Shown here in pieces: positions 1 through 64,000 of a DNA stretch of 64,000 nucleotides. A program made the translations under genes and the position numbers. The stretch covers positions 62,001 through 126,000 of the forward strand of contig JBBHKE010000417.1 in the NCBI GenBank assembly GCA_037447655.1. Reading direction: 5' to 3'. Below the pieces are notes generated by a model. It was not told where the DNA came from, ran no database searches, and saw nothing but the letters and a program-made list of their open reading frames with translations. The DNA comes from Zygnema cylindricum (Eukaryota; Streptophyta; Zygnematophyceae; Zygnematales; Zygnemataceae). Position 1 is the stretch's first letter. Every line of letters begins with the position of its first letter.

Positions 1-206
1 GAAATGCAAACTCAAATGGTCGCTATGATCAAAGACCAGTTTGCTGCCCTTATGGCTCAAATGAAACCGCCAACTCAACTAACTAGCATGGATCATATAG
101 CTGTCCATCTTCCCACGCTAGCTAGTTGAGTTTTGCGAGATTTAACCATCCAAAAGTGAGCAACCACGTTTGAAAAGGGGACAGTTGATCACAATCGTGA
201 GAGTAA
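1..206 (+). pseudogene. Gag-like fragment of the Gypsy element
   Basis: Frame 1 opens at the window edge and reads about 42 codons rich in Met, Gln and Ala before a stop near 127, as in the helical tail of many plant Gypsy Gag proteins. After the stop the reading frame is lost. The last five bases (202-206, AGTAA) are the target site duplicated by E1 and recur at 6468-6472, so this piece continues at 6473. The Gag call rests on composition and position only; no zinc knuckle is visible here. Confidence 0.4.
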
Positions 207-365
207 TGTTGAAAAAAAGGTATTTTGTAGTCTCTCTTGTGACCTTACTACAACCCTCATACTTGTCGTAGTCACAGAGGATCTGCAGGCAGCCAAGGCT
301 ACCTCTAACAGCTAAAGAGACAGACATATCACTAATATTGTTTTTGTAAAACATAGGCTGTCAGC

Positions 366-440
366 TATGGGAATTGATCCAAGGACCTTTAGATGATCCG
401 ATACAAAATAGCCGTGCGCCTTATCCAATAGGTCTTGGGG
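366..440 (-). other. tRNA-like block in E1 5' LTR (antisense)
   Basis: Read on the minus strand it has an A-box-like TATTGGATAAGGCGCACG followed about 40 nt later by GGATCAATTCC, two mismatches from a B box GGTTCAAATCC. The 3' LTR copy is at 5682-5756. Stems are degenerate, so this is not a functional tRNA gene. The same kind of block is found in the other Copia LTR families here. Confidence 0.55.
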
Positions 441-955
441 AATGATTCACGTATATGACACGATATTTATTTAAAGATGTACGACGCCGGATATTCCTTT
501 CTAAACAAATTACGCGACATACCGGTTCGCACGAAATCGGACCGCACCAAATATCCGAATCGACATGTAATTTCGACGGACGAAATCAAATGTTCGGATC
601 TGATCGAACGCCTCACAGTGGAGCCGGAGCGCCGGAATAGAAGTTTGGCGGTTTGCGAACCAGATGTCGGCGGATGACACGTGGCAACATATGGTTGGAC
701 AGCGAATATTACGGGAGGAGCAACTACGGCTCTAGAACTGACACGCGTCAGCGGACCGGCCATGCCGTACTATGGTCGTACAAGAAGTACAGCATTACCT
801 GTACCTTCTTGTACTTTACAGTTATATGGTTGGTCTAGTACCTTAAAAATAGGTATAGAGAGGTAACTTAAGACTAAGAATATATTTGGTTTTTCAGCCT
901 CTCTCCGAGAGTGCACCTGTATTTATGGACCAACTTTAGTCAGCCATAACTTAAT

Positions 956-1057
956 GCTCAGGTGGGCAAATTCAATGATTCTTTTTGCTGCGGACTCAGG
1001 GGAGTCCAGGCTACACAGGGGTGTAGTTGGTTAGAGTTTTTGCTTGCCAGGTTGGCA
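956..1057 (+). promoter_or_regulatory. Four conserved hairpins in the E1 leader
   Basis: H1 GCTC/GGGC (956-967), H2 GGACTC/GAGTCC (992-1007), H3 CTACAC/GTGTAG (1011-1026) and H4 TGCCA/TGGCA (1045-1057) lie 75-180 nt upstream of the gag ATG at 1132. The same series occurs near the end of the other Copia LTRs. H3 changes in both arms between families (CTTCAC/GTGAAG in B). I infer a structured RNA leader; its role is unknown. Confidence 0.6.
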
Positions 1058-1131
1058 CTTATTGATTTCCAGGGTCAAAATTGCAAATATTATCCTAGCG
1101 GCTTCATATAAGCTAGACATTCTGTGGACCA

Positions 1132-2290
1132 ATGGAGGTCACAGAGTTTCAAGTTATGGGCCCACCCTCTACGGTGCCAATTTATCATGGAACAGGGTTC
1201 ATTTGTTGGGAAACCATGATAAGGGGTGCACTAGTTGAAAAACGGCTATTGGGCATTGTGAGTGGTCGTGTGCGTCGGCCATCCGCAAAATTGGGAGTTC
1301 CACCAGGGTTTGGAGGATCTCGGTTCACAAGAGGATCTGCGAGGGCACGGGCGGAACAGGATGTTGGAGAGAGCATCGTGTCGGACATAGGGAAGGAGAA
1401 GGGGAAGGAGAAACTTACACCGATGCTTAGTAGATCAGTTTTGGCAGGAGGTGTTCAAAAAACCGAGGCTAATGATAGTGAAATATGGGATTTCAACAAT
1501 ACCGTGGCGACTCATTTTATTCTCGGGCGTCTCACCTAGGCAGTGGCTACACCTCATCTTCATGTAGACAAAGCGGACGAGTTGTGGGAGGCACTTGTCA
1601 ACATTTACAAGAGTGGTACGATTCAGCAGCAAAAGCTGGCAGATTAGAAGGTAGGGGCTTATGGGTACAAAAGGGGAAAGATGTTAGATTTTTGTAATGA
1701 CTTGGCCGGGTTATTTATGGAGTTAGAGAGTGCACGGAAAAAGGAGACCGAGAAAGAGAAGGTGAATGTTGATAAAACTCCCAGATGATTATGAAAACAT
1801 TGTTAACAGGGTTCAGGACTTGCCAGATCATCGATGGATTTGGAACTCCGTTGTGGGAATTATTTTGGTTCGGGAAAACACAATTGAGATTCGTAAAGGA
1901 GGAAAGAGTGTTCAGGCATTGGCTGCTGGAACTAATTGGGGAGATAAGGATTCCAAGAAACCTTATGGAAACTTTGGTGGAGGGGGAAGAGGAAATTAAT
2001 CGGAAGGATCTAGATCGAGGTCTCCGAAGGGACTTTGTCACTTTTGTAAGAAGCCGGGACAATTCATGGCGGAGTGTACTAAACTGACAGAGTTGAGATT
2101 GAAGGAGGAACAGGTCGAAAAACCTGCCGCAAAGAAAAAGAAGGCATTTTGTGGCAACACAAGTCATCGGAGAGGACTCCGATGAGGACGATGGAGAACT
2201 CCTCCTCAACGAGAAGCTGGAGGTGAAAGGTGAGCCGGAGATTCCAATGAGGCAAAAGTGTGCTTTCAGTGGAGTAAAAGAAGCTCCTGA
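1132..2290 (+). pseudogene. gag: E1 gag (broken)
   Basis: The start ATG at 1132 is inside the LTR, 20 nt before its end, and the frame crosses the PBS. The N-terminus has the F-G-x-G-F-x-x-W-E block typical of Copia Gag (UBN2/DUF4219-like), then a low-complexity Lys/Glu/Gly linker. An in-frame TAG ends the first reading frame at 1539. Homology continues in other frames through the helical capsid part to a CCHC zinc knuckle near 2037-2080 and an acidic Asp/Glu tract near 2170-2220. At least two frame changes and several stops separate these parts, so no intact Gag can be made. Confidence 0.85.
1152..1166 (+). other. Primer-binding site of E1 (half tRNA-iMet type)
   Basis: AGTTATGGGCCCACC directly follows the LTR end. 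It matches the complement of the plant initiator tRNA-Met anticodon arm (GGUGGGCCCAUAACC) at 14 of 15 positions rather than the acceptor end. This implies priming from a cleaved 5' half of the tRNA, as known for Drosophila copia. The PBS is also codons 7-12 of gag. Confidence 0.8.
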
Positions 2291-5200
2291 AGAAGGATGG
2301 ATTATTAATTCAGGAGCCTCTATGCATATATATAGAGAAAAAACCATTGTTTACCAAAATGAGAAATATCCCTACTGTAGAGATAGAGTATGGGGATGGG
2401 GGAATAGTCACCACTAATTTAGTGGGATCTCTGGATCTGAGAGTCTTGCTTGATGGAAAGGCATCCATAGTCACTTTCTGTGATGTTTTTTTTATCCCAA
2501 AGTTGAACAAGAATCTTATCTCTACGTCGGTCTTAGATGATAAGGGTTTTGAGACTACTAGTAAGAAAGGAGTCTTTGTTGTTAGCAATGAGAATGAAGT
2601 GTACTTTACATCTGAAAAGGTTAGCCAAGGAATGTTTAGGCTAAATTTGAGTAATGGAAAGACGAGATTTTATTATGCTGGTGTAAGTGATTTGATGATG
2701 TGGCATAAAATATTGGGACATGTGCATCTAGATAGATTAAAATAAATGAAGAAAATGGGTGTAGTTAAGGGCATACATTTTGGAGATGATGAGACTTTGG
2801 ATGATTGTAGTGGGTGTGCTCAAGGAAAAGCTCACAGATTGCCTTTTCCAAAAGCTGCAACATATAAGGGTGAAAAGGTTTTAGATTTGGTTCACACTGA
2901 CTTATGGGGATCGGCCAAAGTGCCATCAGTTGGAGGGAAAAGATTTATGCTTACTATCACTGATGATTGGTCTAGATTCTCTCGAGTATATTTCTTGAAA
3001 AAACAAATCTGAGGCTTCTAAATCATGGAGTGAAAGCTTCATGAGACACCTATAAAGAGAGTGAGAAGTGATAATGGGGGGGAATTCACTTCTAAGGAGT
3101 TTGAGGATTACTTAAAAGAGGAAGGGGTTCAACATCAAAAGACTGTCCCAAAGAACCCGGAGCAAAATGGTGTAGCCGAGAGACTAAATCGGACATTAAG
3201 TGATAGTGCCCGTAGTATGTTGAGGGATAAAAAAAAAAGGAAATGTTTTTGGGCAGAAGCTATGAATTGTGCCAACTATCTCAAAAATAGAGTCCTTACC
3301 TCAGCTGTAAAAGGTCAAACACTTTATGAAAGATGGACCGGGAGAAAACCTAACATATCACACTTAAAGGTGTTTGGAAGTCAAGTGTTTAGTTTAAACA
3401 CAGAAAAATCTGATAGGAAGTTAGATGCTAGAGGAAAGCCGGGATACTTACTTGGGTATGATGAGAACGTAAAAGGGTATAAAGTTTATGATCTCGGTAG
3501 AGAAGACATAATTCTAGTAAAACACTTGGTAGTTATGGATGAAGGAAAATCCATAGAACCCTTTAAGTATACTAAACCGGTTAGAAAAAGAATTGAACCC
3601 GAAAATGAGTTAGATGCAGATTCTACTAACTAAACTCCGGTTCAGCATGACCGTGCAGAGGAAGAGAAAAATCTGACCGAGAGTGACCCTCTTTTGGAGT
3701 CACATCTTCCAATTCAAACCGAGGAAGTAAACGAGAAAATACAGGAAATGGACGATGAACGACCGGAGATGGACTCCACGGATAGGGGAGAAGGTGAAGT
3801 TGTTCGGAGGAACCCGAGATTACCCTCGTTCCCGCGTCAGAATTTGAAAGAGGAAGGAGAAGCAGCAAGAGACTTCAAGAGAGACAAGTGAACAACAAGG
3901 TAACTAAGCTATCACATTTGAGCGAACCCCATACTTACTCAGAAGCAGTTAATAGTCCGGAATGTGGTAGATGGGTGACAGCTATTAATGATGAGATGGC
4001 TTCCATTATGGAAGCAAACACTTGGGAGTTGGTGGATTGTCCTCCGGATAGAAAACCAATAGGGTGCAAGTGGGTATTTAAGTTGAAGCTCAATCCAGAT
4101 AACACTATCGAGCAATACAAAGCCAGATTAGTGGCGAAGTGGTTCACACATAAGGAGGGAATCGATTATGAGGAGACTTTTGCTCCAGTTGTTAGATTCC
4201 CCTCCGTCCGGATTCTACTTAGTCTTCGGCAGCGAAAGACATGGAAGTGCATCAGATGGACATCAAAACCGCTTTCTTACACGGAGAATTGGAAAAAGAG
4301 ATCTTCATGCGACAACCTGAAGGATTTGTGGAGAAAGGAGAAGAAAACAAGGTGTGCAGATTGATAAAGTCCCTTTATGGACTAAAGCAAGCTCCACGCC
4401 AATGGAACAAAAAGTTGGACAAGTTTTTGACAAGTTTGGGATATATCCGGATCAACTCGGATCATTCCATCTACTTATTTGAGGATGAAGAAGGTATAGT
4501 TTTCATTGCCATATATGTTGATGATTTGCTTGTTTTGAGTAAATCAATGGTGAAAATTAATAGATTGAAAAAGGATCTAAAGAGTAGATTTGAAATGAAA
4601 GATTTGGGGGAGGCAAAATACATTTTGGGAATTCAAATGGAGAGGGATAAAGAAAAGAAAACAATTAGACTAACTCAAAATGAAGCAATAAGGAATATGC
4701 CTGAAAAATTTCAAATGGAAAAAGCAAATAGCTGTACGACTCCAATGGACCTAAAGAAGGGAAATGAGGGGAGCTCAGATGAGGGAGTCTTGATCTTGGA
4801 TAATAACTAGGACTTGAGGAAAGCAAGTTCATGCAAACTATTCCGTAAAGACAGGTTGTCGGTAGTTTGATCCACTTTATGAACTGTACTCGTCCTGATA
4901 TAGTTGCAGCTGTGGGAGTATTAAGTAGGAGTCTGAATGATCCAGGGAAGAAAGATTGGGAAGCAGCCAAAAGGGTCATGCGGTATTTGGTAAGAACAAG
5001 AGATTTGTGGTTGCATGTGGGTGGGGATAACACTGACATCACTTCTTCGAGTGATGCCTGTTATGGGGATGCTTCGATGAGGAGGTGTACTTCTGGGTAT
5101 ATGTTGTATGTTGGGAATGGGGCTTGTTGTTGGAGCAGTAAGCAACAAAAGGTGATTGCTCAGTCCAACATGGAGGCTGAGTATATGGCCTCTTGTTCTG

Positions 5201-5508
5201 CTGTGAAAGAATTAATGTGGGTGAAATCTTTGCTTCAAGAATTGGGATACATGAAGAATGGAGTACAAAAGATATTTTGTGATAATCAAGCTTCGATTGC
5301 AATTGCAGCAAGCCCTAAGCATCATTTTAAAGCAAAACACATGGATATTCGTTTGAGCTTTGTTACGGAGAAAGTTGAGAATAAAATCATTAGTTTGGAA
5401 TATAGACCAGATGGTGAGATGGTAGCAGATATGATGACTAAACCGGCTCCTTCTCCTAAATTAATATTTTGTAGGGAGAAGTGTGGACTAAAGCAAAAGA
5501 TAGACTAG
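2290..5508 (+). pseudogene. pol: E1 pol: protease, integrase, RT, RNase H (broken)
   Basis: The protease motif near 2305 reads NSGAS where the family has DSGAS, so the catalytic Asp is lost. Integrase follows: HHCC finger about 2700-2820, first Asp at 2899, second Asp at 3070 and Glu at 3160. A small deletion near 3010-3030 removes residues between the first two acidic residues. The RT starts near 4035 and carries YVDD at 4514-4525. RNase H covers about 5050-5400, and the frame ends at 5508 after a K-P-x-P-S-P-K-L tail shared by the families here. Breaks include a stop at 2724, a stop at 3633, frame changes near 3890 and 4230, and a stop at 4810. Confidence 0.9.
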
Positions 5509-5521
5509 AAAATAAAGGGAG
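5508..5521 (+). other. Polypurine tract of E1
   Basis: GAAAATAAAGGGAG directly precedes the 3' LTR (TGTTG at 5522). The same AAATAAGGGGAG-type tract precedes the other 3' LTRs here. It would prime plus-strand DNA synthesis. Confidence 0.8.
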
Positions 5522-6467
5522 TGTTGAAAAAAAAGATATTGTGTAGTCTCTCTTATGACCTTACTGCAGCCCTCATACTTGTCGTAGTCACTGAGGACCT
5601 GCAGGCAGCCATGGCTTCGTCTAGCAGCTAAAGAGACAGACAGATCACTAATATTGTTTTTGTAAAACATAGGCTGTCAGCTGTGGGAATAAATCCAAGG
5701 ACCTTTGGATGACCCGATACAAAATAGTCGTGCGCCTTATCCAATAGGTCTTGGGGAATGATACACGTATATGACGCGATATTTATTTAAAGACGAACGG
5801 CGCCGGATATTCCTTTCTAAACAAATTACGCGACATACCGGTTCGCACGAAATCAGACCACACGAAATATCCGAATCAACATGTAATTTCAACGGACGAA
5901 ATCAAATGTTCGGATCTGATCGAACGGCTCACAGTGGAGCCGGAGCGCCGGAATAAAAGTTTGGCGGTTTGCGGACAAGATGTCGGCGGATGACACGTGG
6001 CAACATATGGTTGGACAGTGGATATTACGGGAGGAGCAACTACGGCTCTAGAACTGACACGCGTTAGCGGACCGGCCATGCCGTACTATGGCCGTACAAA
6101 AAGTACAGCGGTACCTGTACCTTCTTCTACTTTACAATCATATGATTGGTCTAGTACCTTAGTAATAGGTTTAGAGAGGAAGCTTAGGACTTAGAATATT
6201 TTTGGTTTTTGAGCCTCTCTCCCAGAGTGCATCTGTATTTATGGACTAACTTTGGTCAGCCATAACTTAATGCTCAGGTGAGCAAATTCAGTGATTCTTT
6301 TTGCTGTAGACTCACGGGAGTCGAGGCTACATAGAGGTGTAGTCGGTCAGAGTTTTTGCTTGCTAGGGTGGCACTCTTTCATTGCCAACGTCAAAATTGC
6401 AAATAATATCCTAGAGGCTTCATATAAGCTGGACATTCTGTGGACCAATGGAGGTCACAGAGTTTCA
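5522..6467 (+). repeat. E1 3' LTR
   Basis: Pairs with 207-1151. It carries the tRNA-like block at 5682-5756 (minus), the constant-loop stem-loop at 5564-5604 and ATGGAG at 6448, again 20 nt before the LTR end. Confidence 0.93.
5564..5604 (+). promoter_or_regulatory. Constant-loop stem-loop in E1 LTR
   Basis: CTGCAG (5564-5569) and CCTCA (5571-5575) pair with TGAGG (5592-5596) and CTGCAG (5599-5604). The loop TACTTGTCGTAGTCAC (5576-5591) is almost identical in the LTRs of B and C, whose stems are built from different bases. Confidence 0.6.
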
Positions 6468-6472
6468 AGTAA

Positions 6473-6930
6473 ACAATCTAGCACTCATCTTCCATTATCA
6501 TTTTCCAAAGAGACAGTAACTAATTTGCCTTAAACAGCTACCACCATCATGGTGGAAGCACCCACTATGCTTGATCGCTCTATTTAGGACAGTCATAGGG
6601 TTAACGAAAGATTGTGCATTTTATCTACTATGATTTATGATTCTCCCAACCCTAAAACTAGCGTCTCCTCCATCCCATCTGTAGCATGACAATTATAAGG
6701 TTAAAGAAAGATTGTGCATTTTATCTACTATGATTTTTTATTCTCCCAACCCTAAAACTACCATCTTCTCCATCCCATCTATAGCATTATAGGCTTTACA
6801 AATGAACCGTAATTTTTACGCTCCAGGCCTATCTCTATCGACGAGCGTAGTTCTCTTGACCCACACGTTAGTTTTCTAGATAACGAGAAGGGTGCATTTT
6901 GAGTCAATGGTGTTAACTCGTCATTACCAC
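6473..6930 (+). pseudogene. Degenerate Gag/linker region of the Gypsy element, with tandem duplication
   Basis: No long frame is open. Two direct copies of a block of about 100 bp (roughly 6587-6685 and 6697-6797, both containing GATTGTGCATTTTATCTACT) show a local tandem duplication. Past 6800 a readable frame leads toward the protease. Most likely this is the Gag-protease linker, but no domain is recognisable. Confidence 0.4.
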
Positions 6931-6932
6931 TT

Positions 6933-7604
6933 ATGGACACAGGTGCAAAACCGATTATTTTTGGGTCATCTTTTGCACTTAAACTAGGGCTGACGGCACA
7001 TAAACTTCAGCCTACTGCCACACGTTTACTCACTTCATTGGGAACAACCGAACCAGTTTTGGGCATTACAGAGGATCCACTCTGTTTTAGGTTTCAAAAT
7101 GGTACACAATCTGAGTTTGCAGAAGTATGTGCTCAAGCATTGGTCACCAAATGTAGTGATTTCGAGTTTTTAGTGGGGCAAAATATGATTTTCAAAGTAG
7201 GAGGCGGCGATGACATGTACAATCAAACATTTTTAAACCGTCTTACCAATTATCCTGAAAAAAAAAATTGCCTCCCTCTAATTTCAACACGACAACCCAT
7301 ACCCATTATGGCTCACGCTACCCGATATGTCCCTGCCTATTCCGAAAATTCGGTGGGATTTGAAATTTTCCATTCTCTATACGCAAAGGAAATTCTGCCC
7401 AACAGTCGCTCTTTGCCTGAATTTTTTGATAACCCAGGTTTTATTATCGATTCTCGCGAGTTGGATCACATTTACAAACACACACTTCAGATTTCTTTAT
7501 CACGAGTTCCACCTCCTCCTCTCATTTGTATAGATCCTTCCGGTTTTCTTCCCATTAATTGGAAACCAATTCAGCTCAACCCTCATCAAGATGGTCTGGT
7601 CATT
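6933..7604 (+). pseudogene. Gypsy aspartic protease plus linker
   Basis: An open frame of about 224 codons begins near DTGA (6936-6947), the active-site signature of retroviral-type aspartic proteases, followed by hydrophobic segments and a downstream G-x-x-x-L-L region expected for this fold. The frame continues for about 130 residues beyond a normal protease before a TAA at 7605. Immediately after this stop, in the same frame, is the DLFGG motif of a DNA methyltransferase. Protease and methyltransferase therefore appear to have been one polyprotein. Confidence 0.6.
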
Positions 7605-8671
7605 TAAGATCTATTTGGAGGTATAGTTACCTCTCTACTCTCATGCCTTGGCAACGGATTACTTATCAAGCACTACTACTCGATCGACATTGACCCCAAA
7701 CAAGTCACTGTTATCTTTTACACGGACAATATCCACATATTTTTCCCAAATCCACCTTTGCTCACATGCGTATAGCCTAACCTCAAGATATTCGTTTGAT
7801 AAGCAATCAACACCTTTTTGATGTAGAACAAATCGATCTTCTCTTTGCCGGTTGGGAGTGTCACGGCATGTCACGAGCAAGCAAAGGTCTCGGCTTGGCT
7901 GATACCCCCACTAAAATATTCATTGAATTACTTCGTATCATACATTTTCTGCAATCATTAGATTCATCATTGGGATATATTATGGAAAACGTGGTAGCCT
8001 ATTACGATCCTCGACATACACTGTTAGCTGATTACAAGCGGATAAAAACATTAATTGGTCCTCCTCTTATCATTGATGCCGCTCGTCACGGTTCTTTAGC
8101 GCATTGGGTCAGATCTAAATGGACCTATTTGATTGATATTGGTCGCCTTCGAGAAATAAATCTTTCGATCAGACCCATTTTTTTAGATATTCAGACCGCA
8201 TTTTTGCCTTTTCATAAAATCCAAACATGTCTTCAGCCTGATCACACGCCGAATTATAACGTTAACGTCCTGGGTCAACCACTCGAAGTTCTCCCCACCT
8301 TAGTGTCTTATCCACACTCTCACGCATTTTCCGGCGATGGGTCCGGCTTGCTGAAAAATATTCACACAAGCGGCCTAGATGAGCCTACAACCATAAAATA
8401 GTAACACCTTATGCATTTCCTTCCCAACACTACAGTTGCCCAGCCCCTCACAGAACGGCAGCGGTGCATCATTTTAGGTCGTGTCATGGACCCTCAATCA
8501 CTGTCATTTGTCTTAGGCCTTAGATTTGGAGCACGTCGTTACGTACTAACCCATCCATCTCAACCAGCTAGAGGGGTAGTGCATTATCAATTTCTAAACA
8601 CATACCTACACGATCTTCTACCACCTTTAGACAAACACCTTCTCAGTTTTTCCTCTTTCCATCCCCTATAA
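7605..8671 (+). pseudogene. C5 cytosine DNA methyltransferase domain inside the Gypsy polyprotein (broken)
   Basis: The conserved motifs of C5 cytosine methyltransferases occur in order. Motif I is DLFGGI (7608-7625), the SAM-binding loop. An acidic SIDID segment near 7678 fits motif II. Motif IV is GWECHGMSRA, with the catalytic Cys codon at 7859-7861 (usual form PCQ or PCN). Motif VI is ENV (7985-7993). Motif VIII is ARHGSLAH..VRSKW (8081-8122), then a target-recognition-like stretch, then RQRCIILGR..DP (about 8455-8500), fitting motifs IX-X. Breaks are a TAA at 7605, a frame change with stops near 7745-7795, and a stop at about 8400. The enzyme would transfer a methyl group from SAM to cytosine C5. 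Related domains are known in charophyte and dinoflagellate retrotransposons. Family assignment is strong; subfamily and activity of an intact copy are not determined. Confidence 0.8.
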
Positions 8672-8880
8672 AACCTTTTCCTAATGTCACAATCTATGAT
8701 TTCTTAAATCCCACTCATATGTCATTGTCCATTCCAGCTTATATTGCTGCTCAATCTGCTCCTCCTAGTCACAGATCAACATCTCCTCACTAGATTGCAG
8801 CCTTTCCCACTCGTAACTTGTATCATTTGACAAATTGTTTACAAAAAAAACTTGTCAATTACTCTTTAGGTCAATCGCTC

Positions 8881-9316
8881 ATGGCAGACGAAGAGCATGC
8901 TTTTACACAGGCCATGGAAGCGATGACAATTAAAAGTTCGGAACCTCCGAAATGGAAATTTGGGGATAATCTCTCTTAGTGTGAACATGATTTACTAAAC
9001 AAAGTGATTCTCTATAATCTGAATGCTTTCGCTTTCTTTATGAATGACTTTGGTCGTCATACAACTTACAAAATGTCTATAGATCTCGAAGAAGCTCGTC
9101 CCATTTTCAAGCCAAAACACCGCTTATCCGAAACAGAATGGGAAATAGTGGACCAACGTTGCGCTGAATTGGAGGAAGCTAGCCTCATTTATCGGTCGGA
9201 CTCTACTTTTGCAGCACCCACTGTCATGCTTTGAAAATAAGATGCCGAAGGAAACTTTACCGATCATCGAATGCGCGACAATTAGCGTGAACTCAATTCT
9301 AGACCTATACAAGACC
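8881..9316 (+). pseudogene. N-terminal part of Gypsy reverse transcriptase
   Basis: A frame from ATG at 8881 reads a short linker and, with a stop near 8979, the start of a Ty3/Gypsy RT. It has the FGRHTTYKM segment, then LSETEWEIVDQRC, then S.FAAPTVM, and DAEGNFTDHRM with RELNSR before the E2 LTR cuts it at 9316. Two stops around 9233-9240 and one near 9285 disrupt it. The YxDD catalytic site is beyond the break. It lies downstream of protease and methyltransferase, which fixes the element's domain order. Confidence 0.75.
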
Positions 9317-10350
9317 TGTATAAATTAAAGGTTATTTCAGTATTTTCTAGGTTTGTAAATTGCAAAAAACAAGCAGAGGCAGTTTGAGTCTAACTCCTCT
9401 CTCGAGCTTCCTCACTTTTCGCAATAACTGAAAGTTGGAGAGGGAGATAAAACCATGGCCGCCTATGCTATCACGACGGGGATAGACATTAAGTTAGTAT
9501 ATTTACCAAAAAAGATCTTGACGGACCCAAGATTTGAACCTGGTACCTGTTGTCCGTCAAGGTGGCCGGTAGCCGATTACCATAGCCAATTAGTTTAAGA
9601 TCAAGGTTAGAGAAAATATGGTTTGGTAGCTATTTAGATGATAACACGTAGGCTATTTTATTTAACACGATATTTAGACATAGTTAGAGTTTGTAATGTA
9701 CGGCGTACGAAAAATCCAAAACGGATACCGTGCATCTTGTTTCGAAGACGAAACAAATATCGCGCAAGTATTTATGACGGCCACGATTGTAATATGGCTT
9801 AATCGGACGGCCACAAAGCATGCCGAGATCACGAAATATGTTTTTGGCAGTTTGCACTCGACGTCACATCAATTGCCACGTGGCACAATCACATTGGATT
9901 ACGGAATCTCCGAGGATTACAGAAACGAATCCAAAAGTGACATCTATCGACTTGTTGGCCATATCGTACAATGGCCGTACAGAAAGTACACCGGCACTTG
10001 TACCTTTGTGTACGATACAGTATTATGATTGGTGCTATACTTCAAAAGATAGAGTTTTAGGGAGAGATATGACTTGGAAAAATTTGATAGATTGGACCCT
10101 CTCTCCCAGAGAGCTTCTGTACAAAAGGTCAATTGTGACCCTTCATAACTTAGTGCTCAGTGGAGCAAATTCAGATATTCTTTTTGTTTTTGACTCAAGG
10201 AAGTCTTGCCTTCACAGGGGTGAAGGTAGTCAGAGTTTTTGTCTGCCACAGTGGCGGTTATTCTTGCTGAAACACAAAGGTGTCAGGGTTATCCTATTGG
10301 CTTCGTAAGAGGTGCCTACTCCGAATATCTATCGAGGTCTCACAGTTGCA
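9317..10350 (+). repeat. E2 5' LTR
   Basis: 1034 bp from TGTATAAATTAAAGG to CACAGTTGCA. Similar throughout to 51290-52354 (element A). It ends with ATCGAGGTCTCACAGTTGCA: the conserved start position 20 nt from the end holds ATC rather than ATG. The leader hairpin H3 is CCTTCAC/GTGAAGG here. Confidence 0.9.
9514..9604 (-). other. tRNA-like block in E2 LTR (antisense)
   Basis: On the minus strand, TTAAACTAATTGGCTATGG (A-box-like) is followed by GGTTCAAATCT, one mismatch from a B box. It ends in a GACGGAC/GTCCGTC-type stem. The homologous block in element A is 51511-51600. Confidence 0.55.
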
Positions 10351-11018
10351 GGTTATGAGCCCACCATCTAGGGTGCCCATATTCAATGGAGCTGGCTTCA
10401 TATATTAGGAAAGTATGATGACAAAAGCTCTATGTGAGAAACAGTTTTGGGGAATAGTGAGTGGATGGGTGAGGCGTCCATCAAGTCTTGGGATACCTCC
10501 AGGGTTTACAGGAGGAAGATTCACTAGAGATGCAGATCCATCTTTTACGGAGGAGACAAAGGAAGAGGAGGTGGTGGAGAAAGGAAAGGAGAAGGAGACA
10601 ATCACACCAATAGCAACCGGTTCGGCATTCATGTCACCTATTCCGAGGAATGAGGAGAATGATATGGATACTTTGGACTACAACAATATGACGGCTAAGC
10701 ACTTCATCCTCCGCCATCTTACTCAAGGGCTTGCATCTCCTCATTTCCAAGTAGAGAGGGCATCTGATCTTTGGGTGGCTCTCATAGAGATGTACCGAAG
10801 TGGTACGATTTAGCAACAAAAGTTGGCTGATCCTAAAATTAAGAAGTATGTATACAAAGGGGGAAAGATTTTGGATTTTTGCAATGAGCTTGCTACACTT
10901 TTCATAGAACTAGAGAGTGCTGGAAATTATTTAGTGAAAAGGAAAAGGTTAACTGTTTACTGATGAAGTTTTCCGATGAGTTCGAGAACAAAATCAACCG
11001 TGTGCATGACTTGGCGAA
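10331..11018 (+). pseudogene. gag: E2 gag (truncated)
   Basis: The Gag frame enters from the LTR (ATC at the usual start position) and runs through the PBS into a Copia Gag N-terminus (F-N-G-x-G-F-I-Y), with a TAG at the expected Trp near 10407. A long frame from 10415 then encodes LWE-like and GIVSGWVRRPSS motifs, the Lys/Glu linker and the RHLTQGLASPH helix region, stopping at a TAG near 10812. Homology continues in the next frames to about 11018, where the deletion joins it to LTR sequence. There is no zinc knuckle. It is closest to the Gag of A and B. Confidence 0.8.
10351..10365 (+). other. Primer-binding site of E2
   Basis: GGTTATGAGCCCACC, 14 of 15 matches to the tRNA-iMet anticodon arm complement, directly after the LTR. 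Confidence 0.8.
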
Positions 11019-11990
11019 TGTAGAAATTAATGTTCTTTTATGTTGTTCTACAACCACCGGAGCAGGTGGAGCATCAGCAGTAGTAGTGGAAGTAGACATA
11101 ATCCCACTCACAGAAGCTTATCAAGAATCCTATTAAACAGTTGTTTTCTACAGCTCACCAAATCTGATACAATGAACCAAACTACTTCAAACTATAAAGC
11201 AGTATAGAATATCACAAAGACTGACAACTCCCAAAGTTTCAGCTCAATTGATCCAACATACATCAAGATATGCAACTCAGAAGTTTCCCAAAAACAGTCT
11301 GCAGATTACACAGTCTGGAAGTCTGGATACATAAAATGTTCTACGTCCCAAGTCTTATACTCTTCACTTAGTTGTACTTCTACATAGTGCTGTGCCGCTG
11401 ATACAAGTGGTCCTACAAGATACGTCCAAAAGAACTAAACTGCCACTAAGGTCAAGTGCACCTAATCACTAATCTATCTTTGCACACTCAATATGACTAA
11501 GAATCCTATACAGGTTATTTAATCAAATACTTGTCGGCCTGGCTTAGTGAATCTCGTCCGTTGACTTGATTCGAATCAACCGCAGTAGCGCAGTTCAATT
11601 CCTGATTATATTCAAACATATCCGCAGCTTCGTAGCAGCTACGTTATCACATACAAAAGTTTGTCGCAGCTGCGTTTGTCTTGCTGCGTAGCAACAACGT
11701 TGTTATGTACCAAAATATCCGCAGTTGCGTTTGACCCGTTGCGTCGCAGGCTGCGGTTGTCCGTACAGATCATATCAAAAATAACCGCAGTTGCGCGTGT
11801 TCCATCTGCGTCGCAGCTGCATTGTCGGTGCCAAAAACCTGTACTGTGATTCAAGTGATGACGCGTGTCCATATAGATCTATTTTTCCGCCGTCCTATAA
11901 ATTTGCTGAGACTTAAAGCTTTTCTAAAACAACAATCGCCACATCGGATGACATGTGGCGAAATGACATTGGATCGCGGCATCTCCGAGA
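11019..11990 (+). repeat. E2/A-family LTR scraps split by the F2 solo LTR
   Basis: 11019-11040 is the first 22 bp of an A-family LTR. 11935-11990 (CGCCACATCGG.., ATCTCCGAG) matches an internal part of the same LTR (compare 9869-9915). The F2 LTR lies between them. The middle of the E2-family LTR is missing, so the site was also deleted, and no TSD remains around F2. Confidence 0.6.
11041..11934 (-). repeat. F2: solo LTR of the F family
   Basis: Begins TGTTGTTCTACAACC, the same start as F at 15531, and ends TAAAACAACA. Read on the minus strand, its last ~70 nt encode MSTSTTTADAPPAP.., matching the equivalent place in F; these are probably the first gag codons inside the LTR. It includes an array of CCGCAGTTGCG-type palindromes (11576-11825). 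No internal region or matching LTR is nearby, so I call a solo LTR. Confidence 0.65.
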
Positions 11991-12328
11991 CAAAAGTGTG
12001 CTTTCGGAGGTAAGAGGGATCCACCCGAGGATGGGTGGATCATAGACTTAGGGGCTTCAATGCATATGTGCAAAGATAAGGGGTGTTTCACTAAACTGAG
12101 AAAGATCCCAACAGTTGAGATAGAGTACGGAGATGGTAGAGTAGAAACCACAAGTCTTATTGGAACTGTTGACTTGAAGGTTCTAGTTGATGGAAAGGCC
12201 TCAATTGTAAGACTCTCAAACGTTATTTACATTCCACAGCTTAGCAAGAACCTAGTCTCAACAGTTGTCCTAGATGAAAAAGAGTTTGCAACAGGAGTTA
12301 GGAAAGGAATCTATACAGCAAGCTTTGT
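11987..12328 (+). pseudogene. E-family pol fragment (protease to spacer)
   Basis: Starts at GAGACAAAAGTGTGC and encodes the cysteine-containing pre-protease segment, the protease signature DSGAS with MHMC, the GDGRVETT strand and the LVSTVVL region. It stops at 12328 where LTR sequence of element G begins. Its closest relative here is element E (57180-57440), including the same KRDPPEDGW peptide. The left border is a microhomology join to an A-family LTR scrap. Confidence 0.8.
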
Positions 12329-13140
12329 CACTGTCAACAAAAGGTTGAGTCCGGCAGGACTCGAACCTCCGACCGGCAGAGCAAGGCGTAGCCGTTAGCT
12401 CTAGATAGTCTGTCGTAGAAGTCCGTTAGGATACATTAGGTTTGGAAAAAAATTAAACATTGTTACGTTTATGAATTTGATTAACGGAATGATGAACGAA
12501 GGAACATAGAACCAATTACTATATAGTGCGAACATCATCTCGCATGAAAACAAATCAATCGGACATTTGTTTTTGACGGCGGACATTTAATGTCAGATTT
12601 AATCTGACAGTGTATATCACTGCCAAGATCGCGGAATGGTCACTTTGGCGTTTATAGATGTGGCATGACATGGCGCCACGCGGAGGGATGACATTTGGTC
12701 GCAGGAATTCCAGCCAACGTAAGGACAAGTTAAAAGTGGACACGGGTCCACTTAATGGCGTTGCCGTTCATAGGCCGTACATAAAGTTCACCGGCCATAG
12801 TATTTTTCTGTACCCTACAGTGATCTAATTGGTTCGTACTTCAAAAGATAGGGGTTGCGAGAGGGATTTAGGACTTAGAGAATTTGGTAGATAGGTACCT
12901 CTCTCCCTTTCAGAGTTTGTATAAACTTGGCTTTTTGCGGACTTATAACTAATCGGCTGGTTGGCCGTTTTAAGAGATTTTGTTTAATACGGACTCAGGG
13001 TAGTCCAGGCTGCATAGTGGTGCAGTCAAACTGTTATTTTGCCTTCCTGGACAGCAGTGGTTGTGGCTTGAAGTGGGTTAGATAAATAGTATATAGAGGC
13101 TTCCTGTATTCTGTGGTCCTATAGAGGTCACAGAATTGCA
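12328..13140 (+). repeat. G 5' LTR (5'-truncated)
   Basis: Matches the reverse complement of I1 LTRs from their ~190th base to the end, finishing CAGAATTGCA. The start position 20 nt from the end is ATA (ATAGAGGTC) instead of ATG. Confidence 0.85.
12341..12420 (-). other. tRNA-like block with a perfect B box in G LTR
   Basis: Minus strand reads GAGCTAACGGCTACGCC, then GGTTCGAGTCC, which matches the Pol III B-box consensus RGTTCRANYCC exactly. A GTCCGGCAGGAC-type T-arm surrounds it. The best preserved of the LTR tRNA-like blocks. Confidence 0.65.
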
Positions 13141-14210
13141 GGTTATGGGCCCACCCTCTAGGGTTCCCACCTTCAATGGATCTGGGTTCATCTATTGGGA
13201 AGCCATAATGATAGGATCTTTGTGCGAAAAAACGATACTGGGGTATTGTCAATGGACAAGTGAAACGTCCACCAAGATTTAGAGGAGTAGGGTTTCTTGC
13301 AGCAACGGCTGCCTCAGCGGAGGAGGCAGATGATGGGGACAGCAGTGTGTCCGAAAAGGGGAAAGGGAAGGAGACACCCCTCACTCCTATTGCCTCAGTC
13401 CCAGGAGCGGCGACCGTGAAGACGACGGAGAACGATACTTAAATGTTGGAGGATGTAAACATGGTTGCCAAGAACTTCATTCTGAGGCACCTCACTCAAG
13501 CTTTGGCCACTCCTCATCTTCACATTTACAAGGCCGAGGAGTTGTGGGTGACTTTGGTGGAGATTTATAGAGTTGGAACTATTCAGGAGCTCCAGTTGGC
13601 TGAGCAAAAGCTAGTGAGTTACACTTACAAAGGAGGAAATATGTTAGATTACTGTAATGATCTTTCTTGTTTATTTATGGAGATGTAAATGCCGGGTGGA
13701 CAGGTAAAATGAAAATGAAGGTTAACACCCTTATCATGAAGTTACCAAATGAGTACGAGAACATATGTATTGAGTACGAAAATGGCTGATAGTTCATAGA
13801 AATGGAAAACACTGGTCAGCATAATACTTGTGCAGGAAAACACAATGGAGATTAGGAGAGGAGGAAAGAGCATTCAAGCTTTAGCAGCAAGAGGGGACTA
13901 ATGGGGGAAGGACCCGAAGAAATCGTACAAAAGGGAAAGAGATCATTTTGGAGGATTGAGGCCCCCAAAGGGTCTTTGTCATTTTTGCAAAAAGCCAAGA
14001 CACTTCATCGTTTCTATCAAGCTGTCAAAGTTGAGGCTCCAAGAGAACCGTAGATGGGGTTCTCCCGGAGGGAAGAAAAAGGCACTTGTGGTTACAAAAG
14101 TGCTAGGAGAAACCTAGGATGAGTCAACTGAGGAGGATGGGGAGCTTCTTCTTGACGAGAATCTGGAAGAGAAGGAGATCCCTCGGAGATAAAAATGAGC
14201 ATTTGGAGCA
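13121..14210 (+). pseudogene. gag: G gag (broken)
   Basis: Reads from ATA at 13121 through the PBS into GPPSRVP.FNGSGFIYWE. A frameshift near 13230, a TAA at 13440 and a TAA near 13686 break it, but the linker, the helical NFILRHLTQALATPH region (about 13470-13520) and a degraded zinc knuckle (CHFCKKPRHF, about 13978-14010) follow in order. The knuckle has lost its last Cys. The downstream acidic tract lies near 14125-14160. Confidence 0.8.
13141..13155 (+). other. Primer-binding site of G
   Basis: GGTTATGGGCCCACC, 15 of 15 to the complement of the initiator tRNA-Met anticodon arm, immediately after the LTR end. Confidence 0.85.
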
Positions 14211-14214
14211 ATTC

Positions 14215-15265
14215 GGGAAGCTCCACAGGAAGGATGGATCATCGACTCAGGTGCATCGATGCATATGTGTCGTGATAAGGAACTCTTCAATAAGCAAAGA
14301 TAGATCCCTACTAAAGAGATAGAGTATGGGGATGGGAGAGTGGTTACAACAGATCTAGTAGGATCAGTAGATCTGAAAGTCTTAGTGGAGGGTAAGACGT
14401 CTATACTTACATTCTCAAATGTACTCTACATTCCCCAGCTAAGTAAAAATCTTGTCTCTACGTCTGTGTTAGATGACAAAGAGTTTGATACCTTCACTAG
14501 AAAGGGAGTCTTTACTGCTAAGTATGGGGATGAAGTTTACTTCACGGCTGATAAGGGTAGCCAAGGAATTTTTAGGCTTAACCTGAGTAATGAAAAGAAG
14601 AATGCTTACTATGTTGGTGTTCCTAAGTTGATGATTTGGCATAAGCAATTGGGGCATGTACATTTTGATAGGTTGATGGAAATAAAAAAGCTTGGGGTAG
14701 TAGAAGGTATTCAGTTTGGGGATAATGAAATGATGGATAATTGTAGTGGCTGTGCTCAAGGTAAGGCTCACAGACTTCCCTTTCCCGAATTCGCTACATA
14801 TAGAGGTGAGAAAGTATTAGATTTGGTCCACTCAGATATTTGGGGACTTGCAAAAGTACCTTCAGTTGGAGGAAAAAGGTTTATAATCACAATAAGCGAT
14901 GACTGATCTAGATACTCTAGAGTATACTTTCTAAAAACAAAGTCTGGAGCATAAACTTACTTCAAAGAATATAAAGCATGGATTGAGAAGTTGCATGGAA
15001 CCCCCATTAAGAGGATAAGGATTGATAATTGGGGGGATTATACATCTAACCAGTTTGAGGAATATTTGAGAGATGAGGGAGTACAACACCAAAAAACGAT
15101 ACCATATAGCTCGGAACAAAATGGGGTAGGTGAAAGGTTGAATCGAACACTAGGAGATAGTGCATGCAGTATGTTGGCCAAAAAGAAGATAGGAAAGAGA
15201 TTTTGGGCAGAAGCAATGAATAGTGCCAACTACATTTAGAATAGAGTCCTTACCTCAGTTGTAAA
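14215..15265 (+). pseudogene. pol: G pol: protease and integrase (truncated)
   Basis: The protease DSGAS is at about 14245. A long frame (14340-14906) carries the rest of the protease, the spacer, and the HHCC integrase finger (WHKQLGH about 14635, CSGCAQGK about 14743), then the first catalytic Asp (HSDIWG). A TGA follows at 14904. A second frame (14991-15239) contains the second Asp region (IDNWGDYTS, where the family has SDNGGEYTS), and the Glu in EQNGVGERLNR. Homology ends near 15265. Confidence 0.85.
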
Positions 15266-15273
15266 GAGAGTGG

Positions 15274-15530
15274 TCCTCCATAAACCACCAAATGTTCACT
15301 CTGGTGCATCGGCTCGAATGTGAGCCGTCCGATGTGAAACTAACGCATTAAATCTCGTACGTTTAAAAAAATGTCATTTCATTCATTCCAAGCGTCCCCG
15401 TTAATTTCGTGTATATGAGCTGATCCCATGTACTCTCCGTTTTGAATCCGTTAATGGAACACATCCAGCTGTACATCCTTAAATGCATATCATACCCTAT
15501 GTGTTTAACGCTTTATCAAGACCTAATGGA
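15274..15530 (-). repeat. D 3' LTR, left segment
   Basis: Matches 62290-62570 of the intact D LTR (CCAAATGTTCACTCTGG onward). It stops at ATGGA (15526-15530), the target duplicated by F, and resumes after 31761. The join is inside the tRNA-like block of this LTR. Confidence 0.8.
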
Positions 15531-17341
15531 TGTTGTTCTACAACCACAGTTGCCAGAGGAGAAAGAGCAGTAGTAGTAGAAGTAGACATGGAAAACAACA
15601 GAAACTATGAAGCACCTTCTCAACAGCCAACTTTCAGCTTACACAAAATATGACTCAAAATGCTAATATACCTCAAATTTCTCACACTAATACACAATAG
15701 AGTAAAATGACAATTTCCAAATTTGCACCCCAAATGACAAAGTAAACCATAAGACATGACTCGTGGAAGTTTCCCAAAAATTATCATTAAAATGTCATAA
15801 TCCCAAAACTAGATGATACAAAATTTCCTAAGTCCTAAACTATATACTCAGAGTGTGTATCTACTGGTCACACTTATACGGGTGGTCTTACTACTATCCT
15901 GACTTACGACAAACTATACAACCTGTATGTCATTGTACAAGGAGTACCCTCAAAAGCCTAGTTAATACTTGCTGTTTAATGAACGATGTAATCAATAAAT
16001 TCTAATGCACTAAATGCCAACAATGTGTTTTCCAAATATTTACAAATAGCCACCATACAATTTATGTTGCCGACGCTTAGTCAGCATTAATCATAAAAGT
16101 CGAGATAAATGTTGGTCAGAGGTATAGACACTTTGAGGGCGTACGGCGCACTTGGTCATTGTGGTCCCCACTTTAATTGCGTCCGTCGAATTGGTTTGTA
16201 TCGACGACTTACTTTAGATCTCTCACAATTCTTCTCTTGGATGTTCGGCTTAGTCCTCGTCCGTCCGATTTCGCGTCCGTGGACACGATTCGAAATCAAT
16301 GATCATAGTCGAAATCGTACCATTCATATCCAAATTTTTCGGTCAACATTCTGTTGGTTTTGGAAACCTTTAGTCCTCTCTATATCTCGTGTGTGAGAGA
16401 GTCTAGAATTAGCCAGTTTTTTTTGTGTATAGACTGAGTTGACGTAGACAAGATGTGGTGTGGTATTAAACTCTAAAGGGAGTTCATAGATTTGGTACAC
16501 TCTATGTACACGTGTTGGTCCGTGGGGAAGTCAATCTTGGTTGAGTTGGTTGACAAAGTACATATTAACTTGAGGGACCAGATTTACACGTGGAGGTTCA
16601 TCTTCGGTGACGAATGAATACGCGGACGGTGGACAGAGTTCGCCGTCATTTTTGGAAAAGAAATATTGACCGAACCGTAATTTCAGTGGAATAGCTTTAA
16701 CTGCGTATTTTAGCAGCGGCTAGGGTTAAGGATTGATGTAAATACTTGTACGGTAGATGGTGGGGTTAAGTTTGATTAATGTTTAGTGTAGCAACACACC
16801 GCGATTAATGTGGTACGGTTTGGATCAGCTGTAGGTTCACTTTGTTTATGTAGGACTTAGAATATTTTGGAGTTAGGATTTTAGTGAATGGAAAACTGCG
16901 AAGCAGTTTTTGTGTCCTTTTGAATTGCAAGATCATTGTGATCTTTTGGCACAACCCTAGTAAATTCTGCATTTGGTGTCTTTGTTATACTTTTTATATT
17001 GTGGCAAATTTGAAGACCTAGTGTGTGTCTGGTTTGCTTTGGGCTTCATTGTGAAGTCAGTCTTTTTGTGGTTTTCGTGAGAGTTTCCTCTTTTATAATC
17101 TGAATATTATGGCAACTGCTGGTGCTTGTTCTTCCTCCTCTAGGTCACCAGTTGCCTCAAATCAACACATTCCGTTCATCTAATCTAGCAAATCCACTCG
17201 TCCACCGCGTGATGCGTGTAACTAGATGTCGGCGCTACTCTGTAAAACCTGCATACACCTTTCTTGTCCACACGCGTCCCTATAGAGATACAATACACTC
17301 TATTGTACTTCTGCTACCGTAACACTAATAAAGGAAAGCAT
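15531..17341 (-). repeat. F 3' LTR, left segment
   Basis: Together with 23721-23808 it makes an LTR of about 1.9 kb. The minus strand of 15531-15593 encodes MSTSTTTALSPLATVVVE, as in F2. The stretch 16390-17130 has no match to the related X1 LTRs and ends in a plus-strand ATGGCAACTGCTGGTGC that opens a short Ser-rich frame; I cannot identify it. Confidence 0.65.
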
Positions 17342-20241
17342 TGTTGTCCATAGCCTATTTCAGCCATGGATTACTCACAGAAGACACCCACAGACTACCC
17401 CAAACAACTGTGTTTCAGACAGCGCAGATCACTCCACAATACTTAAAAGTAATTCAAACAACACCAGTATACATTATATATTGGACAATATAACTTCCCA
17501 AAATTAGAGCCAGATACACAAAGGATTCCACGAGATAGGAGCACCAGAGTTTCCCAAAAACAGTTGACAACTTACCTACTTAGCGAGGTAGACTCCTCAC
17601 AGAATTCTACATGAAAATTAGAACAGAATAAAACTACACACATATATATTTTCTATATCATACAACATCCACAAAAACTTTCATATCAAGATATAAATCA
17701 GAGTGATGACACTGACACGTTAAATATGCAGAAAAACAGTCTGCCATAACTTTGATAAACTCAGCTGATTATAAAATAAAACTAAGTCCTACAAGTTTAT
17801 ACTCACAAAGTTATCTACTGAGACCTAAACTAATAAAATAACTACACGTATAATTAAGTACTCTACTAAATAAAGACAATGTACGTCAACGGTACGTCTA
17901 CTGTACCAGAGGTATGTCCAAACACTAATTATGACTTTTATCTAATTTCACTATTGTAACACTAAAAGCTAATTCACTACATACAAATTATAGTTGTTTC
18001 AGATATTTACAAATACAAGCCGTACATGAATTGTGCAACTTGCTTAGTCAGCAATTAGTGAATCCGTCCAAACGACTATAACAGTCCGTACAAGTCAACT
18101 TCGAATTTGCGGATCGCCGTTTGTCAAGCACGTGTGCATTTTCGCCACATTTGCACTCCCAGGAGTTCCGGGGCTTCATTCCACTTTGTACGGACTCTAG
18201 CGTACGGAAAAGGAAGAGGAGAATCAGCCGGATCAGATCTTTCTATTTTCATCCTGGAACACTACGCAATTTAGTTCACCTTAAACGGAGGTCGAACTGA
18301 GGAGTTGGTCCGGTGCAAAGTGTCTGATCCATTATAGTGTGTGTTCTATGTAGCTCTAGTAGAGGGATACCTTAGAGAACGACACGTAACATTTGAGATT
18401 ATCCCGTAGATCTTACTGTTAGCTGTCAGTATGATGTTAGTTCAGGCCCAACCACCGGGCAAAGCATTTATGACGTTGGGACAAAGTTAGGCGGTTTCAC
18501 GTCAAGTCAGAACTTTGTTTCCATTTTGTGTGTTATAGGAGGACCCTCGGCCGCTAATCCAGCCGGGACCAGTCGTCTAATTTTTAGCCCTGAGTGTAGT
18601 ACAGTCTGTTTTGTCTTATGTAAGTACGATAACAATTGCTGGCCGCTGATTGGCTTGTCACATTGCTTTGACTATGGAACTTGCAGTAGGACAAACTCTG
18701 GTTGTATAAGGCACATGGGGCCGAAGGAGACAGGTTGCTTTTTTAGTAATGTCTCTTGAGAAAACCCCCAGAGAATTAAATCAATCTTTCTGTTGGAGAA
18801 CGGTTGCATTGTGTCGTTGACTCTATTGCCATCTTTGTTTTGGATTGTCTTTTGTGGAGACCGTAGCACGGGTGGGTAGTTGGCACTATCTCCTCTTTGG
18901 GCGGTTTGGACTTTCGCTGTTTGAAACTAAGAAGAGTCTTGTCGGATCCTTGCGGTGGAACCGGGAGGGGTGAGGGAGACTCATACCGGTCTTCGGGGCC
19001 ATTGGGAGAGGTTTTCTTCTGCTGAGTTTGGTCATCGTTGCACTCCGGGGTATGTGAATTCGCTTCACCATTATCATTCATTTCTATCTTTAATTCCATT
19101 CTCTGGGGCAAGGTGATATTGTTTAATCTGTAAAGCCGATATTTGTTATTTCTATATTTCTGCGTGGGAGTTATTTGCACACTGTTGTGGTCATCTTTGG
19201 GTTTGTCTGGAGTTTTTGCGGAAAGGATCGGACGACTCTCATTTCCTTCCTATTCTTTGGAGAGTAGCTGGGAGTGTGGCATTTAGTGGGCTTCCAGCGG
19301 AGTAGCACCAATCTGGGGGGGGGGTACAGGGTACCTTTTCTTTTCCACTCCATTCCTCCTTACTATCTATGCATATCCCTTGGGGGGGGGTAATGAACAG
19401 AGATGGGCATTATCATGGATCCAAGGAAGCATCAGCATTTGGGGTGGATTGCAGGTTTCTCATGCACACCTCCTTGGACATATAACCTGGACCTCTCGGT
19501 TCCCAGGCACGCTCGACACGTTAGATGTAGAGTAAATCTTATCTGTGGATGACACGCGTCCAGTAACTTTGTCCCAATGTGGTCCCACTTCGATTCGAGT
19601 CTGTCAACTCGATTCGTATCCTCCGTTCGTTTTTATCGCGTGTGTCAGCATAGGTCACATAAGTCCAACTGAGTGTGGTCGTGTGGTACGAAGCACCTGA
19701 GTGCGTACGGCGTGCTTCTTCACTTGTGGTCCAACGTGAATCGTGTCTGTCGACAAGATTCGAATCAACGGTCATTATGATAGATCGTACCATCTATTTC
19801 CTTTAAATGTAATTCAGATTATGTCCGTCCGATTATGCGAATCCATTTGTTCGATGTACGACACGTGTAAATGGTTGTAGGGACTTTTCCGTAAAACCTG
19901 TATAGTCTTCGAATGCCGACACGTGTCGTTGCAAAAGTACAATATACTCAAGACTACTTCTGCTACTGTCATACTATATATGGTAAGTATTACATCTTGC
20001 TTCCTTAAAATATTCTAAGTCCTAAAAGTCTCCGCTCACAGCCTCATCTACTGAGGACTAAAGCTTTCAAATTACAACACTCCCCTAAAACTTTAGACTC
20101 GGTACCTCACTCCGTCTGCAAATCTTTCTATTGTAATGAAAGTATATACAAAAGCAAGAACTTAGAAAATATTCAAAGTTAAAACAAAATTCCCTCTCAC
20201 AACTTCTACTACTAAACATCCTAGACTTTACAAAAACAACG
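17342..20241 (-). repeat. X1 3' LTR (long form, 2.9 kb)
   Basis: Matches 22248-23715 except for an extra ~1.4 kb at 18119-19520. The gag start codon ATG reads on the minus strand at 17365-17367. Confidence 0.75.
18119..19520. other. 1.4-kb GC-richer block present in only one X1 LTR
   Basis: Bounded by CGTT on both sides: the short LTR has a single CGTT at 23026-23029. This is the footprint of a microhomology deletion from the right LTR, although a TSD-less insertion in the left one cannot be excluded. The block has two G10-like runs (about 19315-19324 and 19382-19390). Its longest frame is a minus-strand 134-codon Ser/Pro/Lys-rich frame (18776-19180) without recognisable domains. Composition differs clearly from the AT-rich neighbours. 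Confidence 0.5.
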
Positions 20242-20312
20242 CTCCTCCTAAGTTTTGGATGTTTTAGCTTTAAGTAATCATATACTGGTAAATCTAATAT
20301 TTTATCAAATCT

Positions 20313-21424
20313 TTAGTCACCATACCAATCACTCCAATATTTATCCCGTTTAAACAATGATTTTTCCCATTGAAGGTGTCGGTAATTCCACCTCAAAAAT
20401 GTATTTTCCGGTCTTTTGTGTTGCCGCCTTTGGAGTTGGTTTCTTCTCCAACTGGTCTTTGTTAATATGTATCTTCTTCTTTTTTTCTTACTACATTCTG
20501 GTCTCCTTATAGAATTTATACTTCTCTTATAGTTTGTCTTCCCACTAACTCTATAACGTGTGGATTTCCTCACTGATTTTTTGTATTTTTCCGTAGATAT
20601 GCCACACCCGTTAAGTGTATGCATCCTGAAGATTTTTATTTTGATCCCCTTTTCATTTAGCTGCTCTTTCCACCTTTTAATAGTCTTTCTTAATTTCCAT
20701 ATTCCTCCAATATTATGACCTTTTCCGCACCCATAAACTTCTTTTCTGAGCCTCATTTTCTTAACAATTTCTACCGGTCTTTCTCTGAGTTCATTAATTT
20801 TTAAATCCACATTCTTTTCCACTTCTGATGATAATTCCCCATCTTTGTGAGTTCTCCATTTCTTCTCTCATCATCTTCCTCATTTTCTTTACTTTTCTTG
20901 TAATCTTCTCTTTGCTGTTCTCTAAGTTTTGTTTTCAGTTTAGTATTCTCTATTTCTAAAGAATGTTTTTCAACCAAATTTAAGTTTACTTCTCTAACTT
21001 TCGTCTCTTCAAGAAACCCTTTCCTTTGTAAGTCATTCACACACATCAATTTATCACAAGAAATAGTCTCAAAAACCGAACCTTTTTCACTCTCTTTTTC
21101 TTCCACAATATCTTCGGTGACCACACTATTTTCATTTTCATCCAGTTCAACTTTTGGGTGCCCTTCACTCCCGTCAACTCCTCCTATTTTAATCCCTTCT
21201 TTTCGTAGGTTTATATCACTCACTAATTTGTTATTGGAAACATTGCGAGTGGACAAATCCTTTTCTGTTACCTCTTCCTCCACTCCATTTTCTGTGGCAA
21301 CAAATTTCCCCTTTCCTTCCTCTTTCACCATATTCCGAAAAACATAGACAGTCGGAAAGTAAACGAATTCGTCGACGAAAGGAGTAAGCATTTTGTCATC
21401 GGTCGAGTCTTGTCTGTCACTCAT
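20313..21424 (-). pseudogene. X1 downstream region of unknown function (two frames)
   Basis: A 207-codon frame (21424-20801) is strongly acidic, rich in Glu, Asp, Asn and Lys, and its last 80 residues look like a coiled coil (ENTKLKTKLREQQRED). It overlaps by 22 nt a 169-codon frame (20822-20313) that is very basic and ends rich in aromatic residues (FLRWNYRH, KYWSDWYGD). I recognise neither. They occupy the place where pol would be. Both carry Met starts, but the overlap and basic/acidic switch suggest that one long frame was shifted. Function unknown. Confidence 0.45.
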
Positions 21425-21499
21425 AAAAGCACTTGTTTCCTTCCTTATTGAGGGTCAATCTCGGTGGTTGTCCCATCCATCTCTAAATTTTCCTGTAAC

Positions 21500-22273
21500 A
21501 CATGCTATTTTATATGATGGACATACCCTAAAGGTAAGTCCTAAGTCATTACAATAACAACAATTTTTAAGTCCATTTCTGGACATAGTGTTACTTCTAA
21601 TTTTCCTAAACTATGACTTAGAGACCTCCATATTCCTCTCATTTGATAAAACCACTTTACTAGCCTCTTCATCTAAAACAAATCTTCTTGCTAATGTTAA
21701 GTTCCAATCCTTTTTATCAATTGAAACCAATCTATCTAATGCACTCTTACATTCTTTAGGTATGCTTCTCATTAACAAGAGAGCTTGTTGAGCATCTGTA
21801 AAGTTTCCTCCTACCAACTCATTTTCTACAAATAACACTTCTAACTCAATACACTGTTTCTTCATATTACCTCCCACATACTCTACTTCTAGCTCAATAC
21901 ACTATTTCTCCATACTACCTCCCATATACTTATATTCAACTATTTTAGTCACATTACTGCACTAGTGATATATAGAAGTCTTTTGATACGTACATTCTAA
22001 GCACTTCCATAATTCAGTTGCACCCTTAAAACTTCGATATGACATTACCAATTTCTCAGTCAAGGAGGTCTTGATAACTGTTAGACACTCATTTTTCTTC
22101 TTTTTCCATCCATGTGATGTTTTGCCCAAAGTCCCATCCACCACATCCGTTAGCTCCATCGTCTCGAAGTAGCTCTCGAGCATGCACTTCCAATAGTGAT
22201 AGTTAGATCTATCAAATATGTGTAGCCATGGGCATGGGCTTGTAACCTGTTGTCCATAGCCTATTTCAGCAAT
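21500..22273 (-). pseudogene. gag: X1 Gag (Copia UBN2-type), broken
   Basis: The frame begins inside the right LTR (22271-22273 is ATT here but ATG in the left LTR), crosses the LTR end and PBS, and continues into SNYHYWK..ML, TDVVDGT, and LVMSYRSFKGATELWKCL, all hallmarks of the UBN2 Gag N-terminal part. After a stop at 21962 a second frame (21877-21611) gives the C-terminal capsid part (NFTDAQQALLLMRSIP, LARRFVLDEE). A 45-bp tandem duplication lies near 21850-21940. A zinc knuckle follows near 21565-21525 as C-x2-C-x4-L-x4-C, with the His replaced by Leu. The protein would form particles, and may have relied on enzymes of an autonomous relative. Confidence 0.75.
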
Positions 22274-23715
22274 AGATTACTCACAGAAGACACCCACAGA
22301 CTACCCCAAAACAACTGTGTTTCAGACAGCGCAGATCACTCCACAATACTTAAAAGTAATTCAAACTACACAAATATGCAGTATATACTGGACACTATAA
22401 CCTCCCAAAATTACAGCCAGATACACAAAGGGTTCCACGCAATAGGATCTCCAAAGTTTCCCAAAAACAGTTGACAACTTACCAACCTAGCCAGGTAGAC
22501 TCCTCACACAATTCTACAGGAAAATAAGAACAGAATGAAACTACACACATATATATTTTTCTATATCATAGAACATCCACACAAAGTTTTATATCAAGAT
22601 ATCAATCAGAGTGATCACACTGACAGGCCAAAGATGTAAAAAAACAGTTTGCCATAACTTTGATAAACTTAGCTGATTATAAAATAAAACTAAGTCCTAC
22701 AAGTTTATACTCACAAAGTTATCTACTGAGACCTAAACTAATAAAATAACTACACGTGTAATTAAGTACTCTACTAAATAGAGACAATGTACGTTAACGG
22801 TACGTCTACTCTACCAGAGGTACGTCCAAACCCTAATTATGACATTTATCTAATTTCACTATTGTAACACTAAAAGCTAATTCACTACATACAAATTATA
22901 GTTGTTTCAGATATTTACAAATACGAGCCGCACATGAATTGTGCAACTTGCTTAGTCAGCAATTAGTGAATCCGTCCGAACGGCTATAACCGTCCGTACA
23001 AGTCAACTTCGAATTTGTGGATCGCCGTTAGATGTAGAGTAAATCTTATCTGTGGATGACACGCATCCAGTAACTTTGTCCCAATGTGGTCCCACTTCGA
23101 TTCGAGTCTGTCGACTCGATTTGTATCCTCCGTTCGTTTTTATCGCGTGTGTCAGGATAGGTCACATAAGTCCAACTGAGTGTGGTCGTGTGGTACGAAG
23201 CACCTGAGTGCGTACGACGTGCTTCTTAACTTGTGGTCCAACGTCAATCCTGACCGTCGACACGATTCGAATCAACGGTCATTACGGCAGATCGTACTAT
23301 CTATTTCCTTTAAATGTAATTCAGATTATGTCCGTTCGATTATGCGAATCCATTTGGACTTTTCCGTAAAAACTGTAGTCTTCAATTGACGACACGTGTC
23401 CCTACAGAAGTACAATATACTCAAGACTACTTTTGCTACTGTCATACTATATATGGTAAGTATTACATCATGCTTCCTAAAAAATATTCTAAGTCCTAAA
23501 AGTCTCCCCTCACAGCCTCATCTACTGAGAACTAAAGCTTTCAAATTACAACATTCCCTTAAAGCTTTAGACTCAGTACCTCACTCCATTCGCAGATCTT
23601 TCTATTGTAATGATAGTATATACAAAAGCAAAAACGTAGAAAATATTCAAAGTTAAAACAAAATTCCCTCTCATAACCTCTACTACTAAACATCTAAAAC
23701 TATACAAAAACAACA
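22248..23715 (-). repeat. X1 5' LTR (short form, 1.47 kb)
   Basis: Starts TGTTGTCCATAGCC after a PBS-like GGTTACAAGCCC (minus strand), ends AAAAACAACA. Contains GATTCGAATCAACGG near 23264, a B-box-like palindrome shared with F-type LTRs. Confidence 0.75.
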
Positions 23716-23720
23716 AGTAT

Positions 23721-23808
23721 TACACAAAAATATTCAAAAAATATTCTAAGTCCTTTTGGATTCCTCTCACAACTCTATCATTTGAAATAAAGATTTCAAA
23801 TTTCAACA
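23721..23808 (-). repeat. F 3' LTR, right segment
   Basis: Continues F's LTR after X1 to TTTCAACA at 23808. Next to it, 23809-23825 reads on the minus strand as CTAAATATTTAGGTGAG, a weak purine tract. Confidence 0.7.
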
Positions 23809-23819
23809 CTCACCTAAAT

Positions 23820-24846
23820 ATTTAGACTCAATTACTCACTTAGTCCAACAGCCTCTTTGCAAATTTGCAACTTAGGAGCAAGAAGGGCTTTAGTAAACAT
23901 GTCAGCCACCATCTCCTCATCAGGTAAATTACACAATTTAATCACTTTTTGAAGCAATTTTTCTATGAAATTTTTTTAACATTCATATGTTTGCTTTTAA
24001 AATAATAATTAGGGTTAGAGGCAATGGCAATGGTTGCCTGGTTGTCACACTAGATAAACTGAGGACTTGTTTGCATATACCCAAGTTCTTCTAAAAAAGA
24101 CTCAACCCATTAGAGCTCCTTTAGGGCAGAAGCTGATGCCATGTATTCTGACTCCATTTTGGATTGAGCAGTAACCTTTTGTAGTTTGCTACTCCAACAT
24201 CAAGTTCCATCTCCAATCTTAAAAACAAAACATGTTTTAGATTTTTCGGCTTGGCATATCCTGATAGTTAACGTTGCTCTACGTCTGTAATTTCACTTCT
24301 CCTTCTCCGAGTACAAGCTTAAGATTTTGAGTGCCTGCAAGATATCACAACACCGTTTTTGTTGCTTCCCACTCTGCCTTTTTAGGATTCTGCACACTTC
24401 TACTCTAGACCCCAGCAGCAGGAGCGATATCAAGTCTTGTACAGTTCATAAAATATGTAAGACTTCTAACTACCTGTTGATATGGCTTTGAAGCCATAAA
24501 CTCCTCCTTCCTTGACTCTAGACTCTCACACACCATTATGCCTGAATCTGAATCCCTTCCTTCCAATTTCTGCCTGAATTCCATGGGAGTTACATATCCC
24601 TATCCATCTTTCATTTCAAATCTTTCCAACATATTACATATTCACTCTTTCTGAGGTAATATAACCAGCCTTTTGTTTCTGTCTCTTCCTACTTGTATGC
24701 CAAATATATACTTGGCCTCACCGAGATCGTTCATCTCAAACCTAGACCTTAAAACGGCTTTCAAACTGTTTATTTCATCCATTGACTTACTTATTAATAG
24801 TAGGGCATCCACATATACAACAATGTATACTAACCCATCTTCTCTT
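23820..24846 (-). pseudogene. F pol: RNase H and C-terminal RT
   Basis: On the minus strand, with stops, homology runs from the RT region at the right (MDEINSLKAVL, RFEMNDLGEAKYIFG, about 24700-24790) through the RNase H ME-AEYMAS and CDNQATIAIA segments (24020-24180) to the K-L-x-I-C-K tail near 23850. It is distinctly diverged from the A-E families. It continues across I1 at 31198. Confidence 0.75.
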
Positions 24847-24851
24847 TGTAA

Positions 24852-25861
24852 TGCAATTCTATGTCCTCCATTGGACTACATAATTTAGAAAGCCTCTAGA
24901 TAGCTTTTAGCTATCCCACTTCAAGCTAGAACCACTGGTGCCCTAGAAAATAAATTAAAAGTCTGACTAAACCCATGTGCACCTTGGACTCACATGAGTC
25001 CATAGCAAAAAGAATCACTAAAAACGGCCAACCAGCGGATAAGTTATGAGCCGGCAAAAAATGCCAATTTTATAAAAAAGCTCTCTAAGATAGAGGTGAA
25101 TACCTACCAAATTTTCCTAAGTCCTAAACCCCTTTGACAACCCTTATCTACTGAAGTAGGAACCAATCACAAGACTGTAAAGTATAGAAAGGTACTACGG
25201 TGGACGTCCTTTCTGTATGGCCTGTGTACGACAAAGCCACTAAGTGGACGCGTGTCATCCTTCCACTCGTCCGTATGTTCTCCGGAATTCTTGCGACCAA
25301 ATGTTATCCCTCCACTTGGAGCTAGATCATACCACGTCCATAAACGCCAAATTGACCATTCCGCAATCGCGATAGTGATATATGCCGTCGGATTAAATCC
25401 GACATTAAATGTCGGCCGTCGAAACAAATGTCCGATTCATTTGTTTCTTGCGAAATGACGCCCGCACCGAAACTTTAACTAGTTCTATGATCCTTTGTTC
25501 ACATTTTAGTTAATCGGTTTCAAGATAATGTATACGTTTAAATATGTATCAAACCCTATGTACTTTAACGGACTTTTACAACGGACTTGTTACAGCTAAC
25601 GGCTATGCCATACTATAGCGGTCGGAGGTTCGGGTCCTTTCGAACTCAATCTTTTGTTGAGAGTGACATAAGTCATTCTTTAGTCTTGCCTGTTAAACTA
25701 AGGCAACCATGGCTCAACCACCCTCTTTATCTTTCAGTGACTACAACAAGTATGGTGGCTAGAGAGAGGAGGTGGAGGCAGGCTCTCAGCCCTTTTCTTT
25801 TTCTTATTTTACTGATCAATTTAGAACTAGAAAATACCCTATAAATCTAGTAATTTCAACA
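24852..25861 (-). repeat. I1 3' LTR
   Basis: Starts TGCAATTCTATG, ends AATTTCAACA. The minus-strand ATGGAGGACATAGAATTGCA ends the LTR, start codon 20 nt from the end. The adjacent purine tract is the minus strand of CTCCCCTTATTTTCTA (25862-25877). Confidence 0.9.
25590..25655 (+). other. tRNA-like block in I1 3' LTR (antisense)
   Basis: AGCTAACGGCTATGCC followed by GGTTCGGGTCC, one mismatch from the G copy's perfect B box. The second I1 LTR copy is at 30921-30983 with TGTTCGAGTCC. Confidence 0.6.
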
Positions 25862-25874
25862 CTCCCCTTATTTT

Positions 25875-28800
25875 CTAGTCTAACTTTAAATTCAGTTTTA
25901 GTCCACAGCTTTCTTTGCAAAATTTTAACTTCGGAGAAGGCACTAGTTTTGTCATCAAATCAGCAACTATTTCCTCATCTGATCTATATACAAGATTCAC
26001 AATCTTATTCTCCACTTTTTCTCTCACAAAACTCAAACTTATGTCCGTAGGCTTAGCATTGAAATGATGTTTTAGATTAGCTGGAATTGCAATGGCAGCT
26101 TCATTATAACAAAACACTTCAGGCACTCTCTTTTTCATATACCCTGATTCTTGCAACAAGGATTTGACCCACATTAAGACTTTCACAGGAGAACAATAGG
26201 CCATGTACTCAGTCTCATTAGTGGACTAAGCAACCACCTTTTGTTGTTTGCTGCTCTAACAACAAGCACCTTCCCCCACATATATCACATATCCAGAAGT
26301 GCATCTTCTCATAGGTGCATCCCTATAACTGGCATCACTCCAAGTAGTGATATTAGTGTGCTCCCCTCCCAAATGCAACCATAACTCTATAGTTCTTACC
26401 AAATATCTCATCAATCTCTTGGCTGCCTCCCAATCTTTCTTCCTAAGATCCTTAAGACTCCTACTGAGGACTCCTACTACCGCCGCTATAACCGGCCTTG
26501 TACAGTTCATAAAATAGATCAAACTACCTACAACCTGTCTATAACGAATAGACTTTATAAACTATGTCTTCTCCAGACTCATCTGATCATCTAAGATTAT
26601 CACTCCTCTTTACACTCCCATCACTTACTTTCTTCAAGTCCATGGGAGTGGTACAACTGTTTGCCTTTTCCATCTAAAATTTCTCAAGCATATTACTTAT
26701 TGCTTCTTTCTGAGTAAGTCTGATAATCCTTTCCCCCTGTCTCTCCCCATTTGGATCCCCAAAATATATCTTGCCTCCCCAAAATCCTTAACATCAAATA
26801 TGTTTTTAAGTCTTTCTTTAATTTAATGATCTTTTCCAAAGATTTACTCAACACAAGCAGATCATCCACATAAATAGCAATAAAAATGACACCATTCTCA
26901 TTTCAAACATATAGATAGAATGGTCAGAGTTGATCCAGATATATCCCACACTGGTGAGAAACTCATCTAGTTTCTTATTCCACTGTCGGAGAGCCTGTTC
27001 TAGTCCATATAAGGACTTTATGAGCCAGCAGACTTTGCTCTCTTCTCCTTCCTCCACAAATCCCTTTGGTTGCCTCATTAAAATATCTTCCTCTAACCCA
27101 CCATTAAGAAAGGCAATCAAAATATACATCTGGTGTATTTCCATGTCTTCCACTGTTGCCAGACTGAGGAGAATCCTTACTGATTGGAACTGAACAACAA
27201 GAGCAAAAGTCTTATCATTGTCAATCCCCTCCTTTTGGATGAACCCCTTTGCTACCAATCGAGCCTTATATCTCTCAATGGTATTATCTGGGTACAGTTT
27301 TAGTTTAAACACTATTTACAGCCAATCAATTTTCTTTCCGGAGGATAGTCCGCTATTTCCAAAGTATTTGCTTCAATGATAGAGGCCATCCCATCATTTA
27401 TGGCTTGTATCTATCAGTCTTTCTTTGGACTATTTACCGCCTCCGAGTATAACTAAGGCTCATCTGGGTGAGATAGCTAAATTACCTTGTGAGCGGCCTA
27501 TTTTTCTTAAATCCTTTTGTTGCTCATTCTCCCTCCCTCAAACTCCGAAGTTGGGATAGAGGGAAGCCTTAGATTTCTCCTTACTGTCTCATCGGCTCCC
27601 TTATCCATGGAAGTCGGTGCCGGTTCCTCCTCTTTTGACTCCTCAAAGTCTATAGGAATATATGAGGTTTTCGGTGGATCTCTTGTGTCTTGGATCTCTC
27701 GTGAATCTGCAATCTATGTCTCACTGATGTCCCTTTCAGGATGGACAAAGTCCTCCTCACCTTCAGACTCAAATCTGATTCTTATCATCTAGGTATATTT
27801 AAAGGGGTCAAATGACTTCCCTTCATCCATGACAACTAGATGTTTGACCAGAATGATACCTCTTTTTGTTAAGTCATAGACTTTATATCCCTTGACATCC
27901 TCATCATATCCTACAAAGTATCCAGGTTTTCCCTTAGCATCTTGTTTCCAGTTTTTCCTATCCGTGTCAAGACTCTAAACTTGGCTACCAAATACTTTAA
28001 GGTGAGAGATATCTGTTTTCCTTCCAACCCATCTCTCATAAGGTGTCATTCCCTTCATAGTTGAGGTAAAGACTCTATTATTAATGTACTAAGTACTGTT
28101 CATGGCTTTTGCCCAAAAATTCTTTTCTATTTTCTTGTCGGCCAACATACTGTATAAACTATCGCCTAGTGTTCCGTTCTGCCTCTCACCTACCCCATTT
28201 TGTTCCAAGTTATATGGTACGGTTTTTTGGTGCTGAACACCCTCATCTGTTAATTATTCCTCAAACTGGTTAGAGGTATATTCCCCCCCATTATCACTCC
28301 TTCTTCTCTTAATCAGGGTTCCATGCAACTTCTCACTCCAGGCTTTATATTCTTTGAAGTAAGTAGATGCTTAGACTTTGTTATTAGGAAGTAGACTCTA
28401 GAGTATCTAGACTAGTCATTTGTTATTGTCAACTTAAACCTTTTTCCTCCAACCGAAGGTACTTTTGCAGGTCCCCAGATATCTGTGTGGGCTAGATCTA
28501 GTACCTTCTCACCTCTATATGTGGCGACTTGGGAAAGGGAAGTTTGTGAGCCTTACCTAGAGCAGAGCCACTATAATCATCAATCATTTAATTATCCTTA
28601 AACTCAATGCCTTCTACTACCCCAAGATTTTTCATTTCCTTAAATCTATCAAAATACACATGCCCCAATTGCTTATGCCAAATCATCAACTTTGGAACAC
28701 CAACATAGTAAGCATTTTTTTTTCATTACTCACGTTAAGCCTAACCATTCCTTGGCTACCCTTGTCTGTCGTGAAGTAAACTTCATCCCCTTACTTAGCT

Positions 28801-29160
28801 GTAAAGACTCCCTTTCTAGTGAAGGTATCAAACTTTATGTCATCCAACACAGACGTAGAGACAATATTTTTACTAAGCTGAGGAATGTAGAGTACATTTG
28901 AGAATGTGAGTATAGAAGTCTTTCCCTCCACTAAAAATTTCAGATCTACCACTCCCACTAGATCAGTTGTAACCACTCCCCCATCTCCATACTCTATCTT
29001 TACAATAGGGATTTTTCTTAGCTTAGTAAAGAGATGTTTATCACGACACATATGCATAGAAGCACCTGAGTGGATGATCCATCTTTCTTGTGGAGATTCC
29101 CGAATTGCTTCAATTTCCGAGGGATCTCCTTCTCCTTTAGACTAATGTTAAGAAGAAGCT
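25875..29160 (-). pseudogene. pol: I1 pol (broken)
   Basis: From right to left on the minus strand: protease with DSGAS and GDGGVVTT (about 29060-28960), the spacer and HHCC finger (about 28700-28540), integrase with HTDIWG (near 28480), NRT-like E region near 28180, then the acidic pre-RT linker (27800-27520), RT from about 27320 with a degraded YVDD near 26860, and RNase H 26520-26150, ending at 25875 with the K-x-V-P-S-P-K-L tail. Integrase has many stops, and the RT catalytic motif reads FMWMI in the open frame. Clearly dead. Confidence 0.85.
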
Positions 29161-30204
29161 CCCTATCCTCCTCCTCAAATGACTCATCCTCGGTTTCTCT
29201 TTTCACTTTTGTGACCACAAGTGCCTTCTTCTTCCCTTTGGAAGAACCCCCTCCACGGGTCTCTTAGAGCCTCAGCTCCGACAGCTTAACACAATCTGCT
29301 ATAAAGTGTCCTGGCTTTTTCCAAAAATGACAAAGACCCTTTGGAGGCCTCATTTCTCCAGACTAATCTTTTTCCCCTTTGTACGGTTTTTTCGGGTCAT
29401 TCCCCCATCGGTCCCCTCCTGTAGCTAGAGCTTGAATGCTCTTTCCTCCTCTCCTAATTTCCATTGTGTTTTCGTGCACAAGTATCATCCGGACCACTGT
29501 ATTCCACTTCCATGAAATATCAATCATTTCTTGTACTCGATACACTATGTTCTCGTACTCGTCTGGTAACTTCAAGATGAGAGTGTTGACTTTCATTTTC
29601 ATTTTACTTGTCCACCCGGCACTTTCCATCTCTATATACAAACAAGAGGGATCATTATAATAATCTAACATCTTTCCTCTTTTGTAAATGTATCTCACTA
29701 CCTTTTGCTCGGCCAACTTGAGCTCCTAAATAGTACCCGCTCTATAGATCTCAACGAAACTCACCCATAACTCCTCCGCCTTGTAAATATGAAGGTGAGG
29801 GGTGGCTAAAGTTTGAGTGAGGTGTCATAGAATGAAGTTATTGGCAACCATGTTAACGTCTTCCCACATTTGAGTATCGTTCTCCAAGGTCTTCACGGCC
29901 GCAGCTCAAAGACCGTAGCAATAGGAGTGAGGGGTGTTTCCTTCCCTTTCCCCTTTTCGGACACACTGCTGTTCCCATCGTCTGCCTCCTCGGCTGAAGC
30001 AGTCGTTGTTGCAGGAAACCTTACTCCTCCAAATAATGGTGGAGTTCATGAAGGTGGACGTTTCACTTGTCCACTGACGATACCCAAGTATTGTTTTTCG
30101 TACAGAACCCACATCATCATGGCTTCCCATTAGATGAACCCAGATCCATTGAAGGTGGGCACCCTAGAGGGTGGGCCCATAACCTGCAATTTTGTGTCCT
30201 CCAT
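29160..30204 (-). pseudogene. gag: I1 gag (broken)
   Basis: ATG on the minus strand at 30204-30202, 20 nt before the LTR end; the frame crosses the PBS into GPPSRVPTFNGSGFI and meets TAA where the family has Tyr. Capsid helices follow near 29870-29720, then LPDEYENIVYRVQ (about 29575-29535), IEIRRGGKS and the zinc knuckle region near 29350-29290 with CHFWKKPGHF, in which a Cys is replaced by Trp. Multiple stops. Confidence 0.8.
30170..30184 (-). other. Primer-binding site of I1
   Basis: The plus strand reads GGTGGGCCCATAACC, identical to the anticodon arm of plant initiator tRNA-Met; the element strand is its complement, 15 of 15. Confidence 0.85.
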
Positions 30205-31192
30205 TAGACTACAGAATTTAAGAATCCTCTCGATAGTTTTTAACTAACCCACTTAGAGCCACAACCACAGCTGCCCTTTAAGAGATACTGACAATATCAA
30301 TGCACCTCTGTGCAGTCTGGACTCCCTTGATTCCGTAGCAAAAAGAATCACTTAAAACGGCCCACCAAGCGATAAGTTATGAGCTGGCAAAAAATGCTAA
30401 TTTTATATTAAGCTCTCTAAGAGAGAGGTGGCTACCTACCAAATTTTCCTACGTCCTAAACCCCTCTCACAACCCCTATCTACTAATGTATGAACCAATC
30501 ACACGACTGTAAAGTATAGAAAGGTATTACGGCCGACGTCTTTTCTCTACGGCCTGTGTACGACAAGGCCACTAAGTGGACGCGTGTCATCTTTCCACTC
30601 GTCCGTATGTTCTCCGCAATTCTCGCGACCAAATGTTATCCCTCCACGTGGCCCCACGTCATCCCACGTCCGTAAACGCCAAATTAACCATTCCGCGATC
30701 TCGGCAGTGATATATGCTGTTGGATTAAATTTGACATTAAATGTCGGTCGTCGAAACAAATGTCCGATAAATTTGTTTCGTGCGAAATGACGTCCGCACT
30801 TAAAATTTTACTAGTTCTATATTCCTTTGTTCACATTTTAATTAATCAGTTTCAAGTTAATGTATATGTTTAAATATGTATCAAACCCCGTGTACTTTAA
30901 TGGACTTCTACAACAGACTAGTTAGAGCTAACGGCTACGCCGTACTCTACCGGTCAGATGTTCGAGTCCTGTCGGACTCAACCTTTTGTTGAGAGTGACT
31001 TATGTCACTCTTTAGTCTTGCCTGTGGAGCTAAGGCAGCCATGGCTCAACCACCCTCTCTATCCTTCAGTGACTACAACAAGTATGGTGGCTAGAGAGAG
31101 GAGGTGGAGGCATGCTGTCGGCCCTTTTTTTTTTCTTATTTTACTGATCAATTTAGACATGAAAATACCCTATAAATCTGGTAATTTCATCA
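30185..31192 (-). repeat. I1 5' LTR
   Basis: Pairs with 24852-25861. Its outer end reads CATCA where the other copy has CAACA. Confidence 0.9.
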
Positions 31193-31197
31193 TGTAA

Positions 31198-31756
31198 GTC
31201 ATATGCACAATGATCTGAGTTAATTCTCTTAAATCCTATCCTAGTAATAAACTTATCTAATTTCAAATTCCATTGTCGCAGGGCTTTTTTAAGCCCATAC
31301 AGAGATTTCATCATATTACACACTAATTTTTCCTTTCTTTATCCTACATACATTTCAGGTTGCTTCATATAAATGGTTTCTACTAACTCTCTATGCAAGA
31401 AGGCCGTTTTATTATCGATTTGATGTATTTCTATATTCTCTATAGCCGTTGGACTTAGCAAAATTCTGACAGTGGAAAATATGACAACTAGAGAAAAGGT
31501 ATCTTCAAAGTCAATACCTTCTTTTTGATTCTACCCTTTGGCCACTAGTCTGGCCATATAACTTTTAATGGTGTTTTCTGAGTTCAGCATCACGTTGAAT
31601 ACCCATTTGTTGCCGATGGCTTTTTTGCCTGGAGGAAAATCCACCAGCTCCCATGTTTGTGCCTCCATAATGGACTTCATTTCATCGTTTGCCGCCTCGA
31701 TCCACTGATTTCTCTCACAACTCTTTCAACTGAAATAAAGATTTCAAATTACAACA
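31198..31756 (-). pseudogene. F RT (N-terminal part) and remnant of F 5' LTR
   Basis: On the minus strand 31706-31198 encodes the start of a Copia RT: ANDEMKSIMEAQTWELVDFPP, then KWVFNVMLNSENTIK, one TAG near 31540, and TAFLHRELVETIYMKQPE. It is continuous with 24846 across I1. At 31707 it joins about 50 bp matching the end of F's LTR (CTCTCACAACTCT..TTACAACA). So most of the element upstream of RT was deleted. Confidence 0.75.
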
Positions 31757-31761
31757 ACGGA

Positions 31762-32518
31762 TAGGACCGAATACTATTCTGTATGTCGATTATTTTATAG
31801 GACCTAGGATGAAATCCTAATTTGACTGCCTATCATTTGGAATGGGCTTTGCCTTGTGCTTCCTTGGTCTTTTAAGGCACCCATGGTTGACTTTAATTTT
31901 CAGTTACTACGACAAGTGTGTTGGCTTATGAAAACCTTGCACAAAGTGACTGAAGTAGAAATGTAGACAAATACCCTTTTCAACACTCCCTTTATTTTAT
32001 AATCTACCATTTGCTTCCTTTCGCACTTCTCCCTACAAAAATTCAATTTAGGAGAAGGAACAGGCTTGGTTATCATGTCTGCTACCATCTTCCCATTAGG
32101 TTTATATTCCAAACCGGTGATTCTATTCTCTACTTTCCCCTTAACAAAGCTCAGCCTGATATCCATGTCCTTTGCTTTGAAATGATGCTTTGGATTTGCT
32201 GCAATTGCAAATGCAACCTGATTATCACAAAAAAAAAAGCATTTTATTCTCCATATAACCAAGTTCTTGAAACAATGATTTCACCTACATCAATCTGTTC
32301 ACAATAGAACAAGGGCCATATACTCAACCTCCATGGTGGACTGAGCAATCATTTTCTGTTGCTTGCTGCTCCAACAACAAACCATATTCCCAACATATAA
32401 CACATATCTAGATCTACACCTTTTTATTGGATCATCCCCATAACTGGCATTACTCTAACTAGTGATGTCAGTATTATCCCTCCCTAAATCGAAACACATA
32501 CCTCTAATTTTTTTCGAT
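31762..32518 (-). pseudogene. D 3' LTR right segment (31762-31985) and RNase H end
   Basis: 31762-31985 completes D's LTR, ending TTTTCAACA; the purine tract is the minus strand of 31986-32000. RNase H follows: the K-P-V-P-S-P-K-L tail, EYKPNGKMVADM, KAKDMDIRLSFVKGKVENR, CDNQVAFAIA (near 32230), then SNAS/TSGY-like parts to 32518. D's frame then resumes at 52360 beyond element A. Confidence 0.8.
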
Positions 32519-32523
32519 TACCT

Positions 32524-32690
32524 TGTAGAAATTAATGGTTCATTAAATATTTTCAAGGTCTAAAATGAAATACAAAAAAGAATCCGAGGCAGTCTGCCTC
32601 TAACTTCTCAATTTAGCTCCGACACTTGTCGCAATCACTGAAGGTGGAAGAGGGAGCTTCAGCCATAGCTGCTTGTGCTCACCAAAGAGA
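32524..32690 (+). repeat. A 5' LTR (first ~165 bp only)
   Basis: Matches 51290-51475. The join to gag lies within AGAGAGACAAAGGA, a sequence nearly shared by LTR (51470) and gag (10553), so the deletion used about 9 bp of microhomology. Confidence 0.8.
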
Positions 32691-33590
32691 GACAAAGGAA
32701 TGGGAGGTGGTGGACAAAGGAAAGGAGAAGGAGACGGGCATACTAATAGCAACCGGTTTGGCATTTATGTCACCTATTCTGAGGAACGTGGAGAATGATA
32801 CCGATACCTAGGACAAAAACAATATGGCAGCAAAACACTTCATTCTCCGCCATCTTACTCAAGGGCTTGTATCTTCTAATTTGCACGTTGAGAGGGCATC
32901 GGATCTTTGGGTGGCTCTCCTAGAGATGTACCGAAGTGGTAGAATTCAGCAATAATAGTTGGTTGATCAGAAAATTGATGCATATGTATATAAAGGGGGG
33001 AAGATGTTGGATTTTTCTAATGAGCTCGCAACACTTTTCGTGGAGATAGAGAGTGCTGGATAGGTTGAAACTGAAACCATGAAGGTTAATTGCTTGCTCA
33101 TGAAGTTACCAGATAAGTTGGAGAACATAGTCAACCGTGTGAAGGACTTGTCTGACTCAAGGTGGATATTGAATTCAATGGTAAGGATGATTCTAAATCA
33201 GGAGAATACGATTGAGATCCGCAGGGGAGGAAAGAGTGGGCAAGCCTTCGCAATTACAACCGATTGGAGGAACAAAAATTCTAGGAAACCGGTCGAAAAT
33301 TACAAAAGGGGGGGGCAAAAAAATCAGACCGACGAGGTAAGACCAAGGGCTCCCAAGGGTTTGTGCCATTTTTGTAAGAAACCAGAGCACTATATGGCGG
33401 AGTGCACTAAGTTAATCGAGCTGTGGTTAAAAGAGGGGCAGATTGGTGGACCACCGAGAGGAAAGAAAAAGGCCCTTGTGACACAGGTACATGAGGCGGA
33501 ATCCGAGGACGGGACAATGAGCTCTTATTGGATGAGGAGTTGGAGGCGCAAAACAAACTCGAAATTTTACGAAAGCAAAAATGTGCTTTC
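32690..33590 (+). pseudogene. gag: A gag (5'-truncated, broken)
   Basis: Begins in the Lys/Glu linker (EVVDKGKEKE). Capsid helices follow with RHLTQGLVSSNLHVE, a TAG near 32808, TAA near 32953 and TAG near 33061. From 33079 a long frame carries LPDKLENIVNRV, IEIRRGGKSG and an intact CCHC knuckle (CHFCKKPEHYMAEC, 33366-33407), then the acidic tail, with a frame change near 33515. Very similar to B gag. Confidence 0.85.
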
Positions 33591-34716
33591 GATGGAGTGA
33601 AAGGTGAAGCAAGCAAGATTGTAGATTCACGTGCCTCCATGCACATGTGTAAGGATAAACAGATGTTCACTAAGATAAGAAAGATTCCCACCATAGAGTT
33701 AGAGTACAAGGATGGGAGGATAGTCACTGCTACTCTTGTAGGATCGATAGATTTGAAAGTGTTAGTAGAAGGAAAGTCATCCATAGTTACATTATCTGAT
33801 GTATTGTTTATTCCGGAGCTGAACAAAAACCTCATCTCTACATCTTTATTAGATGATAAGAGTTTTGATACTAGCACTAAGAAAGGAGTCTTTACTGCTA
33901 GTTTTGAGGAGGAAGTTTATTTCACTGCTGAAAAAGGTTGCCTAGGAATGTTTAGGCTGATTTTAAGCAATGAAAAGAAGAAACTTTATTATGGTGGTGT
34001 TCATGATATAATGTTGTGGCATAAGAGGCTTGGGCTTGTGAATCTAGATAAGTTAAGAGAGATGAAATAGATGGGATTAATAGAAGGGATTCAGTTCGGT
34101 GAGAGTGAGAATCTAAGTGATTGTAGTGGATGTGCTCAAGGTAAAGCACACAGGTTACCCTTCCTAAAAACTGCCACCTAAACGGGAGAAAAGATTCTAG
34201 ATTTAGCACACAAAGATATTTGGGGACCGGCCATAATAACCTCACCCGGGGAGAAGAGATTTATGATTACTATCACCGATGATTGGTCTCGGTATTCCAG
34301 GGTGTATTTTTTGAAAAATAAGTCAAAGGCTCAGGAATAATTTAAACAATATAAAGCATAGAGTGAAAAACTCCATAAAACCCCAATCAAGAAAATAAGG
34401 AGTGACAATGGTGGAGAGTATACTTCTAACCAGTTTGAGGATTTTTTGACGGAAGATGGGGTCCAACACCAAAAGACAATTCGAGAAAACACGGAACAGA
34501 ATGGGGTAGCTGAAAGGTTAAATAGAACACTAAGTGATAGCGCTAGAAGTATGTTGTCAGATAAGAAGATAGGAAAAAGGTTTTGGGAAGAAGCAATAAA
34601 CTGTGCTAATTACCTCAAAAATAGAGTTTTTACTTAAGTGGTAAAAGGCCAAACACCTTATGAGAGATGGACCAGCCGGAAACCTTACATATCTCAATTA
34701 AATGTTTTCGGCAGTC
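33528..34716 (+). pseudogene. pol: A pol part 1: protease and integrase
   Basis: The frame 33528-34070 holds the protease, whose signature reads DSRAS (Gly changed to Arg), the GRIVTATLV strand and the HHCC finger start (WHKRLG). After a TAG at 34069 come CSGCAQGKAH, the first Asp region HKDIWG, the second Asp SDNGGEYTS near 34405, and E in EQNGVAERLNR (34494-34526). It ends at VFGSQV where B is inserted at AAGTG (34717-34721). Confidence 0.85.
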
Positions 34717-34721
34717 AAGTG

Positions 34722-35770
34722 TGAAACTCTGAGACCTCCATAAGTCCTCAGAGTGGACAGCTTCCAAGAAGCCTCTAGGATAATCCTGACCCCTTTGTGT
34801 TTAAGCAAAAATAACTGCTACCTTGGCAGACAAAAACTCTGACCAACTTCACCCCTGTGAAGACAAGACTCCCCTGAGTCGATAGCAAAAAGAATCTCTG
34901 AATTTGCTCCCTTGAGCAGTAAGTTATGGAGGGTCAAAGTTGACCTTTTGTAAAGAAGCTCTCTGGGAGAGGGGGTCCTATCTTCTAATTTTTCTAAGTC
35001 CTATCTCTCTCACAGACTCGATCTACTGATGTACGGAACCAATCAGAATTGAGTTCCGTACGTAAAAGTACAGCTGCCGGTGTACTTTATGTACGGACAT
35101 TGTACGACATGGCCAAAATGTCAACACATGTCAAATCCGGATTCGGTGCTATAATCTCCGGAGATTCCACAATCCAACGGAATTTCGCCACGCGTCATCC
35201 GATGTGGCGATGGCCACAAACCGCCGAAATCTTCCTCCGCGATCTCGCCGCTAATCCCGGCCGTCCGATTAAATTCGGCTTTAATCGTAGCCGTAATAAA
35301 TACATGCGCGGTATTTGTTTCTTTTACGAAACAAATGCGCGGTACTGATTTTTGTCCGTACCGTAAGTCGTACATTATATATTACTGGATCTATGTATCC
35401 CGTAATTCATTTCAGTTAAATGGTTTATCGCTTGTACACATATATAAATAATTATCAAACTATATGCTAGGTAACACTACCGCTAGATTAAACGGTTAAG
35501 GCTACCGGCTATTTCGTGTCTGCCGGCCGGCAGGTACAAGGATCAAATCTTGCCGCCGGCACATACATTTTAATTAAATAAATAAACCCTAATATAAAAT
35601 TCCCGTAAACCTCACGATAGGCAAGGTAGCCATGGCTCTAGCTTCCTCTCCAATTTCTCAGTGACTGCGACAAGTTTGAGAGTTGGAGAGAGAAGTTAGA
35701 GATAGACTGCCTCGACTTCTATATTTCTTTTCAGACCTAGAAAATACTAATAAAACCATTAGTTTCTACA
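34722..35770 (-). repeat. B 3' LTR
   Basis: TGAAACTCTGAG to GTTTCTACA. The purine tract follows as the minus strand of CTCCCCTTATTTTCTA (35771-35786). Contains the tRNA-like block at 35480-35562. Confidence 0.95.
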
Positions 35771-35783
35771 CTCCCCTTATTTT

Positions 35784-38700
35784 CTATTCAATCTTTAATT
35801 TCAGACCACACTTCTCCCTGCAAAAAATTAGCTTAGGGGAAGGCACAGGTTTGGTCATCATATCTGCTACCTTCTCACTATCTTGTCTGTACTCTAAACT
35901 GATTATTTTGTTTTCTACTTTCTCTCTAACAAAGCTGAGTCTGATGTCCATGTGTTTGGCTTTAAAATGGTGTTTAGGATTGGCAGAAATAGCAATTGCT
36001 GCCTGATTATCACAAAATATTTTCTGCACACCACTCTTAAGGTGACCAAGCTCACCAAGCAAAGACTTGACCCACATCAATTCTTTTACAGCAGAGCAAG
36101 AGGCCATATACTCAGCCTCCATGGTGGACTGAGCAATAACCTTTAGCTGTTTGCTACTCCAACAGCAAGCCCCATCACCCACATATAATACATATCCAGA
36201 AGTACATCTCCTCATCGGAGCATCACCATAACTGGCATCACTCCAAGTAGTGATGTCAGTATTCTCCCCACCCAAATGCAACCATAGATCTCTAGTTCCT
36301 ACCAAGTATCTAAGGACTCTCTTAGCTGCCTCCCAATCCTTCTTAGTGGGAGCATTTAGACTTCTACTCAGCACTCCTACAGCTGCAGCTAAATCCGGCC
36401 GGGTACAATTTATAAAATAGATTAGACTTCCCACTACTTGCCTGTAAGGAATAGTCTGCATGAACTTCTGTTCTTCAGGAGATAATTCCTCGTCTAAGAC
36501 TATGACTCCTTCTTCCTCACTCCCCTCACTTCCCTTCTTCAATTCCATTGGAGTTGTACAACTATTAGCTTTATCCATTTGAAATTTTTCAAGCATGTTC
36601 CCTATTGCTTCCTTTTGAGTCAATCTTATAATTTTTCTTTTTCGGTCTCTCTCTACTTGAATTCCCAAAATATATTTTGCTTCCCCCATATCCTTCATTT
36701 CAAATCTCCCCTTAAGATCGGTTTTCAGTTTATTAATTTTTTCCATTAATTTACTTAAAACAAGCAAATCATCAACATAAATTGCAATAAATATAACACC
36801 TTCCTCGTCTTAAAAAACATAGATTGAGTGATCTGAGCTGATCCGAATATATCCTAGACCGGTAAGAAACTCATCAAGCTTCTTATTCCACTATCGGGGC
36901 GCCTGTTTCAAACCATAAAGAGATTTAATCAGCCGGCATACCTTACTCTCCTCTCCTTCTTCAACAAACCCTTCGGGTTGTCGCATGAAGATCTCCTCTT
37001 CTAATTCTCCATGCAAAAAGGCTGTTTTGATGTCCATCTGGTGCACTTCCATGTCTTCCGCCGCTGCTAAACTGAGAAGTATGCGGACGGAGGGAAATCT
37101 GACCACCGGGGCAAAGGTTTCCTCGTAGTCAATTCCTTCCTTTTGTGTAAATCCCTTTGCCACTAATCTGGCCTTGTAGCGCTCGATTCTGTTATCTGGG
37201 TTCAGTTTTAGTTTGAAAACCCACTTACAACCGATTGGTTTTCAGTTAGGTGGACAGTCCACCAGCTCCCAAGTATCGGCTGCCATAATTGAAGCCATCT
37301 CCTCATTGATGGCTGTCTTCCACCGGTTTCTTTCTGGACAAGTCATCGCCTCTCGATAAGTTTGAGGTTCATCTTGATGAGATAGTTTAGTTACCTTGTT
37401 ATTAACCTGTTTTTCTTGCAGTCTTTTGCTACTTCTCCTCCCTCCTTCAAAATCTGAGGCCGGAATAGATGGTTCTCGTGGATTCTTTCGAACAAACTCG
37501 GCTTCTCCCCTATCCCTTGATTCCGAATCAATTTCCACCACCTCTTCCGCTTCGAGTAGAGTTGTCACTGGAGTTTCCACAGCCGAGTCCTTTTCGGTCT
37601 GATTTGTTCCTGCAAGAATGTCATCGTCTCTAAAACCTGGATAGTTAGGAAGGTCAAAGTCATCAGAATTTTCTGACTCAAATCTGATTTTTACTGACTT
37701 TGTATATTTGAAGGGATCCACAGACTTTCCTTCATCCATAACTACTAGATGCTTTACTAAGATTATATCTTCTCTTTTTAGATCATAAACTCTATATCCT
37801 TTAACATCCTCATCATATCCTAATAAGTATCCCGGTTTTCCTTTAGGATCTAGCTTCCAATTGGACCGATCAGTATCTAGACTGAATACTTGACTGCCGA
37901 AAACCTTTAAATGAGATAAGTCTGGTTTCCGGCCTGTATATCTCTCATAAGGTGTTTGATCTTTTATAGCTGAAGTAAGAACTCTATTTTTGAGGTAATT
38001 AGCATAGTTCATTGCTTCTGCCCAAAACCTTTTTCCTATCTTCTTATCCGACAACATACTTCTAGCACTATCACTTAGTGTTCTATTTAACCTTTCAGCT
38101 ACCCCATTCTGTTCAGGATTTTCTGGCACTGTCTTTTGGTGTTGAACCCCATCTTCCCTCAAAAAATCCTCAAACTGGTTAGAAGTATACTCTCCACCAT
38201 TGTCACTCCTTACTCTCTTGATTGGAGTTTCATGGAGTTTTTCGCTCCATGCTTTATATTGTCTAAAACAGTCCTCAGCCTCTGACTTGTTTTTCAAAAA
38301 ATATACTCGGGAATACCGAGACCAATCATTAGTTATAGTCATCATAAATCTCTTCCCCCCCGGTGAGGGCACTCTAGCCGGTCCCCAAATATCTGTGTGT
38401 ACTAGATCTAGAAGTTTTTCTCCCTTGTAGGTGGCTGTTTTTGGAAAGGGTAATCTGTGTGCTTTACCTTGAGCACACCCACTACAATCACTTATATCAT
38501 CACTCTCACTGAACTGAATCCCTTCCACCACTCCCATCTTTTTCATCTCTATTAACTTATCTAGATTCATATGCCCAAGCCTCTTATGCCACATCATAAT
38601 ATCATGAACACCAGCATAATAAAGTTTCTTCGTTTCATTACTTAAGATCAGCCTAAACATCCCATGGCTACCTTTCTCAGCAATGAAATAGACATCCTCC

Positions 38701-39011
38701 TCAAAACTAGCAGTAAAGACTCCTTCCCTAGTGCTAGTGAAAAAACCCTTATCATCTAATACTGATGTAGAGATAAGGTTTTTGTTCAGCCCCGGAATAA
38801 ACAATACATCGGAGAATGTTAATATGGATGTCTTTCCTTCTACTAACACTTTCAGATCTACCGATCCTACAAGAGTAGTGGTGACTATCCTCCCATCCCC
38901 GTACTCTATCTCTACGGTGGGAATCTTTCTTATCTTAGTGAACAGGTGTCTATCCTTACACATGTGCATTGAGGCACCTGAATCTATAATCCAGCCTGCT
39001 TCACCTTTCAA
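35784..39011 (-). pseudogene. pol: B pol: protease, integrase, RT, RNase H (three stops)
   Basis: Long frame 39011-37242: protease DSGAS with intact Asp (about 38985), GDGRIVTT, HHCC finger (WHKRLGH near 38595, CSGCAQGK near 38485), integrase D (HTDIWG), D (SDNGGEYTS, near 38205) and E (EQNGVAERLNR, near 38110), then the acidic linker and the start of RT. It stops at a TGA where the family has Arg (37242). RT continues to a TAG at a Gln position (36891), then to a TAA at a Glu position near 36812, with YVDD at 36768-36779 intact. The last frame, 36767-35784, has the complete RNase H (D in SDASYGDAPMRRCTSGY, MEAEYMAS, CDNQAAIA). Apart from these single-base stops the domains look complete, so inactivation is recent. 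Confidence 0.93.
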
Positions 39012-40141
39012 TCCACCGTAAGCACATTTCTGCTTCGTGGAATTTCAACCTCAGTTTTCGCCTCCAACTCCTCATCCAAAAGGAGCTCATCGTCCTCGTC
39101 CTCGGATTCCGCCTCAAGTACCTGTGTGACAAGGGCCTTTTTCATTCCTCTCGGGGTACCACCGGTCTGCCCCTCCTTTAACCGAAGCTCGGTTAGCTTG
39201 GTGCACTCTGCCATATAGTGCCCAGGTTTCTTACAAAAATGACATAAACCTTTGGGAGCCCTTGGTTCAAACTCGCCAACCTGTTTTTTCTGCTCCCTAC
39301 CCCCATAGTTTCCGACTGGTTTCCGGGAATCCTTGTTCCTCCAATCGGTCGCTGTTGCCAAGGCTTGGCCACTCTTTCCTCCCCTTCGGATCTCAATCGT
39401 ATTCTCTCGAACGAGAATCATCCCTACCACTGAGTTCCATATCCACCTTGAGTCCGGCAAGTCCTGCACACGGTTGACTATGTTCTCGAACTCATCGGGT
39501 AACTTCATCAGTAAACAGTTAACCTTTTCTTTTTCACGAAAATCTTTACCCGCACTCTCTAGCTTCATGAAGAGTGTACCAAGCTCATTGCAAAAATCCA
39601 ACATATTTCCCCCTTTGTATACATACTCCTTAACTTTCTGATCAGCCAACTGTTGTTGCTGAATCGTACCACTTCGGTACATCTCTATGAGAGCCATCCA
39701 AAGATCGGATGCCCTCTCTACCTGCAAATGAGGACATGCAAGTCCTTGAGTGAGATGGCGTAGGATGAAGTGCTTTGCCGCCATATTGTTGAAGTCCCAG
39801 GTTTCAGTATCATTCTCCTCGTTCCTCGGAATAGGTGACATGAATGCTAAACCAGTTGCTATTGGTGTGGTCGCCTCCTTCTCCTTTCCTTTGTCCACCA
39901 CCTCTCCTTCCTTTGTTTCCTCCGTTGAAGGTGAATCCTCTTTCCTGGTGAATCTGCTTCCTTTAAACCCTGGAGGAATTCGAAGACTTGATGGACGCCC
40001 CAATCGTCCACTCACTATCCCCCAAAACCTTTTTTCCCATAGAGCTCCTATCATCATACTTTCCCAGTATATGAAGCCAGTTCCATTAAAGATTGGTACC
40101 CTAGAGGGTGGGTCCTTAACCTGAAACTGTGAGACCTCCAT
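39008..40141 (-). CDS. gag: B Gag, full-length open frame (377 codons)
   Basis: The only full-length gag frame here. The start ATG (40141-40139) is inside the 5' LTR, 20 nt from its end, and codons 7-12 are the PBS. Residues 13-45 hold FNGTGFIYWE..M, LWEKRFWGIVSG, the UBN2-like N-terminus. Residues 50-110 are a Lys/Glu/Pro linker, 110-260 helical capsid with RHLTQGLACPH and LPDEFENIVNRVQDLP. The CCHC knuckle CHFCKKPGHYMAEC is near residues 302-315, and the acidic tail DEDDELLLDEELE is near 350-362. The frame ends a few codons past the point where relatives run on into protease. Relatives without this 1-nt deletion have one gag-pol frame. Whether it is expressed is unknown. Confidence 0.85.
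   Translation of the reverse strand: MEVSQFQVKDPPSRVPIFNGTGFIYWESMMIGALWEKRFWGIVSGRLGRPSSLRIPPGFKGSRFTRKEDSPSTEETKEGEVVDKGKEKEATTPIATGLAFMSPIPRNEENDTETWDFNNMAAKHFILRHLTQGLACPHLQVERASDLWMALIEMYRSGTIQQQQLADQKVKEYVYKGGNMLDFCNELGTLFMKLESAGKDFREKEKVNCLLMKLPDEFENIVNRVQDLPDSRWIWNSVVGMILVRENTIEIRRGGKSGQALATATDWRNKDSRKPVGNYGGREQKKQVGEFEPRAPKGLCHFCKKPGHYMAECTKLTELRLKEGQTGGTPRGMKKALVTQVLEAESEDEDDELLLDEELEAKTEVEIPRSRNVLTVD
40107..40121 (-). other. Primer-binding site of B
   Basis: The minus strand reads GGTTAAGGACCCACC, 13 of 15 to the tRNA-iMet half-site; both differences are in the anticodon part. Confidence 0.75.
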
Positions 40142-41170
40142 AAGTCTTCAGAGTGGACAGCTTCCAAGAAGCCTCTAGGATAATCCTGACCCCTTTGTGT
40201 TTAAGCAAAAGTAACTGCCACCCTGGCAGACAAAAACTCTGACCAACTTCACCCCTGTGAAGACAAGACTCCCCTGAGTCGATAGCAAAAAGAATCTCTG
40301 AATTTGCTCCCCTGAGCAGTAAGTTATGGAGGGTCAAAGTTGACCTTTTGTACAGAAGCTCTCTGGGAGAGGGGGTCCTATCTTCTAATTTTTCTAAGTC
40401 CTATCTCTCTCACAGACTCGATCTACTGATGTACGGAACCAATCAGAATTGAGTTCCGTACGTAAAAGTACAGCTGTCGGTGTACTTTATGTACGGACAT
40501 TGTACGACATGGCCAAAATGTCGACACATGTCAAATCCGGATTCGGTGCCATAATCTCCGGAGATTCCACAATCCAACGGAATTTCGCCACGCGTCATCC
40601 GATTTGGCGATGGCCACAAACCGCCGAAATCTTCCTCCGCGATCTCGGCGCTAATCCCGGCCGTCCGATTAAATTCGGCTTTAATCGTAGCCGTAATAAA
40701 TACATGCGCGGTATTTGTTTCTTTTACGAAACAAATGCGCAGTACTGATTTTTGTCCGTACCATAAGTCGTACATTATATATTACTGGATCTATGTATCC
40801 CGTAATTCATTTCAGTTAAATGGTTTATCGCTTGTATACATATATAAATAATTATCAAACTATATGCTAGGTAACACTACCGCTAGATTAAACGGTTAAG
40901 GCTACCGACTATTTCGTGTCTGCCGGCCGGCAGGTACAAGGGTCAAATCCTGCCGCCGGCACATACATTTTAATTAAATAAATAAACCCTAATATAAAAT
41001 TCCCGTAAACCTCAGGATAGCCAAGGTAGCCATGGCTCTAGCTTCCTCTCCAATTTCTCAGTGACTGCGACAAGTTTGAGAGTTGGAGAGAGAAGTTAGA
41101 GATAGACTGCCTCGACTTCTATATTTCTTTTCAGACCTAGAAAATACTAATAAAACCATTAGTTTCTACA
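40122..41170 (-). repeat. B 5' LTR
   Basis: Pairs with 34722-35770. The constant-loop hairpin is at 41048-41088 (CTCCAATTTCTCA with TGAGAGTTGGAG, loop GTGACTGCGACAAGTT). Confidence 0.95.
40880..40962 (+). other. tRNA-like block in B 5' LTR (antisense)
   Basis: CGCTAGATTAAACGGTTAAGG (A-box-like) then GGGTCAAATCC (one mismatch from a B box) within TGCCG/CGGCA pairing. The 3' LTR copy at 35480-35562 has GGATCAAATCT. Confidence 0.6.
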
Positions 41171-41175
41171 AAGTG

Positions 41176-42947
41176 TTCAGTCTAGTTACATATCAGTCTA
41201 ATTAGAAGCTAGATCCTAAAGGAAAACCGGGGTACTTATTAGGATATGATGAGGATGTAAAAGGATACAAATTTTATAATCTAAAAAGGGAAGATATAAT
41301 CTTAGTAAAGCATCTAATAGTTATGGATGAAGGAAAGTCTGTGGATCCCTTCAGGTATACAATGTAAGGGAAAATGAGATTTTAGTGAGAATATGTCGAT
41401 GACTTTGAGCTTCCTTACTATCCAGGTTTTAGAGAAGATGACATTCTTACACGTACAATTTAGACCGAAAAGGACTTGGTCGCGGAAACTCTAGTAACAA
41501 CTCTACCCGAAGCGCAAGACGTGGTGGAAATTGATTCGGAATCCTGGGACACTGAAGACGCCGAGATTATTCGAAATAACCCACGAGAACCATCTATTTA
41601 GGCCACAAATTTTGAGGGAGGAAGGAGGAGTAGCAAAAGGTTGGAAGAAAATTAGGTTAATAAGAAGGTAACAAAACTATCTCATCTGGATGAACCGCAG
41701 ACTTATGGAGAGGCGATAAATTGTCCAAAAAGAAACCGGTGGAAGACAGCCATCAAAGAGGAGAAGGCCTCAATTATCGCAGCAAATACTTGGGAGCTAG
41801 TGGATTGTCTATCTAACGAAAAACCAATCGGTTGTAAGTGGTTGTTCAAATTAAAACTGAACCCGGATAACACTATTGAGCGTTACAAGGCTTGGTTAGT
41901 GGCAAAAGGATTTACACAAAAAGAGGGAATCGACTACGAGGAAACCTTTGCCCCGGTCGTCAGATTTCCATTTGTCCGCATACTTCTCAGTTGTCAGCAG
42001 CGGACGACATGGAAGTGCACTAGATGGACATCAAGGCATCATTTTTGCTTAGAGAATTGGAAGAGGAGATCTTTATGCAACAACCCGAAGGATTTGTGGA
42101 GCAATGAGAGGAGAGTAAGGTATGTTAGCTGATTAAATCTCTTTATGGTTTAAAATAGGCACCACGACAGTGGAATAACAAGCTTGATGAGTTTTTTACC
42201 GGTCTGGGATATATCCGGATCAGCTCAGTTCACTCTATCTATGTTTTTTAAGATGAGGAAGGTATTATTTTTATTGCAATTTATGTTGATGATTTGCTTC
42301 TTTAAAGTAAATCAATGGACAAAAATAATAAACTGTAACGGATCTTAAGGGAATATTTGAGATGAAAAATATGGGGGAGACAAAATATATTTTGGGAATT
42401 CAAGTATAAAAAGACCGAGAAACAAAGATTATAAGACTTGCTCAGAAAGAAGCAATAGGGAACATGTTGGAAAATTTTCAAATGGATAAGGCTTATGGTT
42501 GTATAACTCCAATGGAGTTAAAAAAAAGTGAGGGGAGTGTGGAAGAAGGAGTCATAATCTTAGACGAAGAATTAGGTCCTGAAAAATAGAAAATCATGCA
42601 CACTATTCCTTACAGGCAAGTATTGGGAAGCATAATTTATTTTATGAATTAGACTCAAACGGATTTAGCTGCAGTTGTAGGAGTGCTGAGTAGAAGTCTA
42701 AATGCTCCCACTAAGAGATATTGGGAGGGAGCTAAAAGAATCTTTAGATATTTGATAGGAAATAGGGATTTATGATTGCATTTGGGGGGGGGGATAATAA
42801 CATCACTACTTCGAGTGATGTCAGTTATGGTGATGCTCCGATGAGGAGATGTACTTCTGGATATGTATTATAAGTGGGTGATAGGGCTTGTTGCTGGAGT
42901 AGCAAATAGCAAAAACTTATTGCTCACTCCACTATGGAGGCTGATTA
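41176..42947 (+). pseudogene. pol: A pol part 2: pre-RT, RT, RNase H start
   Basis: Continues the VFGSQ frame broken at 34716. The linker has several stops (for example near 41367, 41461, 41600 and 41655). An open frame 41800-42132 carries [21 protein letters not shown] and [16 protein letters not shown], then shifts near 41995. YVDD is intact near 42282-42293, but stops flank it (near 42249 and 42304). RNase H starts at SDVSYGDAPMRRCTSGY near 42818 and ends at MEADY before C (TATAG, 42948-42952). Many stops; older than B. Confidence 0.85.
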
Positions 42948-42952
42948 TATAG

Positions 42953-45463
42953 TGTAATTCTGTGACCTCCATTGGTACACAGAATGTCCAGCTTATATGA
43001 TGCCTCTAGGATAATATTAGCACTTTTGACTTTGGAAATGAATAAGTGCCACCCTGGCACGCAAAAAATCTGACCTACTATACCCCTGTGAAGTTTGGAT
43101 TCCCCTGAGTCTGGTGCAAAAAGAATCACTGAATTTGCTCACTTGAGCATTAAGTTATGGCTTTTCAGAAACAACATATTTATACAGATGGCCTCTAGGA
43201 GAGAGGAATTTCAAAAAAAAATCTAAGTCTTGAAAACCTTTTAATAGCTACTCTAAACCAATCAAAAATAAAGTACTCTAATTATTGTACATACAAAGTA
43301 CACCAGCCGCCGTACTTTATGTACAAATATATTCTGCACCACTTTCGGTCTGCCACATGGCTAATAGGTCAACGTCATTCTGTCCCTTTTCTCTTCCGCA
43401 ATCCTAAAGGATGATGCCACGCGTCATTTCATTCCATTTCGCCCAGCTGCTCCCTGATAATCGTTCGGGCACATCGGCACTCACGCGTGCCGTCCGTTTT
43501 TTTTTTCGGCGATCAATTTCAGCCATTTGATCTAACGGGGCGCCGAATAAATGTTGACCGTTGAAATTCACCGGTCAATGTTCTGTGTTGGCTGTTGAAT
43601 TTTGACGGTCAACATTCCGTGTCGATCAGCTAAAATTCCTTAGTCCTTTGCGAGCCGCGGATCGCGACATTTAATTTCGTCCGTCGAAATCAAATGTTGT
43701 TTCATTTATTTCGTGCGGTACTCCATTTCATGCGGTACCACACGTTCCATGTTTTGTTTGTTCTGTAAGTCGTTAAAAAGAATATGTCGCTATGTCATTT
43801 ATAAATACTTATCAAATGGGATAAATGTATCGATTCATCAATCCCTAATGGATAAGGCGTGTTGATATTTGTGTATTTTCTAGGTTTTTTATAAGGATAG
43901 CAAAAGGCAGAGGCAGTCTGCCTCTAACTCCCCTCTCCATGCCCCCACACTTGTTGTAGTCACACAAGGTTAGATAGGGAGTTAGAACTATGGCTGCCTA
44001 TGCCTTCTACAGAGACAGGAGAAGAAATTGGTAGACTTACCAAAATGGTATGTGATAGACCTAGGAGTCGGTCCTGGTATCTCCTGTCTGCCAAGTCTCC
44101 TGTATTTGTTAGCTTTATCCTATAGTCTAGGACTAGTATTGGATTACATAAGGTTCGATAAATATATAAACATTACCAAGTAGTATGCTTCATTTAACAA
44201 AATACGGAACGGAATATACATGGAAAGAATTAGACCGCACGTAATTCGGACCGCACGCAATTAACAAAATGGCATTTCATTTTTGACGGTCCGGATGGAA
44301 TATTTGATCTAAATCGATGACCGTGGTGTAAGCCGAGATTCCGGAGTGGGCGACGTGGCGTTTTCGGGCACCGCCACCTCGGATGGCACGTGGCAGGTTC
44401 CTGCAGGATTGCGGGATTTCCGGAATGCAAGATGACAAATCTGGATGTGACAAATGTCACAATATGACGATGTCGTACATGGACCGTACAGAAGGTACTC
44501 GGGCACCTGTACTTTCTGTACGGTACAGTCATGTGATTGGTCCGTACCACAACTGGTTCCATGTTAACGGGAATTTCAACAGTCAACACGGAATGACGAC
44601 CGTTGAAATTTAACGGTCAACAAAGATCCATTCAGCAAATCAAATTGACACGTGACATCATCCTATTAGATACCGGAAAAGAAAAGGACAGAACGACGAC
44701 GACTTTTTCGCCACGTGGCATGCCTACAGTGTGATATTTTTGTACATAAAGTACGGTGTCTACCGTACATTTAATGTACATTATGTAGTGTGCTGCAATT
44801 TGATTAGTCTAGAGGGGTTGTGAGTAGGTTTTAGGACTTAGAATTTTTTTGGTAGGTAGTCGCATCTCCTACAGAGCATCTTGTATAAAAGGCTCACTTT
44901 GAGCAGCAATAACTATCAATTTACTTGACCATTTTCAGTAATTCTTTTTGCTGGAGACTCAGGGGAGTCTAAGCTACACAGGAGTGTAGTCGGTCAGAAG
45001 TTTTTCTCTCCAGGGTGGCTGCATTTCTAAGGGAAAGTCAAAGTGGATGAATGTGTCCAAATCTCATATTCTAACTTTGCATTCTATGGTGGAACTGAAC
45101 ACACAGAAAGTCTTATTTCACAGAGGTGAAGCTGTAATGGGGTTCTAATTTCAACGGGTCAATCAGTTTATATAAACTTGGAGTCGGCACTATCTAGATT
45201 AGCTTCTTTTGATCTGCGAATTCTGTGTGGCGATGGAGCCCATAGAATTTCAAGGCGGACTTCTAATTGTACATCTTTCGTTTGAAGGTCAAAGGATCAA
45301 ATCCTTTCTTTTGCAACCTAACTTTTGCAGGAGCCTTATCTTCTGCCTATCTTCTCATCTGTCTGAGGCACCCATGGTTGCTTGTCAATTCTCAGTGACT
45401 ACGACAAGTATGAGAATTGTAGGATCCCAAAAAAGGTAGAATATAAAATATCACTTTTCAACA
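42953..45463 (-). repeat. C 3' LTR, interrupted by S
   Basis: TGTAATTCTGTG to TTTTCAACA, split at 43859/45253. A GTTGACCGTTGAAATTC / GACGGTCAAC alternation near 43553-43622 forms overlapping palindromes. The constant-loop hairpin CAATTCTCA/TGAGAATTG is at 45386-45419. The purine tract is the minus strand of 45464-45478. Confidence 0.9.
43860..45252 (+). mobile_element. S: solo LTR (1393 bp) with TSD
   Basis: TGTTGATATTTG to ATAGAATTTCA, flanked by AGGCG at 43855-43859 and 45253-45257, with no internal region. It belongs to a family not otherwise present. It has the same plan: stem-loop near the start, tRNA-like block on the minus strand (44050-44125, GGACCGACTCC), leader hairpin CTACAC/GTGTAG and ATGGAG 20 nt before the end (45233). 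It interrupts the tRNA-like block of C's LTR. Confidence 0.92.
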
Positions 45464-45476
45464 CTCCCTTTATTTT

Positions 45477-48400
45477 CTAGTCTATCTTTTCCTTCAGTCC
45501 ACACTTCTCCCTACAAAATGTTAATTTGGGAAAAGGAACTGGCTTAGTCATCATATCTGCTACCATCTCTCTATTCGGTCTATATTCCAAACTAATTATT
45601 TTATTCTCAACTTTCTCTCTAATAAAACTCAAACAAATATCCATTTGCTTTGCTTTAAAGTGATGCTTAGGATTTGGTGCAATTGCAATCACAGCTTGAT
45701 TGTCACAAAATATCTTTTGCACTCCACTCTTCATATATCCCAGTTCTTGAAGCAAAGATATCACCCACATCAATTCTTTCACAGCCGAACAAGAGGCCAT
45801 ATACTCAGCCTCCATGGTGGATTGAGCAATCACCTTTTGTTGCTTGCAGCTCCAACAGCAAGCCCCATTCCCAACATAAAACACATACCCAGAAGTACAC
45901 CTTCTCATCGGAGCATCCCCGTAACTACCATCACTCGAAGTGGTGATGTCAGTATTATCCCCTCCCAAATGTAACCATAGATCTCTTGTTCCTATCAAGT
46001 ATTGCATGACCCTTTTGGCCGCTTCCCAATCTTTCTTTCTAAGATCATTCAGACTGCTACTTAATACGCCCACAGCAGGTGCAATATCAGGACGAGTACA
46101 GTTCATAAAATAGGTCAAACTAGTGATAACTTGTTTGTACGGAATAGTTTGCATGAACTTGCTTTCCTCAGGCCGTAACTCATTATCTAAGATCAAGACT
46201 CCCTCTTCTGAGCTCCCCTCATTTCCCTTCTTTAAGTCCATGGGAGTATTACAACTATTTCCTTTATCCATCTAAAATTTTTCAAACATATTTCTTATTG
46301 CTTCCTTTTGAGTTAGTCTAATTGTTTTCTTCTCTCTATCTCTTTCCATCTAAATTCCCAAAATGTACTTTGCCTCTCCCAAGTCCTTCATTTCAAATCT
46401 ACTATTTAGATCCTTTTTCACCCTTAATTTTCACTATTGACTTACTCAAAACAAGCAAATAATCCACATAGATAGCAATGATAATTATACCTTCCTCGTC
46501 CTCAAATAGATAGATGGAATGATCTGAACTGATTCGGATATATCCCAAACTCGTCAAAAACTCGTCCAACTTCTAGTTCCATTGACGTGGAGCTTGCTTC
46601 AATCCATAAAGAGATTTTATCAATCTGCACACCTTAATTTTTTCTCCCTTCTCAACAAACCCTTCAAGCGGTCGCATGAAGATCTCTTCTTCAAATTCCC
46701 CGTGTAAGAAAGCGGTTTTGATGTACATATGGTGCACTTCCATGTATTCCACTGCCGCTAGACTAAGTAGAATCCGGACAGAGGGAAATCTAAGAACCAG
46801 AGCGAAGGTCTCCTCATAATCGATTCCCTCCTTATGTGTGAACCCCCTTGCCACTAATCTGACTTTGTATCGCTGAATGGTGCTATCCGGGTTGAGTTTC
46901 AACTTAAATACCCACTTACATCCTATCCCTTTTATGTTTGGAGAACAATCCACCAACTCCCATGTGTTTGCTTCCATAATGGGAGCCATCTCATCATTAA
47001 TGGTTGTCACCAATCTACTACTTTCCAAACTATTAATTGCCTGTGAGTAAGTCTGGGGTTCGCTAAAATGTGACATCTTAGTTACCTTGTTGTTCACTTG
47101 CCTCTCTTGAGGTCTCTTGCTACTTCTCTTTCCTCCTTCAAACTTTGATATTGGGATGGATGGTAATCTCGGATTTCTCCGAACGACTTCATCTTCTCCC
47201 CTATCTGTGGAGTCCTTCTCAGGACGTTCATCATCCATTTCCTGTCTTTCCTCGGTTTGAATTTGGAAGTAGTGTCTCTAAGAGAGGATCACTCTCGGTC
47301 AAATTTTTCTCTTCCTCTGCAAGGTCTGGGTGAACTGTAGTTCGGTTCGAAGAATCTGAATCTAAATCATTTTCTGATTCAATTCTAATTTTGACCGGTT
47401 TAGTGTACTTAAAAGGATCTATGGACTTTCCTTTGTCAATGACTACCAAGTGTTTTACCAGAATTATGTCATCTCTTCCAAGATCATAAACTCTATAAAC
47501 CTTTACATTTTCATCATACCCAAGTAAGTATCCCGACTTTCCTCTAGCACCTAACTTCCAATCAGATTTTTATGTGTTTAGACTAAACACTTGACTTCCA
47601 AACACCTTTAAGTGTGAAATATTAGGTTTTCTCCTTGTCCATCTTTCATAAGGTGTTTGGCCTTTTATGGCCGAGGTAAGGACTCTATTTTTGAGATAGT
47701 TAGCACAATTCATAGACTCTGCCCAAAAACTTTTCCTTGTCTTTTTATCTGTCAACATACTAGGGGCACTATCACTTAATGTCCGATTTAGTCTCTCGGC
47801 TACACCATTTTGTTCTGGGTTCTTTGGGACAGTCTTTTGGTGTTGAACCCCTTTTTTTTTAAGTAATCCTCAAATTCATTAGAAGTAAATTCCCCCCTTT
47901 TCACTCCTCACTCTCTTTATAGGTGTCTCATGAAGCTTTTCACTCCATGCTTTATACTCCTCAAAATAAGCCTAAGCCTCAGATTTGTTTTTCAATAAAT
48001 AGACTCTAGAGTATCTAGACCAATCATTAGTGATAGTAAGCATAAATCTTTTCCCTCGAACTGATGGCACTTTGGCCCGTCTCCATATGTCAGTATGAAC
48101 TAAATCTAATACCTTTTCACCCTTATATGTTAAGGCTTTCGGAAAAGGCAATCTGTGGGCCTTTCCTTGAGCACGCCCACTACAATCATCCAAAGTCTCA
48201 TTATCACCAAAATGTATTCCCTCAACTACACCCATCTTCTTCATTTCTTTTAATCTATCTAGATGCACATGTCCCAATTTTTTTATGCCACATCATCAAA
48301 TCACTTACACCAGTATAGTAAACCCTTGTCTTTCCATAACTCAAATTCAGCCAAAACGTTCTTTGGCTACCCTTTTTGGCTGTGAAGTACACTTTATTCT

Positions 48401-48720
48401 CATAGCTAGCAATAAAGACTCATTTCTTAGTACTGGTCTTAAAACCCTTATCATCTAAGACCGACGTAGGGATAAGACTCTTGTTCAACTCCGGAATGAA
48501 AAGAACATCAGAGAAAGTGACTATTGGTGTCTTACCATCAACTAAGACTCTCAGATCCACTGATCCCACTGAATTAGTGGTCACTATTCTCCCATCCCCA
48601 TACTCTATCTCTACAATAGGGATCTTTCTCGTTTTGGTAAACAATGGTTTTTCTCTACACATATGCATAGTGGCTCCTGAATCAATGATACATCCTTCTT
48701 CATGAGCTTCTTTCACTCCA
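45477..48720 (-). pseudogene. pol: C pol (broken)
   Basis: Minus strand: protease DSGAT (near 48690), GDGRIVTT, spacer, HHCC finger (GHVHLDRL, then CSGRAQGK with the second Cys of the pair replaced by Arg), HTDIW near 48095, E in EQNGVAERLNR near 47810, acidic linker with stops near 47270, RT frame 47238-46573 ending at a TAG after RQWN, a lost frame around 46440, and RNase H frame 46271-45477 with SDGSYGDAPMRRCTSGY, MEAEYMAS and CDNQAVIA. The YVDD position reads YVDYL-like near 46460, so its second Asp is lost. Confidence 0.88.
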
Positions 48721-49859
48721 CCGAAAGCACACTTTTGCCTCCTTGGAATCTTTGGCTCACCTTTCACCTCTAACTCCTCGTTGAGGAGAAGTTCTCCGTC
48801 ATCATCATCCAAATCCTCCACCATGACTTGTGTCGCCACAAATGCCATCTTTTTCCTTGCGGTTGGTTTTCCTATTGGTTCCTCCTTCAATCTCAACTCC
48901 GTCAACTTGGTGCACTCCGCCATGTTGTGTCTCGTCTTCTTACAAAAATGGCAAAGCCTCTTCGGAGCCCTTGGTCCAGATCCGTCATGGTTTCCTCTTC
49001 CTCCTCCACCAAAGTTCCCATAAGGTTTCTTGGAATCCTTATCCCCCCAATTAGTACCAGCAGCCAATGCTTGAACACTCTTTCCTCCTCTACTAATCTC
49101 AATTGTGCTTTCCCGAACCAAAATCATCCCCACAACGGAGTTCCAAATCCAAAGTTGATCTGACAAATCGTGAACCTTGTTAACAATGTTCTCATAATCA
49201 TATGGGAGTTTCATTAACAAAGTATTCACCTTCTGTTTTTCACTCTTTCTTTTCCTTGCACTCTCCAACTCCATGAATAACCCAGCCTAGTCATTACAAA
49301 AATCTAACATTTTTCCCCCTTTGTGTACATACGCCTGTAACTTCTGATCTGGCAACTTCTGCTGCTGAATCGTACCATTCTTGTAAATGTTGACAAGATC
49401 TTCCCACAGCTCGTCTGCCTTATCCACATGAAGATGAGGCGTAGCCACTCCTTGAGTGAGACGCCCAAGAATAAAATGAGTCGCCACGGTATTGTTGAAA
49501 TCCCAAATTTCACTATCATTAGCCTTGGTTTTTTGAACATCCGTTACCAAAACCGATCCAGTAGGAATCGGTGTGATTTTCTCTTTTCCCTTCCCCTTCC
49601 TTGTGTTTGACGCGATGCTTTCCCCAAAATCCTCTACCCCCTCTGCCCCCGCAGATTCTCCAATGTTTCCAGATCCTTCGAACCCTAGTAAAACTCCCAA
49701 TCCAGAGGATGGTCGACGCACACGTCCACTCATAATGCCCCATAGCCGTTTTTCAAACAATGCACCCCTCATCATGGTTTCCCAATAAATAAACTATGTT
49801 GCATTAAAAATGGGCACCCTAGAAGGTGGGCCCATAGCATGTAATTGTGTGACCTCCAT
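48720..49859 (-). pseudogene. gag: C gag (nearly complete)
   Basis: ATG at 49859-49857 in the LTR; the frame crosses the PBS to PSRVPIFNAT and then a TAG before FIYWET. From 49775 a 162-codon frame gives the N-terminal domain, linker and capsid helices, ending at a TAG near 49287. A second frame from 49274 includes LPYDYENIVNKVHDL, RGGKSVQALAAG and the zinc knuckle CHFCKKTRHNMAEC (about 48960-48920), and runs without a break into protease. This confirms that gag and pol were one frame in this family. Confidence 0.85.
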
Positions 49860-50951
49860 TTGTACATTGAATGTCTAGCTTATATGAAGCCTCTAGGATA
49901 ATATTAGCACTTTTGACTTTGGCAATGAATAAGTGCCACCCTGGCACGCAAAAACTCTGACCGATTACAGCACTGTGTAGCTTGGACTCCCTTCAGTCTG
50001 TTGCAAAAAGAGTCACTGAATTTGCTCACCTAAGCATTAAGTTATGGTTGTTCAAAGACAGCATATTTATGCCGATGGCCTTTAGGAGAGAGGACTTTCA
50101 AAATTTTGTGTAAGTCCTGAAAGCCTTCTAATAGCTACTCTAAACCAATCAAAAATAAAATACTCTAATTATTATACATACAAAGTACACCAACCACCGT
50201 ACTTTATGTACGAATATATTATGCACCACTTCCAGTCTGCCACATGGCTAATAGATCAACGCCATTCTGTCCCTTTTCTCTTCCAGCATCCTATAGGAAG
50301 ATGCCAGGTTTCATTTCGTTCCATTTCGCCGAGCTCCACCCAGATAATCGTTCCGCCATATCAGCACTCACGCGTGCCATCCGTTCTTTTTCCGGCGATG
50401 AATTTCAACCATTCGATCTGTCGGCGCGCCGAAGAAATGTTGACCGTTGAAATTCACCGGTCAATGTTCCGTGTTGACCGTTGAATTTCGACGGTCAACA
50501 TTCTGTGTTGATCATTTGAAATTCCTTCGTCCTTTGCAAGCCGTCGATCGCGACATTTAATTTTGTTTGTCGAAATCAAATGGTGTTTCATTTATTTCGT
50601 GCGGTACTCCATTTCGTGCGGTACCACACGTTCCATGTTTTGTTTTTTTCTGTAAGTAGTTAAAAATAATATTTCCCTGTGTCATTTATAAATAGTTATC
50701 AAATGGTATAAATGTATCGATTCATCAAGCCTTAATGGATAAGGCGGACTTCTAATCGTAGATCTTTTGTCTGAAGGTCACAGGATCAAACCTTTCTTTT
50801 GCAACCTAACTTTTGCAAGAGCCTTATCTTCTGCCTATCTTCTCATCTGTCTGAGGCAGCCATGGTTGCCTGTGAATTCTCGTTGACTTCGACAAGTATG
50901 AGAACTGCTGGATCCCAAAAAAGGTAGAATATAAAATATCACTTTTCAACA
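49840..50951 (-). repeat. C 5' LTR
   Basis: Pairs with 42953-45463. The PBS (minus strand of 49825-49839) is 13 of 15 to the tRNA-iMet half-site. The palindromic GTTGACCGTTGAAATTC cluster is at about 50437-50510. Confidence 0.92.
50727..50803 (+). other. tRNA-Arg-like block in C 5' LTR (antisense)
   Basis: CCTTAATGGATAAGGCGGAC then TTCTAATCGTAGA closely follow the D-arm and anticodon arm of plant tRNA-Arg(UCU); a GGATCAAACC B-box-like segment follows. The interrupted copy in the other LTR (43840-43859 and 45258-45330) has GGATCAAATCC. Homology to tRNA-Arg is from memory of plant tRNAs. Confidence 0.6.
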
Positions 50952-50956
50952 TATGG

Positions 50957-51289
50957 TCTCTTCCTCTGTTGTGAAAACATTGATGTGGGTCAAGTCTTTG
51001 CTTGGTGAGCTTGGTTACCTTAAGAGTGGTGTGTAGAAAATATTTTGTGATAATCAGGAAGCATTTCCTATTGTTGCCAATCCTAAACACTATTTTAATG
51101 CCAAACACATGGACATTAGACTCAGCTTTGTTAGAGAAAAGGTGGAAAACAAAATAATCAGTTTAGAGTACAAACAAGATAGCAAGATGGTAGCAGATAT
51201 GATGATCAAACATGTGCCTTCCCCTAAGTATATTTTGTATAGCGAGAAGTGTGGTATGAAATTAAAGAGTGACTAAAAAATAAGGGGAG
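50957..51289 (+). pseudogene. pol: A pol part 3: RNase H end and purine tract
   Basis: Continues from 42947: VVKTLMWVKSLLGELGYLKSG, a TAG near 51034, CDNQEAFPIV, NAKHMDIRLSFVREKVENKII, then the K-H-V-P-S-P-K tail and a stop at 51275. AAAAATAAGGGGAG at 51276-51289 is the purine tract. Confidence 0.85.
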
Positions 51290-52354
51290 TGAAGAAATTA
51301 ATGGTTGTTTTAGTATTTTCTAGGTCTAAGTTGAAATGCAAAAAAGAAGCCAAGGCAATCTGCCTCTAACTCCTCTCTTCAGCTCCCACACATATTGCAC
51401 TCTTTGAAGGTTGAAGAGGGAGCTAGAGCCAAGGTTGCCTGTGTTGTCCAAAGAGTCCATAAAGAGTCCAAAGAGAGACAAATGTTGTTTTAGTAGGTTT
51501 ACTAAAAGGATAATTGACGGGCCGATGATTTGATACTGGTACCTGCCGTCTGTCAAGATAGCCAGTGGGGGTTATCTTCATCCAACAAGCTTAAGACCAA
51601 TAGTAAAGTATATACGTGTAACACATATTTAAATAGTTAGACCCGAATAAATTCATTTAACGGAAACTATATACGTTATGCATAGATACAGTTTTGTAAA
51701 GTACGGAGTACGGTATGGTTCCGAAACAGATACCGCGCATTTTTTTTCGGCAGCGCACAAATACCGCGCAATTATTTATGACGACTATAATTCAAACCCG
51801 GTTTTGATCGGACAGCCGCGAAGCATGCCAAGATCGCGGAATAGGATTTTGGCAGTTTGCAGTCAACGCCACATCGGTTGACACGTGGCACAACCAAATT
51901 GGATTACGACATCTCTGGGGATTACAAGAACGAATCCAAGTTTGACATTTGTCCACTTGTTGGCCATGTCGTACAATGGTCGTACAAAAAGTACACCGGC
52001 ACCTCTACCTTTCTATACAACACATTATTATAACTGGTGTCGTACTTCAATAGATAGAGTTTTAGAGAGAGATAAGACTTATAAAAATTTGGTAGATAGG
52101 GCCCTCTCTCCGAAGAGCTTCTGTACAAAAGGTCAACCTTGACCCTCCGTAACTTACTGCTCGAAGGAGCAAATTCAGAGATTCTCTTTACTATCGACTC
52201 AAGGGAGTCTTCCCTTCATAGTGGTGAAGGTGGTCAGAGTTTTTGTCTTCCACGGTGGCAGTTATTCTTGCAGAAACACAAAGGGGTCAGAGTTATCTTA
52301 GAGGCTTCCTGTGAGCTGCCCACTCAAAGGACCTATCGAGGTCTCAGAGTTACA
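51290..52354 (+). repeat. A 3' LTR
   Basis: 1065 bp, TGAAGAAATTAATGG to CAGAGTTACA. The conserved start position 20 nt from the end reads ATC (ATCGAGGTC), as in E2. tRNA-like block at 51511-51600 (minus). Confidence 0.9.
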
Positions 52355-52359
52355 TACCT

Positions 52360-53298
52360 CATTACCCACTTTGTTGCTTCCTAACCTTTCTTCCTATGGT
52401 CATTCAAAATCCTGCTCAATATTCCTATAGCTGTCGCTATATCGGGCCGCGTAGAGTTCTTAAAATAGATCAAGCTACCGCCAACCTGTCTGTAAGGAAT
52501 TATTTTTCCTCCGGTCCTTATTCATTATCAAATATTAGAACTCCTCCTTTTGAGCTCCCTCTATTTCCCTTCCTTAAATCTATTGGATTCGTAAAACTAT
52601 TTGTTTTATCGATTAGAAAATTTGCAAGCATATTTCTGTTTGCCTTCTTTTGAGTTAGTCTACTTAAATTCTTCTCTCTCTCCCTCTCAATTTGAATTCC
52701 CAAAATATAATTTTCTTCCCCCAAATCTTTCATTTCGAATCTACTGATTAGATCTTCTTTTAGTTTATTAATTTTCTCAATTAATTTACTTCAAATTAAA
52801 TTAATTATCAACATAAATTGCAAAGAAAATTATACTTTCCCCATCCTCAAATAGATAGATGGAATGATCCCGTTTATTCGGACATATCCCAATTTTGTCA
52901 AAAACTCATTCAATTTCTTTTTCCATTGGCGGGGAGCATGGTTCGGTCCTTAAAGAGACTTTATCAATCTGCACAACTTGCTTTCTTCTCCTTCTTCTAA
53001 ATAACCTTCAAGCTTTCGCATGAGGTTCTCTTCTTCTAATTCTTCGTGTAAAAAGGCTCTATTTATATCCATCTCGTGTGCTTCTATGTTTTCCTTTCCT
53101 ACCAAACTGAGTAAAATTCAGACGAAGGGATATCTAACAACTAGAGCTAAGGTCTCCTCATAATCGATCCTTTCTATTTGTGTGAACTCTTTGGCTACTA
53201 ATCTGGCCTTGTATGGCTCGATGGTGTTTTTTGGATTGAGTTTCAACTTAAATACCCGCTTGCATCCAATGGGTTTTCTGTCCGAGGGACAATCCAAC
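52360..53298 (-). pseudogene. pol: D pol: RT and RNase H middle part
   Basis: Minus strand: starts at DCPSDRKPIGCKRVFKLKLN (53295-53235), with FTQIERIDYEETLALVV, then RT palm with stops, a lost YVDD near 52810, KDLGEENYILGIQIERE near 52730, and the SLN-DHRKKG region at 52410 that rejoins 32518. Very decayed; several stops and frame changes. Confidence 0.75.
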
Positions 53299-53303
53299 TA
53301 AAA

Positions 53304-54183
53304 TGTTGTGGTCTCCATTGACCCACAGAATGAGCAGCCTATGTAAAGCCTCTAGGATAATATTTGCCCCTTCCACTTTCCCATTGAAAAATCGCCGCCC
53401 AGGCACAAAATTATTCTAACTACCCTCACCTCTGTGAGGACAAGACTCCCCTGAGTCAAACGCAAAAAGAATCATTGAATTTGCTCCCCTGAGCAGTAAG
53501 TTATGGCTGGTAAAAAATGACCTTTATAGTTACAAGCTCTCTTAGGGAGGTCCCTAAATATCACTAAGTCTTGGTCTGCCTACTCACGACTACCTACTAC
53601 TCAACCCTAGTCCAATAGGAACACTATATAGTGCAAGAAGGTACAATGGGCGATGTACTTATTGTACGACCATTGTACAACAAGGCCTACAAGGTGACAC
53701 ATGTCAAATCAGAAGCCATGGTTCCTCCTCTCATCTTCTTCAATATCGAATAATGTGGCACCACGTGGCACCGCGTGACGCTATCTCCGTATGCGCCAAA
53801 AACTCACTTCGCGTGGCGGCTATAATGCCGATCGTCCGATGAAAACATATTTTACAAAGTTTAGATTCGCGTACATGCATGAATTGTTCCTCTTCGTTAG
53901 TCTGGTGTTAATTTGCTGTTGCGTTAATGTTTATATATCTTTGAAACCCGTCATGTGTATCGTTTCCATAACGCCTTAGTGGTTAAGACGTAGGACTACA
54001 TAGTGGTCCGCAGACCCTGGTTCAAATCTGGACCTATGCAACATTTTAGTAAAATATCCTCTTCTTCAAAATCTGCCACTTTCTAAATATCCCGGCATCC
54101 ATGGCGTGCCTTTGATCCTGAATCTCTCTTTTTAAAGTGGAAATAAATTAGAGAAGTGAACTACTAATTACCTCTTTTTAACA
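53304..54183 (-). repeat. E 3' LTR
   Basis: TGTTGTGGTCTCC to TTTTTAACA; the purine tract is the minus strand of AACCCCTTAATTCCTA (54184-54199). Lacks the constant-loop hairpin seen in the other families. Confidence 0.85.
53969..54042 (+). other. tRNA-like block in E 3' LTR (antisense)
   Basis: ACGCCTTAGTGGTTAAGACG (A-box-like), GGACTACATAGTGGTCC (an anticodon-stem-like hairpin) and GGTTCAAATCT (B-box-like). The other copy is at 59088-59160. Of all the blocks this has the most tRNA-like spacing. Confidence 0.6.
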
Positions 54184-54209
54184 AACCCCTTAATTCCTAT
54201 TCACCTTTT

Positions 54210-57200
54210 AATTTTAATCCACAGTTTTCTCTACAAAAAATGAACTTAGGGGAAGGCACTAGTTTTGTCATCATGTCTGCAATCATTTCTCTACCAGTTT
54301 TATGAACCAGTTTAATTATTTTATTTTCTACCTTCTCCTTGACAAACCTAAGTCTAATATCCATAGGTTTAGCTTTGAAGTGATGTTTCGGATTAGCTGC
54401 AATAGAGATAGCAACTCGATTATCACAAAAAACATTTTTGAGTTCCAGACTTCATGAACCCAAGTTCTTCAAGGAGAGATTTAACCCACATTAATTCTTT
54501 GGTTGCAGCACAGGAAGCCATGTATTCAGCCTCCATAGTGGACTGAGCAACTACTTTTTGTTGCTTTCTACTCCAACAACGTGCACCGGATCCAATTTGC
54601 AACACATATCCAGTCATACACAGCCTTAAAGGCACATCTCCTTAACTGGCATTACTCCACGTGGTGATGTCAGTGTGCTCCCCTCCCAAATGAAACTACA
54701 ATTCCCTTGTCCCCACCATATACCTCATCACCCTTTTGGCAGCCTCCTCTATTTCTTAGTTCATTTAGACTTCTACTAATGACACCTACAGTTGCAGATA
54801 TATCCGGACGGGTACAGTTCATAAAATGGATTAAACTGCCTATAATCTGCCGATAAGGGATATTTTCCATAAATTTTCTTTCTATCTCATCCATCTCATC
54901 ATTAAAAGTCAATATTTCATTCTCTTCACTCCCCTCAAACACTTTCTTCAAATCCATTGGAGTAGTACATCCATTTGCTTTTTCTATCTGAAATTTTTCT
55001 AGCATATTACCAATTGCTTCTTTTTGTGTGAGTCTTATAATCCTATTCCCTCTATCTCTCTCCATTTGAATTCCCAAAATGTACTTCGCTACACCGAGTT
55101 CTTTCATATTAAAACGGCTTATAAGATCTCATTTTAGTTTGTTAATCTTATCTAAAGACTTGCTTAAGACCTATAAATCATCCACATAAATAGCAATAAA
55201 TATCACTCCATTATCATCCTCAAATAAATATATCGAGTGATCTGAACTAACTCTATTATACCCCGAACCGGTCAAAAATTCGTCCAGTTTTATATTCCAT
55301 TGTCGCGGGGCTTGCTTAAGCGCATAGAGTGATTTTATCAATTTGCAAACCTTACTTTCTTCTCCACTTTCCACGAATCCTTCCGATTGCCTCATTTAAA
55401 TTTCTTCTTCCAACTCTCCGTGCAAAAAGGTCGTTTTAATATCCATCTGGTGTATTTACATATCCTCTGCTGCGGCTAAACTTAAAAGGATTCTAACAGA
55501 AGGAAATCTCAGTACAGGTGCAAAGGTTTCTTCGTAGTCTATCCCCTCTTTCTAAGTATACCCCATTGCAACTAACCTAGCTGTGTACCTTTCAATGGTA
55601 TTATCCGGGCTAAATTTAAGTTTAAAAACCCACTTACATCTGATCGGTTTTCGGTCTGGTGGACAATCTACCAACTCCCATGTATTGGCTTCCATGACAG
55701 AGGCCATTTTTTCATTTATAGCAGTGATCCACCGGATACTTTTTGGGGTGTTTATGGCCTCTAAGTATGTCTGAGGTTCATCTTGGTGAGACATCTTTCT
55801 GAGTTGGTTATTTACTTGTCTTTCTTGAAGTCGTTTACTCCTTCTTCTTCCCCCTTCAAAATCGGACGTCGGTATAGAAGGCATCCTTGGGTTTCGTTTA
55901 GGAAGATTTTCAGCTCCCCTATCTTCCAATTCCGGTGTCTCATCAAAATCCTCATCGGTTTCCACTTCGTATTGTGGCGTTGCCTTGGATATTGTCCTTC
56001 CCTCCCCCTTTTGTAGATTTGCAGATTTTCCTTTTTCTCCATCTTCCTTCTCTACATTTTCTAAGTCAAAATCAGAAAACTGATCCGTTTCAAATCTGAT
56101 TTTGACTTCCTTATTATATTTGAATGGATCAATGGACTTCACTTCATTCATCACCACTATATGTTTTACCAAAATTATATCTCCATTTTCAAGTAATACA
56201 CCCGGTATCCTTTTGTGCTCTCATCATATCCTACAAGATATCTTGGTTTCCCTCTTCCCTCTAACTTCCATTTAGTCTTATCGGAATCCAAATTTTAAAC
56301 TTGACTTCCAAACACTCTCAAATTAGACAAATCAGGCTTTCTTTCTATCCACCTCTCATACGGAGTTTCCTCCTTATTTGTTGAAGTTAGGACTCTATTT
56401 TTGATGAAATTAGTATAGTTAATAGACTCAGCCCAAAACTGCACGTTTATCCTCTTATCACTTAACATACTTCTCGACATACCTCCTAAAGTTCTATTCA
56501 CTCTTTCTGCTACTCCATTTTGTTCCGGATTATAGGGAACAGTTTTTAGATGATGAATTCTTTCTTTTTAAGATATTTTTTCAAATTCCCTTGAGGTGTA
56601 TTCTTTCCCATTATCACTTATTATCTCTTTTATTGAGGTTTCATGTAGTTTTTCATTCCAAACTTTAAACTCTTTGAAACATCTTAATACCTCTAACTTA
56701 TGTCTGAGAAAGTATACCTTCGTGTATCTAGACGAATAATCTGTGATAGTTAACATCCATCTCTTCCCCCTATGTGAAGCATACCTAGCAGGTCCCGGAA
56801 CATCAGTGTGAATTAGATCCTATGCTTTCTCTCTCACAATGTGGTTGCCTTTCGAAATGAAAGTCTACGAATCTTCTGTTGGGCACATCCACTACAATTG
56901 TCAAAGGACACATCATCCTCAAAAGTAATACCCTCCACTATTCCCTTTTTCTTCATTTTCTTTAAACTATCTAGATGCACATGCCCCAACCTTTTGTGCC
57001 AAAGCATCATCTTACTTACACACGAGTAAAGAACACTAAGTTCATTGCAAAGAACATTTTTGATGATCCCTTGACTGCACTTCTCAGCTATGAAATAAAC
57101 CTCATTATCAAAGCTTGCTGTGAAGATTCCTTTCCTAGTTCCTGTTTCAAACTCCTTTTCATCTAAGACAGCTGTTGAGACTAGGTTCTTGCTAAGTTAC

Positions 57201-57470
57201 GGAATGTAAAGAACGTCTGAGAATGTTACAATTGAGGCCTTTCCATCAATTAAAACCTTCAAGTCAACATTTCCAAAGAGACTTGTGGTTTCTACTCTAC
57301 CATTTTCGTACTCTATTTCAACTGTTGCGATCTTTCTCAGTTTAGTGAACCACCTCTTATCTTTTCTCATATGCATTGAGGCCCCTGAGTCTATCATCCA
57401 GCCATCCTCAGGTGGATCCCTCTTACCTCCGAAAGCACACTTTTGTCTCCGTGGAATGTCGATATGTTTT
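54210..57470 (-). pseudogene. pol: E pol (broken)
   Basis: Minus strand: protease DSGASMHM (57390-57365) and GRVETTS; HHCC finger near 57000-56870 with CSGCAQQK-like end; HTDV at 56805; second Asp in ISDNGKEYTS near 56610, Glu in EQNGVAERVNR near 56510; acidic linker and pre-RT (56172-55552); RT with TAFLHG, YGV-type palm and intact YVDD near 55170-55185, with stops near 55550, 55455, 55395 and 55170; RNase H from about 54660 with TSAR/TGYVLQIGSGARCW, MEAEYMAS and CDN near 54425. More than eight stops or shifts. Confidence 0.87.
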
Positions 57471-58435
57471 TTAGTGGTTTTTGGATTAACAAGAAGCTCC
57501 TCAAGCTCCGCTTCCCGTTCGGTTTATTCCTCCTCTTCCTCATCATGAACTTGAGTCAAGAAAGCCTTTTTCTTTCCTCCATCCTTTGAGGTTCTTTGTC
57601 CATCTTTCAATAAAAAATCTGGAAGTTTGACACAATCTGCCATATAGTGTCTCGATTTCTTGCAGAAGTGACATAATCCTCCTCGAGAAAATCCTCTCAC
57701 GTATCTATCAAATCTACCACCTCATTGTCCTCTTCCACCAAAGTTTCGATAGGGATCTTTCCCTCTCTCCTCATCACGCTTCTGCCAATCAGCTATTGCA
57801 GACAATGCTTCAAAACTTGGACTCCCTCTCCTAAGCTTTATGGTGCTTTCTATCACTAAAATCATTCCCACTGTGCCATCCCAATTCTAATTGCTATCTC
57901 CAATGTCCTGCAATCGGTTAATGATTCCTATACTCTTCAGGTAGTTTCATCCTAAATGTATTCACTCTTGTCTCTTAGACCATGAGTTACCTACACTCTC
58001 TAGCTCTCCAAACAATGCTCCTAAATCATTGCAATAAATATTCATACTTCCTCCCTTATAAATATAAGCTGCAATCTTATTTTCTGCCAACTGTTGCTGC
58101 TACAATGATCCACTCTTGTATTTGTTAACTAGTGATAGTCAAATCAGAGATGAAGATTTGACATGCATAAGGGGAATGGCAATGCCGTTTGCTACACTTT
58201 TAAGAATTAGGAGCTTAGCAACCTTGTCTTGAAGTTCCTCAATTCATACTCTGATCCGACGGTCTGAACCCTTGTCAACGTTCCTAGTGGTGCTGCTGTC
58301 GGTATCACCTTCGACAATGGTGTCACTTGAGTGGCAACTCATCCCTTTTCTCCTTCCATGACAATCACCTCTCCTTCCTCATCTTCATCCTCGGTGATGG
58401 TGGTAGCCCATAACCTTAAATTCTCTGGTCTCCAT
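57470..58435 (-). pseudogene. gag: E gag (badly broken)
   Basis: ATG at 58435-58433 within the LTR, 20 nt from its end; the PBS region reads KVMG. Soon after comes an acidic, Glu-rich stretch and many stops. The zinc knuckle (CHFCKKSRHYMADC) is near 57670-57630. The usual F-N-G-x-G-F block is missing, so the N-terminus has been deleted. Confidence 0.7.
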
Positions 58436-59269
58436 TGACCCACAGAATAAGCAGCCTATGTAAAGCCTCTAGGATAATATTTTCCCCTTCCACTTTCCCA
58501 CTAAATAAGCCCCGCCCAGGCACAAAAATATTTTGACTACCCTCACCCTTGTGAGGATAAGACTCCCTTTAGTCAAACACAAAAAGAATCACAGAATTTA
58601 CTCCCCTGAGCAGTAAGTTATGGCTGGTCAAAGATGACCTTTATAGTAACAAGCTCTCTTAGAGAGAGGTCCCTAAATATCACTAAGTCTTGGTCTGCCT
58701 ACGCACGACTACCTACTACTAAACCCTAGTCTAATAAAAACACTATATAGTACAAGAAGGTACAATGGGCGATGTTCTTATCGTACGACCATTGTAGAAT
58801 AAGGTCTACAAGGTGACATTTGTCAAATCGGAAGCCATGGTTCCTCCTCCCATCTTCTCCGGTATTAAATAATGTGGCGCCACGTGGCACCGCGTGACGC
58901 TATCTCTGTATGCCGCCAAAAAGCTCACTTCGCGTGGCGGCTATAATGTCGGCCGTCCGATCAAAACATATTTTACACGGTTTAGATTCGCGTACATGCA
59001 TGAATTGTTCCTCTTCTTTGGTCTGGTGTTAATTAGCTCTTACGTTAATGTTTATATATATTTGAAACCTGTCACGAGTATCGTTTCCATAACGCTTTGG
59101 ATAAGATGTAAGACTACATAGTGGTCCGCAGACCCAGGTTCAAATTTGGTCCTGGGCACCATTTTGGTAAAATTTTCTATACTTTTAACTCTGCCACTTT
59201 CTAAATATCACGGCAGCCATGGCGTGCCTTTGATCCTCACTCTTTCTCTTTATGTATTTGTTTCTATAC
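58416..59269 (-). repeat. E 5' LTR
   Basis: Starts TTAAATTCTCTGG where TGAAATTC would be expected, after a degraded PBS (minus strand GGTTATGGGCTACC). Ends at 59269 before TAAAA. Confidence 0.8.
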
Positions 59270-59274
59270 TAAAA

Positions 59275-59640
59275 GCCAATACATCATTAATAGTTGTCAC
59301 CCATCTACTCACTTTCAAACTATTAATTGCCTCTAAGTAAGTTTGAGATTCACTAAGATGTGACAGCTTAGTTACCTTATTGTTAACTTGTCTCTCTTGA
59401 AGCCCTTTGCTGCTTGTTCTAACTTCTCCAAAATTTGATGCTGGAATAGACAGTAATCTCAAATTTTTCTGAATAATTATATCTTCTACCATATCAATAG
59501 TTTCCATTTCCGGTCTTTCATTGCTAGTGGTTACTACTCTCCCATCCCCATACTCTATCTCTACAATAAAAAATTTCTCATTTAGTAAACATGTGTTTTT
59601 CCCTACACATGTGCATAAAGGCACATGAGTCAATAATTTA
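59275..59640 (-). pseudogene. pol: D protease fused to pre-RT linker, integrase deleted
   Basis: A 127-codon minus-strand frame (59633-59250) reads a protease-end segment (EIEYGDGRVVTTS) and then directly NERPEMETID and SIPASNF, LQERQVNNKVTKLSHLSE, which in the other elements lie beyond integrase. Everything in between is absent. The protease DSCAF-like site just upstream has lost DSGAS. Confidence 0.8.
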
Positions 59641-60798
59641 ACCTTCTTCGAGAGCTTCTTTCACTCCGCCAAAGGCACACTTCTACTTCCTTGGAATATT
59701 CGTCTTTGCCTTCATCTCCAGCTCTTCATTGAGTAGTTGTTCTCCATCATCTCCATCCGAATCGTCATCATCCTCTCCTTTGACTTGTTTTGCCACAAGT
59801 GCCTTTTTCTTTCGTCTAGCAAATCCACTGATCTGTCCCCCTTTAATTTTCAGCTCCGTCAATCTAGTACACTCCGCCATGTAATGTCTTGGCTTCGTAC
59901 AAATGTGACTAAGCCCGTTTGGAGGCCTAGATCTTTATCCATCAGATTGGTTTCCCTTGCCTCCTCCACCAAAATTTCCATAAGGTTTCTTGAGATCCTT
60001 ATACCCCTAATTAGAGTCAGCAGCCAATGCTTTAACACTCTTCCCTCCTCTTCGAATCTCCATTGTTTTTTCCCGGACTACAATCATCCCAACAACTGAT
60101 TTCCAGATCCATCTATTATAAGACAGATTGTGTATCTTCTTAACAATGTTTTTATAGTCATCCAACAACTTCATGATTAATGTATTCACCTTTCCTTTCT
60201 CAGTCTCCTACTTTCCAACACTTTCCAACTTCATAAACAACCCAAACAAATCATAAAAAAATGAAGCAACTTTCCTCTTTTGTATGCATTTGCTTCTAAC
60301 TTATGATCAACCAGTTGTTGTTGCTAAATCTTTCCACTCTGGTGATATATCCACAAGTGCCTCCCACATATCGGCTGCCTTCCTCACATTGAGGTGAGAC
60401 GTAGCAATTGCTTTAGTACGATGCATGAAAATAAAATGAATCACCACCATGTTGCTGAAATCCCTGATTTCAGTATCATTCGCCTATGTTTTTGGACCAA
60501 CCCCTACTGGAAGAGATCTAGTGGCTATCGGTGTGAGTTTTACCATTCCTTTCTCCTTGCCTTTCTCTAACATGATGTTTTTTTTGTTATTATCTACCAT
60601 CTTTGTCTCCACATATCCTCTTGAAAATCTAACTCCTCCAAAACCAGGTGGAACTCCCATATTTGCAAATGGCCGCCGCACACGACCACTCATAATGTCC
60701 CAGAGACGTTTTTCGATAAGTGCACCTTTCATCATAGTCTCCCAGTAAATGAACCATGTTTGATATAAATTGAGCGCCTTAGAGGGTGGGCTATAACT
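59640..60798 (-). pseudogene. gag: D gag (broken)
   Basis: Minus strand: the frame enters from the inner LTR copy (ATG 60818-60816) and loses frame in the PBS through a 2-nt deletion. A frame from 60735 gives MMKGALIEKRLWDIMSGRVRRP and the Lys/Glu linker to a TAG near 60484. Capsid remnants follow (60189-60007: LLDDYKNIVKKIHNLS), a zinc-knuckle remnant near 59930-59880 with HICTKPRHYMAEC, and the acidic tail near 59760. Confidence 0.8.
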
Positions 60799-61424
60799 TG
60801 TAACTCTAGTGTCTCCATTGACCCACAGAGAGTGTAGTTTATAAATAGCCTTTAGGATAATATTTGCCTTTTCGACTTTCCCACTGAGTTGAAGTCACCC
60901 TGTCAAGTATTATGACCAACCTCACCCCTGTTAAGACCCAACTCCCCTGAGTGAAACCCAAAAAGAATCTCTAAACTTTCTCGCTGAGTAGTTAGTTATC
61001 GCTAGCCAAAGATGTCATATTTATAGAAAGTACTCTCAAAGAGAGGCACTCCCAAAAGCTTTCTAAGTCCTAAACCCTGTATACCTCTTTAAACCCGCTG
61101 TTACTGGTGTACCTAACCAATCAAATGACTGTACATAAAAAAAAGGTAGAGATGCCCCTGTACTTCTTGTACGACCATGGTATAACATGTCCCGCTGACT
61201 CTAATCAGTTTCTGAGTCGTGATTCCCCTCCGTGTAATATCCGCTATCCACTCATATTTTCCACGTATTATCCGATGATGTTTTATCTATAAACCGCCAA
61301 ATGTTCACTCTGGTGCATTGGCTCGAATGCACCACGTCCAATGGGAAACCAACATTTAATCCCATCCGTTTAAAAAAATGTTGTTTCGTTCATTCCGTGC
61401 GTCCCTATTAATTTCGTTGATATT
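60799..61424 (-). repeat. D inner LTR copy (truncated)
   Basis: TGTAACTCTAGTG onward matches 61661-62450, without that copy's internal ~160-bp duplication, and stops near 61424. The adjoining 61425-61526 (TCTTTGTATCG.. to AAACCATTTTTTTT) matches nothing else I recognise here. Confidence 0.75.
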
Positions 61425-61526
61425 CTTTGTATCGATAAAACTCACCTTACCGAACTTATACAATTTTTGGAAAGGTTTCAAAAAGCCACCCTAAAGTTGG
61501 AAAATTTGAAAAAACCATTTTTTTTG

Positions 61527-62787
61527 CAAATGGTCGCCGCACACGACCACTTCCAATGCCCTATAAACGTTTTTCAATAAGTGCACCTTTTATCATAGTC
61601 TCCGAGTATATGAACCTTGTTTGATAGAAATTGCGCGCCTTAGAGGGTGGGCCCATAACTTGTGACTCAGGTGTCTCCATTGATCCACAAAGTGTGCAGC
61701 TTATAAAAAGCCTCTAGGATAATATTTTCCATTTTGACTTTCCCACTGAATAGATATCACCGTGTTAAAGAAGTATTCTGACCAACCTCACCCCTGTTTA
61801 GACCCAACTCTCTTGAGTCAAACCCGAAAAGAATCTCTGAATTTGCTCGCCGAGCAGTTAGTTATCGCTGGCCAAAGATGTCAAATTTATGCAATGCACT
61901 TTCGGAGAGAGGCACTCCTAAAAAATTTTCTAAGTCCTAAAATCTAGATTCCTCTTTGAACCCCTTACTACTAGCGTACCAAACAGATCAAATGACTCTA
62001 CGGTACAAGATGGTACACATGTCGTTGTAGTTCTTGTACGGCCATGGTACTGCATGGCGGTCCCGCTCTCCCAAAAACTTTCTAAGTCCTAAACCCTAGA
62101 TACCTCTTTCAACCCTCTACTACGGGCGTACCTAACCAATCAAATGATTGTACACTACAAGAAGGAACAAATGGCGCTATACTTCTTGTACGGCCGTAGT
62201 ACAGCATGGCCGTCCCACTTACTCTTATCAATTCCTGAGCCGTAATTCCTCTGGGCGTAATATCCGCCATCCACTCATATTTGCCACTTGTTATCCGATG
62301 ATGTTTCCTCCATAAACCGCCAAATGTTCACTCTGGTGCATCGGCTCCAATGTGAGCCGTCCGATTTAAAACCAACATTTAATCGTGTCCGTTTAAATAA
62401 ATGTTGTTTCGTTCATTCTGTGCGTCCTAGTTAATTTCGTTCATATAAGCTGATCCCATGTACTCTTCGTTCCGTAATCCGTTAAATGGAACACGTCCTG
62501 CAGTACATCATTAAATGCATAATAAACCACATGTGTGTAACACTTCATCAAGACCTCATGGATACGACAGAAGACTATTCTGTACGTCGGTCATCGTGTA
62601 AGACCTAGGATCAAATCCAGGTCTGGCTGCCTACCTTTTGCAAGGGGCTATGCCTCCTACTCCCTTTGTCTTTTTAAGGCAACCATGGCTGACTTCAGTC
62701 TTCACTGACTACGATAAGAGTGAGGACTTAAGACAACCTTGCATAGAGTGACAAAAGTAGAAATGTAGACAAATACCCTTTTCAACA
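61527..62787 (-). repeat. D outer 5' LTR with a second copy of the gag start
   Basis: 61527-61660 repeats the first ~130 bp of gag (compare 60665-60798), including a PBS of 14 of 15. The LTR is 61661-62787, with ATG 20 nt from the end. About 160 bp are tandemly duplicated inside it (61915-62060 and 62070-62215, each beginning near TTTTCTAAGTCCTAAA). The 5' end of D is thus LTR-gag'-LTR'-gag. Confidence 0.8.
62549..62630 (+). other. tRNA-like block in D LTR (antisense)
   Basis: GACCTCATGGATACGACAG (A-box-like) then GGATCAAATCC (one mismatch from a B box). The other D LTR is split inside this block by F (15530/31757). Confidence 0.6.
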
Positions 62788-63930
62788 CATGAAGCTTACA
62801 TTCGGAATTGACTTAGGGTGTGTCCCCATTTTCTGCAACTTAGCCAACTTATTTTGTATTTCAACATGGATCCCCTGGACTTAGTTTCCATGTGTCCCTT
62901 TGTGTAACAACGAAATTGTTACTTAAAGGTGTGATGATTGAATACCTCGACTATGCCCATAACTGTCGTTAACGTCTACAATTTGTGATGATGCTTGTTA
63001 TTTTATGAAAACCGTTTCTGACGTCGCCTGTCTTATTGTGATATTGTAGGAATCTCTTATTTTAGCCTTTGGAGCTTTACGGTTGACGAAGATGCGCTTT
63101 GCCTCTGTGTTTTCTGTCTGGTCGTGGTTGAAGAAGATGCGCTTCGCCTTTGCGTTGGTCGACATGAAATGCACAGTTTCATGGTTGAAAAAGATGCGTT
63201 TTGCCAGTATGTCTCTTGTTTTATCGTGGTTGAAGAAGATCCGTTTCGTCTTAGCTAGGTCGACATGAAATGGCATCAAGATCTTAAGACACTAGAAAAA
63301 ATATAATCCTGCCGAAAAGAAACGGACGAAATTGAACAGGTTGTGTACTTCTCTTCGTCGTACTGAACGTAAAAGGACAAAACATAGAGAATTGTTTACT
63401 TTTCCTCATTGCTTGAAATCGTTTGAAAATTTTGAAATTTTTTGACACGTGCGTAATAAATTAGTGGCCATAACAAAGGAATAAATTAAAACAAAGGAAC
63501 AGAAAAAAAATACAAAGTACATAAAGACAACAAGGACAACTAAGGCTGTCGTGAACTTAGGTTCAAATAATAAAGAATGAATGATTAAACAAAGTGAGAC
63601 GCTTGAGTTTTATAGATGGACTCAAGCGTGTAGGGCGAACTAATCTAAGTCAAGGTATAACTAATTTAGGTATAACTAATCTAGGTACACCTAATAAGTG
63701 GAACTACGATTAATCTAGGTATATCTAGTAGTGGAGGTACAACTAGGTAGAAAGATTCTAAGTGTTTAGTGGGAATCTTTCTACGTAAAGATCATTATGT
63801 ACAAAAAGTACATAAACACTAATTAAAGTGATACACTTAAGACTTAGTGTTCTATGACTAAAAATATCATGTAAAAGGACGAACTAAACATGAGTGTTTC
63901 AATAGTACAGTAGAAGTACGAATTCCAATA
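62788..63930 (-). repeat. Probable Gypsy 3' LTR (minus strand, right end of window)
   Basis: The sequence right of D has no Copia features. On the minus strand, a G7 polypurine tract (ATCGAGGGGGGG, 63931-63942) is followed by TATTGGAATTCG, as expected for the start of a Gypsy LTR with TG changed to TA. The LTR would extend left; its other end is not seen, perhaps removed by D. It contains repeats at 63083-63250 and AT-rich AACTAATCTAGGTAT repeats at 63640-63740. Confidence 0.45.
62998..63279 (-). CDS. Short frame of repeated KRIFFNH units, unknown
   Basis: A 93-codon minus-strand frame with a Met start. It contains four copies of [AT]K-R-I-F-[FV]-N-[HR] at 15-19-residue spacing, separated by polar linkers. 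The DNA repeats (GGTTGAAGAAGATGCGCTTCGCC on plus) are imperfect, but the frame is kept. It could be a repeat-protein gene, or simply a U3 repeat whose unit length is a multiple of three. No signal peptide is evident. I recognise no family; coding status is uncertain. Confidence 0.3.
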   Translation of the reverse strand: MMPFHVDLAKTKRIFFNHDKTRDILAKRIFFNHETVHFMSTNAKAKRIFFNHDQTENTEAKRIFVNRKAPKAKIRDSYNITIRQATSETVFIK

Positions 63931-64000
63931 CCCCCCCTCGATTGAAGCACCAAGATTTTAGCCATGTAGGCCAGAAGAGAGAACATGTTTGTCGAATAAA
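63931..64000 (-). other. Polypurine tract and end of the internal region of a Gypsy element
   Basis: Minus strand of 63931-63942 is a G7 tract; right of it (63943-64000) is probably the 3' end of the internal region of an element that continues outside the window. No domain is visible in 58 bp. Confidence 0.4.

Follow-up and report, generated by a model that had tools for sequence, protein, structure and literature searches.

Layout and decay of the Ty3/Gypsy copy

A damaged retrotransposon coding region lies on the forward strand of the window (the whole 64,000-nt stretch of DNA analysed), where positions 6903–9316 contain, in this order, a possible retropepsin, a C5 cytosine methyltransferase, and a Ty3/Gypsy reverse transcriptase (RT), of which the N-terminal part is present. 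We consider it very likely that 6473–9316, and probably 1–206 as well, is the remnant of a single old Ty3/Gypsy LTR retrotransposon copy whose Pol included a Dnmt3-like C5 cytosine methyltransferase ahead of the RT, probably in the interval between protease and RT, and which later received two Copia insertions and decayed. The order and strand of these parts, the methyltransferase domain, the existence of a fused relative (the ENA protein P0002), and the decay of the copy are demonstrated.

The motifs named in the first-pass annotation were all located on the forward strand and in the order it gave: DTGA (6936), DLFGG (7608), WECHG, ENV, ARHGS, VRSKW, and RQRCIILGR. The region begins with a decayed stretch (6473–6902, +), which includes a tandem duplication of 100 bp (6588–6787, 90% identical) just 5′ of the possible Gypsy protease. 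The possible retropepsin and its linker span 6903–7604 in frame 0. The DTGA motif of this protease is present as annotated, whereas its domain identity is a weak match: PF13650 (Pfam) scores 15.4 bits in the 6903–7604 ORF (E 0.032), short of its cut-off of 24.3, clan_AA_DTGA (NCBIfam) gives E 0.24, and no aspartic protease is among the four solved-structure rows at E ≤ 10 for this ORF.

The motif I piece of the methyltransferase (DLFGG, 7608–7772, frame 0) continues the protease frame in phase across one TAA at 7605, as had been noted, but the methyltransferase does not keep to one frame, switching from 0 to 2 around 7775–7781. Its catalytic part, with WECHG, ENV, ARHGS, VRSKW, and LPTLVSYP, occupies 7781–8398 in frame 2 and is supported by PF00145, a weak match to the structure of DNMT3A, and P0002. 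The C-terminal part (RQRCIILGR) follows in the same frame at 8405–8668, after TAG TAA at 8399–8404, with the P0002 match reaching 8521. The N-terminal part of the Ty3/Gypsy RT lies at 8938–9316 in frame 1. Stops occur at 7605, 7773/7778, 8399, 8402, 8669, 8977, 9232, 9238, and 9283, the last four within the RT piece, and the frame changes number at least two, the second (2 to 1) falling between 8521 and 8938. This Gypsy copy is dead, and the enzyme cannot be made from it.

A Ty1/Copia element (207–6467, +; RVT_2 E 2.6e-53) is nested in the Gypsy copy. Its LTRs (207–1151 and 5522–6467) are 91.8% identical across 949 bp, with ends TG...CA. A perfect 5-bp target duplication, AGTAA, flanks it at 202–206 and 6468–6472, which indicates that this Copia was inserted later than the Gypsy element and that its left flank (1–206, +) is expected to represent the 5′ portion of the locus as it stood before the insertion, perhaps Gypsy gag. 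The Gypsy copy thus predates this Copia, the LTRs of which differ by 8%. Pfam found no gag match in the 42-residue open stretch at 1–126 (+). That stretch, at the left end of the window, has a sub-threshold match to DUF4218 (E 0.027, 14.8 bits vs 27).

A second Copia element, with the LTR start TGTATAA at 9317, truncates the Gypsy copy; its beginning (9317–11016, +) shows a 77.6% match to 41170–39455. No LTR or integrase of the Gypsy copy was found in the 64,000-nt window, the integrase being missing because the copy is cut off at 9316, and the ends of the copy appear to lie outside the window. Searches with P0002 and a second ENA protein, P0001, did not reveal an RT core, RNase H, or integrase of Gypsy type elsewhere in the window at E ≤ 0.01. 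The remaining matches to these proteins lie in the integrases of Copia elements (lowest E 6.6e-11), and a motif scan placed each of the four YxDD sites of the window in a Copia RT. The Gypsy RT piece weakly matches 32620–32781 (E 0.012).

Copia coding sequence occurs in both orientations across window positions 1–64000, where 17 stretches (after merging) are related to Copia proteins encoded in the window itself. The Copia element at 34722–41170 (−), with long ORFs of 600, 379, and 341 aa, has LTRs that are 98.1% identical over 1049 bp; of the two LTR pairs examined, this is the younger (98.1% vs 91.8%).

The methyltransferase domain and its class

The methyltransferase recognised in the first pass is confirmed by Pfam, where PF00145 matches 7781–8398 above its gathering score (E 5.1e-6, 26.6 bits vs a cut-off of 22). 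PHROGs DNA methyltransferase families match from E 6.7e-6, and the NCBIfam model dcm matches at E 7.2e-5, under its cut-off. Taken alone, the 7608–7775 piece had no Pfam or solved-structure match, and the 8405–8668 piece no family match, its sole structure row being irrelevant (E 1.2). Protein searches with 7781–8398, by itself and with whole-Pol candidate lengths, gave no hit at E ≤ 0.001 in sets of 380 and 1078 candidates. The single-sequence fold of this part had a mean pLDDT of 32.

C5 methyltransferases carry PC in motif IV and ENV in motif VI. Here, WECHG lies at 7853–7867 (+) with the Cys codon at 7859–7861, MENV begins at 7982 with ENV at 7985, and ARHGS, VRSKW, and RQRCIILGR are found at 8081, 8108, and 8456 on the same strand. 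This decayed copy has the catalytic Cys and ENV, with Glu in place of the Pro that precedes the Cys. The first-pass annotation took WECHG as the possible mark of a distinct subfamily. We rejected that interpretation, as it is one reading from one decayed copy, and the WECHG stretch is covered by neither P0001 nor P0002. The same substitution (ECH vs PCQ/PCN) could also indicate that the domain has lost its enzymatic function in this lineage and serves in nucleic-acid binding only. We find this improbable, given that the copy has decayed and yet retains Cys and ENV, that no relative spans the WECHG stretch, and that key residues are conserved, with Ka/Ks below 0.2, in KnitGypsy-Dnmt3 of Klebsormidium nitens according to the available text of de Mendoza et al. 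2018 (PMC5890265).

Compared with solved structures, 7781–8398 matched 25 distinct sequences at E ≤ 1, all of them DNMT3A, DNMT3B, or DNMT3C, the best being a weak match to DNMT3A (E 0.0043). The methyltransferase half of P0002 gave a similarly weak result (best E 0.095), with DNMT3 in 14 of 15 rows at E ≤ 1 and a tRNA methyltransferase in the other. Phage C5 methyltransferases also match 7781–8398, with 104 records at E ≤ 1; among the 20 listed, the lowest E is 5e-6 (query residues 16–71). A further 26 plasmid records matched weakly at E ≤ 1 (lowest E 0.06 among 20 listed). Sequence comparison thus favours a Dnmt3-like enzyme, a class that is not proven because phage C5 methyltransferases match as well.

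The phage matches, which are not clearly weaker than the match to DNMT3A, would fit an enzyme outside the Dnmt3 class that the element had acquired recently and independently from a bacterial, phage, or giant-virus source. We judge such a capture unlikely, though deserving of more weight than a loss of enzyme function. The solved structures matched by 7781–8398 at E ≤ 1 are DNMT3 exclusively, and the P0002 half aligns, if weakly, to DNMT3A motifs. In addition, no confirmed relative emerged from scans of IMG/VR (with the methyltransferase, the RT, P0002, a P0001/P0002 alignment, and a methyltransferase alignment) or from two scans of GTDB contigs, all of which required exact peptide patterns and may not include the genome of the window. 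Degenerate patterns for two guessed motifs returned 14 IMG/VR stretches (7 + 7), none of them matched by a piece of the window at an E under 0.07, and P0002 had no phage match at E ≤ 1e-5.

Fusion of the methyltransferase to Gypsy Pol in a relative

The RT motifs FKPKHRLSETEW and DAEGN are found at 9106 and 9241 (+). A search with the RT ORF at 8980–9231, using whole-Pol candidate lengths, matched two of seven candidates, the Gypsy Pol proteins P0001 (57%, E 7.9e-20) and P0002 (59%, E 3.4e-19). Across 8938–9333 the match is 50.8% to P0001 (E 4e-35) and 49.2% to P0002 (E 1e-32). P0002, 1260 aa in length, also matches the methyltransferase: its residues 4–168 align to 8030–8521 (40.6%, E 3e-30), spanning both stops at 8399 and 8402, and its residues 239–370 align to 8938–9333, collinear with the former and on one strand. 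The bit scores are 122 for the methyltransferase and 129 for the RT, against a best P0001/P0002 match of 27.7 bits in 20 resampled control windows of equal average dinucleotide make-up. Together with the PF00145 match, this collinear match on the same strand bears out the association of Gypsy element and methyltransferase proposed in the first pass. The Gypsy RT it had named stands as an N-terminal part with 49–51% to Gypsy Pol, but the window does not include the RT catalytic core. The RT piece stops short of that core and therefore has no Pfam match, and it has no solved-structure match either.

Both ENA proteins contain RVT_1, RT_RNaseH, an integrase zinc-binding domain, the rve core, and a C-terminal PHD finger; their RT has the motif YIDDV, and their integrase shows DD35E spacing. 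In P0002 the C-terminal half of the methyltransferase, Gypsy RT, RNase H, and integrase form a single ORF. This protein starts inside the methyltransferase domain, without the catalytic half, and Pfam sees no methyltransferase in the half that it has; P0001 starts downstream of the expected methyltransferase position. The catalytic half beside an RT was seen in the broken window copy alone.

Because P0002 unites half of the domain with Gypsy RT, RNase H, and integrase in one ORF, comparison of the sequences supports the methyltransferase as a component of the Gypsy element. An alternative is that a host methyltransferase gene, a possibility raised in the first-pass annotation, or a retrocopy of one merely adjoins a Gypsy fragment. 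The differing reading frames and the lack of an LTR or integrase of the Gypsy copy in the window would agree with such a juxtaposition. It nonetheless appears extremely improbable, since in P0002 this half of the methyltransferase is joined to Gypsy RT within one ORF, in the order seen in the window, and since only one TAA lies between the protease and the motif I piece, which share a frame.

The PHD finger follows the integrase at residues 970–1014 of P0001 and 1202–1246 of P0002. All eight metal ligands are kept, with the pattern C-x2-C-x11-C-x2-C-x4-H-x2-C-x14-C-x2-C in both proteins, and the best solved structures for the P0001 finger are the PHD fingers of CHD4, Lid, PHF12, BAZ2B, and WSTF. 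P0002 carries the finger in addition to the methyltransferase half. In the window copy itself a PHD finger can only be presumed, because the copy is cut before that part. We tentatively suggest that the Gypsy lineage comprising the window copy and the two ENA proteins combines a methylation writer, in Pol before the RT, with a PHD histone reader behind the integrase; the PHD finger would steer each new copy to a chromatin state, and the element's own enzyme would methylate it. We found no description of this pairing of writer and reader in the open literature searched, and a PHD finger attached to a Gypsy integrase did not appear in the available open-access text of PMC7472088, PMC2836005, PMC4120745, PMC3286476, PMC7602945, PMC12477816, and PMC5890265.

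Known elements, CpG content, and possible role

Methyltransferase-bearing Gypsy elements are already known from algae, and the window copy adds one member, the closest known element being KnitGypsy-Dnmt3. As the available text of PMC5890265 describes it, that element has a Gypsy-type Pol with an intronless Dnmt3-related C5 methyltransferase in the Pol ORF. The arrangement is alike in P0002, where the C-terminal half of the methyltransferase sits inside the Gypsy Pol ORF, whereas the window holds only a broken copy with stops and shifts, and the likeness is one to the published description rather than to the sequence. The two also differ in the PHD finger of P0001 and P0002, the term "PHD" being absent from the main text of PMC5890265.

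Other systems share single features. In Symbiodinium, SymbioDIRS-Dnmt3 and SymbioLINE-Dnmt likewise place a C5 methyltransferase in a retrotransposon, but these are DIRS and LINE elements with a tyrosine recombinase or endonuclease instead of the DD35E integrase of P0001/P0002 (available text of PMC5890265). Ectocarpus Gypsy elements resemble P0001/P0002 in ending their polyprotein with a chromatin reader, which is a chromodomain or Tudor domain rather than a PHD finger, and the text available for them does not mention a methyltransferase (PMC12477816). PHD fingers do occur in the transposon proteins of Ginger1-9_HM, whose Ginger1 transposases are related to Gypsy integrases (PMC2836005), and in ORF1 of CR1/L2 LINEs (PMC4120745); the former is a DNA transposon and the latter are LINEs, not LTR elements, and a methyltransferase is unmentioned in the text available for either. 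Published accounts also diverge, as PMC12344493, in its available part, assigns Dnmt3 to Copia-type LTR elements and to DIRS, whereas the 2018 paper (PMC5890265) says Gypsy.

The first-pass annotation suggested that such an element might methylate its own DNA copies. For the window copy this is not supported: the enzyme cannot be made, and CpG is not depleted. The CpG observed/expected ratio is 0.82 at 6480–9316 vs 0.65 for the whole window, and 114 of 123 overlapping windows have a ratio no higher than that of 6480–9316. We therefore rejected CpG depletion as support for self-methylation. Undepleted CpG speaks against lasting CG methylation of the copy, or else the host does not lose methylated CG. 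The CHG ratio is lower at 6480–9316 (0.75) than in the window (0.88), a single comparison with the window average.

Retrotransposons that carry the very enzyme hosts use for silencing them pose a standing puzzle. The likeliest role in live relatives would be methylation of the element's own cDNA, as the available text of PMC5890265 proposes while leaving the role open. That text also reports CG methylation in yeast by SymbioDIRS-Dnmt3 enzymes and no activity there for KnitGypsy-Dnmt3, a result its authors judged inconclusive. A reasonable possibility, which we hold with some reserve, is that live members of the family produce the methyltransferase as part of Pol, that the enzyme would travel with RT and integrase, that it would methylate new cDNA before or at integration, and that the genome would thus receive a copy already marked. 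Another lineage, with PHD-bearing relatives, would offer one more setting for finding out which of the two is marked by the enzyme, the new copies or the host genome.

ARAGORN found no tRNA in the window, and no Rfam match reached its gathering score there. Three ORFs of 156–217 aa at 18776–21454 (−) are without a credible Pfam match, and two tRNA-like stretches, perhaps SINEs, were seen by eye at 9520–9590 and 12340–12400.
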